64,000 nucleotides of DNA. Origin: an uncultured Cohaesibacter sp. (lineage in GTDB: Bacteria > Pseudomonadota > Alphaproteobacteria > Rhizobiales > Cohaesibacteraceae). The position numbers and the translations under genes were made by a program. The notes under the pieces were generated by a model that searched no databases, was not told the origin of the DNA, and was given only the letters and a program-made list of their open reading frames with translations. Position 1 is the first letter of the stretch. Every line of letters begins with the position of its first letter. Positions 1 to 64,000 of the stretch are shown piece by piece. The stretch is taken from positions 4,337,001-4,401,000 of the forward strand of contig NZ_OY761553.1 in NCBI RefSeq assembly GCF_963664735.1. Reading direction: 5' to 3'.

Positions 1-12
1 GTTGTCCCTCAA

Positions 13-1206
13 TTAGGCTTTGAGAACTTCTACGCCAGGGAGGGCCTTGCCTTCCATCCATTCAAGGAATGCACCGCCAGCGGTGGAGATGTAGGAGAAG
101 TCGTCATAAACACCAGCGTGGTTGAGGGCGGCAACGGTGTCACCACCACCAGCAACAGATGTCAGTTTGCCTGCTTTGGTCTGTTCAGCAGCAGCCTTGG
201 CTGCGGCAACAGTTGCCGTATCGAATGGTTCGATTTCGAATGCGCCGAGCGGGCCATTCCAGACAACTGTGTTGGCTTTTTTGATCCAGGCAACAACAGC
301 TTCTACAGACTTCGGTCCAATGTCGAGCATCATGCCATCAGATGGTACGCTGTCCACGTCGCAAACTTCGTGAGGAGCATTGGCTGCGAATTCTTTTGCG
401 ACCAGTGCGTCGGTTGGCAGAACGATATCGCAACCGGCTTTTTCAGCGGCAGCCATGATGCGTTTTGCTGTCTCAGCAAGATCATGTTCGCAAAGGGATT
501 TGCCAACGTCTTTGCCCTGAGCTGCGATAAAGGTGTTTGCCATGCCGCCGCCGATGACCAAGCCATCAACTTTGGTGACAAGGTTTTCGAGCAGGTCGAT
601 CTTGGTGGAAACCTTTGCGCCGCCGACAACAGCCAGAACCGGACGGTTTGGTGTGCCCAGAGCGGAATCAAGAGCTTCCAGTTCCTGCTGCATGGTGCGG
701 CCGGCAACTGCTGGCATATGGTGGCACAGGCCTTCGGTGGAAACGTGTGCGCGGTGGGATACGGAGAAGGCATCTGCTACGAGCAGGTCGCCGTTGGCGC
801 CCAACTGAGCTGCGAATTCCGGATCGTTCTTTTCTTCGCCCTTGTAGAAGCGGGTGTTTTCCAGAACCAGAACGTCGCCATTTGCCATATTGTCGATGGC
901 AGCCTTGGCAACAGGGCCGATGCAGTCTTCAGCAAAACCAACCGGCATTTTGAGCGCTTTGGAAAGGGCTGGAACAACCTGCTTGAGGCTCATTTCCGGT
1001 TTCTTTTCGCCCTTTGGACGACCGAAGTGAGCCAGGATGATGACCTTGCCACCTTTTTCGGAGATTTCGGAGAGGGTTGGCACGATGCGATCAATACGGG
1101 TGGTGTCGGTGACTTCGCCGTCTTTCATCGGGACGTTCAGGTCAACGCGAACCAATACGCGCTTGCCGTTTACATCCACATCATCAAGGGTTTTGAAATT
1201 TGCCAT
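13..1206 (-). CDS. pgk: Phosphoglycerate kinase
   Basis: Cytosolic glycolytic and Calvin-type enzyme that interconverts 1,3-bisphosphoglycerate plus ADP with 3-phosphoglycerate plus ATP. The 397-residue product has the usual full length. It shows the N-terminal substrate-binding signature [13 protein letters not shown] (residues 14-26), the [10 protein letters not shown] segment that opens the nucleotide-binding lobe, and the C-terminal GGGDTVA phosphate-binding loop. The ATG follows an AGGAT ribosome-binding site on the minus strand. It lies downstream of gap and tkt on the same strand, so the three form a central-carbon block. A large stem-loop separates it from gap and may uncouple their expression. 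Identification is secure. Confidence 0.97.
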
Positions 1207-1363
1207 TGGATGATCCTACAATCTGGCCGAACTTCAGTCGGCTGTGTGTCTCACAAAAGCCTGCCTCATTTTCAATTTGGCATGGGCTGAATGTCTTGTC
1301 CTGCTTTGGGCTATGTTTTTGGGAGCTGCAAAAACGCAGTTGCCCCATGGGCCATAAAGCAGA

Positions 1364-1430
1364 AAAGGCGCTGTTGCTGGACTAAAAACCGTTAGTCCGG
1401 TTTTGTCTCTCAAACAGCGCCTTTGAAAAT
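1364..1430 (-). terminator. Large stem-loop between gap and pgk
   Basis: Outer 12-bp arms AAAGGCGCTGTT (1364-1375) and AACAGCGCCTTT (1413-1424) are perfectly complementary. They enclose a second hairpin GGACTA/TAGTCC (1379-1384 and 1393-1398). Read on the minus strand, the outer stem ends in a T-rich run, so it can act as the gap terminator, an attenuator, or an RNA processing or stability element before pgk. Confidence 0.6.
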
Positions 1431-1472
1431 ATCGAGCTCTGCCAGATTGCTCCAGCAGAGCAGGCTGTCATC

Positions 1473-2483
1473 TTATTTGATGAGTTTAGCCATAGCGACT
1501 GCAGTGTCGCCCATGCGGTTGGAGAAGCCCCATTCGTTGTCGTACCAGCTCAGGATACGAACCATGCGGCCGTCCATGACTTTGGTCTGATCCATGTGGA
1601 AGATGGAAGAGTGGCTGTCATGGTTGAAGTCGGAAGAAACGTTAGGCAGTTCGGTGTAACCGAGAATGCCAGCCAGTTTGCCGTCTGCAGCAGCTTTAAC
1701 AGCAGCGTTGACTTCTTCAACAGTGGTGTCTTTTTTAGCCATGAAGACAAGGTCGACAACAGATACGTTCGGGGTAGGAACGCGGATTGCAACACCGTCA
1801 AGTTTGCCAGCAAGTTCTGGAAGAACCAGACCAACAGCTTTAGCAGCACCGGTAGAAGTCGGGATCATGGACAGAGCAGCAGCGCGTGCGCGATACAGGT
1901 CTTTGTGCATGGTATCGAGGGTAGGCTGGTCACCAGTGTAAGAGTGAATGGTGGTCATGAAGCCTTTTTCGATGCCGATTGCTTCGTTCAGAGCATAAGC
2001 AACTGGAGACAGGCAGTTGGTGGTGCAAGAAGCGTTGGAAACTACGAGGTCTTCTGCAGTCAGAGAGTCGTGGTTCACACCGTAAACGATGGTTTTGTCA
2101 GCGCCTGCTGCAGGAGCAGAAACGAGAACGCGTTTTGCACCAGCGGTCAGGTGCATGGAAGCTTTTTCCTTGGCGGTGAAGATACCGGTGCATTCCATTG
2201 CAACGTCGATACCCAGCTCGCCCCAAGGCAGTTCTTCAGGGTTGCGGATGGCGGTTACCTTGATTGGGCCGCGACCTACGTCAATGGTGTCGCCGTCAAC
2301 GGTAACGGTGCCAGGGAATTTGCCATGTACAGAGTCGAAACGTACCAGATGAGCGTTGGTTTCAACTGGGCCCAAGTCGTTAATTGCAACAACTTCGATG
2401 TCAGTACGGCCGGATTCGATAATTGCACGCAGCACGTTACGGCCAATACGACCGAAACCATTGATCGCCACTTTTACAGTCAT
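1473..2483 (-). CDS. gap: Type I glyceraldehyde-3-phosphate dehydrogenase
   Basis: Catalyses oxidative phosphorylation of glyceraldehyde-3-phosphate with an NAD(P) cofactor. The 336-residue protein has the N-terminal Rossmann motif GFGRIGR (residues 9-15), an acidic residue D36 in the AINDLG segment that normally favours NAD over NADP, and the catalytic signature SNASCTTNC with active-site Cys153. The minus-strand ATG follows a clear AGGAG site. It is flanked by tkt upstream and pgk downstream in the same orientation, with stem-loops on both sides. The family is certain. Cofactor preference is inferred from D36. Confidence 0.97.
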
Positions 2484-2651
2484 GACTTTCTCCTGATTTA
2501 GCCGGCACTACAAATGATCGGGCCGGTCTTGCACTTAGATCAACTTTATGGGCGCGTCATATAAGAGGGTTTAGGTCCGCGCGTTGATTGATCTCATATT
2601 AGGTGGACAATATACTTTTGTCGTATGACAATTCAACATCTCTGCCAAGCT

Positions 2652-2686
2652 AATTGGCAGAAAAAAACATAATTTTTCTGCCAATT
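2652..2686 (-). terminator. Intrinsic terminator after tkt
   Basis: Perfect inverted repeat AATTGGCAGAAAAA / TTTTTCTGCCAATT with a 7-nt loop lies just past the tkt stop. The A and T runs are part of the stem, so it can act in either direction. Only tkt ends here. Confidence 0.75.
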
Positions 2687-2711
2687 TCAGATGTTGTGTT
2701 CGTATTTACGC

Positions 2712-4697
2712 TTATTTTAGGCGTTCGACAACCTTTGCGACGACATTGTCGGAAGTGATGCCGAATTTTTCATATAGCTCTTTGTATGGGCCAGAAGCGC
2801 CGAAGCTGTTCATGCCGATAAAGATGCCATCTGAGCCAATGAAGCGGTCCCAACCCATGCGAAGGGCAGCTTCAATGCCGACGTTGACCTTGGCGCTGCC
2901 AAGGATGTCTTTCTTGTATTCCTCGGATTGTGCTTCGAAAAGCTCAAAACATGGAACAGAAATTACGCGAGCAAGGATTTCCTGCTCTGCCAGTGCCGCC
3001 TTTGCAGCCATGGCGATTTCCACTTCAGAGCCTGAAGCGAAGATCGAAACGTCTGCATCACCATCACAGTCAGAGAGTACATATGCACCGCGTGCGCAGA
3101 GGTTTTCTTCTGAATATTCGGTGCGATATGGGGTCAGGCCCTGACGGGTCAATGCCATAGAGCTTGGGTTGCTCGTGGATTTGATGGCGACTTCCCAGCA
3201 TTCAGCGGTTTCCATCGCGTCAGCAGGACGGAAGACCTGCATGTTCGGGATGGCCCTCAGGGATGCGAGGGTTTCAACTGGCTGGTGGGTTGGACCATCT
3301 TCGCCAAGACCGATAGAATCGTGGGTCAGCACATAGATGACACGCTGTTCCATCAATGCGGAAAGGCGCATGGCTCCACGCATATAATCAGCAAACACCA
3401 AGAAGGTGCCGCTGTATGGAATAACGCCACCATGCAGCGCCATGCCGTTCATGGCAGATGCCATGCCGTGCTCGCGAATGCCCCAGTTGATGTAGCGACC
3501 GGAGAAATCGTCAGGCGTGACTGATTCGGTAGATGGTGTCTTGGTGTTGTTCGAACCGGTGAGGTCGGCGGAGCCACCAATGGTTTCCGGCACAGCAGCC
3601 GTGATGACGTTGAGCGCCATTTCGGAAGCTTTGCGGGTTGCCACATTCTTTGGTTCTTCGGCCAGAGACTTTTTGTATTCTACCATTGCTTCTTCGAAGC
3701 CGGATGGCAGATCGCCGCGCATGCGACGTTCAAACTCTGCACGAAGCTCCGGATCAGCAGCTTCAAGACGTTTCTGCCATTCCTTGTGAGCCTGAGCGGC
3801 ATTGAGACCGGCAATGCGCCATGCATCACGGATATCTGCCGGAAGTTCAAATGGCGCGCATTCCCAGCCGAGAGCTTCACGGGTTGCTGCAATTTCATTC
3901 GCACCAAGAGGAGCGCCATGGACCTTGTTGGTGCCAGCCTTGTTTGGCGAACCATACCCGATGATCGTTTTGCACGCGATCATGGTTGGCTTGTCGCTCT
4001 TCTGGGCTTCTTCGATTGCGGCAGCAATTGCAGCCTGATCGTGACCGTCAACGCTCATGGTGTTCCAGTTGCAAGCCTTGAAGCGTGCATGCTGGTCTGT
4101 GGAATCCGACACGCTGACATTACCGTCGATGGTGATGTTGTTGTCATCCCACAGAAGAATGAGTTTGTTGAGTTTGAGATGACCTGCCAGCGCAATGGCT
4201 TCCTGGGAGATGCCTTCCATAAGGCAGCCGTCACCAGCCATGACATAGGTGCGGTGGTTTACAAGATCATCACCGAATTTTGCAGCTAGGAGCTTTTCCG
4301 TGATCGCCATGCCGACAGCATTGGCGATGCCCTGACCCAGAGGGCCGGTGGTTGTTTCGATGCCAGCAGCATGCCCATATTCCGGATGTCCAGCCGTTTT
4401 TGCGCCCAATTGGCGGAAGTTAGCCAGATCTTCGATGGTCATGTCTTCATAGCCCAGCAGATGAAGCAGGGAATAAAGTAGCATCGAGCCGTGGCCACCA
4501 GACATTACGAAACGGTCCCGGTCAGCCCATTTTGGGCAGGTAGGATCAATTCTCATGAATTTCGTGAAAAGAACGGTAGCAACATCGGCTGCACCCATAG
4601 GGAGGCCTGGGTGTCCGGAATTTGCTTTCTCAACGGCATCCATTGAAAGAAAGCGGATCGCATGTGCCATGCGGGTCTGTTTATCCATGTTGTTCAT
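2712..4697 (-). CDS. tkt: Transketolase
   Basis: Thiamine-diphosphate enzyme of the non-oxidative pentose phosphate and Calvin pathways that moves two-carbon units between sugar phosphates. The 661-residue protein carries the transketolase N-terminal signature ([21 protein letters not shown]), the ThDP/metal motif beginning GDGCLMEG and ending near DNNITIDG, and the pyrimidine-domain signature [15 protein letters not shown]. Length is typical. There are two possible starts nine bases apart (MNNMDK); the upstream one is used. A gap of about 600 bp without genes separates it from the divergent zapA side. It lies directly upstream of gap and pgk on the same strand. Confidence 0.97.
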
Positions 4698-5302
4698 GAA
4701 CTCTGCTTCTGGATGTTGTCCTATGCCTTAGACTTGGAATTATCATTGAAATATCCATTGTCGTATAACATGCGAACGCAATCTGGTTAAACAGTAACTG
4801 CCTTGCCACTTAGCAAGCCCGGCAGACAGAGGCGTAATTTAAACGCCCTGACATTTATCATCCAGTGTATAAGAGTCAATGCGCTCGAAAGGGGCATTCC
4901 CGTAAAACAGCAGAATTAGCATGATTTACGGGCTATCTTTCATTCGTCTGTGGACTTGGACTGTTGATGAATAGGTGCCATTGACGAAGTTCGATTCAGT
5001 CTCCTAAATTTGTATCGAAAGTGGAATCTTGCGGGTTTCACCATTTTGATTCTATAAATTTACAAAGCGTTGCGTGTTTGTACTGATAAGCCTGACGGGC
5101 TCCTTATTCGGATTTTATTTGGGTAATGATTAGGGGCTGTCTATGTTGGCAAAATAGCCTATTCGGGGTATCAAGGTTCGATCGAGTGTCGCTCATGTCG
5201 ACAATTAAGTGGCATTAGGCTTGATGAGAAGCCGGAAGTATGAAATTGGCTGCTGAGCCAATAGTGGTGGAAGCGCTGATGGATGAGTTTTTTGGGGGGT
5301 AC
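4698..5302. other. Gene-free divergent intergenic region
   Basis: About 600 bp separate the divergent tkt and DUF4164-like genes. No supported open reading frame or RNA is visible. The stretch is AT-rich and should hold both promoters. A short GGCGT/ACGCC dyad lies near 4829-4845, but I cannot assign an operator. Confidence 0.6.
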
Positions 5303-5584
5303 ATGAGTGATAAGACGCGTGTGGATGCTGCTTGGACAAGGCTTGATGCGGCAATTGATGCTCTTGAGCAGTCCATCAACAAGCGGCAGACAAAAGATCT
5401 TTCTGTAAAGGCTTTGCAGGATGATCTGAAGCGCATGGCAGAGGAAAGATCTGAACTGACCGGTTCGCTTGAGAAAGAAAAATCTCGGGCGCAGAAGTTG
5501 GCGGGAGCCAATGAAGAAGTGTCTCGCCGGTTGGGGGCTGCGATGGAGTCAGTTCGGGCTGTGCTGGAGCGGCATGGTGGGTGA
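5303..5584 (+). CDS. DUF4164-like small coiled-coil protein
   Basis: Short predicted cytosolic protein of 93 residues when started at the ATG at 5303, which is preceded by a GGGGGG-type ribosome-binding site. An upstream in-frame ATG at 5240 has no such site. The sequence is almost entirely helical with regular heptads (ALEQSINKRQTKDLSVKALQ), fitting the DUF4164 family of alphaproteobacteria. Its position next to zapA and tkt also fits. It probably acts in or beside the ZapA/FtsZ context, but no function is established from the sequence. Confidence 0.75.
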   Translation: MSDKTRVDAAWTRLDAAIDALEQSINKRQTKDLSVKALQDDLKRMAEERSELTGSLEKEKSRAQKLAGANEEVSRRLGAAMESVRAVLERHGG

Positions 5585-5622
5585 CACATGAGGTGGGCCA
5601 CTTAGGTTGGCTGGAGTAAAAG

Positions 5623-5982
5623 ATGGTTCAAGTCAATGTCAGCATTAACGGGCGCGCTTATCGCATGGCCTGTGAAGATGGTCAGGAAGAACATTTGCTG
5701 GCATTGTCGCGACGATTCGACGAATTGATCGTGCAATTGAAAGAAAATTTCGGCGAAATTGGTGATCAACGCCTTACGGTGATGGCCGGAATAATGGCGA
5801 TGGATCTGCTCGCTGAAGCCGATGGCAAGGTCAAGGGCCTGAGTGACGAGATCTCTACCTTGCGGGAAGCCCGCTCTGCGGTTCTGGAAAAATCCGAAGG
5901 GGATCAGGAGGAGCTTGCTCTCAGAATCGACAAGGCCGCCGAGCAATTGGAAAGGTTGTCGAAAGCTCTTCTCGAAAGTTGA
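5623..5982 (+). CDS. zapA: Cell division protein ZapA
   Basis: FtsZ-associated protein that bundles FtsZ filaments and stabilises the division ring. The 119-residue product starts MVQVNVSINGRAYRMAC and contains the conserved ZapA globular head (GQEEHLLALSRRFDELI) followed by a C-terminal coiled coil (LRIDKAAEQLERLSKAL). It lies 38 bp after the DUF4164-like gene and just upstream of the 6S RNA gene and the 5-formyl-THF cyclo-ligase, the classic proteobacterial ygfE-ssrS-ygfA order. Confidence 0.92.
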   Translation: MVQVNVSINGRAYRMACEDGQEEHLLALSRRFDELIVQLKENFGEIGDQRLTVMAGIMAMDLLAEADGKVKGLSDEISTLREARSAVLEKSEGDQEELALRIDKAAEQLERLSKALLES

Positions 5983-6039
5983 TGAGACAACAAACGCACT
6001 GGAAATTTTAAGGCGAATACTTTATATATGGAAAGCTTG

Positions 6040-6200
6040 CTGCACTTCGCGTTAGATGCAACTTTTCCTCGGGGCCTTAAAGATCCGAACGGGAGCTGGC
6101 GCTGATCTGGACCGTGGTCCGTTTCAACTGGCACCCACCTGCAATACAGGTGTCCCAGGATCATGAAAAGCGTCGACGGTCGTTGCGGCTTTCAGTTTGG
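6040..6200 (+). ncRNA. ssrS: 6S RNA
   Basis: Regulatory RNA that mimics an open promoter and sequesters housekeeping RNA polymerase. Identified from position (between zapA and the cyclo-ligase) and from a long imperfect hairpin: TGCAAC near 6057 pairs with GTTGCG near 6182, and internal complementary segments include CCACCTG/CAGGTG. The block around 6070-6190 resembles alphaproteobacterial 6S sequences as I remember them. A TATATAT -10-like element lies at about 6022. The ends are approximate. Confidence 0.75.
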
Positions 6201-6235
6201 GAGCGGCAATCCTTTTTTGGATTCGCCGCTCTTTT
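6201..6235 (+). terminator. Terminator after 6S RNA
   Basis: Arms GAGCGGCAATCC and GGATTCGCCGCTC pair with one bulge and are followed by a T run. This probably ends the 6S RNA transcript before the cyclo-ligase gene. Confidence 0.75.
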
Positions 6236-6257
6236 ACAATGAGCTGGTAGTCGACCG

Positions 6258-6851
6258 ATGGATGACCTTGTTACAAGAGACCTGAAGCGAGATGCGCGTC
6301 GCAATATGCGTGCTCTGAGAAATTCCCTTTCGTCAGAGGAACATGCTGACGCAAGTCGTAGAATTTGTGAAAATCTCATCAGGTATCTGGACTTGAAGGA
6401 ACTGCCCAATATTCACTGTATCGGGCTGTTTTCTCCGGTTAAGTCCGAGGTTAATGTTTCCCTGCTCGAAGAGCCGTTGCGAAACCGAGGGCTCGATCTT
6501 GCTCTGCCCGTGACTGTCGGGGCGACTGGTATGGTGTTTCGCCGCTGGGAAAAGGGAGCTCCTTTGTCTGATGCCGGATTTGGAACTGTGGGGCCGGTGC
6601 GCGGGGCTCATGAGGTCTTTCCGGATTGCCTCTTGATGCCGCTCCTGGCATTTGACACCCAATGCAATCGGCTCGGTTATGGGGCTGGTCATTTCGATCG
6701 CTATATCTCGGAGCGCATCATACAGAATTCCCGTCCTCATCTTGTTGGCCTAGCTTTCGCCTTGCAGCAACTGGACAAGATACCTGTTGGAGAGTATGAC
6801 CTTCCGCTAGATGTAATTTTGACAGAAAAAGAAATCGTTATGCCAGCTTGA
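6258..6851 (+). CDS. 5-formyltetrahydrofolate cyclo-ligase
   Basis: Converts 5-formyl-THF and ATP to 5,10-methenyl-THF in one-carbon metabolism. The 197-residue protein has the N-terminal basic helix (KRDARRNMRALRNSLS) that contributes to ATP binding, and the C-terminal signature GYGAGHFDRYI that binds substrate and magnesium. Length is normal for the YgfA/Fau family. It sits directly after 6S RNA, the usual arrangement. In some bacteria the pair is co-transcribed, although a terminator lies between them here. Confidence 0.93.
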   Translation: MDDLVTRDLKRDARRNMRALRNSLSSEEHADASRRICENLIRYLDLKELPNIHCIGLFSPVKSEVNVSLLEEPLRNRGLDLALPVTVGATGMVFRRWEKGAPLSDAGFGTVGPVRGAHEVFPDCLLMPLLAFDTQCNRLGYGAGHFDRYISERIIQNSRPHLVGLAFALQQLDKIPVGEYDLPLDVILTEKEIVMPA

Positions 6852-6885
6852 AGGATAACGGTGCAGTTTAGATTGAGCGGAATTT

Positions 6886-7710
6886 ATGCGACTGCTGTTT
6901 ATTGGAGATATTGTTGGACGGGCCGGGCGGGCCATTGTTGAAGACAAGTTACCTGGGTTGATCGAGCAATATGAGCTCGATTTCGTCGTTATTAACGGCG
7001 AGAATTCTGCAGGTGGTTTCGGTATTACAGAGACAATATTGCAAAATCTTGTCGATGCTGGCGCCGATGTTGTGACGACCGGCAATCATGTCTGGGATCA
7101 GCGCGATGCGATGGTCTATTGTGACCGGCAACCGGCTTTTCTGCGTCCAATCAATTTTCCGGCAGGCGTCCCCGGCAAGGGGGCCAATCTTTATCATGCT
7201 CGTAATGGCGCGTCCGTTCTGGTCATGAATGCCATGGGGCGGGTCTATATGGATGCGCTGGACTGTCCGTTTCATGCGGTGGAGAAGGAGCTTGCTGCTT
7301 GCCCTCTGGGCGAGTTTGCAGATGTGATCATTCTGGATTTCCATGCTGAGGCGACATCTGAAAAACAGGCTATGGGATATTTCCTTGATGGCCGGGTCAG
7401 CATGGTTGTTGGAACCCATACCCATACGCCTACGTCTGATCATCGCATTTTGCCTGCCGGTACAGCCTATCTGACCGACGCAGGAATGTGCGGTGATTAT
7501 GATTCCGTGCTTGGCATGGACAAGGAGGAACCCATTCATCGCTTTTTGCGCAAGGTTTCCTCTTCGCGTTACACCCCCGCTCTGGGGGAAGCGACCCTGT
7601 GCGGATTTGCGGTTGATACCGATGACCGGACAGGGTTGGCTCTGGCTGCCGAACCTGTGCGGATCGGAGGGCATTTATCCCGTCATATTCCGTCTTTCTG
7701 GGAAAAATAA
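6886..7710 (+). CDS. YmdB-like metallophosphoesterase (TIGR00282 family)
   Basis: Dimetal phosphodiesterase of the family in which Bacillus YmdB hydrolyses 2',3'- and 3',5'-cyclic nucleotides. The 274-residue protein shows the expected metal ligands in order: D8 in FIGDIVGRAG, the NGENSAGG block, GNHVWDQ, and late histidines in VGTHTHTPTSDHRILP. It starts 34 bp after the cyclo-ligase stop and is probably co-transcribed with it. The enzyme class is well supported. The physiological substrate in this organism is unknown. Confidence 0.9.
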   Translation: MRLLFIGDIVGRAGRAIVEDKLPGLIEQYELDFVVINGENSAGGFGITETILQNLVDAGADVVTTGNHVWDQRDAMVYCDRQPAFLRPINFPAGVPGKGANLYHARNGASVLVMNAMGRVYMDALDCPFHAVEKELAACPLGEFADVIILDFHAEATSEKQAMGYFLDGRVSMVVGTHTHTPTSDHRILPAGTAYLTDAGMCGDYDSVLGMDKEEPIHRFLRKVSSSRYTPALGEATLCGFAVDTDDRTGLALAAEPVRIGGHLSRHIPSFWEK

Positions 7711-7839
7711 CGGGAATTGAACCAACTAAACAGTCTCGTGCGCCAAGGTCTCTTGATCTTTGCCGCTATATTGTGGCATGACCGGCAGCAAATATTGCGT
7801 GGGACGCGCGACGACCAAAGACTATACGGATTGTAGGAC

Positions 7840-8589
7840 ATGGCAGGCCATTCAAAATTCAAGAATATCATGTATCGCAAAGGTGCACAGGACGCCAAGC
7901 GGTCCAAGTTGTTCTCAAAACTTTCCAAAGAAATCACTGTTGCCGCGAAGATGGGCGGAGGCGATCCTGACGCGAACGCTCGCTTGCGTCTGGCTATCCA
8001 GAACGCGCGTGGCCAGTCAATGCCGAAAGACAACATTGATCGTGCTATCAAGAAGGCTGAGGCTGGTGATGAAGGCAACTTTGATGAAGTTCGGTACGAA
8101 GGTTATGGTCCAGCTGGTACAGCCGTTGTTGTCGAAGCGCTGACTGATAACCGCAACCGTACTGCGTCCAACGTGCGTGCCGCTTTCACCAAAAGCGGTG
8201 GGTCTCTTGGGGAGACCGGCTCTGTTGCCTTCATGTTTGATCGCGTGGGCGAGTTGGTTTATCCGGCAGAAGTTGGCGACGCTGATACCGTTCTGGAAGC
8301 GGCTATTGAGGCTGGTGCCGATGACGTCATCAGCGATGACGATGGCCACACCATTTACACCACTTTTGAAGACATGATCGAAGTGGGCAAGGCTCTTGAA
8401 GAAGCCTTCGGCAAAGAGCCAGAATCCCAGAAAGCCATCTGGAAGCCACAGAATGAAATTGATGTGGATCTGGAAAAGGCCGAGAAGATCATGAAGCTTA
8501 TCAACGCTCTTGAAGACGATGACGACGTGCAAAACGTTTATTCCAACTTCACCATGAGCGATGAAGTGGCCGAAGCTCTGGAAGGCTGA
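7840..8589 (+). CDS. YebC/PmpR family protein
   Basis: Member of the YebC/PmpR/TACO1 family, described as transcriptional regulators and more recently as factors that help ribosomes translate difficult motifs. The 249-residue protein begins with the family hallmark [21 protein letters not shown] and has the usual three-domain length with an acidic C-terminus ([13 protein letters not shown]). It is followed by a strong terminator. Unlike many relatives, where yebC is directly upstream of ruvC, two unrelated membrane-protein genes on the opposite strand are inserted between them. Confidence 0.93.
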
Positions 8590-8618
8590 GTTCTCGTCTT
8601 TCGTTTAGAATTTCAAGA

Positions 8619-8646
8619 CCCCGCATGTCTTCATGCGGGGTTTTTC
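8619..8646 (+). terminator. Terminator after the yebC-type gene
   Basis: Perfect 9-bp stem CCCCGCATG / CATGCGGGG with a TCTT loop followed by TTTTT. Confidence 0.9.
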
Positions 8647-8681
8647 TATTCAGCAGCAGGTTATAGTTGCAAGCTACTGGT

Positions 8682-9470
8682 TTAGCGCTTGCGCCTTTTG
8701 GGCTTCTTACGTCTTTTAGGCTTCTTTTGTCTGACTTCTTTGTTCGACGGCTTCCGCTCTTTCTGCTGTTCTCGTTCCTGGCGTCGTTTGGCACGAGCGG
8801 CTGGCGAATACCTTTCCTCTTTTGGCGATGGAGGTGCTGGCTTAAAGGTGAATTCGTCGATCGCGAAGGCCAACAGAAAAATGGCGATGATGGTGGCAAG
8901 GGTGATATTCTGCTTGAGAACTGGGGACAGGCTATCCGTACCGACGGAGATTGATCCCAGGGTTCTGCGCTTGCCATAACTGTCTCTGAAGCCTTCAAGC
9001 TGTTGAGGCGTTGCAATGGAAGCATAGCCCGCAAAGGTTTCGTCCGGGAATGTGCTGGCTGATTGTTTGGTCCAATAGGTGTGGCCTTGCGCTGTGACGC
9101 ATTTGAAACTTCGAGTGAACAACACTGTGGAATTCTTGAGGGTGCTTTTACCGCTATTATAAATGTCTCTTTCCGGGCAACGTCTGGCCTGTTCGAAGGA
9201 ATAGGCGGGCGCAAAAGGATCAAGGGTCATAAACCCAACGCTAAAAACGAGCAAGGTGAGCATTGAGACTATGAAAATGATCGTGCGGGGTGCGCGATCT
9301 GAGCGGCCGTCGTTGCCGTCACCCATCGGAATGCCCACGGAAGGCACGAAAGCCATCAAAAGAACAAGGCCCCATATCCAGCTCCAATAAATGCTGATGA
9401 GTAGTGCCAAGCAGGTGCAGATAAGAAAAACGGCTAGCGTCTTGGCTAAAGTAATCAGTTTGGCTTTCAT
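8682..9470 (-). CDS. Membrane protein of unknown function with basic tail (paralog 1)
   Basis: I do not recognise this 262-residue protein. It has three hydrophobic segments near the N-terminus (about residues 9-28, 30-48 and 63-83), then a 100-residue soluble region that is probably extracytoplasmic. A fourth segment spans about 190-207. The tail is extremely lysine/arginine-rich (EVRQKKPKRRKKPKRRKR). It aligns with its upstream neighbour through VGIPM, GFM.LDP/GFMKYDP, a tyrosine/tryptophan-containing loop, the last membrane span and the basic tail, so the two arose by tandem duplication. The pair is separated by 24 bp and is probably one operon. Function unknown; the tail could bind anionic lipid, nucleic acid or a partner. 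Confidence 0.75.
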   Translation of the reverse strand: MKAKLITLAKTLAVFLICTCLALLISIYWSWIWGLVLLMAFVPSVGIPMGDGNDGRSDRAPRTIIFIVSMLTLLVFSVGFMTLDPFAPAYSFEQARRCPERDIYNSGKSTLKNSTVLFTRSFKCVTAQGHTYWTKQSASTFPDETFAGYASIATPQQLEGFRDSYGKRRTLGSISVGTDSLSPVLKQNITLATIIAIFLLAFAIDEFTFKPAPPSPKEERYSPAARAKRRQEREQQKERKPSNKEVRQKKPKRRKKPKRRKR

Positions 9471-9494
9471 GGAAAATCCTGAGTTTTGGCCGTG

Positions 9495-10250
9495 CTATTT
9501 CTTGCTTTTTCGTTTGCCCTGTCGTTTGCTGTTTGGCTTGTTTTGTGCGGTGTGTCCTGCTTTGGGAGCAGGTTCGGCTTTTTGGTTTGCCCGATTATCA
9601 GATACTTGTTTGGCTTTCCGCCTCCAATAGGCTTCCTCCAACACGAAGGCGCCGGCGAAAAGAAACAAGACCAGCATGATGAACATGTTTTGAGCCGTCA
9701 CGGCCATGCTGTCATTGGTGAATTGGCCAACAAACATGTCCTCATCGGGAAAATCGGCTCGGCTGCCCAGTTTTTCGATGACGAAATCACGCAAGGTATC
9801 CGGCGCGGCAATAAAGTAGCCGTGATACTCGTTGGCGCTTGTGGCGTCATATCCCGTTTCAGCCCAGTACATGTTACCGTTCTGGCTGTAAGCCTCATAA
9901 TATAGTTGGCTCTTTCTCGTTCGGTATTGATAGTAGAAGCTCAGCTGTATGGTGACGTCCTGGCTGGCCTGCCTCTCACCCGCGAAAGGTTCGGCTCGAG
10001 AGAGCGGGTCATATTTCATGAAGCCAATTGTGTAGACACAGAAAAAGACCATGGCGAGCATAAAGATAGCAGTGCGCCAATAGCGCCCGCTTTCGGCGCC
10101 AGACATGGGGATACCAACAAAGACGGCCAAGACCAGAAACAGGAAGCCGCCCCAACCGATACTGATTTCATTGGTCATCCAAATGCATAAGAGCACAGAA
10201 ATCAGCATGACAGCGATGGTTTTGGTTATGGATTTGATCAAACTCGGCAT
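9495..10250 (-). CDS. Membrane protein of unknown function with basic tail (paralog 2)
   Basis: The 251-residue product has the same plan as the downstream paralog. It has three N-terminal hydrophobic segments, the [16 protein letters not shown] segment, GFMKYDPL, a soluble domain rich in aromatic residues ([18 protein letters not shown]), a last span ([20 protein letters not shown]) and a basic tail ([14 protein letters not shown]). It is transcribed first of the pair, divergently from ruvC. Tryptophan is retained at [10 protein letters not shown], matching GHTYWTKQSA in the paralog. No family is recognised. Confidence 0.75.
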
Positions 10251-10404
10251 GAAAATAATCCTGCTTGAAACATTGGTTTCTGAAAATATATTTATTGCAA
10301 ATTGGAAATATTGGACCAGTCAACTCTTTTTGCCCAAACATGGCAAGTATCAAAAGAGAACAGTTCGCAAGAGTTTGCCGAAATCCTGTTTGAACGCTCA
10401 GTTT

Positions 10405-10419
10405 GTTCTGGTATTGTTC
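10405..10419 (+). promoter_or_regulatory. SOS (LexA) box upstream of ruvC
   Basis: GTTCTGGTATTGTTC matches the alphaproteobacterial LexA operator GTTC-N7-GTTC exactly. It lies 25 bp before the ruvC ATG, where LexA would block transcription of the ruvCAB genes until DNA damage. Confidence 0.8.
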
Positions 10420-10443
10420 ATACTTCTTGGGTATGCATTAAGC

Positions 10444-10947
10444 ATGAGAGAGCACCCTATCAGAATCGTTGGCTTTGACCCCGGACTGCGGAAAACCGGC
10501 TGGGGCGCAATAGATGTGATTAGCAATCGGCTGATTTTTGTCGGTTCAGGTCTGATCACGTCTGATAGCAAGGGCGACTTGTCGTCTCGATTGTTGCAAC
10601 TGCATAATGGCGTCATGGGGGTTCTGCAAAAGTACGAGCCTCAGGAAGTCGCAGTTGAACAGACTTTCGTGAACAAGGATGCGACGGCTACCTTGAAGCT
10701 GGGGCATGCACGCGCGATTGCGCTCTTGGCGCCTGCGCAGCAAGGTTTGCCTGTTTCCGAATATGCGCCAAACGCAGTCAAGAAAACCGTTGTAGGCGTT
10801 GGGCATGCGGATAAGAATCAGGTGCAGGTGATGGTCAAGATGTTGCTGCCCAAAGCGACTTTCGATAGTGAGGATGCTGCCGATGCTCTTGCCATCGCCA
10901 TTTGCCACGCGCATCAGCGCAAGCAAAAAGCCTATAAGATTGCTTAG
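10444..10947 (+). CDS. ruvC: Holliday junction resolvase RuvC
   Basis: Endonuclease that cuts Holliday junctions with RuvAB in recombinational repair. The 167-residue protein begins [20 protein letters not shown]. Catalytic acids are seen at D12, E72 (AVEQTF) and in the [10 protein letters not shown] segment (D144/D147). The ATG at 10444 is chosen because the family starts directly before IVGFDPG; the frame stays open upstream but lacks family sequence. It begins the operon ruvC-ruvA-ruvB-ybgC, with an SOS box immediately upstream. Confidence 0.96.
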
Positions 10948-10970
10948 TTCGAAGATGAGGATGGTCGCCG

Positions 10971-11588
10971 ATGATTGGCAAGCTCAAGGGATTGATTGAT
11001 GAATATGCCGATGGTTATGTCATCGTTGATGTCGGTGGCGTTGGCTATGAGGTTCATTGTTCCAACCAAACCCTGCAATCCCTGCCAAGTGTCGGGGGAG
11101 CGGCAACCGTGCTCATAGAAACCCACGTGCGGGAAGACCAGATCAAGCTGTTCGGCTTTGCGACGTCTCTGGAGCGGGATTGGTTCCGGTTGCTGACCAC
11201 GGTTCAGGGCGTGGGGCAGAAGGTAGCGCTGGCCATTCTTTCCACGCTGAAGATTTCCGAGCTGACGTCTGCCATTGCGCTGCAAGACAAGGCCATGGTA
11301 GCGCGGACGCCGGGGGTTGGTCCCAAGGTGGCACAGCGCATTGTTTCCGAATTGAAGGACAAGACCCCAAGCCTTGCGGCAACCGATGGGGCCGTGGCCA
11401 ATCTTCAGGCTGAGATCGATGCTGTCGGTGCGCCCAAAGCCATGGCTGAGGCTGTTTCAGCCCTTACCAATCTGGGCTACTCGCAGGTTCAGGCCAGCGC
11501 AGCAGTGGCTACAATTATCAAAAGAGACGGGGAGGGGCTGGGAACCGCTGCTCTCATCCGGCAGGCACTCAAGGAGCTTAGCCAATGA
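10971..11588 (+). CDS. ruvA: Holliday junction helicase subunit RuvA
   Basis: DNA-binding subunit that holds the four-way junction and recruits RuvB. The 205-residue protein has the N-terminal OB domain ([28 protein letters not shown]), helix-hairpin-helix motifs ([15 protein letters not shown] and [14 protein letters not shown]) and the flexible linker before the C-terminal RuvB-binding domain ([19 protein letters not shown]). It follows ruvC by 23 bp and overlaps ruvB by four bases (ATGA), so translation is coupled. Confidence 0.96.
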
Positions 11589-12637
11589 TCGAAGAGGAAA
11601 AGCGCCTCGTTTCTGCTGGCGTGCGCGAGGAAGAAACCGACCGGGCCTTGCGGCCTCAGATGCTGGATGATTTCGTCGGTCAGGCTCAGGCGCGTGCCAA
11701 TCTGGCAATCTTTATCGAAGCGGCGCGGGCGCGCAAGGAAGCGCTGGATCATGTGTTGTTTGTAGGCCCTCCCGGACTGGGCAAGACCACCCTTGCACAG
11801 ATCGTCTCGCGCGAATTGGGGGTGAATTTCAAGTCTACCTCCGGTCCGGTGATCGCCAAGGCTGGCGATCTGGCGGCGCTGCTGACCAATCTTGAGGAAA
11901 ACGACGTTCTCTTCATTGACGAGATCCATCGTCTCAATCCGGCTGTCGAGGAAATTCTCTACCCCGCGATGGAAGATTTTCAGCTGGATCTGATCATCGG
12001 AGAAGGGCCAGCAGCGCGTTCGGTCAAGATTGATCTGGCGAAATTTACCCTTGTTGCGGCAACGACACGGCTGGGGCTTTTGACCACACCGCTGAGAGAC
12101 CGCTTCGGGATTCCCGTGCGTCTCAATTTTTATACTGTGGATGAACTGGAGTATATTGTCACACGTGGCGCGCGTCTTATGGGGGTGTCGATCACCAAAG
12201 ATGGTGCGATTGAGATTGCGCGGCGCTCTCGCGGAACACCACGTATTGCTGGCAGACTTCTGCGGCGCGTGCGTGATGTTGCCATTGTTCAGGCCGGGGG
12301 CGAGATTAGCCGCGAAGTGGCAGACCGGGCGTTGCAGATGCTCGAAGTTGACAATGAGGGCCTTGACGCCCTAGACAGACGTTATCTGACCTTGATCGCA
12401 ACCTCCTTTGGTGGCGGGCCGGTTGGAGTAGAGACCATAGCCGCTGCGCTCTCGGAACCTCGGGACGCAATTGAAGAGATAATAGAGCCTTATCTGATCC
12501 AACAAGGTTTCATCCAGCGCACCCCGCGCGGACGCCTGTTGGCACCCAAGGCTTTTGCCCATCTTGGGTTGGCTGTGCCTCAGAAAGACACTCCTCCACA
12601 AATGGGCCTGTTTGCTGAAGGACTTGATGATGCCTGA
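11585..12637 (+). CDS. ruvB: Holliday junction helicase motor RuvB
   Basis: AAA+ motor that drives branch migration. The 350-residue protein shows Walker A GPPGLGKT (residues 61-68), Walker B with DEIH (112-115), a sensor 1 region [16 protein letters not shown] and the C-terminal winged helix ([11 protein letters not shown]). The start overlaps the ruvA stop, and the end overlaps the thioesterase gene. It is presumably in the SOS-controlled ruv operon. Confidence 0.97.
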
Positions 12638-13094
12638 GCATCGCAATGAAGGCGACTGGCCAGATCTTGCCGGTCGATTGACAGACTTTGGACACCAACA
12701 GATGATCCGGGTCTATTACGAAGACACTGATTTTTCCGGAATTGTCTACCACGCTTCCTATTTGCGTTTTATCGAACGGGGGCGTTCCGATTATATACGG
12801 CTGCTTGGTGTGCAGCATAGCGCGCTTGATAGTGGAGAAGAAGGCGAACGCCTCGCTCTGGCTGTTCGCCATATGGACATCAACTATATTCGTTCGGCCC
12901 ATATAGACGATATTTTGAATGTTGAAACCCGGGTTGGCGAAGTTAGGGGAGCGCGGCTTATTCTGGATCAGAAGATCTTGCGCGGAGACGAGCTTCTCTT
13001 TACCGCACGGGTTACGGTCGTAGCTGTCAATAGAGAGGGGAAACCGCGTCGGTTGCCCGAACAAATGCGCAATGTTTTGGCCGTCAAAAATTAG
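12630..13094 (+). CDS. ybgC: Tol-Pal-associated acyl-CoA thioesterase YbgC
   Basis: Hot-dog fold thioesterase that hydrolyses acyl-CoA or acyl-ACP and is commonly linked to tol-pal genes. The 154-residue protein has the family active-site motif [19 protein letters not shown], with the catalytic Asp in the EDTD block. Two adjacent ATGs (12627 and 12630) overlap the end of ruvB; the second is used. It sits between the ruv and tol genes, the common alphaproteobacterial order. The membrane role is inferred from the family. Confidence 0.92.
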
Positions 13095-13418
13095 AATTTT
13101 CCAAATTTTGACATTTCCTCGCCCATCTGTTCACCTTACTTAAACTTTCATTAACCATAATCATGCCTTGTCGATGAGAGCATTCTTTGTGCTCTTATGC
13201 AGTTATTGACCCTAGTTTTGACAAAATCTGCTGACAAATGCTGTCACTGGACGTCTTTCAGGGTGGTGACTGATTGTGCGTTATGGATTTTGCCACAGAC
13301 AGAGATTGGTTCAGCCGATGTGCTGTGCCTGTCTGTGGCGGTAAGTTTTTGTGCATGTCGCCGGATGCAGGAGGGTCGTCTCTTGCGTCGGAATATGCTT
13401 TAGAAAGGACCCGGTTTC
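13095..13418. other. ybgC-tolQ intergenic region
   Basis: No gene is supported here. The AT-rich first half (around 13100-13160) probably holds the tol-pal promoter. The in-frame ORFs across it lack ribosome-binding sites and recognisable sequence. Confidence 0.5.
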
Positions 13419-14129
13419 ATGCCCAACGAGGTTGTGCAAACAGCTCTGGCCAGCGCTTCCACCGATGTGTCGCTCATTACCCTGTTTTTGCAGGCACATA
13501 TAGTTGTGAAAGTGGTTATGCTTGGTTTGATGGCTGCGTCGGTCTGGTCTTGGGCGATCATCATCGACAAGAGCCTGCTCTATACGCGCACCAAGCGCCA
13601 GATGGACCGCTTCGAGAAGGTCTTCTGGTCTGGGCAATCACTGGAAGAGCTCTATCAAACCCTTTCAGGTCGCTCCAATTACGCCATGGCTGCCTTGTTC
13701 GTTGCTGCAATGCGCGAATGGAAACGCAGCTTTGAGGGGAATGCCAGATCTGTTGCCGGTTTGCCTGCGCGTCTGGAAAAGGTGCTTGATGTGACCTTGT
13801 CGCGGGAAGTCGACCGGCTGGAGCGCCGCTTGTTGTTCCTTGCCACTGTCGGTTCTGCTGCTCCATTCGTTGGTCTGTTCGGCACCGTATGGGGCATCAT
13901 GAGTTCGTTTCAGGGGATCGCTGCTTCAAAAAATACCTCGTTGGCTGTTGTCGCTCCAGGTATCGCAGAAGCTCTGTTCGCAACGGCCATCGGGCTGGTT
14001 GCGGCGATTCCTGCTGTTATTGCCTATAACAAGCTGGCTTCCATTGCGTCTCAACATGCGATGCGTCTTGAGGGTTTTGCCGATGAATTTACAGCAATTC
14101 TTTCTCGTCTGATGGACGAAAGGGGTTAA
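13419..14129 (+). CDS. tolQ: Tol-Pal protein TolQ
   Basis: Inner-membrane stator protein that with TolR uses the proton motive force to energise TolA during envelope constriction. The 236-residue protein has three membrane spans: about residues 28-50, and two near the C-terminal half in the MotA/TolQ/ExbB domain (LFLATVGSAAPFVGLFGTVW and ALFATAIGLVAAIPAVIAYN). The ATG is preceded by GAAAGGA. It is directly followed by tolR with two bases between. Confidence 0.96.
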   Translation: MPNEVVQTALASASTDVSLITLFLQAHIVVKVVMLGLMAASVWSWAIIIDKSLLYTRTKRQMDRFEKVFWSGQSLEELYQTLSGRSNYAMAALFVAAMREWKRSFEGNARSVAGLPARLEKVLDVTLSREVDRLERRLLFLATVGSAAPFVGLFGTVWGIMSSFQGIAASKNTSLAVVAPGIAEALFATAIGLVAAIPAVIAYNKLASIASQHAMRLEGFADEFTAILSRLMDERG

Positions 14130-14131
14130 GC

Positions 14132-14584
14132 ATGGCTATGGGCTCAATGGGATCTCCGGGCGGTTCGCGCAGACGGGGGGCGCGCAGAGCTATGCGCCAC
14201 AGGCCGATTGCCGAGATTAACGTGACGCCGATGGTTGACGTCATGCTGGTTCTTTTGATCATTTTTATGGTCTCGGCGCCCATGATGACCGTGGGTGTTC
14301 CTCTTGATCTGCCTGAAAGCACGGCAAAGCCGCTTTCCAGTCAAACCCAGCCGTTGACACTTTCGATCCGCAAGGACGGCAGCATTTATTTGCAGGACCA
14401 ACAGGTCGAGTTCGACAATTTGGTTCAGACCCTTCTTGGGGTCGCGAAGAATGGCTATGAAGAGCGCATCTTCGTGCGTGGTGATAAGGATGTCGACTAC
14501 GGCTCCATCATGAAAGTGATGGGAGCGATGAATCGTGCCGGTTTCAAAAAGATCGGGCTGGTTAGCACCGAGGAGCTTCAATAA
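14132..14584 (+). CDS. tolR: Tol-Pal protein TolR
   Basis: ExbD/TolR family partner of TolQ. The 150-residue protein has one membrane span, VDVMLVLLIIFMVSAPMMTV, in which the Asp of MVDVML is the conserved proton-carrying residue. A periplasmic domain follows (LSIRKDGSIYLQDQQVEFD). It lies in the tight tolQRA run, with intergenic spacing of two bases on both sides. Confidence 0.96.
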   Translation: MAMGSMGSPGGSRRRGARRAMRHRPIAEINVTPMVDVMLVLLIIFMVSAPMMTVGVPLDLPESTAKPLSSQTQPLTLSIRKDGSIYLQDQQVEFDNLVQTLLGVAKNGYEERIFVRGDKDVDYGSIMKVMGAMNRAGFKKIGLVSTEELQ

Positions 14585-14586
14585 CC

Positions 14587-15582
14587 TTGAAGGATGTCGG
14601 TCTCATTGTTTCAAGCGTTGGTCATGCTGCTCTGTTGGGGTGGGTGCTATTCAGCTTGCCGTCACCGGGCGCGCATGACGTAAGCGATCTGGAGATCTTG
14701 CCGATTGAGCTGGTCTCCGTTGCTGATGTGACTGATGTGGTCAAGGGCGAGGCGACAGCCAAAGTCAAGAAGGCACCTCAAAAGGCAACAAAGAAGGCTG
14801 AGAAACCGCAAGAGAAAAAGCCGGAGCCCGCTCCGAAAGTTGAGCCCAAGCCCAAGGAAGCTGCTCCGAAAAAGCAGGCAGAACCTCAAGCGCCCAAAGT
14901 GGAGCCAAAGCCGGAGCCTGCTCCAAAGCCGGAACCTGTTCAAAAGCCAGAACCGGCTCCGAAACAAGAGCCTGTTCAAAAACCTGAACCTGAGCCCGCT
15001 CCAGCGCCAAAACCGGACCCGGCCCCAGTGACCGAGCCTGCGCCAGAGGCAACTCCTGAGCCGGAGAAACCAAAGGAAGCTGCGCCAAAGCCGATTGCGG
15101 CTCTGCCACAAATCAAACCAAAGATTCGCCCTCAGCCAACTAAACCGGTTGAGCAGAAGAGAGATTTTGATGTGGACGCCCTCAAGGCCCTTGCCAACCA
15201 GGCTGACACGGCAACGCCTGTGGAAAGTGGAACTCAGGATCAGGATGCGTCGTTTGGTTCTCGTAACGGCAAGGATGCCGCGGCCATGACGCAGAGCGAG
15301 CTTGATGCCTTGCGGGCGCAGGTTGCTCAATGCTGGTCGCCGCCAATTGGCGCCGCAGATGCATCGCAGTTGGTGGTAAAAATTGAATTTGGTCTTGATC
15401 GCGATGGCAATATCTCCTCGGGGCCAGAACCTTTTGAATATCCGGCAAGTCAGTTCGGCGTGGCTGCCGTTGAAAGTGCAATGCGAGCAGTGCGGCGATG
15501 TGCGCCATATACGTTGCCTGCAGATAAATATGACGCTTGGCGCCGTGTCAGGATCACGTTTGATCCGAAAGATATGTTCTAG
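14587..15582 (+). CDS. tolA: Tol-Pal protein TolA
   Basis: Periplasm-spanning protein that links the TolQR motor to Pal and TolB. Translation appears to start at a TTG (14587), because no ATG precedes the N-terminal membrane span VGHAALLGWVLFSLPSPG and an AGGAG lies about 10 bases upstream. Residues about 55-180 are a long lysine, proline, glutamate and alanine-rich spacer made of repeated PKPEPAP-type units. The C-terminal globular domain (LRAQVAQCWSPP, then RRCAPYTLPADKYDAWRRV) is the TolA domain III. The 331-residue length is normal. Confidence 0.93.
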   Translation: MKDVGLIVSSVGHAALLGWVLFSLPSPGAHDVSDLEILPIELVSVADVTDVVKGEATAKVKKAPQKATKKAEKPQEKKPEPAPKVEPKPKEAAPKKQAEPQAPKVEPKPEPAPKPEPVQKPEPAPKQEPVQKPEPEPAPAPKPDPAPVTEPAPEATPEPEKPKEAAPKPIAALPQIKPKIRPQPTKPVEQKRDFDVDALKALANQADTATPVESGTQDQDASFGSRNGKDAAAMTQSELDALRAQVAQCWSPPIGAADASQLVVKIEFGLDRDGNISSGPEPFEYPASQFGVAAVESAMRAVRRCAPYTLPADKYDAWRRVRITFDPKDMF

Positions 15583-15684
15583 GACCAAGTGTTGGGGAGC
15601 GAGGCTCTCCGAACGTTGATTTTACGGATGTTTATTCATCAAGCCAGCCGTTCGCGGTCTGGACAGGACAGGACGAATATAGAG

Positions 15685-17043
15685 ATGAAACAGCTTCGAA
15701 ATGCAGTGCCCTTCGGGCTCCTCAAAGCCTTTTTCAAAGCGAAAGCCTCTTTGCTATCGCTTTTGGCCTTTGCCATTCTGTCCAGCATACTCATGGTTCG
15801 ACCCAGCTTCGCGCTGATCGAAATTGACATCACGCGCGGCAATATTCAGCCGATGCCCATCGCCATTACCGATTTTGACGGTGTTGAGCAAGGCGTCGAA
15901 ATTTCCAAAGTGGTTGAGGCAGATTTGCGACGCTCCGGTTTGTTCTCGCCGCTGGACAGGACGACATATCTCCAGAAAAACCTTTCCTCTTCAACCGTTC
16001 CGTCTTTCCCCAACTGGACTGTCATCAATGCTCAGGCACTGGTGACCGGTACGGTTACACAAGAATCTGATGGACGATTGAAAGCCGAGTTCCGCTTGTG
16101 GGATGTCTTTGCCGGAAAGCAGATGACGGGGCAGCAGTTTTTTACGACACCCCAGAATTGGCGGCGCATTGCGCATATCATTTCCGATGCCATTTATGAG
16201 CGCCTCACCGGTGAAAAGGGCTATTTCGACACCCGGATCGTGTTTGTCGACGAGACCGGCCCGAAAGACGGACGCGTCAAGCGTCTGGCAATCATGGATC
16301 AGGATGGGGCCAACGTACGCTACCTGACCGATGGTCATGATCTTGTTCTGACGCCGCGTTTCTCTCCGACCAAGCAGGAAATTACCTATATGGCTCTGGA
16401 GAATGGTGAGCCGCGTGCCTACTTGCTGAATATCGAGACCGGGCGTCGCTCTGTTGTTGGGCAGTTTCCGGGAATGAGCTTTTCTTCGCGCTTTTCCCCC
16501 GATGGCCAGAGCATCGTGCTCAGCCTGCAGCAGGGCGGTGATGCCAATATCTACCGGATGGATTTGCGCAATGGTAAAATCATGCGCTTGACCAATTCGG
16601 CATCGATTGACACCAGTCCAAGCTTCTCTCCTGATGGGCGTTTCATTACGTTTGAAAGTGACCGCGGCGGCAAGCAGCAGATCTACGTGATGGGTTCGGA
16701 TGGTTCCAACGTCCAGCGCATCAGTTTTGGCGAAGGCAGCTATTCAACACCGGTTTGGTCTCCAAGAGGTGACTTGATCGCCTTTACCAAGCGGTACAAG
16801 GGGGAATTCCAGATTGGTGTGATGCAGGCGGATGGTTCCAGAGAGCGTATTCTGGTGAGCGGCTTCCATAACGAGGGCCCGACCTGGGCGCCCAATGGTC
16901 GCGTGCTTATGTTCTTCTCTGAAAGTGCTGGCGCGAACGGCGGGCCAAAACTCTATTCAATTGATCTTACCGGCCAGAACAAATTCCAGATTCCTACGCC
17001 TGATTTTGCCTCTGACCCGGCCTGGTCGCCCTTGATTGACTAG
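15685..17043 (+). CDS. tolB: Tol-Pal beta-propeller protein TolB
   Basis: Periplasmic protein that interacts with Pal and TolA. The product (452 residues from the chosen ATG) has a signal peptide ending near MVRPSFA, a TolB N-terminal domain ([19 protein letters not shown]), and a C-terminal six-bladed propeller with repeated FSPDGR/WSPRGD blade motifs. An in-frame GTG at 15589 would add a 32-residue tail upstream of the signal peptide; the ATG at 15685 fits secretion better. It is followed by a strong terminator before pal. Confidence 0.93.
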
Positions 17044-17360
17044 GTAGTGCAAGATTGAACGATTAAAATTCTTTTGCGAGGCGGTCTTGAGATCGCCTCG
17101 TTTTTTATGCCGTTGAGGCATTGTGCAATCGGTCGCGGTGGATAGCAGTGGACACATCAGGCCCCATTGCGGCAAAAGCGGCAGTAAATGACGTTCGCCT
17201 CAGTGTAGCCATCTTTTGATTCAATCAGAGAGAAATGTTGGCCAAGATGAGGATTAGTTAATCTTTTGGTAACCATGTTTGCGAACGAGCGGTTAACCTA
17301 AATTTTCTATTATCCTGCCCAGCAAATACGATCACAGACAATTTCTCGAAGGACAATCAG
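17044..17360. other. tolB-pal intergenic region
   Basis: Contains the tolB terminator and, further on, an AT-rich stretch around 17250-17340 likely to carry a separate pal promoter. No gene is supported. Confidence 0.5.
17078..17106 (+). terminator. Terminator after tolB
   Basis: Stem GAGGCGGTC / GATCGCCTC with a TTGA loop, followed by a GTTTTTT run. Confidence 0.88.
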
Positions 17361-17840
17361 ATGTCAAATCGTGCAAAAACTTCCATTCGTGTTGTATTCG
17401 GCGTCGCTCTGCTGGCTGCACTGGCGGCCTGTTCTTCGACACCAGATAAACTGGGCGGTGCTGGCTTGGGGTCGGCTACTCCGGGGTCCGCTCAGGATTT
17501 TGTAGTCAATGTGGGCGATCGCGTCTTCTTTGAAACCGATAGTTCAGACCTGAACTACTCCGCTCAGGCAACCTTGGACAAGCAGTCCGTTTGGTTGCAG
17601 CAATATCCGAATTATCGCATCGCTATTGAAGGCCATGCTGATGAACGAGGAACGCGTGAATACAACATTGCTCTCGGAGCCCGGCGCGCCAACTCGGTCA
17701 AGAATTATCTGGTTTCCAAGGGTATCCAGTCAAATCGCATGACGACCAAATCTTATGGCAAGGAACGTCCTGTTGCTGTTTGCAACGACATTTCCTGCTG
17801 GTCTCAGAACCGTCGTGCTGTAACGACGCTGGCAAACTAG
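17361..17840 (+). CDS. pal: Peptidoglycan-associated lipoprotein Pal
   Basis: Outer-membrane lipoprotein that anchors the envelope to peptidoglycan and is mobilised by the Tol motor. The 159-residue protein has a signal peptide with lipobox LAAC (Cys24) and a C-terminal OmpA-like peptidoglycan-binding domain, including the signature IAIEGHADERGTREYN and the RANSVKNYLVSKGI helix. An AAGGA precedes the ATG. It has its own terminator-flanked unit between tolB and cpoB. Confidence 0.97.
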   Translation: MSNRAKTSIRVVFGVALLAALAACSSTPDKLGGAGLGSATPGSAQDFVVNVGDRVFFETDSSDLNYSAQATLDKQSVWLQQYPNYRIAIEGHADERGTREYNIALGARRANSVKNYLVSKGIQSNRMTTKSYGKERPVAVCNDISCWSQNRRAVTTLAN

Positions 17841-18164
17841 AGCTGCCTATGAGGGCCAGCTCTTGCTGGTTCAATCAGGGTGGCCTGGAAAATTCGAATG
17901 TAATGAAAGGGTCGGTTTTATCGCCGGCCCTTTTGTTTCGTTGCATGACGCCTTAGATTTACCTATATTCGCAGGCAATATGCAAGTTTCCCTATCTGGG
18001 GTTAGGGATTGTACAGTGGGCTCTTTGCGAAAATTATCTTGCTTGGGTTCGTGCATGTGTTTCGCTGGGGTAAACGCTGCTCGTTGGCTGTTGCTTTTTT
18101 GTTGGATGGGCGAAAGGGTGACAATCAACAATCTACCGTATCAAATTGTTTTATGAGGATTTTC
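17841..18164. other. pal-cpoB intergenic region
   Basis: Apart from the pal terminator near its start, no gene or known site is visible. The remaining bases before cpoB probably carry a promoter. Confidence 0.45.
17909..17938 (+). terminator. Terminator after pal
   Basis: GGGTCGG pairs with CCGGCCC (one G-T pair), followed by TTTTGTTT. Confidence 0.75.
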
Positions 18165-19172
18165 ATGAATAGGTTTTTGGTTGCCAGTGTGGCGCTGGTT
18201 TTGGGCGGGAGCAGTGCCGTTTTCGCTTCCAGTAACACATCTTTGAGCGGGTTGTCTCAAAGGGTGCAAGCACTTGAAACTCAGGCTTCCAACGGCGGAG
18301 TGCCGATGCCTCCCATGCCCATAGCCTCTCAGGAAAACCGTATTCAGGTCGCTCAGTCTGCCGCAAGTCTTGCTGTGCGGGTTGATCGTCTTGAAGAGCA
18401 GATGCGCCAATATAACGGGCAGATTGAAGAACTCAATTTCCGGGTTCGCCAACTGCAAGAGCAGTTGCAGCGTTTTCAGGAAGATTCCGAATTCCGTTTC
18501 CAGGATCTTGAAGGGGGTAAGAAGCCTCGTCGTTCTTCAAGTAACGGACCTGCGCCGACCAGTAAGCCAACGGCGCAATTTGATCAGTTGGGAACGCCTC
18601 CTCAGTCCTTGGGTAGTTTGTCGCAAAATCAGGTGCCCCAGAACGGTGGTGGCGATGCCAATTTGATTGGGCAGCCGCCAGCCGGAAACGGCGCAGCGCC
18701 GATCGACCTGTCATCCATGCTTGCTGGCGGCAGTGCGCCGGACGGAAATGCCGCAACATTCGGAACTGGCGGAGCGAGCGCCCTGAGTGGCGACCCAACG
18801 TCTGATTATGATGTCGCCTACGGATATATGTTGCAAAGTGACTATGTCGCTGCGGAGCAGGCTTTTCAGGAGTTTGTCGGTGCCTATGGGCAGGACCGTC
18901 GTGTGTCTGACGGTTATTATTGGCTCGGAGAAGCCAAGTTCCAGCAGGGTAAATATCGCGATGCGATTCAGGTCTTTCTGGATGCCTATTCCAAATATCC
19001 AAATGCACAAAAAGCGCCGGACATGTTGCTGAGAACCGGCATGTCGCTGCGTCAGATCAATGAACGGGATGCTGCTTGTGCGACCTATGAGGAATTGTTG
19101 CAGAAATTTCCAAATGCCTCATCTGCCATTCGTCAACGAGTTCTGGCCGAGATTAAAAGTGCCAAATGCTGA
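18165..19172 (+). CDS. cpoB: Tol-Pal accessory protein CpoB (YbgF)
   Basis: Periplasmic coordinator of peptidoglycan synthesis and outer-membrane constriction. The protein has about 335 residues from MNRFLVASV, with a signal peptide ending near AVFAS. An N-terminal coiled coil follows (LAVRVDRLEEQMRQYNGQIEELNFRVRQ is part of a longer heptad run), then a low-complexity proline/glycine linker and a C-terminal TPR domain (DYDVAYGYMLQSDYVAAEQAF and later repeats). GAGGA precedes the chosen ATG. A second ATG 12 bases upstream is also possible. It overlaps the start of tilS. Confidence 0.92.
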   Translation: MNRFLVASVALVLGGSSAVFASSNTSLSGLSQRVQALETQASNGGVPMPPMPIASQENRIQVAQSAASLAVRVDRLEEQMRQYNGQIEELNFRVRQLQEQLQRFQEDSEFRFQDLEGGKKPRRSSSNGPAPTSKPTAQFDQLGTPPQSLGSLSQNQVPQNGGGDANLIGQPPAGNGAAPIDLSSMLAGGSAPDGNAATFGTGGASALSGDPTSDYDVAYGYMLQSDYVAAEQAFQEFVGAYGQDRRVSDGYYWLGEAKFQQGKYRDAIQVFLDAYSKYPNAQKAPDMLLRTGMSLRQINERDAACATYEELLQKFPNASSAIRQRVLAEIKSAKC

Positions 19173-20640
19173 AGATCGCCCTTGCAAGGGGCTGCCGCTG
19201 AGTGATGAAGACTTGGATGCGGCGTTTTTTGCTCTTCTTCCCCATGCTCTGGGTCTTGAAAATCCAGCACACAGGGGGGCTGAGCCCCTAGAAAAGACAA
19301 TCGGCGGTCTTGAACCGGATCAATCGGTTCAAACCGCTTTTGCCTCCCGACGATTGCTGCTTGCCGTATCTGGCGGAGCTGATTCCCTTTCCCTAATGGT
19401 GCTTTGCCATGAATGGGTAAAGCGGCATCGAATTCCCATCGAGTTATGTGTTGCGAGTGTTGACCATCAATTGCGGCCTGAAGCTGCGGATGAATGCATC
19501 TATGTCGCCAAGATCTCTCATGACTTGGGTTTGCCGCACCAAACACTCGTTTGGGAGGGGGAAAAATCTCATTCCAATCGGCAAGGTGCGGCTCGAGACG
19601 CTCGGTATCGACTGCTTATCGACCATGCACTGTCTATTGGTTGTCAGCATATAGCTATTGCCCACCATCTGGACGATCAGGCCGAAACCTTTTTGATGCG
19701 TTTGATCCGGGGCAGTGGCGTGACGGGGCTGAGTGCCATGCGTCCGGTTCAGCCAATTGAGACCATCACTTTGCTGCGGCCTCTGTTGTCTTTTTCCAAA
19801 GACCGGTTGAAGGCAAGCCTGAAGGCGCGTGCATTGGACTGGTGCGAAGATCCCAGCAACAGGAGCCCGCACTATTTGCGGACACGTGTGCGTGAATTGA
19901 TGCCTGCCTTCGCGCAAGAGGGGTGTGATTCTGCCAGGCTGGCAGCAACAGCGCGTCGATTGCAGCGTGCAGAGGAAGCTCTGGAAGGGATTGTTGATGA
20001 TTTCTTTGAGCAGCATGTTTCTGCTGGTCCGGGCCACTCGCTGTTTGCCATGACTGACGATCTGCTCAAGCAACCTGCAGAAATTCGTCTGCGGCTCTTG
20101 CGCATGATGCTGAGTTATGTGGCCGGACCAAGCTATCCGCCTCGCGAAGAAAAACTGTTGTTTCTGGATGAGGCGCTCTGTTCTTCTGCGGCAAGTGGTA
20201 AGTGGAGCAAAAGAACGGTCGGTGGTTGTTGTTTTGGATTGGCTGATGGCGGCCTTTGGGTCTATCGGGAGCCGGGCAGAGACCGCCACGAGGTCGTGCT
20301 CGAAGCGCCCGTCGTTGAAGACTGGCTTGGCCTTTATGCTGTTCGGATCTCTGCGGGTGTGGGGGGAGATGACGCCCCAACTTCGCTCCAGAAACCTGTT
20401 TTACGGTCTTTGGGCGAAGATGGCCGATGTCTCCTTTCAGCAGAGGGGCATGCTTTCCCATCTGGTCGGTGGGCTTGTCAATCGATACCCAAAAAGGTGC
20501 TGGAGGAATTGCCCTCTGTTTGGTGGGGCGGGCGTCCGCAATTTATTGCTGATTGGCCAAAAGTTGAAGTTAGTGACAAATTTCTCGTTGAATTTGAGGA
20601 AAAACACTCGAAATTCAGTCCAAATGAAACCTTCGAGTAA
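19159..20640 (+). CDS. tilS: tRNA(Ile)-lysidine synthase TilS
   Basis: Modifies the wobble cytidine of tRNA-Ile(CAU) to lysidine using ATP and lysine, which is essential for reading AUA. The protein (about 493 residues) has the N-type ATP pyrophosphatase PP-loop SGGADS (residues 71-76 from the GTG start) and the family stretch AIAHHLDDQAETFLMRL. The start is uncertain. The frame is open into cpoB, and a GTG at 19159 overlapping the cpoB stop is the most natural choice. It is longer than average at the N-terminus. Confidence 0.88.
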   Translation: MPNAEDRPCKGLPLSDEDLDAAFFALLPHALGLENPAHRGAEPLEKTIGGLEPDQSVQTAFASRRLLLAVSGGADSLSLMVLCHEWVKRHRIPIELCVASVDHQLRPEAADECIYVAKISHDLGLPHQTLVWEGEKSHSNRQGAARDARYRLLIDHALSIGCQHIAIAHHLDDQAETFLMRLIRGSGVTGLSAMRPVQPIETITLLRPLLSFSKDRLKASLKARALDWCEDPSNRSPHYLRTRVRELMPAFAQEGCDSARLAATARRLQRAEEALEGIVDDFFEQHVSAGPGHSLFAMTDDLLKQPAEIRLRLLRMMLSYVAGPSYPPREEKLLFLDEALCSSAASGKWSKRTVGGCCFGLADGGLWVYREPGRDRHEVVLEAPVVEDWLGLYAVRISAGVGGDDAPTSLQKPVLRSLGEDGRCLLSAEGHAFPSGRWACQSIPKKVLEELPSVWWGGRPQFIADWPKVEVSDKFLVEFEEKHSKFSPNETFE

Positions 20641-20894
20641 ATCTTATTACTATAAATATGCAGAAAAGGGTGGAGCTTGCCTTGGCAAGTTATCTTTGAG
20701 ACCCTAAATTCATCGAGAATGAACATAGGCACCAAAGAGAAACTTCTCGGTTTTTCTGGCCGCCACGAGATTTCTGGACTGCTGATAGAGTGGCGTTATA
20801 GCAAAAGGCTCACGGCAAACCAGTTGAAAGAGAGAAACAGGGTCGTTGTTCAGGAACGCAATGATCCTGCATCTGAGGAACCAAGGGATAACAT

Positions 20895-22817
20895 ATGAAC
20901 GCGAATTTCCGCAGTCTGGCTTTGTGGGTCATCATTGGCCTTTTGCTGGTGGCATTGTTCCAGCTGTTTCAAAGCCCGGCACAACAAGCCAATTCTCAGG
21001 AGATTCCATTTTCTCAATTTGTGACTGATGTAGAGCAGGGTCGTGTAAAGGCTGTCACGATTGTTGGTCAACAGGTGTCGGGACAAATGTCGGATAGCAG
21101 CAGTTTCCAGACCTATTTGCCGCAGAATGACACGACACTCATTCCTCTACTTCAGAAAAATGGAGTTTCCATTACTGCCAAACCTCAGACCGAGAGCTTC
21201 TCGTTGCTCAGCGCGTTGATTTCCTGGTTCCCGATGATCCTCATTCTCGCGGTCTGGATTTTCTTCATGCGACAGATGCAGGGTGGCGGCAAGGCGATGG
21301 GCTTTGGTAAATCCAAGGCGAAATTGCTCACAGAAGCCCAAGGCCGTGTCGTGTTTGAGGATGTGGCCGGGGTAGATGAAGCCAAGGAAGATCTTCAGGA
21401 AATCGTTGAATTCTTGCGCGATCCGCAGAAATTCCAGCGTCTTGGTGGTCGTATTCCTCGTGGCGTGCTGCTGGTTGGCCCTCCGGGTACGGGTAAAACG
21501 TTGCTTGGCAAGGCGATCGCAGGCGAAGCCAACGTTCCGTTCTTCTCGATTTCCGGTTCAGACTTCGTGGAAATGTTCGTCGGTGTGGGTGCATCCCGCG
21601 TGCGCGACATGTTCGAACAAGCCAAGAAGAATGCGCCTTGCATCATCTTTATCGACGAAATCGACGCTGTGGGTCGCCATCGTGGTGCCGGTCTTGGCGG
21701 CGGTAACGATGAACGCGAACAGACGCTCAACCAGTTGTTGGTCGAGATGGATGGCTTTGAAGCCAATGAGGGCGTTATCCTTGTTGCTGCTACCAACCGT
21801 CCGGACGTGCTTGATCCGGCCCTGATGCGTCCGGGCCGTTTTGACCGTCAGATCGTTGTTCCGAATCCTGATATCACTGGCCGCGAAAAGATCCTGAAAG
21901 TTCACATGCGCAATGTGCCTTTGGCTCCGGATGTGGACTTGAAGACCCTCGCACGCGGTACGCCGGGCTTCTCTGGTGCTGACCTGATGAACCTTGTGAA
22001 CGAGGCTGCCCTGTTGGCCGCACGTCGTGATCGTCGTCTGGTTTCCATGGCTGAATTTGAAGATGCCAAAGACAAGGTCATGATGGGTGCTGAGCGCCGT
22101 ACTTTGGTGATGAGCGAGGAAGAGAAGAAACTGACCGCTTATCACGAAGCTGGCCATGCTCTTGTTGCCCTTCATATGCCTGCATCCGATCCGATCCACA
22201 AGGCAACGATCATTCCGCGTGGTCGTGCGCTGGGTATGGTGATGCGCTTGCCTGAGAAGGATCAGGTTTCACTCACACGCGCCAAATGCTATGCTGACCT
22301 TGCGGTTGCCATGGGTGGTCGTGTGGCTGAAGAACTGATCTTCGGCTATGAAAAGGTGACTTCCGGTGCTTCGGGTGACATCCAGATGGCGACACGGCTT
22401 TCCAAAGCCATGGCGACGCAGTTCGGCATGTCCGATCTTCTGGGCCCATTGCTTTATGCCGAGAATGAGGAAGAAGTCTTCCTTGGTCATTCCGTTGCCA
22501 AACAGCAGAATGTCTCTGACGATACCCAGAAGCTGGTGGATGCCGAAATCAAGCGTTTCGTTGAAGAAGGCTACAAGAAGGCTCAGGAAATTCTGACCGA
22601 GCACAAGGATCAGCTGGAAGCTATTGCACAGGGCTTGCTGGAATATGAAACCCTGTCCGGGCAAGAAATCCGCGATCTTCTGGATGGAACCCCACCGATT
22701 CGGGAAACGGATGACGAACCATCTCAGCCCAAGGGATCGGCTGTGCCATCTGCCGGTACGATCAAAAAGGGCCCTGAGCCGGAAGGTGGCAATACCGAGC
22801 CTCAGCCTGAATCCTGA
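20895..22817 (+). CDS. ftsH: ATP-dependent zinc metalloprotease FtsH
   Basis: Membrane-anchored AAA+ protease that degrades misfolded membrane proteins and short-lived regulators, including RpoH in many proteobacteria; rpoH is also in this window. The 640-residue protein has two N-terminal membrane spans (about 6-26 and 106-126), Walker A GPPGTGKT (195-202), Walker B FIDEID, the SRH region and the zinc site HEAGH (417-421). The C-terminus is extended and proline-rich. It lies 254 bp after tilS and is followed by a terminator. Confidence 0.97.
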
Positions 22818-23148
22818 TGCGGTAAATGCCGATTGCATATGACACTTGTGAAAAGCGCCTCCGGGCGCTTTTTGCTTTTGTCTATTCTGTCCCTTTTGGT
22901 GTTCCTCAAGGGAAGGAGAGAAAGGCTGTAACAACAGGAAATAAAGATTGAAGAATGTTGCCTGATTTCTTTTCAAATTTGCCGTATATAACGAACCCAA
23001 CTGGGCAAGGTATTTACGGGACTTTAGCGACTCCCTCATAATGTCTCGCCCCATTGGCACCATTTTTTAAGGCTGGCGCTGGCTGTTCCTTATGGAGTTG
23101 ACGAGCTGCCGGTTGATTAATTGCCGCTTGAAAGGTTTGAATAGACTG
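22818..23148. other. ftsH-glmM intergenic region
   Basis: Contains the ftsH terminator. The downstream AT-rich stretch (about 22960-23010) probably holds the glmM promoter. No gene is supported. Confidence 0.45.
22853..22875 (+). terminator. Terminator after ftsH
   Basis: AAGCGCC and GGGCGCTT form a tight stem around a short loop, followed by TTTTGCTTTT. Confidence 0.85.
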
Positions 23149-24492
23149 ATGGCTAAATATTTCGGAACAGATGGTATTCGAGGCTGCGCCAATCGTTTTC
23201 CCATGACACCAGAGATCGCCATGAAAGTTGGAATGGCAACGGGCAAGATTTTTCGTCGGGGAGATTTTCGGCATAGAGTGGTCATAGGCAAAGACACGCG
23301 CCTTTCAGGCTATATGCTGGAGCCAGCTCTTACGGCAGGCCTTACCGCCATGGGCATGGATGTTTTCCTGCTTGGTCCGGTGCCAACGCCGGGTGTTGCC
23401 ATGCTGACCAGATCGCTGCGCTGTGATTTGGGCGTGATGATTTCTGCCTCTCACAATCCTTTTGAAGACAATGGCATCAAGCTTTTTGGCCCTGATGGCT
23501 ATAAGCTTTCTGATGAAATCGAGGCCGAAATTGAAGAACTGATCGAGACGGATATGCTTAGCAGTCTGGTTGAGCCGCGTCGTCTTGGCCGTACCAAGCG
23601 TATCGACAGTGTCTATGACCGTTATATCGAGTTTGCCAAGCGTACGATGCCAAAAGATCTTTCGCTGGAGGGGCTGCGAATTGTAATCGATTGCGCCAAC
23701 GGGGCAGCTTACCGGGTTGCTCCTGATGCCCTCTGGGAACTGGGGGCCGAAGTGGTCAAGATTGGTGTTGAGCCGAATGGCTTCAATATCAATGACAATT
23801 GTGGTTCCACCTCTGTTGGCGCGCTGGTGAACAAGGTCCGGGAAGTGCGAGCCGATATTGGTATTGCCCTTGATGGGGATGCAGATCGGGTGATCATCGT
23901 TGATGAAACCGGCGCTGTTGTGGATGGTGATCAGCTGATGGCCGTGGTCGCCGAGAGCTGGTTCAGGGAAGGCCTTCTGACTGCACCGGGTATCGTGGCA
24001 ACGGTCATGTCCAATCTTGGACTGGAGCGCTATCTAAACAGTCTCAAGCTGTCTCTCGTGCGCACCAAGGTTGGAGACCGGTATGTCGTCGAGCATATGC
24101 GGAAACATCATTACAATGTCGGTGGAGAGCAATCCGGACATATTGTGCTGAGTGACTATTCCACGACTGGCGACGGTCTCATTGCTGCGCTCCAGATTCT
24201 GGCTGTGGTGGTGAAAATGGGCAAACCAGTGAGTGAAGTTTGCAATCGGTTTGAACCGGTTCCCCAGTTGCTCAAGAATGTGCGTTTCCTTGAAGGGGCC
24301 CCGCTTGAGAATGATGCCGTTATCAAGGCGATTGAGGCAGGGGAAGGCAAACTTGGCAAAAACGGACGACTGGTTATCCGTAAATCTGGAACAGAGCCGC
24401 TTATTCGCGTCATGGCGGAAGGGGATAATCTGGATCTGGTTGAGCAGGTTGTTGATGATATTTGCGGTGAAGTGCGCAAGGTGTGCGGCTAA
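23149..24492 (+). CDS. glmM: Phosphoglucosamine mutase GlmM
   Basis: Interconverts glucosamine-6-phosphate and glucosamine-1-phosphate for UDP-GlcNAc, peptidoglycan and LPS synthesis. The 447-residue protein begins [12 protein letters not shown], has the phosphorylated active serine S101 in [15 protein letters not shown], the metal-binding loop DGDADR (242-247) and the C-terminal phosphate-binding loop [11 protein letters not shown]. The ATG at 23149 is chosen because the family starts there; the frame is open upstream for a short distance. It has strong terminators on both flanks. Confidence 0.97.
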
Positions 24493-24513
24493 GTTGCATC
24501 TCGGAACAGTTTC

Positions 24514-24549
24514 AAGCCGCGCGATGGGTGTCCCTCGTGCGGCTTTTTT
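24514..24549 (+). terminator. Terminator after glmM
   Basis: Arms AAGCCGCGCGA and TCGTGCGGCTT, followed by a T run. It also lies at the 3' end of the convergent transporter gene and may serve both. Confidence 0.85.
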
Positions 24550-25451
24550 CAGGCCGGTTTTCGTCCCGCGCGGCTACTGATGGCGACCCCTGCCAGAATA
24601 ATGGCGAATCCGAACCAGACCATCCAGGTCAGGCTTTCTCCCAGAAAAATGATGCCACCAACTGCCGTAACTATCGGAATAAGATAGTTGCTCGTAGCGA
24701 GAAATGTGGCCGTGGTTTGTGTGAGCAACACAAAGACCAGAAGGGTTGCAAGGGCTGTTGGCACGATTCCAAGATAAACAAGCACCAGCCAATGGCCCAT
24801 GCCTGCGTTGAGCAGGCTGTCGACCGGCTCAAGAAAGAAGCCCGCTATCAGTAACAGACATGAAGATGTGGCAACAACGGCAGTTGCCTTGTCCAGATTG
24901 TCGGCTGGCGGGATCATGCGCGAGCAGACCGTATTCATCGCATAGCACAGACTACAGAAGAAAATTGCCAACTCTCCAAGCAGCTCGAGTTGGTGCTCCG
25001 ACGACACGGAGCCTGAATCGGGTTTGATGATGAGTACCAGCCCGGCAAAGCCTATCAAGAAGCCAAGAGTCTTGTTGCGTGTCATCTTTTCGTCAGGCAG
25101 CAGAAAATGCGCCAGTCCCAATACCGAGAGAGGGACTGTGCCGATCAGAATGCCAGCAATGGCAGAGCTGGTATATTGCGACCCCCAGGCTAGAAAAACA
25201 AACGGCACGGCAGAACTGATCAGTGCCAGCCAAATGACCCAAGGGATATGATGCTTCTTGAGTGACCAAGGTTTCTTGACAAAGAACACACGGTACAGGA
25301 TCAACCCCACTGCACCAGAGCTTACACGTCCAGCTGTCAGCCATATGGGCGTGATATCGGCCGCGATAACGCGCGTGAGGATAATAGCCGATGCCCAACA
25401 GAGGATCAGAACGATCAAAATAAGCCAATGGTGAAGGGCGTGTTTTTGCAT
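24549..25451 (-). CDS. DMT/EamA-family transporter
   Basis: Inner-membrane exporter or permease of the drug/metabolite transporter superfamily. The product (300 residues from the chosen ATG) has ten hydrophobic segments in two EamA halves. It begins HHWLILIVLILCWASAIILT, with GILIGTVPLSVLGLAHFLLP in the first half and YLIPIVTAVGGIIFLGESLT in the second. The frame extends another 50 residues upstream with no clear ribosome-binding site at either ATG; the downstream start matches the usual EamA N-terminus. Substrate is unknown. The C-terminal end touches the glmM terminator. Confidence 0.85.
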   Translation of the reverse strand: MQKHALHHWLILIVLILCWASAIILTRVIAADITPIWLTAGRVSSGAVGLILYRVFFVKKPWSLKKHHIPWVIWLALISSAVPFVFLAWGSQYTSSAIAGILIGTVPLSVLGLAHFLLPDEKMTRNKTLGFLIGFAGLVLIIKPDSGSVSSEHQLELLGELAIFFCSLCYAMNTVCSRMIPPADNLDKATAVVATSSCLLLIAGFFLEPVDSLLNAGMGHWLVLVYLGIVPTALATLLVFVLLTQTTATFLATSNYLIPIVTAVGGIIFLGESLTWMVWFGFAIILAGVAISSRAGRKPA

Positions 25452-25794
25452 GATATCCAAGGGGGGCAATAAGAGAAGGAGTGCTGGTATGGCTATAACT
25501 GGAAACAGTGTGCGATTGCAAGGAAGCTCGATCAGATAACAGTGGTAATCGGAGCAAAGGTCCGCGCCCTGCTCGCGACGGGGAGCTTTGGACATATGCA
25601 TGATAACGAATTGTTAATAGTATAATTTGCAAATTGCATGAATTTATCTATGTAATATTTCTGTCTCTGCAAATTTTAGGTGTAATTATATTTAATAATC
25701 GTAGTTAATCGAGTATTAAGGAAATTCTGGGATCTTTTCTCTTGAATAAAAGTCGCAAATTCAAGTTCAAATCTTTATGTCGAGAGGAAAAGAG
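25452..25794. other. AT-rich divergent promoter region
   Basis: Very AT-rich stretch between the minus-strand transporter and the outer-membrane protein gene, with runs such as TAATTATATTTAATAATC. It should hold promoters for both. No gene is supported. Confidence 0.5.
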
Positions 25795-26541
25795 ATGGGC
25801 AGCCTCAAAAGAAATTTGTTTTTGAGTGTGTTCGGGGCCGCTATGTCAGTTTCTGTTGCTTATGCAGCGGATTTGCCTGCGCCGCCGATCATCGAATATG
25901 AGCCGGAAGTCCCAATTGAAATCGGGTCTGGATGGTATTTGCGTGGAGACCTTGGAGCCGCTATTTATCAAGGCGGTAGTGCTACGGCGGTTGGGCCTGG
26001 TTATAAGGTCGACTTCTATGACGAGAAAATTGATAACGGCTGGCTGGCTGGCGTTGGCGTTGGTTACTATTTCAATGAGAAATTCCGTGGTGACCTGACC
26101 GTCGATTATCATGGTAAGGCCAAATATAAAGGTCTTGCTCCTTGTCTTCCTGCCGGATCAGGGTGCCCGTCCACAGAACGTCTGGACTTCAGTGCCTGGA
26201 CATTGATGCTGAACGGTTACTATGACATTGGAACCTGGCATTCGATTACTCCATATGTTGGTGCCGGTGCAGGCTTGGCCTATTTGAGGACAACCGATTA
26301 CGACACGACCAGGGGATCTACTTTTGCCAACAAGGCAAAGTTCAATTTCGCTTGGAACGTGATGGCCGGTGCAGCTTTCAATATCACGGACAATCTCAAG
26401 TTTGATGCCAATTATCGTCTGATGTCATTCGGACAGGCAAAAACCGGAGGGCCTAGCGGTACCAGTTCTGCAACTCATGTTGGCTTCGACGACCTCTATG
26501 CTCACGAATTCCGTGTTGGCTTGCGTTACGATCTGAACTAG
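25795..26541 (+). CDS. Outer-membrane beta-barrel protein (Omp25/31-like)
   Basis: Secreted small porin-like protein. The ATG at 25795 follows GAGAGG; another in-frame ATG lies 18 bases upstream. The product is about 248 residues with a signal peptide ending at AYA before ADLPAPP, the usual start of Rhizobiales Omp25-type proteins. The rest alternates hydrophobic and polar residues, giving an eight-stranded barrel with typical phrases such as [12 protein letters not shown] and [15 protein letters not shown]. The C-terminus is VGLRYDLN. It probably stabilises the envelope. A specific function cannot be assigned. Confidence 0.85.
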
Positions 26542-26637
26542 TTGGCCTTGTCGGTCCGGTTCTGAAGCTGCTGCTGAGGGCGAACAGATAAGTTGCCCTT
26601 TGATGAGCCGTCTGGAATCAGACCAGCCACTCCTCTC

Positions 26638-26674
26638 GAAGAAGGCGATCATCTTGGTGGTGATCGCCTTCTTC
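26638..26674 (+). terminator. Terminator after the outer-membrane protein gene
   Basis: Perfect 14-bp stem GAAGAAGGCGATCA / TGATCGCCTTCTTC with a 9-nt loop. A T-rich run (GTTCTTTGGTTTTT) follows after about eight bases. Confidence 0.75.
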
Positions 26675-26840
26675 GCGATCTGTTCTTTGGTTTTTCCTGT
26701 TTGCTGCTATGATCTGATGCTATGGCAGAATGGTGCGTCGGCACTTCGTCGTGGGCCGTGTTGCGACAAAATTGCAATCATTGGTGCAATGCGGTGCTCA
26801 AAGACAAAAATCCGTTTGACGCACGCGCTCAAGAAGAGTA

Positions 26841-26899
26841 ACCCGATCTGTGGGACACCTCTCCCCAACGAGAGGCAACTATCTGTGAGGGTAGCTTAC
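26841..26899 (+). promoter_or_regulatory. Candidate serC leader element
   Basis: Just upstream of serC a hairpin CCTCTC/GAGAGG (26858-26863 and 26870-26875) is bracketed by two copies of ATCTGTG, the second directly next to the ribosome-binding region GAGGGT. A structured serC leader is known upstream of serC in alphaproteobacteria (Rfam serC motif). Whether this one matches that model is my inference. Confidence 0.45.
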
Positions 26900-28063
26900 A
26901 TGAGCGACATAACTATGCCGGCCGTGCGGCCGAACAATTCCCATTTCTCTTCTGGTCCATGCTCCAAGCGTCCGGGTTGGTCTTTTGACAGCCTGTCAGA
27001 TGCGCCTTTGGGCCGTTCTCATCGCGCAAAACTTGGCAAATCCAAGCTGCAGGAAGTGATTGACCTGACACGCGAAGTGCTCGGCGTTCCTGCCGATTAT
27101 CGCATTGGTGTCGTGCCTGCGTCTGATACCGGGGCTGTCGAAATGGCTCTGTGGTCGCTGCTTGGTGCGCGAGGCACTGATATTCTCGTCTGGGAAAGCT
27201 TTGGTGCTGGCTGGGCAACGGATGTTGTCAAGCAGCTCAAGCTGGATGACGTTCGGGTAATGAAAGCTGATTATGGTCAGCTCCCCGATCTCGGCGCGGT
27301 TGATTTTTCCCGCGACGTTGTTTTCACTTGGAATGGCACCACCTCTGGTGTGCGGGTTCCCAATGGCGACTGGATTGCCGCCGACCGTGAAGGTCTGACC
27401 ATCTGCGATGCAACCTCTGCTGCTTTTGCTCAGGATCTTGCTTGGGACAAGCTCGACGTTGTCACCTATAGCTGGCAGAAGGTGCTGGGCGGTGAAGCTG
27501 CTCATGGCATGCTTATTCTTTCTCCGCGCGCCGTTGAACGCCTTGAAAGCTATGTGCCAGCATGGCCAATGCCGAAGATTTTCCGCATGACCAAGGGCGG
27601 CAAGCTGATTGAAGGTATCTTCAGAGGGGAAACCATCAATACGCCTTCCATGCTCTGCGTTGAAGACTATCTGGATGCTCTCAACTGGGCCAAGGAAATC
27701 GGTAGTCTAGACGGCTTGATGAAGCGCGCCAATGCGAACCTCGCTGTTCTGGAAGCTTGGGCCGACAAAACGCCTTGGGTTAGCTTTTTGGCCAAGGACA
27801 AGGCCATCCGGTCCAATACTTCGGTTTGCTTTACGATCGTTGATGAAGAGGTCGCCGCGCTTCCTGATGATGTTCAGGCCAAGTTTGCCAAGTCTCTCGT
27901 CGCACGCCTTGATAAAGAAGGTGTTGCCTATGATATCGGCGCCTACCGTGATGCTCCGACCGGTCTTCGTATCTGGGCCGGTGCCACGATTGAAGCTTCT
28001 GACCTTGAAGCACTGACCAAGTGGCTTGACTGGGCATTTGCTCAAGAGAAGGCCGCGCTTTAG
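26900..28063 (+). CDS. serC: Phosphoserine aminotransferase
   Basis: PLP enzyme that makes O-phosphoserine from 3-phosphohydroxypyruvate and glutamate. The 387-residue protein begins [27 protein letters not shown]. This matches the alphaproteobacterial SerC type, and the PLP lysine lies in [16 protein letters not shown]. It is the first gene of the serC-serA operon, with a structured leader, and is separated from serA by 129 bp. Confidence 0.95.
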
Positions 28064-28192
28064 CGCCTTCATGCCAATGTGGCGGCTCTGCGTGGCAGGG
28101 CCGTTATCAATACCTCAAGACCCATTTTGTTTTAAGCGTCTTGCTGCGCCGGGAAGAGTTGGCGCGCGTCGCAAACCAGTGAGGATATTCTC

Positions 28193-29782
28193 ATGGCCAA
28201 AGTTCTTATTTCTGACAAGCTGTCGCCAACCGCCGTTCAGGTCTTCAAAGACAAGGGCGTTGAAGTCGATTATTTGCCTGATCTGGGCAAAGACAAAGAG
28301 AAACTCATCGAGATTATCGGTCAATATGATGGTTTGGCGATCCGGTCTGCGACCAAGGCAACCGAAAAGGTAATCGCTGCTGCGGATAATCTCAAGGTGA
28401 TCGGGCGTGCCGGTATCGGCGTGGATAACGTGGATATCGAAAAAGCAACCCAGCGCGGTATCATTGTGATGAATACGCCGTTTGGCAATTCGATCACAAC
28501 CGCGGAACATGCAATTGCGATGATGTTTGCCGTTGCTCGCCAGATTCCTGCCGCTGACGCTTCCACGCAGGCTGGTAAATGGGAAAAATCCAAATTCATG
28601 GGTGTCGAGATCACATCCAAGACACTTGGTATCATCGGTTGTGGCAATATCGGCGGTATCGTGGCAACTCGTGCGGTTGGCCTGAAAATGAAGGTCATTG
28701 CCTTTGATCCATTCCTGTCACCAGAACGTGCTGTTGAGCTTGGCGTGGAAAAGGTTGAGCTTGCCGATCTGTTCAAACGCGCTGATTTCATCTCTCTGCA
28801 CACACCGCTTACCGAGAAGACACGCAACATCGTTTCTGCTGATGCCATAGCTTCCATGAAGGACGGCGTGCGCATCATCAACTGTGCTCGTGGTGGGTTG
28901 GTCGACGAAGAGGCGCTGGCTGCGGCCATCAAGTCTGGCAAAGTCGCGGGCGCTGCCTTTGACGTGTTCACTTCAGAGCCAGCAAAAGAAAATGTGCTTT
29001 TCGGTCTGCCGAACGTTGTTTGCACCCCGCATCTTGGCGCTTCCACGTCTGAGGCGCAGGAGAATGTGGCCATTCAGGTGGCCGAGCAGATGGCTGACTA
29101 TCTGGTCAATGGTGCCGTTTCCAATGCACTCAATATGCCGTCTATCACCGCTGAGGAAGCGCCGCGTCTGACACCGTTCGTCAAGTTGGCCGATCAACTT
29201 GGTTCGTTCGCCGGTCAGTTGACCGAGAGCGGTCTCAAGGGCATTCGCATCGAATATGAAGGCGATGTTGCAGACATGAATACCCGTGCGCTGACGTCTG
29301 TTGTTCTGGCCGGTGTGCTCAAGCCACTGCTGCAAACCGTCAATATGGTGTCTGCTCCGGCCGTCGCCAAAGAGCGCGGCATTACCATTGAAGAAACCCG
29401 CCGCGAGCAGCAGGGTAACTACGAGAACTATATTCGCCTGACATTGGTAACCGAGCGTCAGGAACGTTCTGTTGCCGGAACGGTGTTTGGTGATTCCAAG
29501 CCTCGTATCATCCAGATCAAGGGCATCAATATGGAAGCCGAGCTGGGCGAGAATATGCTTTACATCACCAACAAGGACAAGCCGGGCTTTATTGGTCGTC
29601 TGGGCACCTTGCTGGGGACGTCCGAGCTCAATATCGCAACCTTCAATCTTGGTCGTAAGCAGGCTGGTGACGATGCCATCGCCCTTATCGAAATTGATGG
29701 CCATGTCAGCGACAAGGTGATTGCTCAGATCGAAGCGCTGGAAGGCGTGGTTCAGGCCAAGGCGCTGAAGTTTACTGTCTAG
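28193..29782 (+). CDS. serA: D-3-phosphoglycerate dehydrogenase
   Basis: First enzyme of serine synthesis, oxidising 3-phosphoglycerate. The 529-residue length shows the long form with two catalytic Rossmann parts (GIIGCGNIGGIVATR), the catalytic Arg and His regions NCARGGLVDEEALAA and VVCTPHLGASTSEAQ, an ASB regulatory domain and a C-terminal ACT domain (ENMLYITNKDKPGFIGRLGT). This form is usually inhibited by serine. A GAGGATATTCTC ribosome-binding region precedes the ATG. It follows serC and is followed by a strong terminator. Confidence 0.97.
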   Translation: MAKVLISDKLSPTAVQVFKDKGVEVDYLPDLGKDKEKLIEIIGQYDGLAIRSATKATEKVIAAADNLKVIGRAGIGVDNVDIEKATQRGIIVMNTPFGNSITTAEHAIAMMFAVARQIPAADASTQAGKWEKSKFMGVEITSKTLGIIGCGNIGGIVATRAVGLKMKVIAFDPFLSPERAVELGVEKVELADLFKRADFISLHTPLTEKTRNIVSADAIASMKDGVRIINCARGGLVDEEALAAAIKSGKVAGAAFDVFTSEPAKENVLFGLPNVVCTPHLGASTSEAQENVAIQVAEQMADYLVNGAVSNALNMPSITAEEAPRLTPFVKLADQLGSFAGQLTESGLKGIRIEYEGDVADMNTRALTSVVLAGVLKPLLQTVNMVSAPAVAKERGITIEETRREQQGNYENYIRLTLVTERQERSVAGTVFGDSKPRIIQIKGINMEAELGENMLYITNKDKPGFIGRLGTLLGTSELNIATFNLGRKQAGDDAIALIEIDGHVSDKVIAQIEALEGVVQAKALKFTV

Positions 29783-30257
29783 CACACAGACATGAATTTG
29801 GCGCTTGGGCGCAGACAAAATAATGGGTGCCTCACGATCCGCCGGTTGTGAGGCACCTTTTTGTTTGTGCATGTGAGTCTGTTCAGTGCTGTAATCTTGC
29901 GCGCGAAAGGGCGAGTTCTTGACAAAATCGGCGCTTGGACCGTGTTTCTCTGTGTAAATGCAGTATTTAGGCAACAATTATGCACGATCTGCGGTGTTCA
30001 AGCCCATGAAAAGTCGGTTTCGCACTCGCCTCTCAAAAAAGAATTGTCTATAGTCCTGCTCGCTTGGTGGGGTCGCTGTGCGCATTTGGTAAAACAGCGG
30101 ACACCAAGGAGTGTGCCTTGTCTATCAGGGTACGGATCCATGGGATTGGTTGGTTGGCGCGCGTCGGCTGGAATTTCCGTCATTATCTATTATGCTTTTT
30201 GAAAAGTAATCGGGCCGATCCCTTTCAAATTTAACGTGATTAAAGGAGCTCGCATCG
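29783..30257. other. serA-purA intergenic region
   Basis: Contains the serA terminator. Beyond it about 390 bp show no supported gene. An open frame at 29861-30202 lacks recognisable sequence and a ribosome-binding site. The part nearest purA should carry its promoter. Confidence 0.45.
29826..29866 (+). terminator. Terminator after serA
   Basis: Perfect 10-bp stem GGTGCCTCAC / GTGAGGCACC with a 12-nt loop, followed by TTTTTGTTTG. Confidence 0.9.
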
Positions 30258-31553
30258 ATGGCAAATGTTGTGGTCGTCGGGTCGCAATGGGGCGACGAGG
30301 GAAAAGGCAAGATCGTAGACTGGTTGTCGGAGCGAGCCGATATCGTGGTGCGCTTTCAAGGCGGGCATAACGCTGGCCATACGCTGGTAATCGATGGCGT
30401 TAGCTACAAGCTCAGTCTGCTGCCTTCTGGCGTTGTTCGCCCTGGTACGATGGGGGTTATTGGCAACGGTGTTGTTGTGGACCCTCATGCGCTGGTCGCC
30501 GAAATCGGGCGCCTCGCAGCTCAAGGCGTCAAGGTTTCTCGTGATAACCTGCGTATTGCCGAGAATGCCTCTCTTATTCTGTCGCTGCATCGTGAACTGG
30601 ACGCTATGCGCGAGGAAGCTGCTTCCGCCGGAACCAAAATCGGCACCACCAAACGCGGCATTGGCCCTGCTTATGAAGACAAGGTTGGCCGCCGTGCGAT
30701 TCGCGTGATGGATCTTGCTGATCCTGATACGCTGCCTGCAAAAATCGATCGCATGCTTGCTCACCATAATCCTTTGCGTCGTGGTCTCGGAGTTGCCGAG
30801 ATCGACCCCAAGGACATCTATGAAGAACTGATGAGCGTAGCCGATCAGGTTCTTACTTTCATGGACCAGAGCTGGCGTCTTCTTGATCAGGCTCGCAAGG
30901 CTGGTAAACGTATCCTGTTCGAAGGTGCGCAAGGGGCTTTGCTCGATGTCGATCATGGCACTTATCCGTTCGTGACGTCTTCTCACACGTCCGCAGGACA
31001 GGCTGCTGCCGGTTCGGGCCTTGGTCCATCCGCCCTTAATTATGTTCTTGGCATCACCAAAGCCTACACGACCCGCGTCGGTGAAGGGCCTTTTCCAACG
31101 GAACTGTTTGACGAAGTTGGCGATTTCCTGAGTGAAAAAGGCCATGAATATGGTGTTGTTACGGGGCGTAAACGCCGTTGTGGCTGGTTTGATGCTGTCT
31201 TGGTGCGTCAGACTGTTTGCACATCCGGAATAACGGGTATTGCGCTGACCAAACTGGATGTGCTTGACGGACTTGAAGAAATCAAGATATGCGTCGGTTA
31301 CATGTTGGATGGCAAGCGAATCGATTATCTGCCAGCTTCTCAGGGTGCTCAGGCTCGTGTTGAGCCAATTTATGAAAGCCTTGAAGGGTGGTCAGAATCA
31401 ACCGCTGGCGCACGTAGTTGGAAAGACCTGCCTGCGCAGGCAGTCAAATATGTTCGTCACGTTGAGGAATTGATTGGGGCTCCTGTTGCGCTTTTGTCTA
31501 CAAGCCCTGAGAGGGAAGACACGATTCTCGTACAGGATCCTTACGAAGATTAG
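30258..31553 (+). CDS. purA: Adenylosuccinate synthetase
   Basis: GTP-dependent enzyme joining IMP and aspartate in AMP synthesis. The 431-residue protein has the N-terminal signature [15 protein letters not shown] with catalytic Asp and Lys, the GGHNAGHT loop, and the family block [20 protein letters not shown]. The ATG follows AAAGGAG. It is followed after about 80 bp by a single-span membrane protein gene commonly found next to purA in related bacteria. Confidence 0.97.
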
Positions 31554-31632
31554 GATAGGGTTGCCTATTGTCTTGGTTGGTGCGATCTTTTGTGTTCAGA
31601 TGGTTCCGGCGGACAAGTGAATGGAATAGGAA

Positions 31633-33237
31633 ATGGCGGACTATTACGCAATTTTGAAGCGGGCTGTAGAAGCGATGCCGACCCAGACAAGGGAACAGCG
31701 GCAGACGATCTATGATAAAGCGCGCAAAGCGCTTTTGAGCAAGCTTCAAAATATGGATCCGCCATTGCCTCCCGCTGATATTTCCAAACAGCGGATGGCG
31801 CTTGAAGAAGCTGTAAGAGCTGTAGAGCGCGACTTGAGCAGTGGCGGGGAGCCCGCCGCCAGCCTCGAGCAAAAGGAGATGGCGCAAGGTGCGTCTGTCA
31901 CAGCTGAAGGGGTACGGGCTTCTGCACCTGTACTTGCTGGCCAGGAGCGGAGCGAGCCGTCAGATGCCAAGCCGGTGCCTGCTCCCGTTGGCAAAGATGG
32001 GCACCTTCCTGTTCAGCCGCCTAAGGAAAAGGCTTCCCAGACGGTGGTGCCAGAAAGCTCTGCCTCGGATAAAGTCGTAAGACGCGCCGGGCAGGATGTG
32101 CTCAAGAATGCCGTCAGAGACGCCAATGCATTGGGCAAAGCTGCAAACAAGGCTGTCAAACACGCGCAAGATGCTGCCGATGCCGTTGGTGAAGAACGAG
32201 ACAGCGGAGAAGTGGCGCGCATAGAGCCAACGCTCGGCGATGCCGTTATCTCCGAATCAAAAACCTATAAGCGCTCCAGCATGGAAGATGCTGTTGCTGA
32301 TCGGCCCGGCTATGCTTCCGAAGAAGAAACTGAGGAAAGCTCTAAATCGCGTTTTGGTATTGTCGCTCTGGTTTTGGTTATTGTCGCGGTGTTGGCAGGA
32401 AGCGGATATCTGCTCTATGCCAACAAGGACGCTTTCTTCTCTTCAGATGGTGCGTCTTCCCAAGAGAACGCTGCAGGCGATACCGGCAGGGTTGTTGGGA
32501 AAACTCAAAACGGGAACAGTAGCTCTGCTTCAACTGATATGCCTGCAAAGTCGGTTCGAACGATTACCGTTACTCCGCCAGACAGTGAAGATGGTGCTGC
32601 GGCCGAAGAAGATACGACCTCGCAAAATGATGCAAACTCAGCTGATGGTGTTGTGGCCGCCAATGGTGCGAACAACAATACGGTGAGCTCGGGTGATGCG
32701 ACGCTTCCTGTTGCCCAGCGTGCTATTCTTTATGAAGAACCCGGCGGGGAAGGCGAGCCCGGATCGGCCAGTGCTGGTGAGGTTGTGTGGTCGATTGAAG
32801 GGCAAGGCGATGACGCCATTGTCGATATCAAGGCTTCAATCGCCGATAAGGACATGACCTTCGATATCACCATCAAGAAGAATCTGGATGCCGAATTGCC
32901 TGCCTCTCATCTCATTGAGATTGCCGCAACGCGCGGTGACGATAATCCCAAGCGAGCAATCGTGAAAATTCCGGGGCTTATTTTGAAGCCTACGGAACAG
33001 AGCCGCGGTGAGGGCCTTATTGGTGCTGCTATTCGCATTGCCGATGACTTGCACTGGGTCGCTCTCACATCTGGGGAGCGTGAGGAACGATATAATCTGG
33101 AGCTTCTGCATTTGCGTGGCTGGATCGACATTCCAATTCAGTACCAGTCCGGTCGCCGCGCTATTCTTACGCTGGAAAAGGGCGAGGCAGGAGATCAGGT
33201 GATCACGGATGCCATCAAAGCATGGTCCGGGCAGTAA
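31633..33237 (+). CDS. Conserved single-span membrane protein of unknown function
   Basis: The 534-residue protein is not assignable to a function. An N-terminal helical cytosolic segment (MADYYAILKRAVEAMPTQTR, to about residue 67) resembles conserved alphaproteobacterial hypothetical proteins. A low-complexity linker rich in Pro, Ala and Glu follows (about 70-235), then one transmembrane helix (241-263). A disordered acidic stretch comes next, and then a C-terminal folded region (about 360-534) with beta-rich phrases such as VWSIEGQGDDAIVDIKASI. Topology suggests cytosolic N-terminus and periplasmic C-terminus. It lies between purA and the convergent rpoH. Confidence 0.8.
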   Translation: MADYYAILKRAVEAMPTQTREQRQTIYDKARKALLSKLQNMDPPLPPADISKQRMALEEAVRAVERDLSSGGEPAASLEQKEMAQGASVTAEGVRASAPVLAGQERSEPSDAKPVPAPVGKDGHLPVQPPKEKASQTVVPESSASDKVVRRAGQDVLKNAVRDANALGKAANKAVKHAQDAADAVGEERDSGEVARIEPTLGDAVISESKTYKRSSMEDAVADRPGYASEEETEESSKSRFGIVALVLVIVAVLAGSGYLLYANKDAFFSSDGASSQENAAGDTGRVVGKTQNGNSSSASTDMPAKSVRTITVTPPDSEDGAAAEEDTTSQNDANSADGVVAANGANNNTVSSGDATLPVAQRAILYEEPGGEGEPGSASAGEVVWSIEGQGDDAIVDIKASIADKDMTFDITIKKNLDAELPASHLIEIAATRGDDNPKRAIVKIPGLILKPTEQSRGEGLIGAAIRIADDLHWVALTSGEREERYNLELLHLRGWIDIPIQYQSGRRAILTLEKGEAGDQVITDAIKAWSGQ

Positions 33238-33317
33238 ACTGCGCAAATTGGGCCTGCTGCTGACATGATCATGTCAGCCTCTTTCGTCTCGATCTGGTTG
33301 CTATTGTCATAACAATT

Positions 33318-33353
33318 AAAAAGACCGCCGAGAGAACCTCGGGCGGTCTTTTT
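33318..33353. terminator. Bidirectional terminator between convergent genes
   Basis: GACCGCCGAG pairs with CTCGGGCGGTC (one bulge). It is flanked by an A run on one side and a T run on the other, so it can end both the membrane-protein gene and rpoH. Confidence 0.88.
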
Positions 33354-33385
33354 ATTTAGTTGGCTTTAGTCTTGGAAATATCAGA

Positions 33386-34276
33386 TCAGGCTGGCTCTTG
33401 GGCTTTGGCCGCCGCTTCCTGAACTGCTTGCTGCACTTTTTCAAAGGCGCGGACTTCGATCTGACGAATACGTTCGCGGCTCACAGAAAATTCTTCGGAC
33501 AGTTCTTCCAGTGTAGCAGGCTTTTCCGCCAATCTGCGGGCTTCGAAAATACGGCGTTCACGCTCGTTCAAAATGCCCATGGCGTTGGCCAAAAGTTCCA
33601 TACGGTGGTCGAACTCTTCCTTGTCAGCCAGCACGGTTTCCTGACTTTCACTGTCATCGACCAGCCAGTCCTGCCATTGTCCGCTTTCGCCGTCTGATTT
33701 GAGCGGAGCATTCAGGGACGCGTCGCCAGAAAGGCGGCGGTTCATGGAAATGACTTCTTCGTTGCTGACGCCAAGTTTTTCGGCGATGTAATCGACCTGA
33801 TCCGGTTTTAGGTCGCCATCTTCCAAGGCCTGAATCTGACCCTTCACCTTGCGCAGGTTGAAAAACAAGCGCTTCTGGTTGGCGGTGGTGCCCATCTTCA
33901 CAAGTGACCATGAGCGCAGGATATATTCCTGAATGGAGGCCCTGATCCACCACATGGCATAGGTTGCCAGGCGGAAGCCCTTGTCTGCGTCAAAGCGTTT
34001 GACAGCCTGCATGAGGCCGACATTGCCTTCCGAGACCACTTCGCTTACAGGCAGTCCATAGCCGCGATAGCCCATGGCAATCTTGGCCACAAGGCGCAAA
34101 TGGCTCGTGACAAGTTTGTGAGCTGCTTTGCTGTCGCCATAGTCTGCATAGCGCTTGGCCAGCATATATTCTTCTTGCGGCTCAAGCATGGGAAAGCGAC
34201 GAATTTCGTTGAGATAGCTGCTCAATCCTCCTTCGGAAGAGAGCGCGGGGATGTTGCCTGTGGAATCTTTTGCCAT
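33386..34276 (-). CDS. rpoH: Heat-shock sigma factor RpoH
   Basis: Sigma-32 type factor directing RNA polymerase to heat-shock promoters. The 296-residue protein (start ATG with a GAGGAG site at 34276) has sigma region 2 (TYAMWWIRASIQEYILRSWS), the diagnostic RpoH box QKRLFFNLR (about 134-142) and region 4 with the helix-turn-helix EELSEEFSVSRERIRQIEVR. An upstream in-frame ATG at 34345 would add 23 unrelated residues. It is transcribed convergently with the upstream membrane-protein gene. FtsH, the usual RpoH protease, is also encoded in this window. Confidence 0.96.
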   Translation of the reverse strand: MAKDSTGNIPALSSEGGLSSYLNEIRRFPMLEPQEEYMLAKRYADYGDSKAAHKLVTSHLRLVAKIAMGYRGYGLPVSEVVSEGNVGLMQAVKRFDADKGFRLATYAMWWIRASIQEYILRSWSLVKMGTTANQKRLFFNLRKVKGQIQALEDGDLKPDQVDYIAEKLGVSNEEVISMNRRLSGDASLNAPLKSDGESGQWQDWLVDDSESQETVLADKEEFDHRMELLANAMGILNERERRIFEARRLAEKPATLEELSEEFSVSRERIRQIEVRAFEKVQQAVQEAAAKAQEPA

Positions 34277-34384
34277 TCTTATTCTCCTCTTATCTCCCAA
34301 AATGGCGAGACGAGTTGCGCAGCCGAAGCCTGCGGACCTATCCAATATAGGGCGAATTGTGACAATTACAGGGTCTCGGTCTCA

Positions 34385-35419
34385 TTAAATTGACATTTTC
34401 TTCAATGCATTCATTACATTTTGTAAATCTTCCGGCATTTCACTTCTGAAAACCAGCTCTTCGCCGGTGATCGGGTGCGCAAAACCCAGCAAGCCAGCAT
34501 GTAGAGCCTGACGATTTCTGCTTTCTATGTCGCTTGCAAGGGATTCTGGCAATTTGTTGAGTTTGGACTTGAAGCCCTGACCATAATCGGGATCGCCGAT
34601 CAGTGGGTGGCCGATGTGAGCCATGTGCACGCGAATCTGATGGGTGCGGCCGGTTTCCAGCCTGCATTCCACCCGCGAAGCGAGGATTTCGCCCTCTGAG
34701 GTATATTCTTCCATAAGCTGATAGTGCGTGATCGCCTGTCGGCCCCCTGTTTTCAATACCTTCTGCTTGAGGCGGTTGTTTTGTGATCGGCCAATTTGTG
34801 TGTCGATAGTGCCTTTTTTGCTCTTGAGTTTGCCCCAGACCAGAGCCTGATAGGCTCTGACCAGTGGTCCAGAGCGGCCATGGTCTGCAAACTGCTCGCT
34901 AAGCCCCTTGTGAGCCTTGTCAGTCTTGGCAACGACCAACAGGCCGGAGGTTTCCTTGTCGAGCCTGTGAACGATCCCAGGGCGTTTTACGCCACCAATT
35001 CCTGAGAGGCTCTCCCCGCAGTGGTGGATTAGAGCATTGACCAGTGTTCCGGTCCAGTTTCCTGCCGCCGGGTGAACCACAAGCCCAGCGGGCTTGTTTA
35101 TGACGATGAGATGCTCGTCTTCGAACACGACATCCAGCGGAATGTCTTCGCCTTGCGGCGTCGGATCTTCAGGTGGGGGCATCGTGACTGTTATACGATC
35201 ACCCACATTGACCCGCTGGTTAGGCTCCAGTATCGTCCGCTCTGCTTGATCGGGACGGGCAAGGCAAACATGGCCTTCCTTGATCAGGCTTTGGAAGCGA
35301 GAGCGGGAATAGCGCGTATCCTTGGCGGAGATCACCGCATCAAGGCGCTTTCCAGCTTCGTCTTCCTCGATGAGGAAAGACAGAATTTCATTTTCACTAT
35401 CAGAACAAGAGTCAGACAT
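34385..35419 (-). CDS. RluA-family 23S rRNA pseudouridine synthase (RluD-like)
   Basis: Isomerises uridines in 23S rRNA. The 344-residue protein has an N-terminal S4 domain (EAGKRLDAVISAKDTRYSRSR) and the catalytic domain with the family signature GIVHRLDKETSGLLVVAKT, where the Asp is the catalytic residue. RluD is the closest guess within RluA/C/D by length and S4 domain. Its ATG overlaps the ATG of a divergent membrane-protein gene within the four bases CATG. Confidence 0.9.
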   Translation of the reverse strand: MSDSCSDSENEILSFLIEEDEAGKRLDAVISAKDTRYSRSRFQSLIKEGHVCLARPDQAERTILEPNQRVNVGDRITVTMPPPEDPTPQGEDIPLDVVFEDEHLIVINKPAGLVVHPAAGNWTGTLVNALIHHCGESLSGIGGVKRPGIVHRLDKETSGLLVVAKTDKAHKGLSEQFADHGRSGPLVRAYQALVWGKLKSKKGTIDTQIGRSQNNRLKQKVLKTGGRQAITHYQLMEEYTSEGEILASRVECRLETGRTHQIRVHMAHIGHPLIGDPDYGQGFKSKLNKLPESLASDIESRNRQALHAGLLGFAHPITGEELVFRSEMPEDLQNVMNALKKMSI

Positions 35420-35792
35420 GGTGCAACAAACTACCGACGAACAAATGCCCGGCGATGAGTCCTTTCAGAGCCCGGAAATGCTGGACGTTCAACGCAAGAT
35501 CCGCATGATGGTTGTCTCTTCGATCCTCATCATGGGGCTTGGTATCTTTTCCATTCTTGGTGTTATTATCTACAAGAGCGTAGCCAATAATGAAAGTGCC
35601 GGAAATGGTCAAGCGGTTACAACATCTATTGGCAACAAGCTCAAGGCCGGAGAAACCATTCGTTCGATGATTGTCGAGAATGGCACGATCTACCTTCTGG
35701 TAGATGGTAAGGACATGACGTCATTGATGATGGTGGATAAGAAATCCGGTTCTGTGAGCCGACGGATCGAGTTTATTCCACAGGGGGAATGA
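35418..35792 (+). CDS. Small single-span membrane protein (DUF6476-like)
   Basis: 124-residue protein with an N-terminal cytosolic segment (MVQQTTDEQMPGDESFQSPE), one transmembrane helix (31-53, MVVSSILIMGLGIFSILGVI) and a short beta-rich periplasmic domain (SMIVENGTIYLLVDGKDMTS). It resembles the DUF6476 family found beside rluD/rpoH in alphaproteobacteria, but this is from memory. The chosen ATG (35418) overlaps the rluD-like ATG on the other strand. The downstream ATG at codon 21 is an alternative. It lies 76 bp before tRNA-Glu. Function unknown. Confidence 0.7.
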   Translation: MVQQTTDEQMPGDESFQSPEMLDVQRKIRMMVVSSILIMGLGIFSILGVIIYKSVANNESAGNGQAVTTSIGNKLKAGETIRSMIVENGTIYLLVDGKDMTSLMMVDKKSGSVSRRIEFIPQGE

Positions 35793-35868
35793 ATTTTCAC
35801 AGTTTCGTCAAAATCGTCTCTTGCGCTTTGATCTAAAGCTCCCTATAAAGCGCCTCACCGATTGATGA

Positions 35869-35943
35869 GCGCCCTTCGTCTAGCGGTTAGGACGCCGCCC
35901 TTTCACGGCGGTAACACGGGTTCGAGTCCCGTAGGGCGTACCA
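35869..35943 (+). tRNA. tRNA-Glu (anticodon TTC)
   Basis: Cloverleaf with acceptor stem GCGCCCT/AGGGCGT, D arm, anticodon stem CCGCC/GGCGG around CTTTCAC (anticodon TTC), T arm ACGGGTTCGAGTCCCGT and an encoded CCA. Its 3' end is the integration site of the downstream mobile element. Confidence 0.95.
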
Positions 35944-35992
35944 CTTTCGACAAAAAGCCCTTGCAGCTCAGGTAGTTGCGAGGGCTTTTGTC
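35926..35992 (+). repeat. attL: direct repeat of tRNA-Glu 3' end plus terminator
   Basis: 67-bp segment starting in the T arm of tRNA-Glu and running through a terminator hairpin (AAAAGCCCTTGCA / TGCGAGGGCTTTT). It is repeated at 48615-48680 with one extra base (C) in the TTTCGAC stretch here and one T/C difference. Such a pair marks site-specific integration by the adjacent tyrosine integrase. Confidence 0.93.
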
Positions 35993-36016
35993 CAACCAGG
36001 GTCCCTAGGTTGGACA

Positions 36017-37036
36017 TCATTTCAGCCTCGCCATAGCATTGTCTGCCATCAGTTTCCTGTTCGCTGCCCTTACATATTTGCGGGCTTCTCCCGGGTTCGA
36101 ATGGCCCAGGAAAGTCATGATTTCGTACTCGGTGCCGCCTGCTTCCGCCAACTTTGTTGCTCCGGCTTTGCGCAACCCATGAGCCCGACCGGGCACGCCG
36201 GCTTCCTTGCATATCTCACCAAACCAATTGCCGAACGATTCAGTTGTGTAGCATACGCCTGCTGTTTTCGTTTGGGAGATGAAGGTCTTCTGATCGCTTG
36301 GAATGTTGATTAGAAACGCTTCGAGTGTGGCATGAAGCGGAAGGTCCACTAATTCGCCTGTTTTGCCCCGATTATAGCAGATCCTGTTGTCGTAAATGCT
36401 GTGCCAGCCCATCCGGTTGACGTCCTGTCGGGCAGCACCAGTATAAAGAATAAGATGCAAGACGATTGCTGGCAAAGAGCCCTCACCATGATGGGCCAGG
36501 AATTGAGAAATTTCTGCGTCGGTCCATGTATGGTAGCCATCTGCATTCATTTTGAAAGGTTTGACGCCTTGGGTGGGATCCGACATCGCATAGCCAAAAT
36601 CATTGATGGCATAGCGGCATAGCCGCCCGATGAGCTTTTTGAGTTTGTTGGCCGCCGCAGGAGTGTCACGCTTCGCCTCCATCAGTGCCTCAACGTGCTT
36701 TTTCTTGAGGCCAGTAATGCTGCGGTGCCCATGATCTTTCCGAAAGCGCTCCATCTCCAGACTGAGATTTCGACGATAAACATCCCCAATATCGCGGAAG
36801 GTTTTGGTTCTCATATACTGAGTGATGAGCCAGTCGAAGGTGCCTGGCTTGGCAGTGGCTTTGGGGATCTCTAATGGTTTGTCTAGTTTTGCAGCCTGAT
36901 AGGAAGCCTCGAACTCCTTCGAACCATATGTTCCTGGGATATAACACGAGGTGCACCCCTTGAGTCTGAAGCGCCATCGGATCTTGCCGTGGCGGTCCGT
37001 GACTCTGGTGACGCCGGGATAAGGATTACGTTTCAT
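36017..37036 (-). CDS. Site-specific tyrosine recombinase (integrase)
   Basis: Integrase that inserts and excises the element at tRNA-Glu. The 339-residue protein has an N-terminal SAM-like core-binding domain (about 65-145) and a C-terminal catalytic domain with Arg203 (TGAARQDVNRM), His286 and Arg289 (AHGLRKAGATKL), His312 (LGHSNPGEA) and the nucleophile Tyr321 (KYVRAAN). All five key residues are present, so it should be active. The N-terminus (VTDRHGKIRWRFRLKG) is typical of alphaproteobacterial phage-type integrases. It overlaps a small upstream gene by four bases and points at the tRNA. Confidence 0.95.
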   Translation of the reverse strand: MKRNPYPGVTRVTDRHGKIRWRFRLKGCTSCYIPGTYGSKEFEASYQAAKLDKPLEIPKATAKPGTFDWLITQYMRTKTFRDIGDVYRRNLSLEMERFRKDHGHRSITGLKKKHVEALMEAKRDTPAAANKLKKLIGRLCRYAINDFGYAMSDPTQGVKPFKMNADGYHTWTDAEISQFLAHHGEGSLPAIVLHLILYTGAARQDVNRMGWHSIYDNRICYNRGKTGELVDLPLHATLEAFLINIPSDQKTFISQTKTAGVCYTTESFGNWFGEICKEAGVPGRAHGLRKAGATKLAEAGGTEYEIMTFLGHSNPGEARKYVRAANRKLMADNAMARLK

Positions 37037-37218
37037 TTTTCCAGAATGTTGTCCCAGTCGTTTGCGTCTCTCAGTCCCGGTTGATCAGGGTCTTTGATCT
37101 GCAGAGTGATCTCGCCGAAGACGGTGATAGAGATTGCCGCAATGGCGACACCTGCAGATTGCGCGCCTCGGATGGCCCGTTTTATGTCTGCCTGCTTAAA
37201 TGTCGCTGCGGTTTTCAT
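37033..37218 (-). CDS. Small integrase-coupled protein
   Basis: 61-residue protein starting MKTAATFKQADIKRAIRGAQ, with a perfect AGGAG site six bases before the ATG and an ATGA overlap with the integrase gene. Such short proteins with a KQADIKRAIRGA-like helix are often seen next to integrases in Rhizobiales elements. It may be a regulator or recombination directionality factor, but this is inferred only from position and size. Confidence 0.75.
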   Translation of the reverse strand: MKTAATFKQADIKRAIRGAQSAGVAIAAISITVFGEITLQIKDPDQPGLRDANDWDNILEK

Positions 37219-37703
37219 GACGGCTCCTGTCTGCTTTCTCGGCGAATTCCATCGCTTTACCGCCCGGTTGAATGCCAACCGACGGCTCTTTGCGTTTGCG
37301 TGAACTGAAAGGGAAGTAGAAAAGCTGAGAGCTGGACCCAAACCAGAATGCGTCTATTTCGCGAGAAAAACGCTCTCAAGGCCGTGATCTGTGCCGAAAT
37401 GCTCTTTGATCACCTCGGTTTGCTGATATAATCGAGGTACACAGAGATCTTGGCAGTCCTGATGTGCAGTATTTAGGCTGCTGTGATCGCTGGCGACAGG
37501 CGCAATATGTGCGGTTTTGCATAGGGCAAAAATTTCACAAACCCAAATGAAATTGACAATAAAGTTATCTAACTGATTTCATGAGGGTTTATTCTCGGTT
37601 TCTGCCGTTTTTATCGCTTCTATCAGCTTTCCCGCCGACGCTGTCTCATTGGCCTCGCCATCGCGTCATGGATGGCGAGGTTGTTCGGTGCGTTTTACTT
37701 GAT
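37219..37703. other. Gene-free stretch with inverted repeats
   Basis: Upstream of the integrase pair. Contains a perfect 10-bp inverted repeat CCTCGCCATC / GATGGCGAGG (37653-37662 and 37671-37680) just past the end of the next gene, which may be its terminator despite lacking a T run. Promoter signals for the integrase pair are expected here but I cannot name them. Confidence 0.5.
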
Positions 37704-38108
37704 TTACATCTCTCTGAACGATTGTGCCCGTCGCTTCTCAGCGTGAATGATGTCCAGAAATCGGTTGGCAAAATACTGAGCTTCTAGCAGATCCGCGCGG
37801 ACACTGGCGTAGGATGAAGCCAAAGGATCGGCCTCGTCGAGGTTGGGCAGTGCCTCCAATAAATCGTCGACGATCTCGTCAAATTGTGGATCAAGGACAC
37901 AGCGATTGCTGACAGCATCGATCAGGGCATGTAATGGCCTGATGTCGTCGAAAATCTCGCCGACTGCAATATCGGGCAAAGAGGATAACGCCTGTCTAGC
38001 CGCGCAGATTGCATCGGCTCCAATATCGAGGATGCGGCTGGCATCGGTCGAGCGCTTATCTACAAGAAGCGAAATATTGTGGCGATAGGTTTCAGGTATA
38101 AGGGGCAT
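37704..38108 (-). CDS. Element protein of unknown function (134 residues)
   Basis: I do not recognise this protein. It is predicted to be mostly alpha-helical and acidic (for example PQFDEIVDDLLEALPNLDEA), with no membrane segment or signal peptide. The ATG at 38108 has AAGGAT upstream; the longer frame has no support. It lies 86 bp downstream of another unknown element gene in the same direction, and the two probably form an operon. A two-gene module of this size next to an integrase could be regulatory, anti-restriction or toxin-antitoxin, but nothing in the sequence decides it. Confidence 0.65.
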   Translation of the reverse strand: MPLIPETYRHNISLLVDKRSTDASRILDIGADAICAARQALSSLPDIAVGEIFDDIRPLHALIDAVSNRCVLDPQFDEIVDDLLEALPNLDEADPLASSYASVRADLLEAQYFANRFLDIIHAEKRRAQSFREM

Positions 38109-38194
38109 ATAGTCATCCTTTTCAAAATGAATGGGTTGGTGATTTGTCCGGCCGACACCGTGGCTGGTCGGACAAATCTCAGACCACACTGTGG

Positions 38195-38761
38195 CTACTG
38201 CTGGGGATCGGGTTTTGAGATGGCAATCGGCGCAGGGATAATCATTCCGGACATTTGGCGGCCAGATCTCTTGGCAAGCAGGGCTTGTCGTTTGAGCATA
38301 TCGGCTCGTCCTTCTGCGCGCTCAACGTTGGTGGCATGGATAAGAGCTCTAAGGCGTTCCAACTGAACGAGCTCGTCACCAACCAACCGACCAAGGACTG
38401 GTGTTCCACCCTTGTTGAGTGCAAAGCCTTCATGGTTGACAGAGACAATCACAAGGCCACGCAGATTGTAGACTGTCGGCTGCGTGAGACTTGCAGCACC
38501 AATGGCGGCAGAATGTTCGACGCGGATTTGGGGTCCGTGGTTAAAAGTTGTCCCGATGGCATGTCCCCGTGCGAGGGTCAGATAACGGGTGCCGACATAG
38601 ATTGCCTCGTCAACGATAAGACATGGCAATGGCTCATTTGCGGGCTGTCGATCTTTGTCGTAATGGTATCCGGGCATAGCGAAAGCAACAATGTCGCCAC
38701 AGCTGACAGTGTCTTGCCAGTTGCTGGCGTGCTTCGTGGATGGAATATTTTCGCTGGTCAT
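38195..38761 (-). CDS. Element protein of unknown function (188 residues)
   Basis: Starts MTSENIPSTKHASNW with a GGAG seven bases before the ATG; the open frame upstream lacks a site. The middle (residues 20-62: CGDIVAFAMPG then PLPCLIVDEA and GTRYLTLARGHA) has the look of a small beta-barrel like the PemK/MazF fold (GDIV near the N-terminus, then a CLIV strand), but the match is weak and no catalytic residues can be assigned. The C-terminal half is helical (ERLRALIHATNVERAEGRAD). It is co-oriented with the downstream 134-residue protein. Confidence 0.65.
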   Translation of the reverse strand: MTSENIPSTKHASNWQDTVSCGDIVAFAMPGYHYDKDRQPANEPLPCLIVDEAIYVGTRYLTLARGHAIGTTFNHGPQIRVEHSAAIGAASLTQPTVYNLRGLVIVSVNHEGFALNKGGTPVLGRLVGDELVQLERLRALIHATNVERAEGRADMLKRQALLAKRSGRQMSGMIIPAPIAISKPDPQQ

Positions 38762-38893
38762 CAATATCTCCGACCTTGGTTGAAGGGATTTTGACACCTG
38801 CCTTTCCTGGTTTCTCTTTCTGGCGAACCGGATCGGGCGCGGCGTCACCAGACCCGCTGCGCACAATCCGGTCGCTATCTGTCAGAGGTTTTT

Positions 38894-38928
38894 GATCTCA
38901 TGCTGATTGGTGGGATCAGCATGAGATC
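38894..38928. repeat. 14-bp perfect inverted repeat
   Basis: GATCTCATGCTGAT (38894-38907) and ATCAGCATGAGATC (38915-38928) pair perfectly around a 7-base loop. No T run follows, so an operator or oriT-associated dyad is as likely as a terminator. Confidence 0.7.
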
Positions 38929-39268
38929 AGGGAGCTTGCAGTTTAAGGGAAAGAGCCTCGAGAAAACCGCGGCCATGAGGTTGTCTCGAGTCCGGCTGAA
39001 GGCCGCCAAGGGGATCCAAGGTGGGCATGGCAATCGCTCCCTTGGCCGGAGTTGGTCTGGCAGAGAGGATCGTCTACCAGTCGCCAGACAGGCCCGTCGG
39101 AGACGAGTGGGAGATCCAAGAGGATGGGCGCGATAGCCTCCTCTGGTCCGGCTGATGGCCCCGGTCGGGTTTGGGTAGGCGGCGCGCTACCCATGCGGCG
39201 ATATCATCGTCGCTGGGTGCAGGGGTTTCCCATGCCGCACTCTGCGTAAGAGCCCTCGGAGAGTCGAC

Positions 39269-39304
39269 ACGTTTTGATCCGCGAAAGCGGAGAAATCAAA
39301 ACGT
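39269..39304. repeat. Nested inverted repeat upstream of the relaxase (candidate oriT)
   Basis: Outer arms ACGTTTTGAT (39269-39278) and ATCAAAACGT (39295-39304) are perfect. Inside, CCGC GAAA GCGG forms a tetraloop hairpin. It lies 147 bp before the relaxase start. Inverted repeats next to a nick site are typical of oriT, but no nic sequence is identified. Confidence 0.6.
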
Positions 39305-39451
39305 ATAGTCGGACCCTACTACTCTTGAACCACCCTTAATTTTCCTCTGAAAATGAGAGGCTTCTGGGGTCGTTTGCTTTTATTTCCGGATCAATAAAGT
39401 GCGCCCTATTTGCTTCACAGGTCATCACATCAGACATGTGGAGTAACGCAA

Positions 39452-41182
39452 TTGCAAGGGTATCAATACGGTCGCGTCGAGTCATATAGCCGCAAAGGCG
39501 GCCAACAAAAAAAGCGTGCGAATGGAGACAGAGCCTGGACCGTCGATGAAGTTATCGCCGAGGCAGAGCGCAAGCCTGGATCATGTAGTCATGTGGAAGA
39601 GCCAGATCCAGCCCCATTGATTATACCGGGCTCTTGTAAAAATTTTGATGAGCTACGCCAAGCTCACAATGATGCCTGCAAAGTCAAACAGCAGGTGCCA
39701 TATACAATTCCAAAGACTGGAAAAAAGTCCCTACGCACCAAAGCCCTACGAGTCGACAAACACACGCTTTATTCATCTGTAATTTCTCTTCCAATCCTGA
39801 GTGCTGATGCATGGGCAATGCCCGACCTGATGGACGAATGCATGGATTTGTTTCATCAGGTCGTCCGCTTCGAAACGGACCGCCTCGAAGAGGCCGGTGG
39901 TCAATTTGCGATGGCAGTTGTGCATCGAGACGAAGCGCATATGCATATCCATGTTTATGGCGTTGATCCTGTGCGTGGAGAGATCACCTGGCTTCATCCA
40001 GGAAAAGCTGCCGTTGATAATATCCGTCGAGGCGCTGGCTGGAAAAAAGACAATGTGGCCGAACAGGATCGAGCCTATTGTGAGGCTATGCGACAGTGGC
40101 AAGATGATATCTATACTTCAGTGTTCAGGGGTGCCGGCCTGATGCGATATGGCCCCAAGCGATTTCGCCTGCCACGAGCTGAATATCTTCAGCAAATGGC
40201 TGCTCATGAGCAGCTTGCGGTGACGAGAAGAGATCTGCCGGAAGCTAGAAAAACAATTGACGATGCACATAGCATGCAGGAAAGCATCGAGGCAAAACGG
40301 CAGGAGTTGGAAAGGGAGAAGCTGGAATTTGAAGAGTATGTGACTTCCAAGGAATGCAAGCTCCAGATTGCCGAAGAGGACCTGTTTGAACGTCAAAACA
40401 AGGTATATTTCGAACAGCGGCAAAAACAGGCGGAGGGTGATCAGATCATTGCCAAGGCAAAAGAAGCAAAACAGGAGGCAGATGCAATCCGGGCCGAGGC
40501 GTTACGCCAAAAAGAACTGAATGAGCAGTATATCGAGAGATACGACGATGCTCTTGAAGCAGGCTTGGCTGCTGTCGATGATGGAGTGATTTCCTATCAA
40601 CCGTCGAGTGGAACAGGCCAGCAAGACAAGCTGAGTTTTGGCCCATCTGCACCCAAGGATGATGAGAAGAGAGCGATTTTAAAAGCCAAATGGCAACCTG
40701 CTTTCAAGGCAATCAAGAAATATGCGCGGAGAATCTGGAGCTCAGAAGCCGCTCAGTGTGAACGCCAATTCAAAGCGGATCCTTCACTGGTCGATGTACA
40801 GGTGACATATAACCCTGATGCAGCGCCTCAGTCTGACGATATTCTGAAAATGGACGTCAAGGTCAGTCTTGACAAGATCAAGGGCCTGTCAAAGCCAATG
40901 CAGCGGATTCTCGGCGGCATCGCGAATGTCATTGCTACGCAGGTTGGCAACGCCGCAATCAAGTTGGTGCGATCAAAACTACGGGATGAATTCGACGCCC
41001 TTAAGGACTATCGTGAGCAGCACCGAAAGCAATATGGCACCGTTGATCCAAATGCAGAAGCCAAAATGTCATTTCAGGAACAGGGCCTAGAAAACATGAT
41101 GGCCAAGGCGCCAGATCCGCGCAATGCAGAGCGACGGGAAAGACAGGACCTAAGGGGCAAAGGTGACAAGATGGATCGGTAG
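39452..41182 (+). CDS. MobV-like relaxase / mobilization protein
   Basis: Likely DNA-nicking protein that starts conjugative mobilisation of the element. The product is 576 residues from a TTG start (39452), which has a GTGGAG site eight bases upstream; a longer TTG frame from 39410 is less likely. The histidine-rich metal motif HRDEAHMHIHVYG (His158 to His167) resembles the HxDE...HxH motif of Mob/Pre relaxases. Phrases such as GSCSHVEEPDPAPLI recall a conserved alphaproteobacterial mobilization family. A long coiled coil spans about 255-395, and the C-terminus is charged. Catalytic tyrosine or His nucleophile cannot be fixed without alignment. Confidence 0.78.
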   Translation: MQGYQYGRVESYSRKGGQQKKRANGDRAWTVDEVIAEAERKPGSCSHVEEPDPAPLIIPGSCKNFDELRQAHNDACKVKQQVPYTIPKTGKKSLRTKALRVDKHTLYSSVISLPILSADAWAMPDLMDECMDLFHQVVRFETDRLEEAGGQFAMAVVHRDEAHMHIHVYGVDPVRGEITWLHPGKAAVDNIRRGAGWKKDNVAEQDRAYCEAMRQWQDDIYTSVFRGAGLMRYGPKRFRLPRAEYLQQMAAHEQLAVTRRDLPEARKTIDDAHSMQESIEAKRQELEREKLEFEEYVTSKECKLQIAEEDLFERQNKVYFEQRQKQAEGDQIIAKAKEAKQEADAIRAEALRQKELNEQYIERYDDALEAGLAAVDDGVISYQPSSGTGQQDKLSFGPSAPKDDEKRAILKAKWQPAFKAIKKYARRIWSSEAAQCERQFKADPSLVDVQVTYNPDAAPQSDDILKMDVKVSLDKIKGLSKPMQRILGGIANVIATQVGNAAIKLVRSKLRDEFDALKDYREQHRKQYGTVDPNAEAKMSFQEQGLENMMAKAPDPRNAERRERQDLRGKGDKMDR

Positions 41183-41207
41183 CCCGGTATCACCAATATC
41201 GTCGATG

Positions 41208-42266
41208 TCAGTCTTTCCTGGTATTGCAGAGCAATGTTATGCAGAGGGCAGATAGCTCGGCCAAGATTCCGATATAGAGTGGAACCATGAGATCGGGCGC
41301 AAATGGATCATTTCGAAACTGTTGCAGGACTTTCGCGATCCGCTCAACCACTGTTTCGTCTGATGACGGTAAATCCTTGTGGCGACTGTCCGCCTTTCTT
41401 GCTGCTTCAATGGCCTCCGCTGCCATTGCCTCTGCTTGATTATATTGCCGTTCATATTCTGCGGCCTTTGGCCCGCATCTATCGCGCCGACATTCCGTCT
41501 CCCATTCATCATGGTAAAGAGCTGCAGCCCTCTTTTGCTGGCTATAGGTGATAATATATCCTTCAATGATGGCCGCCTGCTTCTCTCTCATATTCACTTC
41601 GTCCGTCGCTTGCTGCAGTGGCACGGATAAGAGCGTTGTCGTCGAAAGAATGGATATCGGGGTCGCGACGGTGATGTATAGAGCCAAGAGGCTGGCCAGG
41701 GACCATCGGTGGTTTCGGACGCATTGCAGCGCGCCACCAATCGCTGTTGATCGGCAAAAGTCCAAAATTATCATAAGAACCATAATCGTATAACTTGTTA
41801 CAGGATCGCTCCCTCCAATCTCGCGGCCCAATCGAGCGTTGATGACCATCAAGGCGACCCAGATCATTGTGCAAATGATCTGCAAATAACTTGTTCGCCA
41901 TATTGTCTTTGTTGGTGGCCGCGTTTCCGAGGAGGCCAAGGTGCTGGGGGAAACGATTGTTTCAGGCGACGCAGTTGGTATCGGTGAATTCTTTGAGGGC
42001 TGCTCCCACAAATTGGACTGCTTGTTGTGGCGTATCAAGTCTTGTTCTTTGGCTTTCTGCATTACGCCCCGCGCCATATTGCAATCGACTGCAGCGTCCA
42101 GTCCGGCGCCTTCAAGAGCGTCGCTGAATGCTCGCTTTGTAAAGGCTTCAGGCAGTTGGGCCAATGCGGCTTCGACTTGGTGCAGATAAATCGGTGTGCC
42201 AGCGAAGGTGCCAAAGAGATCATCTGGTTCTTGTCCGGTGGTCGGGTAAGATGTGCCATTGTTCAT
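41208..42266 (-). CDS. Four-span membrane protein with cytosolic N-terminal domain
   Basis: 352-residue protein of unknown function, convergent with the relaxase gene (25 bp apart). An N-terminal domain (about 25-90, ALAQLPEAFTKRAFSDALEG) is compact and possibly a winged helix. Four membrane spans are predicted (about 125-143, 158-180, 189-215, 326-347). A long helical hydrophilic segment lies between spans 3 and 4 (about 220-320). The ATG follows AGGAG. It could be an accessory mobilization, exclusion or signalling protein. No family is recognised. Confidence 0.7.
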   Translation of the reverse strand: MNNGTSYPTTGQEPDDLFGTFAGTPIYLHQVEAALAQLPEAFTKRAFSDALEGAGLDAAVDCNMARGVMQKAKEQDLIRHNKQSNLWEQPSKNSPIPTASPETIVSPSTLASSETRPPTKTIWRTSYLQIICTMIWVALMVINARLGREIGGSDPVTSYTIMVLMIILDFCRSTAIGGALQCVRNHRWSLASLLALYITVATPISILSTTTLLSVPLQQATDEVNMREKQAAIIEGYIITYSQQKRAAALYHDEWETECRRDRCGPKAAEYERQYNQAEAMAAEAIEAARKADSRHKDLPSSDETVVERIAKVLQQFRNDPFAPDLMVPLYIGILAELSALCITLLCNTRKD

Positions 42267-42710
42267 TCTATTCTCCTAATCAAGACATCAGTTGTTTGAC
42301 CGGAAGGGCGAACGTCCTTCCGAAAAGGAAATAGAAAGAATTCCCGCGATCAAAAAAAAATTATGCAGATTACTGCTGGAAGGTGGCTTTGCAGGTGGTG
42401 TTTGGCCTCAGTTCGTGACAGTTGTCCGTGCATCAAAAGGTGATAGTGACGGCAAGAAGCGCACCTGATCAATGACGCGTTGGAACCAAAAGCCGCGACA
42501 AGCATCACGTTGGTGCTGATGGTTCGATGCGGGTGTCTGAAGGCATTGATAAAGCCCGACATGACAGCTGGATCAAACGGATCGTTCGTCACAGACAAGG
42601 TCTAGGCTTTGACAACTGCTGGTGATACGCAATTCAGGCTGGATGGACAGGAGGGATGGGTTGATTGCCAGTAAATGACCGAAATGCCGCTATCGTGTTC
42701 TGCGTCATGC

Positions 42711-42752
42711 TGTCATGACAACCGTCAGGACTGTCATGACAATCATCAGAAC
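42711..42752. repeat. Tandem 21-bp repeats with TGTCATGACA palindrome
   Basis: Two direct copies begin TGTCATGACAA (42711 and 42732), each 21 bp, with the palindrome TGTCATGACA perfect in both. The remaining ten bases are similar (CCGTCAGGAC and TCATCAGAAC). The layout suggests cooperative binding of a regulator or initiator on one helical face. Confidence 0.75.
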
Positions 42753-42965
42753 ACCCCGCCGACCATCATGCCTTGCGAATGTTTGGACTAGTGGCTCTTA
42801 TGATGGCCATGCTGATGTAGATGCGCAATTGGTTGGCTGCATGCTTTGTGGTCAGGAAATGTCTGACGACGCTGTTGACGATCAGGCTCTCATCACATTT
42901 GTCACAAAGACGGTCTGCCGTCGCATGGCAATCGGGGCATCCGTTGCGCTCCTGTCTTACCTGCC

Positions 42966-42995
42966 ATCATGACAAGTAACCTGTTCGTCATGACG
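42966..42995. repeat. Second TCATGA palindrome pair, 21-bp spacing
   Basis: ATCATGAC (TCATGA at 42967) and the perfect palindrome CGTCATGACG (TCATGA at 42988) are again separated by exactly 21 bp, matching the pair at 42711-42741. Confidence 0.65.
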
Positions 42996-43413
42996 TAACG
43001 AAATGTGCCTGACATCCATCAGAAGCATCCTGACAGTATGATGACGAATGTGATGCCACGAACAAAGCAAGGTCTTGGGTGGGCGGAAAGTGGCCATTTC
43101 TCGCAGTTACGGGATATCTGTTGCTATCGACAGAAGCGGACATTGGGAGGAGCTTCATACCCATCAGATGGGTTGAGACGAGGTTACCCAAAAGCGGAGC
43201 TGCTGTGGCACGAAGAATACATTGTTTTAAGACGCAAATAGTCTTTTTCAAATGCCTAGTCCGTGTTGGCAGAAGGCTTTTCATATCAGTTGGTTTCTGA
43301 TTCAAAGGCACTTCTGCCAGGGCATCCATGATAACTCTGAACTTTCGTGGTTACCGAACAACCATGGGACATTGTTGACCAATCCCCCACGCTTGCGCAC
43401 ACCGGCGATCCTG

Positions 43414-44289
43414 TCAGTTATCGCAGGTGGGAAGGGCGGTTGGCCAGACCTTTTCCCAGCCACTTTCATGGCTTGCCCCTGGCACCACGGTTACGGTGGC
43501 ACAGCGCGAGGGGCCGAGAGCGGCAACAAATCCTTCGGCAATGAAGGGTGGCACGCGCCTGTCCGCACTGCCGGTCAGATGGCGCTGGGGAAGACCAGTC
43601 AGGCGCGCTGCCACATCAACCGGGTTCAGCGAGGCGGGCATGGGCGAGACGCGATTGAAACGGTTGACCGCCTCACTGTCGAGATTGCCCGCCACGGTGC
43701 GCAGACTGAGAATATCGTTGCGTCGGGCAGCCACCAGAACCGCGACGGCAGCTCCGCCGGAATAGCCCACAAGATGGATGCCGCCCGCTGTCTTGAGACG
43801 ATCGAGCGCGGCAGACATTGCTGCAATCACCTCCTCAGAAAAGCGCCGATCGGTCCAGTAGGTGGTGTTGCAGGCCGCCCCCCGGCTATATTGGCAAGGG
43901 CGCGCCAGATAGGCCACATTGGCGGAAGGATCGAGCTCTGCAAGGCGCAAGCCCATGAACCGCTGCGGGGTCGGGTCTGACGACGGCTCGGTCCGTGATC
44001 GCCACGCCGCGCCGTCCCCCTCGATATAGACGGTGATTGGCTGGCCCGGTTCCTTGATGCGCACATAGGCAGTAAGGTCAAAGCCTCCGGCGGGAATTTC
44101 CCTTTGCACCATGCCCACGGCAGCAGCGGTGGATTGGGCCGAAGTCGAATGCTCCAGATTCGAGCTGCAGGCCGGGAGCAGCGCGAGAACTGCAACCAGC
44201 ATTGGCTTAAGACTTGATATACGGAATATGGGAATGACATTAGAGGCTATGTGTCGAACAGATCCTCTATCTACACTCATATGAACCAT
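43414..44289 (-). CDS. Lipoprotein alpha/beta-hydrolase
   Basis: Predicted lipid-anchored hydrolase. Lipobox LPAC occurs in the N-terminal hydrophobic stretch MLVAVLALLPACSS. The body has an alpha/beta-hydrolase nucleophile elbow GYSGG, a late SADRRVP with a candidate Asp and ASHESGW with a candidate His, so a Ser-Asp-His triad is plausible. The start is uncertain. ATGs at 44289, 44280 and 44202 are all in frame, and the GGAGG site best serves those near 44289. Base composition is GC-richer than nearby element genes. Substrate unknown. Confidence 0.75.
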   Translation of the reverse strand: MVHMSVDRGSVRHIASNVIPIFRISSLKPMLVAVLALLPACSSNLEHSTSAQSTAAAVGMVQREIPAGGFDLTAYVRIKEPGQPITVYIEGDGAAWRSRTEPSSDPTPQRFMGLRLAELDPSANVAYLARPCQYSRGAACNTTYWTDRRFSEEVIAAMSAALDRLKTAGGIHLVGYSGGAAVAVLVAARRNDILSLRTVAGNLDSEAVNRFNRVSPMPASLNPVDVAARLTGLPQRHLTGSADRRVPPFIAEGFVAALGPSRCATVTVVPGASHESGWEKVWPTALPTCDN

Positions 44290-44672
44290 CCGCCCTCCAG
44301 GGAACCCCATTTTCAACATTCGCAGTCTCGGCGCCCCAAAAGGCGGTTACTCTTGTATTCCGGAACAACAGCGGAACGATAACTCTTTGGCTCCAGATTT
44401 GTCACGGGCGGCAAGTCCCCTCCCGTCGGAAACAAAGGAGCAGGCACAGTCTTCAGGAAGCCCTATCCGCGATAGCATAAGTTACACCATGCAGTCCCCA
44501 CACACTTGTGGCATTTTGTTGCGACTTAAGGGGGGGACGTCATAATGCTGAGTTGTGCGGTTTAGGTCAGTTGTATTAATGTTACGTCGAATCAAACTCG
44601 GTTTCGCAGAACGAAAAGTTTAGAAATTTTAATATATGACGGTCGGGAAAGAAGTCTGTCATTAAGAGGAAA
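44290..44672. other. Divergent intergenic region before the autotransporter
   Basis: No gene is visible. The last 150 bp are AT-rich and should contain the autotransporter promoter. There is also a T/A-rich stretch near 44625-44660. Confidence 0.45.
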
Positions 44673-46946
44673 ATGCAAGAAATGGTTGGTTGTAAAGTGC
44701 GCTCAAAACCACTCGGCGCGATCGTCGCCCTTGGTACAGCAGTATTGGGTTTTGTTTCACCGTCGCATGCGGGCTCCTCTGACCTGACGATATCAACCAC
44801 TTCCAGCGACATCCAGGTATCTTCGGGTGAATCCTTAAACTCTATCACCGTTACCGAAACAGGTGTGGTTTCTGGGGCGAACGATGGCGTATACAACAAC
44901 GGAAACATTGGTACGATTACCAATCTCAATAAGTTGGGAGCTGGTTATTACGCTATTCGCAGCTCAGGCACTATCGGGACAATCAGCAATGCTGGCACCT
45001 TAAGTTCAGATCGGGCCTATGCCATATATAACACGGGTACGATCAACGAGTTGATCAACACTGGATCCATAACCGCTGATTGGGGTTATACCATCTTAAA
45101 TAATGGTACCATTACCAACTTCAATAACTCGGGTACAATTACGGCCGGGTCTACATCCACCAACGTTTTGAATAACACCGGTTCTATTGATTCCTTCACC
45201 AACAGCGGCACCATAAAAGGCGATATTACGTCCGGCAGTAGCCTGACCTTTATCGGCGGCTCTGGCAGCACATTGGGGGTTCTGACTGGCTATACCCCCG
45301 ACGCGACAACAGCCATCGGAGCGATCTCGATATCGAGTGGCGATCTTGTCTTCGCTTCAGGCAACATGCTGCTCAATGATAATGTTACCATGGGCTCGGG
45401 TTCTGTGATCAATCAGGCCGCAGCCCTGCAAATCAACAACAGCGTCTCGGTGATTGGCGATTTTGTGCAAGAAAGTACCGGCACGCTGCTGATCGGCGTT
45501 GCCGACGGTGCCGTTGCAACGGGCAATGTCGCCACGGACAGCGGCTATGGCCGGCTGGTCGTCACCGACACGGCAACATTCAACAGCGGGTCCATTGTCT
45601 ATCTGACCAGCCTCAACAGCTACGCATTTGCGGAAGGACAGCGATATGTGGTGGCGCAGGCAGATGCAATCGGCACCAATTACAACGCCTCCAGCCTGAT
45701 ATATGGCGCAGACGGCTATAGCGGCGCGATTACGGGTCTGGCTCAGGTCGACAGCAACAACAGCAACCTGACCGATCTGGTGATCACGCTCGGCAATTCC
45801 GGCCCCACCGGCCGCGCAACCACCCAAGATGCCATCGCCTCGATGAATGGCCTGTTCAATTATGGCGGTACGGACAGCGGGCTGTTGAACGTGTTCAATG
45901 CCAGCGCGGCTCTGGGCACATCTCCGGAAGCCAATAAGGCCGGAGCACAATTGAGCCCGGCAGCGGTCACCTCGGCCTCGACAAAGGCCTCGTCCTCCAC
46001 CACCACCGCGGTGCTCAATGTCATCGGCCAGCGCGCCGACAAGATCCGGGCTCTGGGCGCCGGGAACAGTGGCGTGGCAACAGGTGAAAGCATGACCGAC
46101 GCTGCCGTTTGGGGGCAGGGCTTTGGTGGCATGGCCAGCCAGCAGGAACGCGACGCCATCTCCGGTTATGATGCCCGCTTTGGTGGCTTTCTGATCGGTG
46201 CCGATGCGGCCTTCGACGACAGCTGGCGCGTTGGTGGGTTGGGCAGCTATGCCAGAACCTTCGTGGATGGCAACGACAGCAATGAAGGCAGCACGGTCGG
46301 CATCAACTCCTATGGCCTGTTCGGCTATGCCAGCTATGATGGCAATCCATGGTTCCTTGACATCTCCACCGGCGTTGCGCTGCATACCTATGACACCCAC
46401 CGCGAATTTGATTTCGGCGGCTTCCGCAATCAGGCCGAAGGGTCCTTCAACGGTTGGCAATATGCTGTTTCTGGTCAGGCAGGCTATCCGTTCCAGCTGA
46501 ATGATCAGGGCACGACGCTGACCCCGATTGCCGGTCTGAGCTACAGCCTGCTCTGGCAGGATGGCTATACCGAAACGGGTGGCGGTGGCGCAGCCCTCAC
46601 CGTGGACGATGCGACCTCCACTTCGCTCAAGAGCAATCTGGGTGTACGGCTGGATCACACTGTCGCTCTGCCCAAGGGAGAGTTGTCGCCCTTCGTTCAG
46701 GTGGGGTGGAGCCATGAATTCCATGACGGTGCCCAGCAGTCGGCCGCTGGCTTTGCAGCCGATGGCACCGGCGCAACCGACTTCGTGACCACCGGTGCCC
46801 GTCCCATTGCCGACAGCCTGCAGCTGGCAATCGGCGCAACGCTGAAGACCAGCGACAATCTCAGCCTGTCTCTCAAATATGCCGGAGAAATGGCGAACAG
46901 CTACCAAAGCCACACCGGCAATCTGCAACTGCGCCTGAAGTTCTGA
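44673..46946 (+). CDS. Autotransporter with short repeat passenger
   Basis: Type V secreted surface protein of 757 residues. Signal peptide about 1-33 (ending SHA). A passenger follows, with about five repeats of 23 residues between residues 72 and 184 (AIRSSGTIGTISNAGTLSSD and AIYNTGTINELINTGSITAD are adjacent units). This is typical of a beta-solenoid. A linker leads to the autotransporter beta-barrel in the last 270 residues (GYDARFGGFLIGADAAFD to the end), finishing in Phe (LQLRLKF). The first 700 bp are AT-rich and the rest GC-rich, suggesting a fused origin. The ATG has GAGG close by; a second ATG nine bases downstream is possible. Confidence 0.85.
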   Translation: MQEMVGCKVRSKPLGAIVALGTAVLGFVSPSHAGSSDLTISTTSSDIQVSSGESLNSITVTETGVVSGANDGVYNNGNIGTITNLNKLGAGYYAIRSSGTIGTISNAGTLSSDRAYAIYNTGTINELINTGSITADWGYTILNNGTITNFNNSGTITAGSTSTNVLNNTGSIDSFTNSGTIKGDITSGSSLTFIGGSGSTLGVLTGYTPDATTAIGAISISSGDLVFASGNMLLNDNVTMGSGSVINQAAALQINNSVSVIGDFVQESTGTLLIGVADGAVATGNVATDSGYGRLVVTDTATFNSGSIVYLTSLNSYAFAEGQRYVVAQADAIGTNYNASSLIYGADGYSGAITGLAQVDSNNSNLTDLVITLGNSGPTGRATTQDAIASMNGLFNYGGTDSGLLNVFNASAALGTSPEANKAGAQLSPAAVTSASTKASSSTTTAVLNVIGQRADKIRALGAGNSGVATGESMTDAAVWGQGFGGMASQQERDAISGYDARFGGFLIGADAAFDDSWRVGGLGSYARTFVDGNDSNEGSTVGINSYGLFGYASYDGNPWFLDISTGVALHTYDTHREFDFGGFRNQAEGSFNGWQYAVSGQAGYPFQLNDQGTTLTPIAGLSYSLLWQDGYTETGGGGAALTVDDATSTSLKSNLGVRLDHTVALPKGELSPFVQVGWSHEFHDGAQQSAAGFAADGTGATDFVTTGARPIADSLQLAIGATLKTSDNLSLSLKYAGEMANSYQSHTGNLQLRLKF

Positions 46947-46975
46947 GGTCGATTTCCGAAAAGGCCAATTACTCT

Positions 46976-47016
46976 CTCAGCAGATATACTCCCTTGGGGA
47001 GAGCATATCTGCTGAG
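46976..47016 (+). terminator. Stem-loop after autotransporter
   Basis: Perfect 12-bp arms CTCAGCAGATAT and ATATCTGCTGAG, with a further CTCCC/GGGAG inside. It lies 30 bp after the stop. No long T run, so termination may be weak or the element may protect the mRNA. Confidence 0.6.
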
Positions 47017-47147
47017 GAGTTTGCGCATTACAGTCGTTCTTTCTTAACAACATCATGGAGACGGACGCCGCCGGTTTCCGTCACCCTTAGGTTCCGTCTG
47101 TCAATCACGTCAGCCGTCTGGCTAACTTCACGTCCTTTAAGTTTTCA

Positions 47148-47300
47148 TCAGCACATGAAGCGCAGATGATTGAGGATCTTCCATCGCCCGTCATTGTGCC
47201 AGCTATAGAAATAGCCTCCCACGGTCGGCAAGGGTGGGAATTCCTTCTGCATCATACGCTGGTGGCAACCACATCTTGCTAGATACGCGGATAGTTTGCA
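47148..47300 (-). pseudogene. IS5-family transposase fragment
   Basis: Minus-strand translation reads LARCGCHQRMMQKEFPPLPT followed by VGGYFYSWHNDGRWKILNHL. This matches the N-terminal domain of IS5-type transposases (the LRTGCQWRMLPKEFPPxxTV..YFYxWRxDG..xxINH pattern). The DDE catalytic part is absent and the reading frame is broken upstream, so only a relic remains. The upstream limit is approximate. Confidence 0.65.
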
Positions 47301-47561
47301 CGACAGGAATACGGAAATCGCTTCGTGAAAAAGATTGCTGGTGAGTGACCGGTAAGGGCCGCGATTGCAAATCATGCCCAAGATGAGCGCTTTCGTGTAA
47401 GAACGCCGAGCCCATGTCCGGTTCGAGCCCAAGTTGGCTACTTTTTTATTAGTTGCGGACGTCAGCTCTTTTCTTCTGTTGGTGCATGAGTTCATACTCA
47501 TGCGTTGTGCCATATATACGATAGAAAATTTGGAAATCCCCACTTGACGGAAGACATGCTG

Positions 47562-48389
47562 ATGAGTTCAAACGATAGTAAAAAGGCAGAATTCGCAAGT
47601 TGCGCCAGCTACAAGAACTTCGCTAAACGCGTCCTACGTTCCAGACGGTATGTGTTGGATGATGAAGGGCGTTGTTTTTTGGACGCTGTGTTAGCCACTT
47701 TGTCTAAAGATGAACGCGATAGGGAGCTTCCAAAAGGACAGATCTTCTATAGAGCTCAACGAGGAGTGGAATGGCTCGAACTGGAGGATGAAAACGGCAA
47801 TTCGATAGGGCCAGAAGTTTTTGGGTATGACGGTATGCGCATGAAACCGCTTTCTGACCGCGCGCGAGAAGGGCGCCTAAACCCTTCCGGAATCCCAGTT
47901 CTCTATGTAGCGAACACGATAGAAACGGCCATTTCTGAGGTCAGGCCATGGGTTGGCGCTGAAATATCGGTCGCTAAATGCCGATTAGTTCGCCCATTGA
48001 AGACACTGAATCTTTCCATTGGACATGGGAAGCATTCCGGTGCCGATTTCAGGCACTTTATGGGCGGTCCAGAACCAACAACTGATGACGTAAATGCGGC
48101 GGTTTGGATCGATATTGATAATGCCTTTTCTAGACCTATTACGGCGTCAGATGATCAGGCTGACTATGCACCCACCCAAATACTCGCGGAGTTGTTCCAA
48201 AGCGTTGGATATGAAGCAATCGTATATAAGAGCCAGTTCGGTGATAATGAGCAAATAACGGGATACAACATTGCAATTTTTGATCTTGATGCAATTGAAA
48301 TTGTCAGCTGCGAACCGCATCAGGTCGAATCCATCAAGATCAATGCGAGGCAGATTGGAAATCCGTGGTTTAGTTCGAAAAACCCATGA
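47562..48389 (+). CDS. RES-domain protein
   Basis: RES domains occur in toxins that modify or degrade NAD+ and are usually paired with an Xre-type antitoxin. The 275-residue protein (ATG at 47562; an alternative lies at 47556) has the RES landmarks FYRAQRG (Arg64), LYVANTIETAISEVRPW (Glu126) and YEAIVYKSQFGD (Ser224). The N-terminal extension of about 60 residues is longer than classic RES toxins. No antitoxin-like gene is next to it, only the IS relic upstream and attR downstream. The longer RES class may be an enzyme with another role. Confidence 0.8.
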   Translation: MSSNDSKKAEFASCASYKNFAKRVLRSRRYVLDDEGRCFLDAVLATLSKDERDRELPKGQIFYRAQRGVEWLELEDENGNSIGPEVFGYDGMRMKPLSDRAREGRLNPSGIPVLYVANTIETAISEVRPWVGAEISVAKCRLVRPLKTLNLSIGHGKHSGADFRHFMGGPEPTTDDVNAAVWIDIDNAFSRPITASDDQADYAPTQILAELFQSVGYEAIVYKSQFGDNEQITGYNIAIFDLDAIEIVSCEPHQVESIKINARQIGNPWFSSKNP

Positions 48390-48614
48390 TAGAATCAACG
48401 GACTACCGCAATAGCTACTCTTACAGCGGTCATTGGTGCGAACTGGACGAAGGTCGGTTATGTCCGCACACCCGAAGTTCGCTTGCTGCCAATGCTGCGA
48501 CTCAATGGAAGGTCCGTTACCCCAAACAGTCGATATAAAGGCGATGTGTTACCAAATCTGGGTAACTTCGGCCTACCGGGCGTAATTTATCGTTATATTC
48601 CAGTGCCCATCTTT

Positions 48615-48680
48615 GTCCCGTAGGGCGTACCACTTTGACAAAAAGCCCTTGCAGCTCAGGCAGTTGCGAGGGCTTTTGTC
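48615..48680 (+). repeat. attR: second copy of the tRNA-Glu 3' end plus terminator
   Basis: 66 bp identical to 35926-35992 except one missing base and one substitution. The first 18 bases are the tRNA 3' end including CCA, and the hairpin after it is the tRNA terminator. Only the 3' part of the tRNA is present, so the functional tRNA is at attL. Confidence 0.93.
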
Positions 48681-48801
48681 GTTTCATGGGAAGGCGCGTA
48701 CCGATAGATCTAGGTATCGGTGTATGAAACTTGCGATGTGCTGTTTCTGGTTCAGAGAATCACCAGCCACCTTGGGCTCGTTTCGCAGGAGCTGACGGTA
48801 T

Positions 48802-50745
48802 CTATTTGTCTGTTGACAATGCTGGCAGATGCATTTTTGAGACAAGCCAGCGGGATCCATAAGCGTTGAGATGCCCTGCATTTCGATAAAGCAAGATGCC
48901 GTCTTTTACCATGTTGCAGAACGTGTCGCTGCACATGGCGTCGGTGACCTTGCGTATTTCAACATTTGGCAGTTTTGCCGCTGCTGCTTCGTAAAATGCT
49001 TCTGTCGTGCTGGTGGATGCTTTTTTTGCTGTTCCGCATTGTGTTCCCGGTTTGAGGACTGCCTGTTTGACGCAAGCTGCTCTGAGATTCATGCCCCCTT
49101 GCACAGGCGTTGCAACCAGCAGTCGGATATGTCTTTCATCGAGCCAATTGGCAAAATCTACAAATGCACGAGCAAATCTGTCCCCGGATGCGACAAGATC
49201 ATCAAAGGGTTCGGTGAAATGAAAGTGGTTTGACAGGATAACCAGTTTCAGGTTCGGATTTGCTATGATGCGCTTTTTAAGCTCTTCGTGATAATCCCGG
49301 CACATCTGAACGCGGCGATAGTCGGGGCGATCCATACCCGGCACGCCGGAGCATGTTGAGTTGGTGACCTGACGTACCGAAAGATTTTGCTGTTTGGCCC
49401 AGACTTCCAGACCGGGAACCAGATGGTCAGCGTAGGAACTGCCGATAACAAAGACATCGAAACCATGTTTGGGGTCATAGTGCCCGTTCAGATCACAATA
49501 GTCATTTCTGTTGTTTGCCTTTTGCCAAGAGTCGCAGGCGTCTCGGTAGCTATTCTCGGAATATTCCTGGCGGTAGATTTCCTGCTCCCATGATGGCAGG
49601 CGCCAAGGCATTCCGCGGGTTACCATCAGGCTGCCGCCAAGAAGAGATACCGTGAGCAGGCTCAAGATGCCCGATCCAACCACAAGCCCCTGCCGCTTGA
49701 TGATTATGGCTCCCTTCCAGCGTCTGATGGGCGTTTCAACATAGCGCCAGGAAACGTAAGCAATCAGGAATGTTGCAACAACCAAAAGAGCCCAGACGAG
49801 GGGCGATAGCTCTTCGCCATAGGCAAGGCGGGCAAAGGAAAATAGAGGCCAATGCCACAAATAGACACCGTAAGAGATTAACCCTATCCAGACAAAAGGG
49901 CGGAAGGTAAGAAAACGCGTTGTGATATTTTCTTTCTGGACGCCGAGCCAGATAAGCACGGCCGTGCTCAAGACCAGAGGGATCGTCAGAGGTCCGGGCA
50001 GGTGGTAGTCCTCTGAAAGAGCAAACAGGCTGACAAGGATAATGAGGCCTGCCAGACCTGCAAACAGACTGGCAAAAGGAACCGTCTTGTTTTGTTGTGG
50101 CAACAAAAGGGCTGCCAATGCGCCGGTGCCCAGTTCCCACACGCGGGTTGAAAGAAAATAGAAGCTGTTATCTGATTGCGCCAACGGGCTGAAGAGAAGG
50201 AGACCCAGAGAGATGAGTGTGAGCGCCAAAACACACAGAGAGGCGGCAAGACGACGATGGGCAGGTAGCAGCTTTACGGCAAGCCCCAGCAGCACTGGCC
50301 AGACAAAATAAAACTGCTCTTCAACCGACAGGGACCAGAAATGCAGTAACGGATGCTGATTGGCCGGAGCTGCAAAATAGTCCAGCGTGTTGGCGAAATA
50401 GATGTTGGCGTGAAACAGCGCGGCAGCAATCATGCTTCTGCCGAAAATGACTGCGTCTTCGGGCGACATGACCACGAGTGCCATCAGAAATGACGTGAGC
50501 AACACCAGCGAGGAGGCCGGGATCAACCGGCGAATGCGCTTTTCCCAGAAAAGCAGGAGGTTTATCTTGCCATCACTGCTCGATTGGATCAGGGAGTTTG
50601 TGATGACAAAGCCGGATATGACAAAGAATATATCGACACCCAAATAGCCACCCGGAGCCATTTGAGACGAAATATGAAACAGGACCACTGGCAATATCGC
50701 CATCGCGCGCAGCCCATCAATGAAGCGATAATGAGTAGAGGTCAT
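48802..50745 (-). CDS. OafA/YrhL-type acyltransferase with SGNH domain
   Basis: Integral membrane acyltransferase that typically O-acetylates LPS O-antigen or other surface polysaccharides. The 647-residue protein has an N-terminal acyltransferase-3 domain with about ten membrane spans, beginning FIDGLRAMAILPVVLFHI and PGGYLGVDIFFVISGFVIT (with the conserved histidine in the first). It has a C-terminal SGNH-type domain (about 420 onward, FVIGSSYADHLVPGLE and a late NAGHLNAYGSRWL). It is the first intact gene outside attR. The acceptor glycan is unknown. Confidence 0.9.
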   Translation of the reverse strand: MTSTHYRFIDGLRAMAILPVVLFHISSQMAPGGYLGVDIFFVISGFVITNSLIQSSSDGKINLLLFWEKRIRRLIPASSLVLLTSFLMALVVMSPEDAVIFGRSMIAAALFHANIYFANTLDYFAAPANQHPLLHFWSLSVEEQFYFVWPVLLGLAVKLLPAHRRLAASLCVLALTLISLGLLLFSPLAQSDNSFYFLSTRVWELGTGALAALLLPQQNKTVPFASLFAGLAGLIILVSLFALSEDYHLPGPLTIPLVLSTAVLIWLGVQKENITTRFLTFRPFVWIGLISYGVYLWHWPLFSFARLAYGEELSPLVWALLVVATFLIAYVSWRYVETPIRRWKGAIIIKRQGLVVGSGILSLLTVSLLGGSLMVTRGMPWRLPSWEQEIYRQEYSENSYRDACDSWQKANNRNDYCDLNGHYDPKHGFDVFVIGSSYADHLVPGLEVWAKQQNLSVRQVTNSTCSGVPGMDRPDYRRVQMCRDYHEELKKRIIANPNLKLVILSNHFHFTEPFDDLVASGDRFARAFVDFANWLDERHIRLLVATPVQGGMNLRAACVKQAVLKPGTQCGTAKKASTSTTEAFYEAAAAKLPNVEIRKVTDAMCSDTFCNMVKDGILLYRNAGHLNAYGSRWLVSKMHLPALSTDK

Positions 50746-50856
50746 ATACCCGGACTTATTGCATATACAAGTGTGCCGTTAATGCTCATCTGCGGGTTGT
50801 AGTGTCAAGCGATTTGTTCTGCTTTCTACCATAAGGCGTTCGAGCCTTTTAGGGAT

Positions 50857-51837
50857 TTACCCGTTGGCAATAGCTTGCTTGCCATCATCATTTAGCAAAC
50901 GTTCCGCGGTGAAATTGTCGGTGATCAGGATGTCGAGGCATCCGGTTCTGAGCGCGCCGTGGATGGCTTCGGTCTTGGTTGCCCCACCGGCAAGAGCAAT
51001 CACCCGATCAACCTTTGCCAATGCATCCAGCGGCATGCCGATGACGCGATCATCAAGTGGTGTCTTGATGATGGTTCCATCGCGATCGAAAAAGCGAAGG
51101 CTCATGTCGCCAACGGCACCAGCCTCGGTCAGCTCGGCCAACTCTTTTGGCGAGAAGATATTGCCACTGCGCGCCAGCATGGAGGACGGCTCCGTGGCAC
51201 CGATGCCGACAATCGCCAGCGTTATCTTGTCAAACAGTTCCATCGTTTCGCGGATGTAGGAATCCCCCAGCAGAACCAGTCTGGCTTCGCGGGACTGGGC
51301 AACGCCGGGCGCTGTCAGCAAGCGGGCTTCGGCCCCGGTCAGGCGCGCCAGACGCGAAGTCAGCTGCGTGGCATGGGTCTGCACCGTCGGATCGCCCATG
51401 CCGCCCAAGGTTTGAACCACATATTTCACCCGGTCAGACCGCATGGGGTGGATATTCTCCACCATGCGCAAAATCGTCTCGCTCCAGCTGGAAACGCCGA
51501 TCACTTCATTTTGTTGCAGCGAAACTTCCAGAAAATGCGCGGCCGATTCACCGATCCGTTCCATGATGGTGCTCTGGCGATCTTCTGAGGCTTCCACGAC
51601 GATCGCTTCGGCCAACCCATATTTGTCGCGCAGCCCGGTTTCCAACTCCACGAAGGTGCCCGACGGCGCGACGATGGTGGTTCTGACGATCTCTTCTTCC
51701 TGCGCTTTCTTCAGCAGGCGCGAAATGGTCGCCTGGGAAATGCGCAAATGCTTGGCTATGTCCGCCTGTCTGCGACCCTCGACGTGATACATTTGAGCCA
51801 CGCGTGCGATAAGACGCAGTTCGTTTACTCTTGCCAA
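50857..51837 (-). CDS. SorC/DeoR-type sugar-binding transcriptional regulator
   Basis: 326-residue protein with an N-terminal helix-turn-helix (GRRQADIAKHLRISQATISR) and a C-terminal sugar-phosphate-binding domain of the SorC family (VIALAGGATKTEAIHGALRT near the end). Such proteins usually repress a nearby carbohydrate operon and respond to a sugar phosphate. No sugar genes are adjacent here, so the target is unclear. The ATG has a GGAGGAT-like site. Confidence 0.9.
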   Translation of the reverse strand: MARVNELRLIARVAQMYHVEGRRQADIAKHLRISQATISRLLKKAQEEEIVRTTIVAPSGTFVELETGLRDKYGLAEAIVVEASEDRQSTIMERIGESAAHFLEVSLQQNEVIGVSSWSETILRMVENIHPMRSDRVKYVVQTLGGMGDPTVQTHATQLTSRLARLTGAEARLLTAPGVAQSREARLVLLGDSYIRETMELFDKITLAIVGIGATEPSSMLARSGNIFSPKELAELTEAGAVGDMSLRFFDRDGTIIKTPLDDRVIGMPLDALAKVDRVIALAGGATKTEAIHGALRTGCLDILITDNFTAERLLNDDGKQAIANG

Positions 51838-52145
51838 CGGACATCCTCCAATGCAGATAATTCGCGCACGATACTATCCTGAAAGGTTGCTGAGTCAAAG
51901 CAGCGTTCGCTTTATCGCCAGCCGCCATTTCGATAGCTCGGATAATCTTTTCAAGTTATTGAAATATAATGTAAATTTATGTTTCTTCAGGCTCTTGTTG
52001 AGGCCTGAAAGGCTGTTGATATAGCATTTTTGTTTAAATCTTTGGTTTCTTTTACTTTTTTGTTTGAATTGACGAGATGGCAGGTCTACATTGCGACAAA
52101 TCAGTGACGGCCGTCTTCTTCAGAACTGTCGCTGTTTTTTGCGAA
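51838..52145. other. Intergenic region before tRNA-Glu(CTC)
   Basis: AT-rich, especially 51940-52070. It should contain promoters for the divergent regulator and the tRNA. No gene is supported. Confidence 0.5.
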
Positions 52146-52221
52146 GCGCCCTTCGTCTAGTGGTCTAGGACGCCGCCCTCTCACGGCGGCAACACGGGTT
52201 CGAACCCCGTAGGGCGTACCA
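52146..52221 (+). tRNA. tRNA-Glu (anticodon CTC)
   Basis: Acceptor GCGCCCT/AGGGCGT, anticodon stem CCGCC/GGCGG around CTCTCAC (anticodon CTC), T arm ACGGGTTCGAACCCCGT and encoded CCA. Close in sequence to tRNA-Glu(TTC) at 35869, which is the integration target. Confidence 0.94.
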
Positions 52222-52401
52222 AATTTTCAAGCTCTCCGAAAAATTGGCGCTTAAGGCTTGCTCATGGTTGCTCTGTGCGAGCTGCGAATTCCGTATTTTG
52301 TGCGATTTTTTGCCAATTTTTCTTGCAATTTTGAGCGAGGAGACGCAGATTCCAGTTAATATTCGTTGCTTTTACTCGAACTTTCCTTTCTCGAGGGACA
52401 A

Positions 52402-52833
52402 ATGACCAGCAGACCTGGATTTGATGAATGGGTGCTAGAATGCGCCGATGCTGTTGCCAAACGCAGCCGGGATCCATCGACAAAGGTGGGGTGTGTCATT
52501 GTACGTCCTGACAAGAGCTTTGCCGCTGTTGGCTATAATGGTTTTCCTCGTTCCATGGAAGATAAGCAAGAATGGTATGAGACACGCGAGGAGAAATATG
52601 ATCGTGTGATCCATGCTGAAATGAATGCTTTGGCGGCGATGAAGGAGCCGGCGAAAGGTTGCATTGTTTATGTAACACATCCTCCATGCAAGGAATGTAC
52701 GAAATTTCTCGCCGCTCATCAGGTAGCCAAGGTGGTTTGGCGCCATAATGACGGCATTCAGGGGCGGTTTGATACGACCCGCAGCGAGGAAATTTTCCGG
52801 GATTGTGGCATCGAGTATAAAGTCATTGCCTGA
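52402..52833 (+). CDS. dCMP deaminase-like cytidine deaminase
   Basis: Zinc enzyme of the CDA fold that deaminates dCMP to dUMP for thymidylate synthesis, also called ComEB-like. The 143-residue protein has the zinc signatures HAEMNAL (His71 and Glu73) and PPCKECTKF (Cys96 and Cys99). GAGGGA precedes the ATG. It is directly downstream of tRNA-Glu(CTC) and upstream of ybaK. Substrate choice between dCMP and another deoxynucleotide is not proven from sequence. Confidence 0.85.
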   Translation: MTSRPGFDEWVLECADAVAKRSRDPSTKVGCVIVRPDKSFAAVGYNGFPRSMEDKQEWYETREEKYDRVIHAEMNALAAMKEPAKGCIVYVTHPPCKECTKFLAAHQVAKVVWRHNDGIQGRFDTTRSEEIFRDCGIEYKVIA

Positions 52834-52960
52834 TCAGGGCTGTTTACGTTTCCTGTCGGTTTTGCGGAGCTTGTTGATGCTTGTCTCCACTGTTTGGAGA
52901 GCCTAAACAGGTCGTATGTCTATCGTGCTCTTCAGCACAATCATTTTTCAAGGTAATTTC

Positions 52961-53434
52961 ATGTCCGACAGTACGCCCGCAACACAAGCCCTCAAGAAGG
53001 GCAAGGTGGATTTTTCCCTTTTGCATTATGAGTATGATCATGATGCTGATCGGGTCGGTTTGCAGGCGGCGGAAGCCATTGGGGCAGATCCGGCGGAGGT
53101 ATTCAAATCCCTGATGATCGAGCTGGACGGCAAGCCGGTTTGTGCTGTGGTTCCTTCTGACTGTGAAGTCAATATGAAGAAACTGGCCAAAGCGCTGGGC
53201 GGAAAGCGAGCCGCGATGATGCATCCTGAAGATGCCGAACGGCTGACGGGGTATAAAGTCGGGGGCATTAGCCCTCTGGGGCAGCGCAAACGGGTGCCAA
53301 CCGCCCTTGACAAGAGCGCCATGGATAAAGCGAAAATCCATATCAACGGTGGTCAGCGTGGCTTGCAAATCAGGGTCGAGCCGAAGGCGCTGGTAGAGTA
53401 TATGCGCTGCGTTGTCGCCGATCTGGTTCGTTGA
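52961..53434 (+). CDS. ybaK: Cys-tRNA(Pro)/Cys-tRNA(Cys) deacylase YbaK
   Basis: Editing protein that removes cysteine from mischarged tRNA-Pro. The 157-residue protein has the YbaK/ProX fold motifs VFKSLMIELDGKPVCAVVPS and GKRAAMMHPEDAERLTGYKV, with the conserved GGISPLGQ segment. The in-frame upstream ATG at 52916 adds 15 residues without a clear site; ATG 52961 is preferred. It probably forms a small unit with the deaminase upstream. Confidence 0.92.
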   Translation: MSDSTPATQALKKGKVDFSLLHYEYDHDADRVGLQAAEAIGADPAEVFKSLMIELDGKPVCAVVPSDCEVNMKKLAKALGGKRAAMMHPEDAERLTGYKVGGISPLGQRKRVPTALDKSAMDKAKIHINGGQRGLQIRVEPKALVEYMRCVVADLVR

Positions 53435-53463
53435 CTGCTTTGGTAGAACACGGTCGGGCCAGT

Positions 53464-53880
53464 TCAGGAAACCCGGAAAGCCATACCGATTGATTCAGGC
53501 GCAGTTTCTTTAAATCCAAATTGCTCATAGAGCTTGTTGGCCGGAATGTCGGCAATGATCGTCACATAGGCCTTTGATTTCAAATGGCTGTTTACGTAGT
53601 CCATCAGGCTGGCCATGATGGCTTTTCCAAGGCCTTTGCCCTGATGCTCCGGGTCGACCGCGATGTCGCTGATGACAAATACGCAGCCGCCATCTCCCAC
53701 CAGTCGCCCGATCCCGACGACTTGACCTTCGTGATAGACCGTGGCCGCGGCTATGGTGCCTTTAAGGCCTCGTCTGGCCGCTTCTTCGGAATAGACGGTG
53801 AGACCTGTAATTTGCCTGAGGCGCAGGAAATCTTCCAAAGCAGGCGTTTCTCTTTCAAGGCGATACTGAGATCTATCCAT
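53464..53880 (-). CDS. GNAT-family N-acetyltransferase
   Basis: 138-residue protein with the GNAT motif A acetyl-CoA-binding sequence VDPEHQGKGLGKAIMASLMD and motif B (YVTIIADIPANKLYEQFGFK). It transfers an acetyl group to an amine-bearing substrate that cannot be identified from sequence. It is convergent with ybaK. Confidence 0.87.
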   Translation of the reverse strand: MDRSQYRLERETPALEDFLRLRQITGLTVYSEEAARRGLKGTIAAATVYHEGQVVGIGRLVGDGGCVFVISDIAVDPEHQGKGLGKAIMASLMDYVNSHLKSKAYVTIIADIPANKLYEQFGFKETAPESIGMAFRVS

Positions 53881-54112
53881 TTATTCCTTCTATTCTTTTC
53901 TTCAGCCTGGGGCATGTGGTTGGAAACTGAAATGGTGGGTGCCGGTGTTGAAACAATGTTCCTCATTTTTATGACGCCAGAGTGGCAAATTGACGCTGAT
54001 GTTTAGGCTCCAGCGGATTGATGCCCATATTATTGCCATAGATCCGGTGTTGTTAGGCTTCTTTGGGCAATGCGGCGCCTTGATGTGGATGGCGCCAGAA
54101 GGGACTGAGCCA

Positions 54113-54721
54113 ATGGATAGTCAAATTGATTTCAGAATAAAGCGGTTGTTTGCATGCCGTGCTCTGTTCGCATCTCTGTTTTTGCTGTCGGCAAGTCAGC
54201 CTTTGTTGGCGCAAACGCCCAGTGGTCAGGTTGCAACTCAAACAGAACAGGCGCCGATGGACGAGGACTGGCATAATGACGTCAGTACCGATGCCCTGCT
54301 CAGAGAGTTAACCCGTCTGGCAACCGAATTGGAGCAGCAGCGTAAAGACAACCAGAAACTGGCAGCGCAAGTGGCTCGTTTGACACATCGTATCGATGGT
54401 ATGCAGGAGCAATTGGCCGTGGTGGGTAATGGCGTGCCTGCTGCCAATCAGACGCCTGCGGTAGTCGATCTGAGTGGTCCTGATGGTGGTGTTCAGACTT
54501 CCTTGCCAGCAAAAAAAGAGACGCCTTCTCTGGCAGCTTCCATCGCATCTGGACAAAAGGCAGAGGGCGACAAGGGCGTTGAAATGGCTCCCCTTGCTCC
54601 TCTGGCATCAGCCCAAGGGGCCGGTATAAAGGCTGCCAAGCATCACAAGGAAGATGACAGTTATTTCTCGTATACGATGAAAAAGAGCAAAGAGCTATTT
54701 GCGAAGCTCACCGACTGGTGA
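54113..54721 (+). CDS. Exported coiled-coil protein of unknown function
   Basis: Start placed at the ATG at 54113, preceded by GAAGGGA. The upstream frame adds 41 residues without support. The 202-residue product begins with a signal peptide ending near LLAQ (residues 30-34), then a coiled coil (about 61-104, LATELEQQRKDNQKLAAQVA is part) and a low-complexity tail ending KSKELFAKLTDW. It is likely periplasmic or inner-membrane attached. No family is recognised. Confidence 0.6.
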   Translation: MDSQIDFRIKRLFACRALFASLFLLSASQPLLAQTPSGQVATQTEQAPMDEDWHNDVSTDALLRELTRLATELEQQRKDNQKLAAQVARLTHRIDGMQEQLAVVGNGVPAANQTPAVVDLSGPDGGVQTSLPAKKETPSLAASIASGQKAEGDKGVEMAPLAPLASAQGAGIKAAKHHKEDDSYFSYTMKKSKELFAKLTDW

Positions 54722-54734
54722 AGACTGTGATGTT

Positions 54735-54761
54735 GGTTGGCGATCCGTACGAACGCCAACC
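54735..54761. terminator. Stem-loop between convergent genes
   Basis: Perfect 8-bp stem GGTTGGCG / CGCCAACC between the exported protein gene and speB, with only a weak T-rich tail. It probably marks the 3' end of one or both transcripts. Confidence 0.5.
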
Positions 54762-54796
54762 TCTTGCATGGATCGAGGTTTGGTTGCGGGCCCCGT

Positions 54797-55675
54797 TCAG
54801 CTGTTGCTGACAAGGCCCATCAGGCGGTAGGTCAGATTGGCTGCGGTGAAGTCCCAAGCCCACTGACCTTCGATCGGGGCTAGTTCAACCACGTCGAAAC
54901 CCACGCAAAGGCGGCCCTTGAGTGCATGTGCTATCAGCTGCAAGCTTTGATAATAGCTCAACCCTCCGGGTACAGGTGTTCCCGTTGCAGGCATGATGGA
55001 AGGGTCGAGCCCGTCGACATCGAAGGTGATATAGACATGCTCGGGGAAATCCTCGGGTAGATCGACCGAGGTGATGCCTTCCGTCACAAGCTTCTCGGCA
55101 TCCACAAACTGGATATGGGCTTCATTCATACGCGAGTCCTGCTCTTCGCTGCTCAGAGCACGAATGCCGAATTGCATCAATGGCAAACGGCGCTCGACCG
55201 CGCAAAGATGCATGACCGAGGCGTGGGAATGCTTGTGGCCTTGATAGGCATTGCGTAAGTCGGCGTGGGCATCGATCTGAATGATGCCAACCGGCTCATC
55301 CAGCGCGTCAACCACCCCCATGATGGCGCCATAGGAGAGGCTGTGTTCACCGCCAAGGGTCACGGGAATGCGTCCGGCCTTGACACTTGCTTCGGTGCGG
55401 GCGCGCAGGTCTTTCATCACCTTTTCAATGGGCTGCTCGCAATTGATGACTTCGGAGGTGATGATGCCCTTTTTGATCGGGAAGCCCTTGCCGTCATAGC
55501 GTTCAAGCTCCTGACTTGCTTCCAACAGGGCAAAAGGCCCCGCCGATGTGCCAGCGCCATAGGAAACGGTTTTTTCCAGCGGGCAGGGGATGACCTCGAA
55601 CAAGGCGGTTTCTGGATCGCTTTCAGCATCGGTCAGTTCCGAAGCCAGAAAAGCAGGATAGGTCAAATCAAGCAT
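54797..55675 (-). CDS. speB: Agmatinase
   Basis: Manganese enzyme hydrolysing agmatine to putrescine and urea. The 292-residue protein has ureohydrolase metal ligands His111 (GGEHSLS), Asp135, His137 and Asp139 (QIDAHADLR), and Asp219 and Asp221 (TFDVDGLDP). It is the last gene of the minus-strand polyamine operon speA, carboxyspermidine dehydrogenase, nspC, speB. Here it supplies putrescine from SpeA-made agmatine to the carboxyspermidine route. Confidence 0.93.
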   Translation of the reverse strand: MLDLTYPAFLASELTDAESDPETALFEVIPCPLEKTVSYGAGTSAGPFALLEASQELERYDGKGFPIKKGIITSEVINCEQPIEKVMKDLRARTEASVKAGRIPVTLGGEHSLSYGAIMGVVDALDEPVGIIQIDAHADLRNAYQGHKHSHASVMHLCAVERRLPLMQFGIRALSSEEQDSRMNEAHIQFVDAEKLVTEGITSVDLPEDFPEHVYITFDVDGLDPSIMPATGTPVPGGLSYYQSLQLIAHALKGRLCVGFDVVELAPIEGQWAWDFTAANLTYRLMGLVSNS

Positions 55676-55699
55676 GGTATTTATCCTGTTCTATCCAAC

Positions 55700-56893
55700 T
55701 CAAGAGAGGCGGTCGCGGAATTCGGCATAGGGAAACTCGCGAATGATATCGAGCTTATCCGTTTCCGAATCCCAAATGGCAATGGACGGCAGTCGTACGC
55801 CGTTGAAGGTGTTGGTCTTGACCATGGAATAGTGAGCCTGATCAAGGAAGGCAATGCGCTGGCCGATCTCCAGATCTGAGGCGAAAGCATAATCACCGAT
55901 CACGTCACCAGCAAGGCAGGATGGCCCACCCAAACGATAACTTGTGCCGTCATTTACTTCGCCCATCAGGGCTGGCCGGTAAGGGGCTTCGATCACGTCA
56001 GGCATGTGGCAGGTTGCTGAAATGTCCATGATCGCTATATTGACAGGCCCATTGTGGGTTACGTCGAGCACTTCGCCAACCAGAATGCCCGCGTCGAGCG
56101 CCACAGCTTCTCCTGGCTCCAGATAGATTTCGACATCATATTTCGCCTTGATGTCCTTCAGGAATTCCACCAGCTCAGCGCGCTGATAATCGCTGCGCGT
56201 GATGTGATGACCGCCGCCGAAATTGAGCCACTTCATCTTCTTGAGCCATGGTGCAAGACTGGGCTCTGCGGCCTCGAAGGTGCGTTTGAGGGGGGCAAAG
56301 TCCTGCTCGCACAGCGTATGCATGTGGATGCCGGAGAACGGGGCCAGATCTTCATCGGTCAGCTGACTGATGGGCGTGCCAAGCCGGGAACCCGCAGCAC
56401 AAGGGTCATATTTGGCGATGTGGCCTTCTGAGTGTTCCGGGTTGATCCTGAGGCCGAAATCCGGAGCGTAGCCCCATTTGCGGGCAGCGCTGATTTGCGG
56501 ATCGAAGCGCTGACGCTGAGCCGGGCTGTTGAAAATGAGATGATCGGATAGCTCCAGAATCTCAGGCATTTCTTCGGCCTTGAAGCCTGCCGAGTAGGTG
56601 GCAAGTTCACCGGAAAACTGTTCCTTTGCCAGCTTGGCTTCCCACAGGCCCGAGGCGCATGTGCCATCGAGATAGTTCCCGATCAGATCTCCAAGTGCCC
56701 AGCATGAAAAGGCCTTGAGCGCCAGCAGGACCTTGACGTCGGCTTCTTCACCCACCTGCGAAAGAATGCGCAAATTGCGTCTTATCGCGGCCTTGTCAAT
56801 GACAAAGCACGGGGAAGGGACGCGAGAGAGATCAAATGTTGCAAAGGCTCCGGCATCGCCTGCCTGCGTTTCCATGATTGGCGCATCGGTCAT
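55700..56893 (-). CDS. nspC: Carboxynorspermidine/carboxyspermidine decarboxylase
   Basis: PLP enzyme of the alanine-racemase fold that decarboxylates carboxyspermidine to spermidine (or carboxynorspermidine to norspermidine). The 397-residue protein starts at the ATG at 56893, preceded by GGAG. The longer frame begins right after the upstream stop and lacks a site. The PLP lysine is Lys60 in VKVLLALKAF, and the C-terminal sheet includes GPSCLAGDVIGDYAFA, which carries the conserved Cys. It sits between the dehydrogenase gene and speB. Confidence 0.92.
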   Translation of the reverse strand: MTDAPIMETQAGDAGAFATFDLSRVPSPCFVIDKAAIRRNLRILSQVGEEADVKVLLALKAFSCWALGDLIGNYLDGTCASGLWEAKLAKEQFSGELATYSAGFKAEEMPEILELSDHLIFNSPAQRQRFDPQISAARKWGYAPDFGLRINPEHSEGHIAKYDPCAAGSRLGTPISQLTDEDLAPFSGIHMHTLCEQDFAPLKRTFEAAEPSLAPWLKKMKWLNFGGGHHITRSDYQRAELVEFLKDIKAKYDVEIYLEPGEAVALDAGILVGEVLDVTHNGPVNIAIMDISATCHMPDVIEAPYRPALMGEVNDGTSYRLGGPSCLAGDVIGDYAFASDLEIGQRIAFLDQAHYSMVKTNTFNGVRLPSIAIWDSETDKLDIIREFPYAEFRDRLS

Positions 56894-56980
56894 GTCGGTT
56901 TTCTCCGATTGTGAAGCAAGGCTGTCGTCCTGCATAAGGCAACTGAGCCCGGCGGGGCCGGGCTCTTGAGTTTCTTTCAT

Positions 56981-58186
56981 TTAGAAGTCGAGCGGTTTGT
57001 CCAGCTCGTGTACTTCCCAAGGAAGGCCATGTTTGTTGAGCATGTCCATGAACGGATCAGGATCAAGCTGTTCCATGTTGAACACGCCCTTGCCAGACCA
57101 AGCGCCAGTAAGCATCAGGGCAGCACCGATCATGGCCGGAACGCCGGTGGTGTAGGAAATGGCCTGAGAGCCGACCTCTGCGAAGCATTCTTCATGGTCG
57201 CAGATGTTATAGACGTAGACTGTTTTAGCCTGCCCGTCTTTCTCGCCGGTCATGATGTTGCCGATGCAGGTCTTGCCTTTGGTGGTCTTGCCCAGATCGC
57301 CCGGATTTGGCAGAACGGCCTTGAGAAACTGCAGCGGAATGATTTCCTTGCCTTCATAGATCACCGGATCAATGCGGGTCATGCCGACATTCTGCAGCAC
57401 TTCAAGATGCTTGATATAGGCATCGCCGAAGGTCATCCAGAAGCGGGCGCGCTTGATTTCCGGCAGATGCTTCACAAGGCTTTCCAGCTCTTCGTGATAC
57501 ATCTGATACATGTTCTTCTCGCCAACTGCCGGGAAGTCGAAGACCTGCTTGTTGCCCATGGCTGGAGTGGTGACCCAGTCGCCATTTTCCCAGTGATGCA
57601 CGGGGGCGGTCACTTCGCGGATGTTGATTTCCGGGTTGAAGTTGGTGGCAAAATGCTGGCCATGGTCGCCGCCGTTGCAGTCGAGAATGTCGAGATACTC
57701 GATTGTGTCAAGCAGGTGCTTTTTGGCATAGGCGGTGTAGATGTTGGTTACGCCCGGATCAAAGCCGGAGCCGAGAAGCGCCATCAGGCCTGCTTCCTCG
57801 AAGCGCTGCTGATAAGCCCACTGCCAGCTATATTCAAACTTGGCAACGTCGCGTGGCTCGTAGTTTGCCGTGTCCAGATAGTTGACGCCGGATTTCAGGC
57901 ACGCATCCATGATGTTGAGGTCCTGATAAGGCAGGGCCACGTTGACCACCAGGGAAACGCCGAGTTTGTCGATGAGAGCGGAGAGGGCATCTACGTCATC
58001 TGCGTCGACTTCGGCGGTGTTGATGGTTACGCCGGTGCGCTCTTTGACGGACGCTGCGATCTCGTCGCATTTGAAAATGCGGCGGGAGGCCAGAGTGATG
58101 TCTGAGAAGATTTCGGAAAGCTGTGCCATCTTGTGAATGACAACGGAGCCGACGCCACCTGCGCCGATGACCAGAACTTTATTCAT
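56981..58186 (-). CDS. Carboxyspermidine (carboxynorspermidine) dehydrogenase
   Basis: Saccharopine-dehydrogenase-family enzyme that condenses putrescine (or diaminopropane) with aspartate semialdehyde and reduces it with NADPH. The 401-residue protein has an N-terminal Rossmann motif (LVIGAGGVGSVVIHKMAQ) and is followed directly by the decarboxylase gene, whose longer frame would start immediately after its stop codon (TAAATG). Saccharopine dehydrogenase itself would fit the fold, but the context of speA, nspC and speB makes the carboxyspermidine role far more likely. AAGGA precedes the ATG. Confidence 0.9.
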   Translation of the reverse strand: MNKVLVIGAGGVGSVVIHKMAQLSEIFSDITLASRRIFKCDEIAASVKERTGVTINTAEVDADDVDALSALIDKLGVSLVVNVALPYQDLNIMDACLKSGVNYLDTANYEPRDVAKFEYSWQWAYQQRFEEAGLMALLGSGFDPGVTNIYTAYAKKHLLDTIEYLDILDCNGGDHGQHFATNFNPEINIREVTAPVHHWENGDWVTTPAMGNKQVFDFPAVGEKNMYQMYHEELESLVKHLPEIKRARFWMTFGDAYIKHLEVLQNVGMTRIDPVIYEGKEIIPLQFLKAVLPNPGDLGKTTKGKTCIGNIMTGEKDGQAKTVYVYNICDHEECFAEVGSQAISYTTGVPAMIGAALMLTGAWSGKGVFNMEQLDPDPFMDMLNKHGLPWEVHELDKPLDF

Positions 58187-58335
58187 TTCAATGTCCTTCT
58201 TTTCAGAGGGATATCTGCCAAGCCGGCAGACCTGCCTGCCTCCCATAATGTACCGGCAAAGATGCCGAAACCATGGCACCTTCGTCGGTTGGGAGCGTGA
58301 AAATTTGTTATGAGAGGTCGCTCTTGTTGGCGGCC

Positions 58336-60237
58336 TTATGCATGTTCAAAGTATGTGTAGCCGTTCATGCTTTCCTTGAAAGCATTCATCATGGCTTTAC
58401 GCTCTTTTACGGTCAGCTTCTTATTGGAGACTGCTTCTTCGACCATCTGCTTGAAGTTGTTTGAAAGCGCTATGGTATTATATTCCACGTAGCTCAGAAC
58501 TTCGGCAATGGTGTCGCCTTCCACTTCATGGATAAGGTTGAAATCGCCATTCGGCTTGATCTCGATGGTCGCAACGTTGGTGTCGCCAAACAGATTGTGC
58601 AAGTCGCCGAGGGTTTCCTGATAAGCCCCGACATAGAAGACTGCGAGGCAGTAATGCTCGTCTTCGGCCAGTTCATGAACGGGCAGGGATGGCGAAATGC
58701 CGTCAGCCAGAACAAACTGGTCGACCTTGCCGTCGCTGTCGCAGGTAATGTCACTGAGAATTGCGCGGCGTGTCGGTACCTCATGGAGGCGCTGGATCGG
58801 AATGATCGGGTGCAGCTGGTCAATCGCCCAGACGTCAGGAAGTGACTGGAACAGCGAGAAGTTTGCGTGATAGATGTCAGCAGCAGCTTCAAGGGCTGTC
58901 AACACGTCCTCGGAAACCCACTCCTCAGACTCTGTCACCTTGCGCATCTTGCCCAGCAGGTTGAGATAAAGCTTCTCAGCCTTGGCCAGATCGCGCAGCC
59001 CAACTTCGCCGCGACCGAAGTTCCGGCGTACTTCATCGCGATAGAAGGTTACGTCGTTGAGGCACTCCTGAAGGCGGCTTGGGGTCAGATAGGTTTCTAC
59101 ATCGCGCATGTCGCGGATGGACCGGTTGTCGTCTTCGGTGACCTCAATGGCCTCTTCTTCTTCATAGTAGGTCACGTTGATGATGTTGAACAGTAGCATG
59201 GAGCTGTAGGCTACCGTTGCGCGACCGCTCTCGGTAACGATAGTCGGGTGCTTCTGGTCGGCATCATCCATCGTGTTCTTCACTGCTTCCACAATGCTAT
59301 AGCAATACTCATCGGTGGAGTAGTTGATGGAGTTCTCGGTCGACTTGTGCTCGCCAGTATAGTCGATGCCAAGACCGCCGCCCAGATCGATATAGTTGAG
59401 CGGAGCCCCTTCCTTGCGCAGTTCAACGAAGAAACGGCAGGCTTCGGCGGCCGAGCGGCGCACGTCAATGATGTCTGGCACCTGACTGCCCAGATGGAAA
59501 TGTTGCAACTGAAGGCAATCGAGATAGCCTTCTTCCTTCAAACGGTCGATGACATGCAGCACATTTGGCGAGGAAAGGCCAAATGCTGAGCGGTCACCCG
59601 AGGAGGATGCCCAGTTGCCGGTGATCCGGTTGTTCAGTTTGATGCGGATACCGAGCTGCGGACGGATCTTCAGCTTTTTGGATTCTTCAAGCACCAGATC
59701 CAGCTCGGCTTTGCTTTCAAGCACGATGATCGTATTGAAGCCAAGCTTGCGTGACAGGAGGGCGAGGTTGATGAATTCGCTATCCTTGATGCCATTGCAG
59801 ATGAGCAGCGCGTCTTTTGACAGGCGCTGGCCCAGCGCGATGATCAGCTCGGGCTTGGAACCAACCTCAAGGCCGAAATTGTGGGGCGCGCCATATTCGA
59901 CAATTTTTTCAATGACATGGGCTTGCTGATTGACCTTGACAGGGAACACGCCCCGATAGGAAGCCTGATAGTTCAGTTCCTTCATTGCGTTCGCAAAACT
60001 CAAGTTGATGCGGTCAATCTGGCTTTTGAGACTATTGGCCACGCGCAGCAGAATGGGCGATGCGATACCGCGATCTTCCAGCGAGTGCAGAATGGATGTC
60101 AGATCTGTTGTGACAGGCCCTTCTTGGTGTTGTGTGATAATGCCAATATTGCCATTGTCCAGAACCTTGAATCGGTCATTACCCCAGCGCTCAATCCCGT
60201 AGATTGCGCAGGGATCTTCCTGTTCAGTTGTGCTCAA
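58336..60237 (-). CDS. speA: Biosynthetic arginine decarboxylase
   Basis: PLP enzyme that decarboxylates arginine to agmatine. The 633-residue protein has the PLP lysine Lys101 in RGVFPVKVNQQAHVIEK and the glycine-rich YIDLGGGLGIDY phosphate-binding region, with normal length for SpeA. Translation appears to start at TTG (60237) with an AGGGG site. A terminator-like hairpin with an eight-base T run lies about 20 bases before this start, suggesting leader control. It is the first gene of the operon. Confidence 0.93.
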   Translation of the reverse strand: MSTTEQEDPCAIYGIERWGNDRFKVLDNGNIGIITQHQEGPVTTDLTSILHSLEDRGIASPILLRVANSLKSQIDRINLSFANAMKELNYQASYRGVFPVKVNQQAHVIEKIVEYGAPHNFGLEVGSKPELIIALGQRLSKDALLICNGIKDSEFINLALLSRKLGFNTIIVLESKAELDLVLEESKKLKIRPQLGIRIKLNNRITGNWASSSGDRSAFGLSSPNVLHVIDRLKEEGYLDCLQLQHFHLGSQVPDIIDVRRSAAEACRFFVELRKEGAPLNYIDLGGGLGIDYTGEHKSTENSINYSTDEYCYSIVEAVKNTMDDADQKHPTIVTESGRATVAYSSMLLFNIINVTYYEEEEAIEVTEDDNRSIRDMRDVETYLTPSRLQECLNDVTFYRDEVRRNFGRGEVGLRDLAKAEKLYLNLLGKMRKVTESEEWVSEDVLTALEAAADIYHANFSLFQSLPDVWAIDQLHPIIPIQRLHEVPTRRAILSDITCDSDGKVDQFVLADGISPSLPVHELAEDEHYCLAVFYVGAYQETLGDLHNLFGDTNVATIEIKPNGDFNLIHEVEGDTIAEVLSYVEYNTIALSNNFKQMVEEAVSNKKLTVKERKAMMNAFKESMNGYTYFEHA

Positions 60238-60255
60238 TAGCTCATCCCCTTGATG

Positions 60256-60278
60256 AAAAAAAAGCCCGTCTTCGGGTT
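60256..60278 (-). promoter_or_regulatory. Terminator-like attenuator candidate in the speA leader
   Basis: On the minus strand, CCCG AAGA CGGG is followed by TTTTTTTT and then the speA ribosome-binding site. Upstream, GGCGC/GCGCC can form another hairpin across the stop of a short reading frame that ends in two arginines. The arrangement resembles transcription attenuation, but no such function is shown. Confidence 0.45.
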
Positions 60279-60518
60279 CAGCCCCGTGTGGCGCAAATTA
60301 GCGCCGCATGACGCCTGCATATGGCTGAAAGCCTTGCTCAGTGCAAGCGTTAATTCTCATATAACACATATCATATTCGCTGCTACTGTACAGGGGGGCT
60401 GTTTTTCGACAAGAGGAAGACGTCGGTACGATTCTGGCTGGTTTTAGTTGGCCAGACCGGTTCCGATTGGTTAGTGTGGCTGCATAAAACAAATACCATA
60501 AACAGTCGGAGAAAGATT

Positions 60519-61730
60519 ATGGGATATTTGAAGCAATTTCCTAACAAGGAAGGCTATTTTGGAGATTTTGGCGGCGCATTTCTGCCACCACAACTCGTGC
60601 CTCATTTCAAGGAAATCGGTGAAGCCTATGAGCGCATTGCCGTTGACAGCTCGTTCATTGCCGAGCTGCGCTATATTCGCGAACATTTTCAGGGCCGCCC
60701 GACACCGGTGCAGCATGCCAAGAATCTGTCCGAGAAGATGGGCGGGGCGCAGATCTATCTCAAACGCGAGGATCTGAACCATTCCGGCGCACACAAGCTC
60801 AACCACTGCATGGGTGAAGCGCTGCTTGCCAAATTCATGGGCAAGAAAAAGCTGATTGCTGAAACCGGAGCCGGTCAGCATGGCGTTGCTCTGGCTACCG
60901 CTGCGGCCTATTTCGGCATGGAATGCGAAATTCATATGGGTGAAGTGGATATTGCCAAGGAGCATCCGAATGTGATCCGCATGAAGTTGCTCGGGGCCGA
61001 AGTCGTGCCGGTGTCTTTCGGTGGCAAAACACTGAAAGAAGCGGTTGATAGCGCCTTCATGGCTTATCTGGAGCAAGCTGATCATGCCATCTATGCCATC
61101 GGCTCCGTTGTTGGGCCACATCCGTTCCCGAAAATGGTACGCGACTTCCAGTCCGTTGTCGGTTTTGAGGCGCGCGACCAGTTTCAGGCCATGACCGGTC
61201 TTGATCCGGATCATGTTGTTGCTTGCGTCGGTGGCGGCTCCAATGCCATGGGCCTGTTTTCCGGTTTCCTCGATAATGACGAGGTCAAGCTGTACGGCGT
61301 CGAGCCACATGGCAAGGGCTCCGAGCTAGGGCAGCATGCTGCGACCATCTCCTACGGGCATCCGGGAGAAATCCACGGCTTCAAATGCCTTGTGCTGACT
61401 GACGAGAATGGCGATCCGGCACCGGTTCACTCTATTGCGTCCGGTCTTGATTATCCGGGAGTTGGCCCTGAGCATTCCTACCTGCATACAATCGGCAAAG
61501 TGAACTATGGCACGGCGGACGACGACGAAACCCTGAAGGCCTTCTACGCGCTTAGCAAATATGAAGGCATTATTCCTGCCCTGGAAAGCGCGCACGCTGT
61601 TGCCTATGCCATGAAAATGGCTCCGGCTCATCCGGGCGAGAGCATTCTGGTCAATTTGTCTGGCCGTGGTGACAAGGATATCGACTATGTAACCGAGAAT
61701 TTCGGTTTTGGTGAAGGTTTCGGGCTTTAA
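60519..61730 (+). CDS. Tryptophan synthase beta-like protein
   Basis: PLP enzyme of the TrpB family, which joins indole and serine. The 403-residue protein (ATG at 60519 with CGGAGAAAG upstream) has the PLP lysine Lys93 ([10 protein letters not shown]), catalytic Glu115 ([10 protein letters not shown]) and the phosphate loop GGGSNAMG. The usual HKINN is HKLNH and there is no adjacent trpA. Sequence choices such as [17 protein letters not shown] differ from the classical type. It is either a stand-alone TrpB or a relative with another substrate. Confidence 0.8.
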
Positions 61731-61751
61731 GATACTGATTGCAACAAATGC

Positions 61752-61790
61752 GATACCGGCTCTCATTCCAGACTGCCGGTATCATTGCAC
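61752..61790 (+). terminator. Terminator after the trpB-like gene
   Basis: Perfect 9-bp stem GATACCGGC / GCCGGTATC with a 14-nt loop, followed by ATTGCACTTTCTTTT. Confidence 0.7.
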
Positions 61791-61973
61791 TTTCTTTTCA
61801 AATTGTGCGCAAATGCACTGTTTTTTGAAAGAAATGCTATTGTCAGCCCTTTCTTGTTTGGTTTAAACAAGAGTCAACCAAGCGCGTCCATCGCTTTGTG
61901 ACGCAAGGACCTGCATATGCTGACGCCATTGTTTGACTGACGCGCGTCAACTTTCCCTCCAAAGGATTTTATT

Positions 61974-63827
61974 ATGCCTGACTATCGTTCCAAGACTTCG
62001 ACCCATGGCCGCAATATGGCTGGTGCCCGTGCGCTTTGGCGTGCGACCGGCGTTGCGAATGAGGATTTTGGCAAACCGATTATTGCGGTGGTCAATTCCT
62101 TCACTCAGTTTGTTCCCGGCCACGTGCACTTGAAGGATCTGGGACAGATGGTGGCGCGTGAGATTGAAGCGGCAGGCGGCATTGCCAAGGAAATGAACAC
62201 CATTGCCGTTGACGATGGTATCGCCATGGGCCACGACGGCATGCTCTATTCGTTACCGTCCCGCGAGATCATCGCCGATAGCGTGGAATATATGGTCAAT
62301 GCGCACTGTGTTGACGCCATGGTTTGCATTTCCAACTGTGACAAGATCACTCCGGGCATGATGATGGCTGCCATGCGGCTTAATATTCCGGCGATCTTTG
62401 TTTCCGGCGGGCCAATGGAAGCTGGCAAGGTGGAAGGCGTTGATCACAAACTCGATCTCATCGATGCCATGATCATGGGCGCTGATCCGCAAGTTTCTGA
62501 TGAAACCGTTCAGAAGGTTGAAGAATTCGCTTGCCCGACTTGCGGTTCCTGTTCGGGCATGTTCACGGCCAACTCGATGAACTGTCTGGCTGAATCTCTC
62601 GGCTTTGCCCTGCCGGGTAACGGCACGATTGTGGCTACGCACGCAGACCGTAAGGAGCTGTTCCTAGAAGCCGGTCGCAAGGCCGTCGAGATGTGCAAAC
62701 GCTATTACAAGGATGAGGATGCAAGCGTTCTGCCGCGCAACATCGCGACCTTTGAAGCCTTTGAAAATGCGATGACACTCGATATCGCCATGGGCGGCTC
62801 CACCAACACGGTTCTGCATCTGTTAGCAATCGCGCAGGAAGGTGAAGTCGATTTCACCATGGCTGATATTGATCGCTTGTCGCGCGTTGTTCCCAACGTT
62901 TGCAAGCTGGCACCGATGACCCAGAAATATCATGTTGAGGATTGCAACAGGGCTGGTGGTATCTTCGGCATTCTGGCCGAGCTTGATCGTGCCGGTCTCA
63001 TTCACCGCGATTGCAAGACTGTTCATGCGGCGACCCTTGGTGACGCGATTGATAGCTACGATATCATGGGGGCTCCGAGTGAGGCTGTCGAGACGCTCTA
63101 CAAGGCTGCTCCGGGTGGCGTTCGTTCAATCGAGGCCTTTTCTCAGGCAAGCCGCTACAAAGAGCTGGATAAGGATCGCGCAGAAGGCTGCATTCGGGAC
63201 AAGGAACACGCCTACAGTCAGGACGGTGGTCTGGCCGTTCTGTTTGGTAACATTGCCCTTAATGGCTGCATCGTGAAGACCGCTGGCGTGGACGAAAGCA
63301 TTCTGAAATTCTCCGGCCCGGCCCGCATTTTTGAAAGCCAGGAAGCGGCCGTGAAGGGCATTATCGGCGGCAAGATCCAGTCCGGTGATGTTGTCATCAT
63401 CCGCTATGAAGGGCCGCGTGGTGGTCCGGGCATGCAGGAAATGCTCTATCCGACCTCCTATCTCAAATCGATGGGGCTGGGTAAGGAATGTGCGCTCATC
63501 ACTGATGGTCGCTTCTCGGGTGGTACCTCGGGGCTTTCCATCGGTCACGTTTCGCCCGAAGCTGCCGCAGGCGGAGCCATAGGGCTTGTTGAGGAAGGCG
63601 ATATCATCGAGATTGATATTCCGAACCGTTCGATGAATGTGGCTGTTTCCGATGCTGTTCTTGCCGAACGTCGCGCGCAGATGGAAGCAAAGGGTGCCGC
63701 TGGCTGGAAACCGGAGGAGAAACGCGAACGCATCGTTTCCCGATCCCTTCAGGCTTATTCCCTTATGGCAACTTCCGCAGACAAGGGCGCAGTAAGAGAT
63801 CTTACTGGCCTGAAGCGCGAAGGATAA
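61974..63827 (+). CDS. ilvD: Dihydroxy-acid dehydratase
   Basis: Iron-sulfur enzyme of branched-chain amino acid synthesis converting 2,3-dihydroxy-isovalerate to 2-ketoisovalerate. The 617-residue protein has the family motif [15 protein letters not shown] with Cys122 and [15 protein letters not shown] with Cys193, both cluster ligands, and the C-terminal [21 protein letters not shown] segment. AAGGAT precedes the ATG. It is a single gene with its own terminator. Confidence 0.97.
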
Positions 63828-63869
63828 GAAACAAGACGATTAAATTCCCTTTTCATTCGTCAGAAGATA

Positions 63870-63903
63870 GAACCCGCCAAAACTTGGCGGGTTCTTCTGT
63901 TTC
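63870..63903 (+). terminator. Terminator after ilvD
   Basis: Perfect 11-bp stem GAACCCGCCAA / TTGGCGGGTTC with a three-base loop and a following T-rich run. Confidence 0.88.
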
Positions 63904-64000
63904 AGGGTGTTAAGTGTTGGCAAGATTCTGATTGGTCTTGATTGAAATTATTTATCTGTCACAATTTTTGCGTTAATCTTGAACGATATTATGACTTCAG

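Follow-up and report, generated by a model that had tools for sequence, protein, structure and literature searches.

What occupies the 12.7 kb that separate two copies of the end of a tRNA-Glu gene in an uncultured Cohaesibacter, and is it a mobile element? In the window (the whole stretch of 64,000 nucleotides analysed here), the first-pass annotation had placed a direct repeat of 67 and 66 bp around this interval at tRNA-Glu(TTC), and had read the enclosed DNA as an integrative mobilizable element (IME). The present analysis bears this reading out: the interval of about 12.69 kb holds an integrase, a predicted origin of transfer (oriT) and a relaxase, no transfer channel was recognised in it, and the corresponding site is empty in a related genome. 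Thus, we consider it very probable that the interval is an IME with the excision-transfer cycle proposed below. Its features are collected in Table 1.

Table 1. Features of the element and its insertion site (positions in the window; a dot marks features without strand).
Feature	Position	Strand	Evidence or remark
tRNA-Glu(TTC), integration target, left intact	35869..35943	+	ARAGORN and Rfam
attL repeat copy (tRNA 3' end and terminator-like hairpin)	35926..35992	+	67 bp
Inverted repeat GTCCAACC/GGTTGGAC between att and integrase stop	35990..36015	.	left-end alignment
Tyrosine recombinase (integrase), 339 aa	36017..37036	-	Pfam Phage_integrase 2e-8; PHROG integrase 2e-32
102-aa ORF overlapping integrase start	37033..37341	-	ORF list; comparison with relatives
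Mobilisation backbone	37232..43087	.	blastn joins at 37232-37337 and 43085-43105; end alignment
Conserved 161-aa backbone protein	37704..38189	-	kept in relatives
Conserved 223-aa backbone protein	38195..38866	-	kept in relatives
Perfect 15-bp inverted repeat, 7-nt loop, upstream of 223-aa gene	38893..38929	.	
Predicted oriT	39264..39312	+	hairpin then nic-like ATAGTCGG
MobV-related relaxase, 590 aa	39410..41182	+	head ~aa 1-330 (class N1), tail ~aa 375-590 (class C1)
352-aa protein, four hydrophobic stretches	41208..42266	-	
Cargo junction, last conserved block GGTCTTGGGTGGGCGG	43071..43086	+	six elements aligned
301-aa alpha/beta-hydrolase-like protein	43414..44319	-	Abhydrolase_6 E 0.0027, weak, below cut-off
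757-aa autotransporter	44673..46946	+	Pfam Autotransporter 1.8e-65
IS4/5-type transposase remnant, cargo region	47148..47543	-	DUF4096 7.8e-6, below cut-off
294-aa RES-domain protein	47505..48389	+	Pfam RES 3.3e-16
Right end of element	48462..48614	+	adjoins repeat core; same block adjoins core in G012
attR repeat copy	48615..48680	+	66 bp

Both repeat copies lie where they had been placed and are 97% identical, with the one indel (a missing C) and the one substitution (T/C) described at first pass. When the window was compared with itself (blastn, E 1e-8, words of 15, low-complexity filter on), they formed the sole matching pair apart from the two tRNA-Glu genes, which rules out a chance origin of the repeat. 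The tRNA 3' end accounts for 18-22 bp of it and a hairpin for the remainder; variants of this hairpin follow tRNA-Glu(TTC) in most of the genus sites listed, and a terminator scan over the left repeat stretch gave no site by its T-run rule. As the ends of relatives vary in the hairpin and are most constant in the tRNA 3' portion, the notion of the 66-bp repeat as one attachment core is weakened. At the right end, G012 and G006 have exactly the same AATTTATCGTTATATTCCAGTGCCCATCTTT next to the core, and G013 has it with three differences.

The proposed search of related genomes for an empty tRNA-Glu site was rewarded in G014, where about 270 bp separate tRNA-Glu(TTC) from tRNA-Glu(CTC), as against 16.2 kb in the window, with both flanks syntenic (left 84%; right in pieces of 74-92%). 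This empty site rules out a conserved chromosomal block, and no examined relative shares the whole block from kb 36 to kb 48.6 of the window. The 3.5 kb 3' of the right repeat also have no counterpart in G014. G004 has a 91% identical counterpart of positions 35801-43105 at the same tRNA, beyond which its DNA is different; its left flank (34401-36016), in contrast, is only 83% identical to the window, and a backbone closer than the left flanks argues for a move after the two species diverged. Just short scraps of 43100-48460 occur elsewhere among the 18 genus genomes. The remark that no known relative could be named is now superseded, since relatives exist in the genus, where 13 of the 18 genomes have the integrase, whole or as a remnant, next to a tRNA-Glu or its repeat, and in Octadecabacter. 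Part of this element family is decaying, because the integrases are remnants in at least 7 relatives and the relaxase relative of G006 is reported with one in-frame TGA.

The window's own integrase was expected to be intact with five catalytic residues, and such it is: its frame is open at full length, and R, K, HxLR, H and Y (assigned by eye) are identical in six full-length integrases of the genus, that of the window included, and recur in the 43% identical Octadecabacter copy. A sequence search of structures gave no solved relative of this integrase. The inverted repeat beyond its stop codon is a possible arm-type integrase site, judging from the alignment of nine left ends, in six of which (window, two in G004, G013, G016, Octadecabacter) both arms are perfect; one base differs in G011 and in G012, and three differ in the scar at site B of G000. 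The 102-aa ORF is a candidate directionality factor; its first 39 residues recur in three elements (L045, L072, L073) that do not carry this integrase.

Is the relaxase a MobV protein, as the first-pass annotation suggested? The NCBIfam MobV model matches it at E 0.0055, below the model's cut-off, Pfam Mob_Pre (PF01076) gives no match, and a single-sequence scan of genome contigs with the relaxase found no relative. A profile built from 28 relatives matches MobM (PDB 4lvi) at 1.4e-7, and by this route the protein is related to MobV; the relaxase relatives found are mostly from Proteobacteria. One relative from the same order exceeds the Mob_Pre cut-off (29 vs 25.5 bits), being 36% identical to the window relaxase locally and 23% overall. 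Devosia indica (NZ_PYVZ01000015.1) encodes a 369-aa relative. The MOBV1 motifs are given in PMC5090054 as HxxR, NYD/EL and HxDExxPHUH. The third is recognisable as HRDEAHMHIH at residues 172-181, with M for P, and H172, D174, E175, H179 and H181 are invariant in the 28 heads. In place of the first, all 28 have E51xxR54, followed by an invariant His61; HxxR is present in the three class-2/3 heads that were aligned from the genus. As to the second, neither NYD/EL nor an invariant tyrosine appears in the consensus of the 28. Beyond motif III lies Tyr223, nearly invariant among the 28 and present in 9/9 heads of another alignment, which weakens the case for His61 as the only candidate nucleophile. 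By analogy with MobM, His61 seems the likelier nucleophile and Tyr223 the alternative.

A new element of this description is the predicted oriT just upstream of the relaxase gene, proposed from its sequence and hairpin. It consists of TCGAC, a 10-bp arm (39269-39278), a loop, the second arm (39295-39304) and the nic-like ATAGTCGG (39305-39312); the hairpin has a z of -5.26, and there are alternative pairings, either of GTCGG with a CCGAC lying 5' of the hairpin or, in some loci, of ATAG with a downstream CTAT. Of 76 other loci with related relaxase genes, 41 have the motif upstream of the gene, and 40 of these have the hairpin as well, as against both together in 17 of 2666 background stretches. 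In the other 35 loci, the Octadecabacter island included, the motif is absent as written, so that the idea of a motif universal for these relaxases had to be rejected.

As claimed at first pass, the cargo appears to be free of T4SS genes: none was recognised with Pfam and NCBIfam among the nine main ORFs of the block. Furthermore, neither VirB4 (PF03135) nor the coupling-protein families PF02534 and PF10412 have a match in the 4.94-Mb single-contig host genome; VirB4 is matched in 6 of the 18 genus genomes. Hence, the element would need a helper and, with none recognised in its host, may be stranded there. With an integrase and a mobilisation kit of its own and no transfer channel, it probably hitch-hikes on the machinery of other elements. 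The cycle can be envisaged as follows. The tyrosine recombinase would recombine the 3' end of tRNA-Glu(TTC) between attL and attR, yielding a circle; the relaxase, its HUH histidines holding a metal, would open the hairpin oriT and nick at or beside ATAGTCGG by means of His61 or Tyr223; the single strand with the bound relaxase would leave by way of a helper element's type IV secretion channel, to which the relaxase tail and the membrane protein encoded next to it probably dock; and the element would recircularise and integrate into tRNA-Glu of the recipient.

The same data could be read differently. The interval might be a fixed genomic island, once an IME, whose integrase and relaxase look intact but which either does not excise or has no helper. 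This we deem unlikely, albeit the most serious of the rival readings: the lack of VirB4 and coupling-protein matches in the host, the remnant integrases of relatives, the IS remnant in the cargo and the two differing att copies are all in its favor, but the frames of both enzymes are open at full length, the catalytic and HUH residues as well as the oriT hairpin and nic motif are kept, and the backbones of the window and G004 are more similar than their left flanks. It is rather improbable that the interval is a stack of insertions, with the right repeat left by an older element at the same tRNA. Tandem arrays do occur at tRNA-Glu(TTC) in G006 and G012, the 3.5 kb after the right repeat fit such a history, and the tRNA is followed by AATCG or AATCC at several sites that lack this integrase, the right copy reading CTTTGAC, like most element ends; nevertheless, the right-end block adjoins the core in G012, as do its last 31 bases in G006 and G013, and no further core copy was found between the two repeats.

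The interval might also be a phage satellite or prophage remnant, as opposed to an element moved by conjugation: a tyrosine integrase at a tRNA, a size of 12.7 kb and defence genes in relatives would fit a satellite as well. However, among the eight proteins scanned, all but the autotransporter, PHROGs recognised the integrase and otherwise gave a single weak match (E 0.009), to a family whose function is unknown, a result on which this reading was rejected, and the interval carries a relaxase and a predicted oriT; a phage origin is, accordingly, extremely improbable. The IME reading agrees, moreover, with the definition of iMOB-type IMEs as worded in PMC11389934: the element is chromosomal, has its own integration module (integrase, att repeats, empty site in G014), an oriT predicted by sequence and hairpin, and its own relaxase, and no mating-pair-formation system was recognised in the block.

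How has such an element been assembled? The mobilisation backbone also occurs in elements with different cargo and without this integrase, one of which (L072) has another integrase; copies of GGTCTTGGGTGGGCGG, where the cargo begins, differ by up to two substitutions in relatives; and all four combinations of relaxase head and tail are seen in the genus. Judging from these comparisons, the genus holds a modular family with four separately exchanged parts: the integrase, the oriT with the head of the relaxase, the relaxase tail, and the cargo. Of 8 loci with a C1-type tail, 6 have the 352-aa membrane protein near it, and of 4 with a C2 tail none; this protein is proposed to be a docking partner. 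A bolder version, which we put forward as conceivable but doubtful, is a mix-and-match platform of four separate cassettes, with the C1 tail and the membrane protein as a helper-docking pair almost confined to the genus. With cassettes moving separately, an element could separately change the target that it nicks, the helper that it docks to, the site of integration and the defence system carried. The separate exchange of heads and tails opens helper specificity to experiment. The 161-aa and 223-aa backbone proteins match nothing in Pfam, NCBIfam, PADLOC or PHROG, and the 15-bp inverted repeat is incompletely kept in some relatives.

Among known systems, IMESag-rpsI of Streptococcus agalactiae, as described in PMC5090054, is likewise an IME with a tyrosine recombinase and a MobV relaxase, without a T4SS, and its oriT, which contains overlapping inverted repeats, directly precedes the relaxase gene. 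It differs in residing in a Firmicute and in its target, rpsI, from which it is named, as opposed to tRNA-Glu; its relaxase is a MOBV1 with HxxR and NYD/EL, as against ExxR in the window; and its predicted nick is GTGCG/T, as against the nic-like ATAGTCGG. Unlike that relaxase, the window protein has a long tail domain and a membrane-protein neighbour. MobM of pMV158, according to PMC5863519, is an HUH relaxase with R-x-D and HxDExxxHxH, and mutually exclusive hairpins surround the nick in its oriT, features that are shared; it is, however, distant, being reached only by the family profile, and its nick, GTGTG/TT, differs from the nic-like motif. Relaxase heads 26-33% identical to that of the window occur in small mobilizable plasmids of Klebsiella, Aeromonas, Citrobacter, Comamonas, Sulfitobacter and Pseudosulfitobacter. 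The same oriT motif precedes the relaxase in 7/7 that were fetched (2.8-7.4 kb, including two pairs of near-duplicates), but these plasmids replicate, the annotated features shown for them include no integrase, and nothing in them matches tail C1. MOB-suite types 7/7 of these and 51 of 69 matched records as non-mobilizable. The hairpin with ATAGTCGG also marks plasmids and chromosomal loci across Proteobacteria, among them small plasmids from clinical genera to which MOB-suite assigns a non-mobilizable type, and offers a simple test for them. In an alphaproteobacterium, an IME with a MobV-related relaxase is hereby delimited, with target, empty site and predicted oriT. The island of Octadecabacter sp. 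B2R22 (L138:5204-17639) likewise occupies tRNA-Glu(TTC), is 12.4 kb in size and has a 23-bp direct repeat, with an adjoining integrase 43% and a relaxase 27% identical; it differs in that the other window proteins have no match there and no ATAGTCGG-type motif lies upstream. Its cargo comprises, among others, a C5 methylase and an MzaB-like ATPase.

The element in the window carries as cargo a hydrolase-like protein, an autotransporter and a RES-domain protein. The hydrolase-like protein, read by eye, is possibly a lipoprotein. The RES protein has plasmid relatives most of which, among those listed, are annotated as RES family NAD+ phosphorylases; it has no solved relative by sequence. Compared with RES-Xre toxin-antitoxin pairs of the ParT/MbcT type, it has the RES domain but scores 13.7 against the ParT subfamily (cut-off 110), and no Xre antitoxin gene was recognised by eye beside it among the listed ORFs. 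The three cargo proteins gave no PADLOC match at E 0.1. Several relatives of the element carry anti-phage defence as cargo, namely short Argonaute-SIR2 with Tmn, CBASS and Shango, which points to a route by which such systems spread.

Judging from its sequence, the interval between the direct repeats appears to be a well-formed integrative mobilizable element (IME), its mobility being putative; its distinguishing traits would be the tRNA-Glu target, a divergent MobV-related relaxase, a predicted oriT class of its own and the modularity of the relaxase. The first-pass annotation had described a repeat-bracketed interval at tRNA-Glu(TTC), and re-examination of the repeat alignment and ORF content confirmed both its coordinates and its description: the repeats (35926-35992 and 48615-48680) align over 67 columns at 97% identity and differ by one indel and one substitution. 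The empty tRNA-Glu site that it proposed to seek among relatives is indeed present in the related genome G014, which is syntenic with the window on both flanks, namely at 84% over 2.6 kb to the left of tRNA-Glu(TTC) and, to the right of tRNA-Glu(CTC), in six pieces of 74-92% that jointly cover most of 52.4-63.8 kb. Since both flanks are syntenic and the two tRNA genes are separated by ~270 bp in G014, as compared to 16.2 kb in the window, the element and the 3.5 kb past its right repeat are insertions relative to G014. In another relative, G001, the same two genes lie ~1.5 kb apart. At the same tRNA, G004 carries a relative of the element with 91% identity across the 35801-43105 part, versus 83% for the left flank (34401-36016), a disparity that would be the mark of a block moving between species.

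Features of the candidate element and its insertion site (window coordinates)
Feature	Position	Remark
tRNA-Glu(TTC)	35869-35943	ARAGORN
Integrase	36017-37036	
102-aa ORF	between repeats	
Conserved 161-aa protein	between repeats	
Conserved 223-aa protein	between repeats	
Predicted oriT	39264-39312	upstream of relaxase; TCGAC, ACGTTTTGAT, loop, ATCAAAACGT, ATAGTCGG
Relaxase	39410-41182	
352-aa protein	41208-42266	four hydrophobic stretches
Alpha/beta hydrolase	between repeats	weak match
Autotransporter	between repeats	
IS remnant	between repeats	
RES-domain protein	between repeats	
tRNA-Glu(CTC)	52146-52221	ARAGORN

The integrase has matches at E 0.001 or better in 14 of the 18 genus genomes, and in 13 of the 18 (G000, the host, G001, G003, G004, G006, G007, G008, G010-G013, G015 and G016) at least one match lies, as judged by eye, within ~130 bp of tRNA-Glu or its repeat, the count for G008 being based on an 84-bp match at E 6e-4 and that for G006 on an internal copy of the repeat. 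Full-length copies at 71% identity or more number six, in five genomes (G000, two in G004, G013, G016 and G011). The second tRNA-Glu(TTC) of the host genome (L043:14490-14600) bears a scar of the element's left end, with the right arm of its inverted repeat, GGTTGGAC, and the left arm with three changes; it also holds the apparent final codons of the integrase, and tblastn gave no integrase match at this scar. Beyond this order, Octadecabacter sp. B2R22 carries, at tRNA-Glu(TTC), a 43% identical integrase and a related relaxase in a 12.4-kb island closed by a 23-bp repeat.

The relaxase head (~aa 1-330) is 28-34% identical to plasmid relatives (25 listed of 69 matched), many of which are annotated as plasmid recombination or mobilization proteins, the others being hypothetical or without annotation. 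A profile of 28 heads matched a single solved sequence, MobM of pMV158 (E 1.4e-7). Invariant in these heads are E51, R54, H61, R114, H172, D174, E175, H179, H181, R253 and R256; Y223 is nearly so and is also present in a separate set of 9 heads. MOBV1 relaxases have HxxR and NYD/EL motifs (PMC5090054), whereas the window relaxase and the profiled heads have ExxR at the HxxR position; membership in MOBV1 was therefore set aside. As MobM cleaves via a histidine (PMC5863519), we propose, by analogy, His61 as the nucleophile, and infer Tyr223 as a possible alternative. A relaxase relative at G006:C1:1990411-1992180 is reported with one in-frame TGA.

Folded as DNA, 39262-39330, which includes the predicted oriT, has a z of -5.26 versus shuffles. 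The pattern [AG][TA]AGTCGG occurs upstream of the relaxase in all seven plasmids fetched, including two near-duplicate pairs, with hairpin arms of at least 6 by the script's rule in five of them (L085 and L086 fail). Among 78 further loci (77 from genome_contigs and one viral contig), 76 had at least 250 bp upstream, two being dropped for short upstream DNA; the pattern lies within 900 bp upstream in 41 of the 76, in 40 of these together with a hairpin, and is absent upstream in 35, Octadecabacter included. Of 2666 background stretches from the same loci, 131 contain the pattern and 17 the pattern with a hairpin. CCGAC at the 5' side of the left arm, which can pair with GTCGG, is found in 31 of 46 hairpins, and downstream CTAT, which can pair with ATAG, in 19 of 46; the window has TCGAC and CTAC at these positions. 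Such alternative pairings recall the mutually exclusive hairpins of pMV158, as described in PMC5863519. The small plasmids L083, L084, L085, L086, L112, L113 and L114 possess both the relaxase head and the oriT motif, yet are typed as non-mobilizable by MOB-suite; therefore, this typing may overlook plasmids of this class. Ahead of the oriT, 38930-39217 is conserved, with 61 bp at 84% identity in a G008 element that has a distant relaxase, and may encode a small protein.

Comparison of the element with 17 loci by blastn revealed sharp module joins. Five loci (L044, L045, L072, L073 and L074) lack this integrase, and the DNA that they share starts only at 37232-37337, where L072, the one of the five covered by the integrase scan, has a different integrase. 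At the other end, a block ending in GGTCTTGGGTGGGCGG at ~43087 is common to six elements (window, L046, L055, L072, L073 and L053) with at most 2 substitutions, and beyond it each has different DNA. L049, L051 and L055 diverge at 39217-39224, immediately ahead of the oriT; L055 and L051 have a relaxase head of another kind, and L055 has an oriT-like hairpin of its own and, after it, TTAGTGAG, letters that recur in L049 and L051. The relaxase tail (~aa 375-590) is exchanged independently of the head, all four pairings of head classes N1 and N2 with tail classes C1 and C2 being found: N1 with C1 (window, L044, L046, L072, L073), N1 with C2 (L045, L074, L075), N2 with C1 (L055 and, distantly, L069) and N2 with C2 (L051). 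Of eight loci with tail C1 or its distant forms, six have the 352-aa gene nearby (the exceptions being L044 and L079), as compared to none of the four with C2. The gene was found in 7 of 297 sampled genomes of the order, six of them in the same genus; G004 and G016 also have it yet are outside those seven, presumably because they were not drawn into the sample. Two loci of the host genome, L044:13590-16744 and L045:5870-9024, share 3155 bp at 99.7%, spanning backbone and relaxase head, with differing tails, which would be a recent exchange within one lineage. Within a long, apparently non-coding stretch, repeated TCATGACA-like motifs at 42700-43050 are conserved among elements and could be iterons or partition sites.

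At the DNA level, matches of 43100-48620 within the genus are confined to its right end, an IS-like stretch at ~47.05-47.44 kb and a few scraps; at the protein level, G016 has a 24% match to the autotransporter. In several relatives, the cargo slot holds defence genes; among the proteins selected are a short Argonaute with its SIR2 partner, together with a Tmn-like protein, in L055 (an 18.3-kb tRNA-Glu element of G016 closed by a second repeat), a CBASS cyclase in L072, SngABC, the Shango set, in L044, a PDC-S49 candidate in L050 of G012, an N6 methylase in L057, and a C5 methylase with an MzaB-like ATPase in the Octadecabacter island. L045 (RND efflux) and L046 (PIN, ketoacyl synthase) show no defence genes as far as seen among the selected proteins. 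The remaining proteins scanned, some of which may lie outside elements, comprise a TctA transporter, a flotillin, a lysyltransferase, a protein with no family, and ABC exporters, whose mad3-type matches are attributed to general similarity among ATPases. The PADLOC scan covered 20 proteins of relatives picked for length and interest, and so implies no rate of defence cargo. Three of 244 records of plasmid relatives of the RES protein were inspected (60.8%, 46.1% and 38.7% identity); their neighbours are a CBASS-like set, an N6-methylase set and ATPase/helicase genes, and the RES protein is therefore read as a probable NAD-degrading defence gene.

Searches of the host genome for VirB4, PF02534 and PF10412 gave no match (control matches in 1, 5 and 7 of 14 genomes); VirB4 is found in 6 of the 18 genus genomes, so that candidate helpers occur in the genus.

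The 3.5-kb stretch from the right repeat to tRNA-Glu(CTC) (48681-52145) lacks a counterpart in G014, encodes an acyltransferase with an SGNH domain (48802-50745) and is possibly a remnant of an older insertion. Also between the element and tRNA-Glu(CTC), 50873-51947 (1075 bp) is 99.8% identical to a second place in the host genome (G000:C1:3102564 on). A SorC-type regulator at that second place has orthologues among the relatives, and the copy in the window seems to be a recent duplicate, truncated near the 3' end of the gene.
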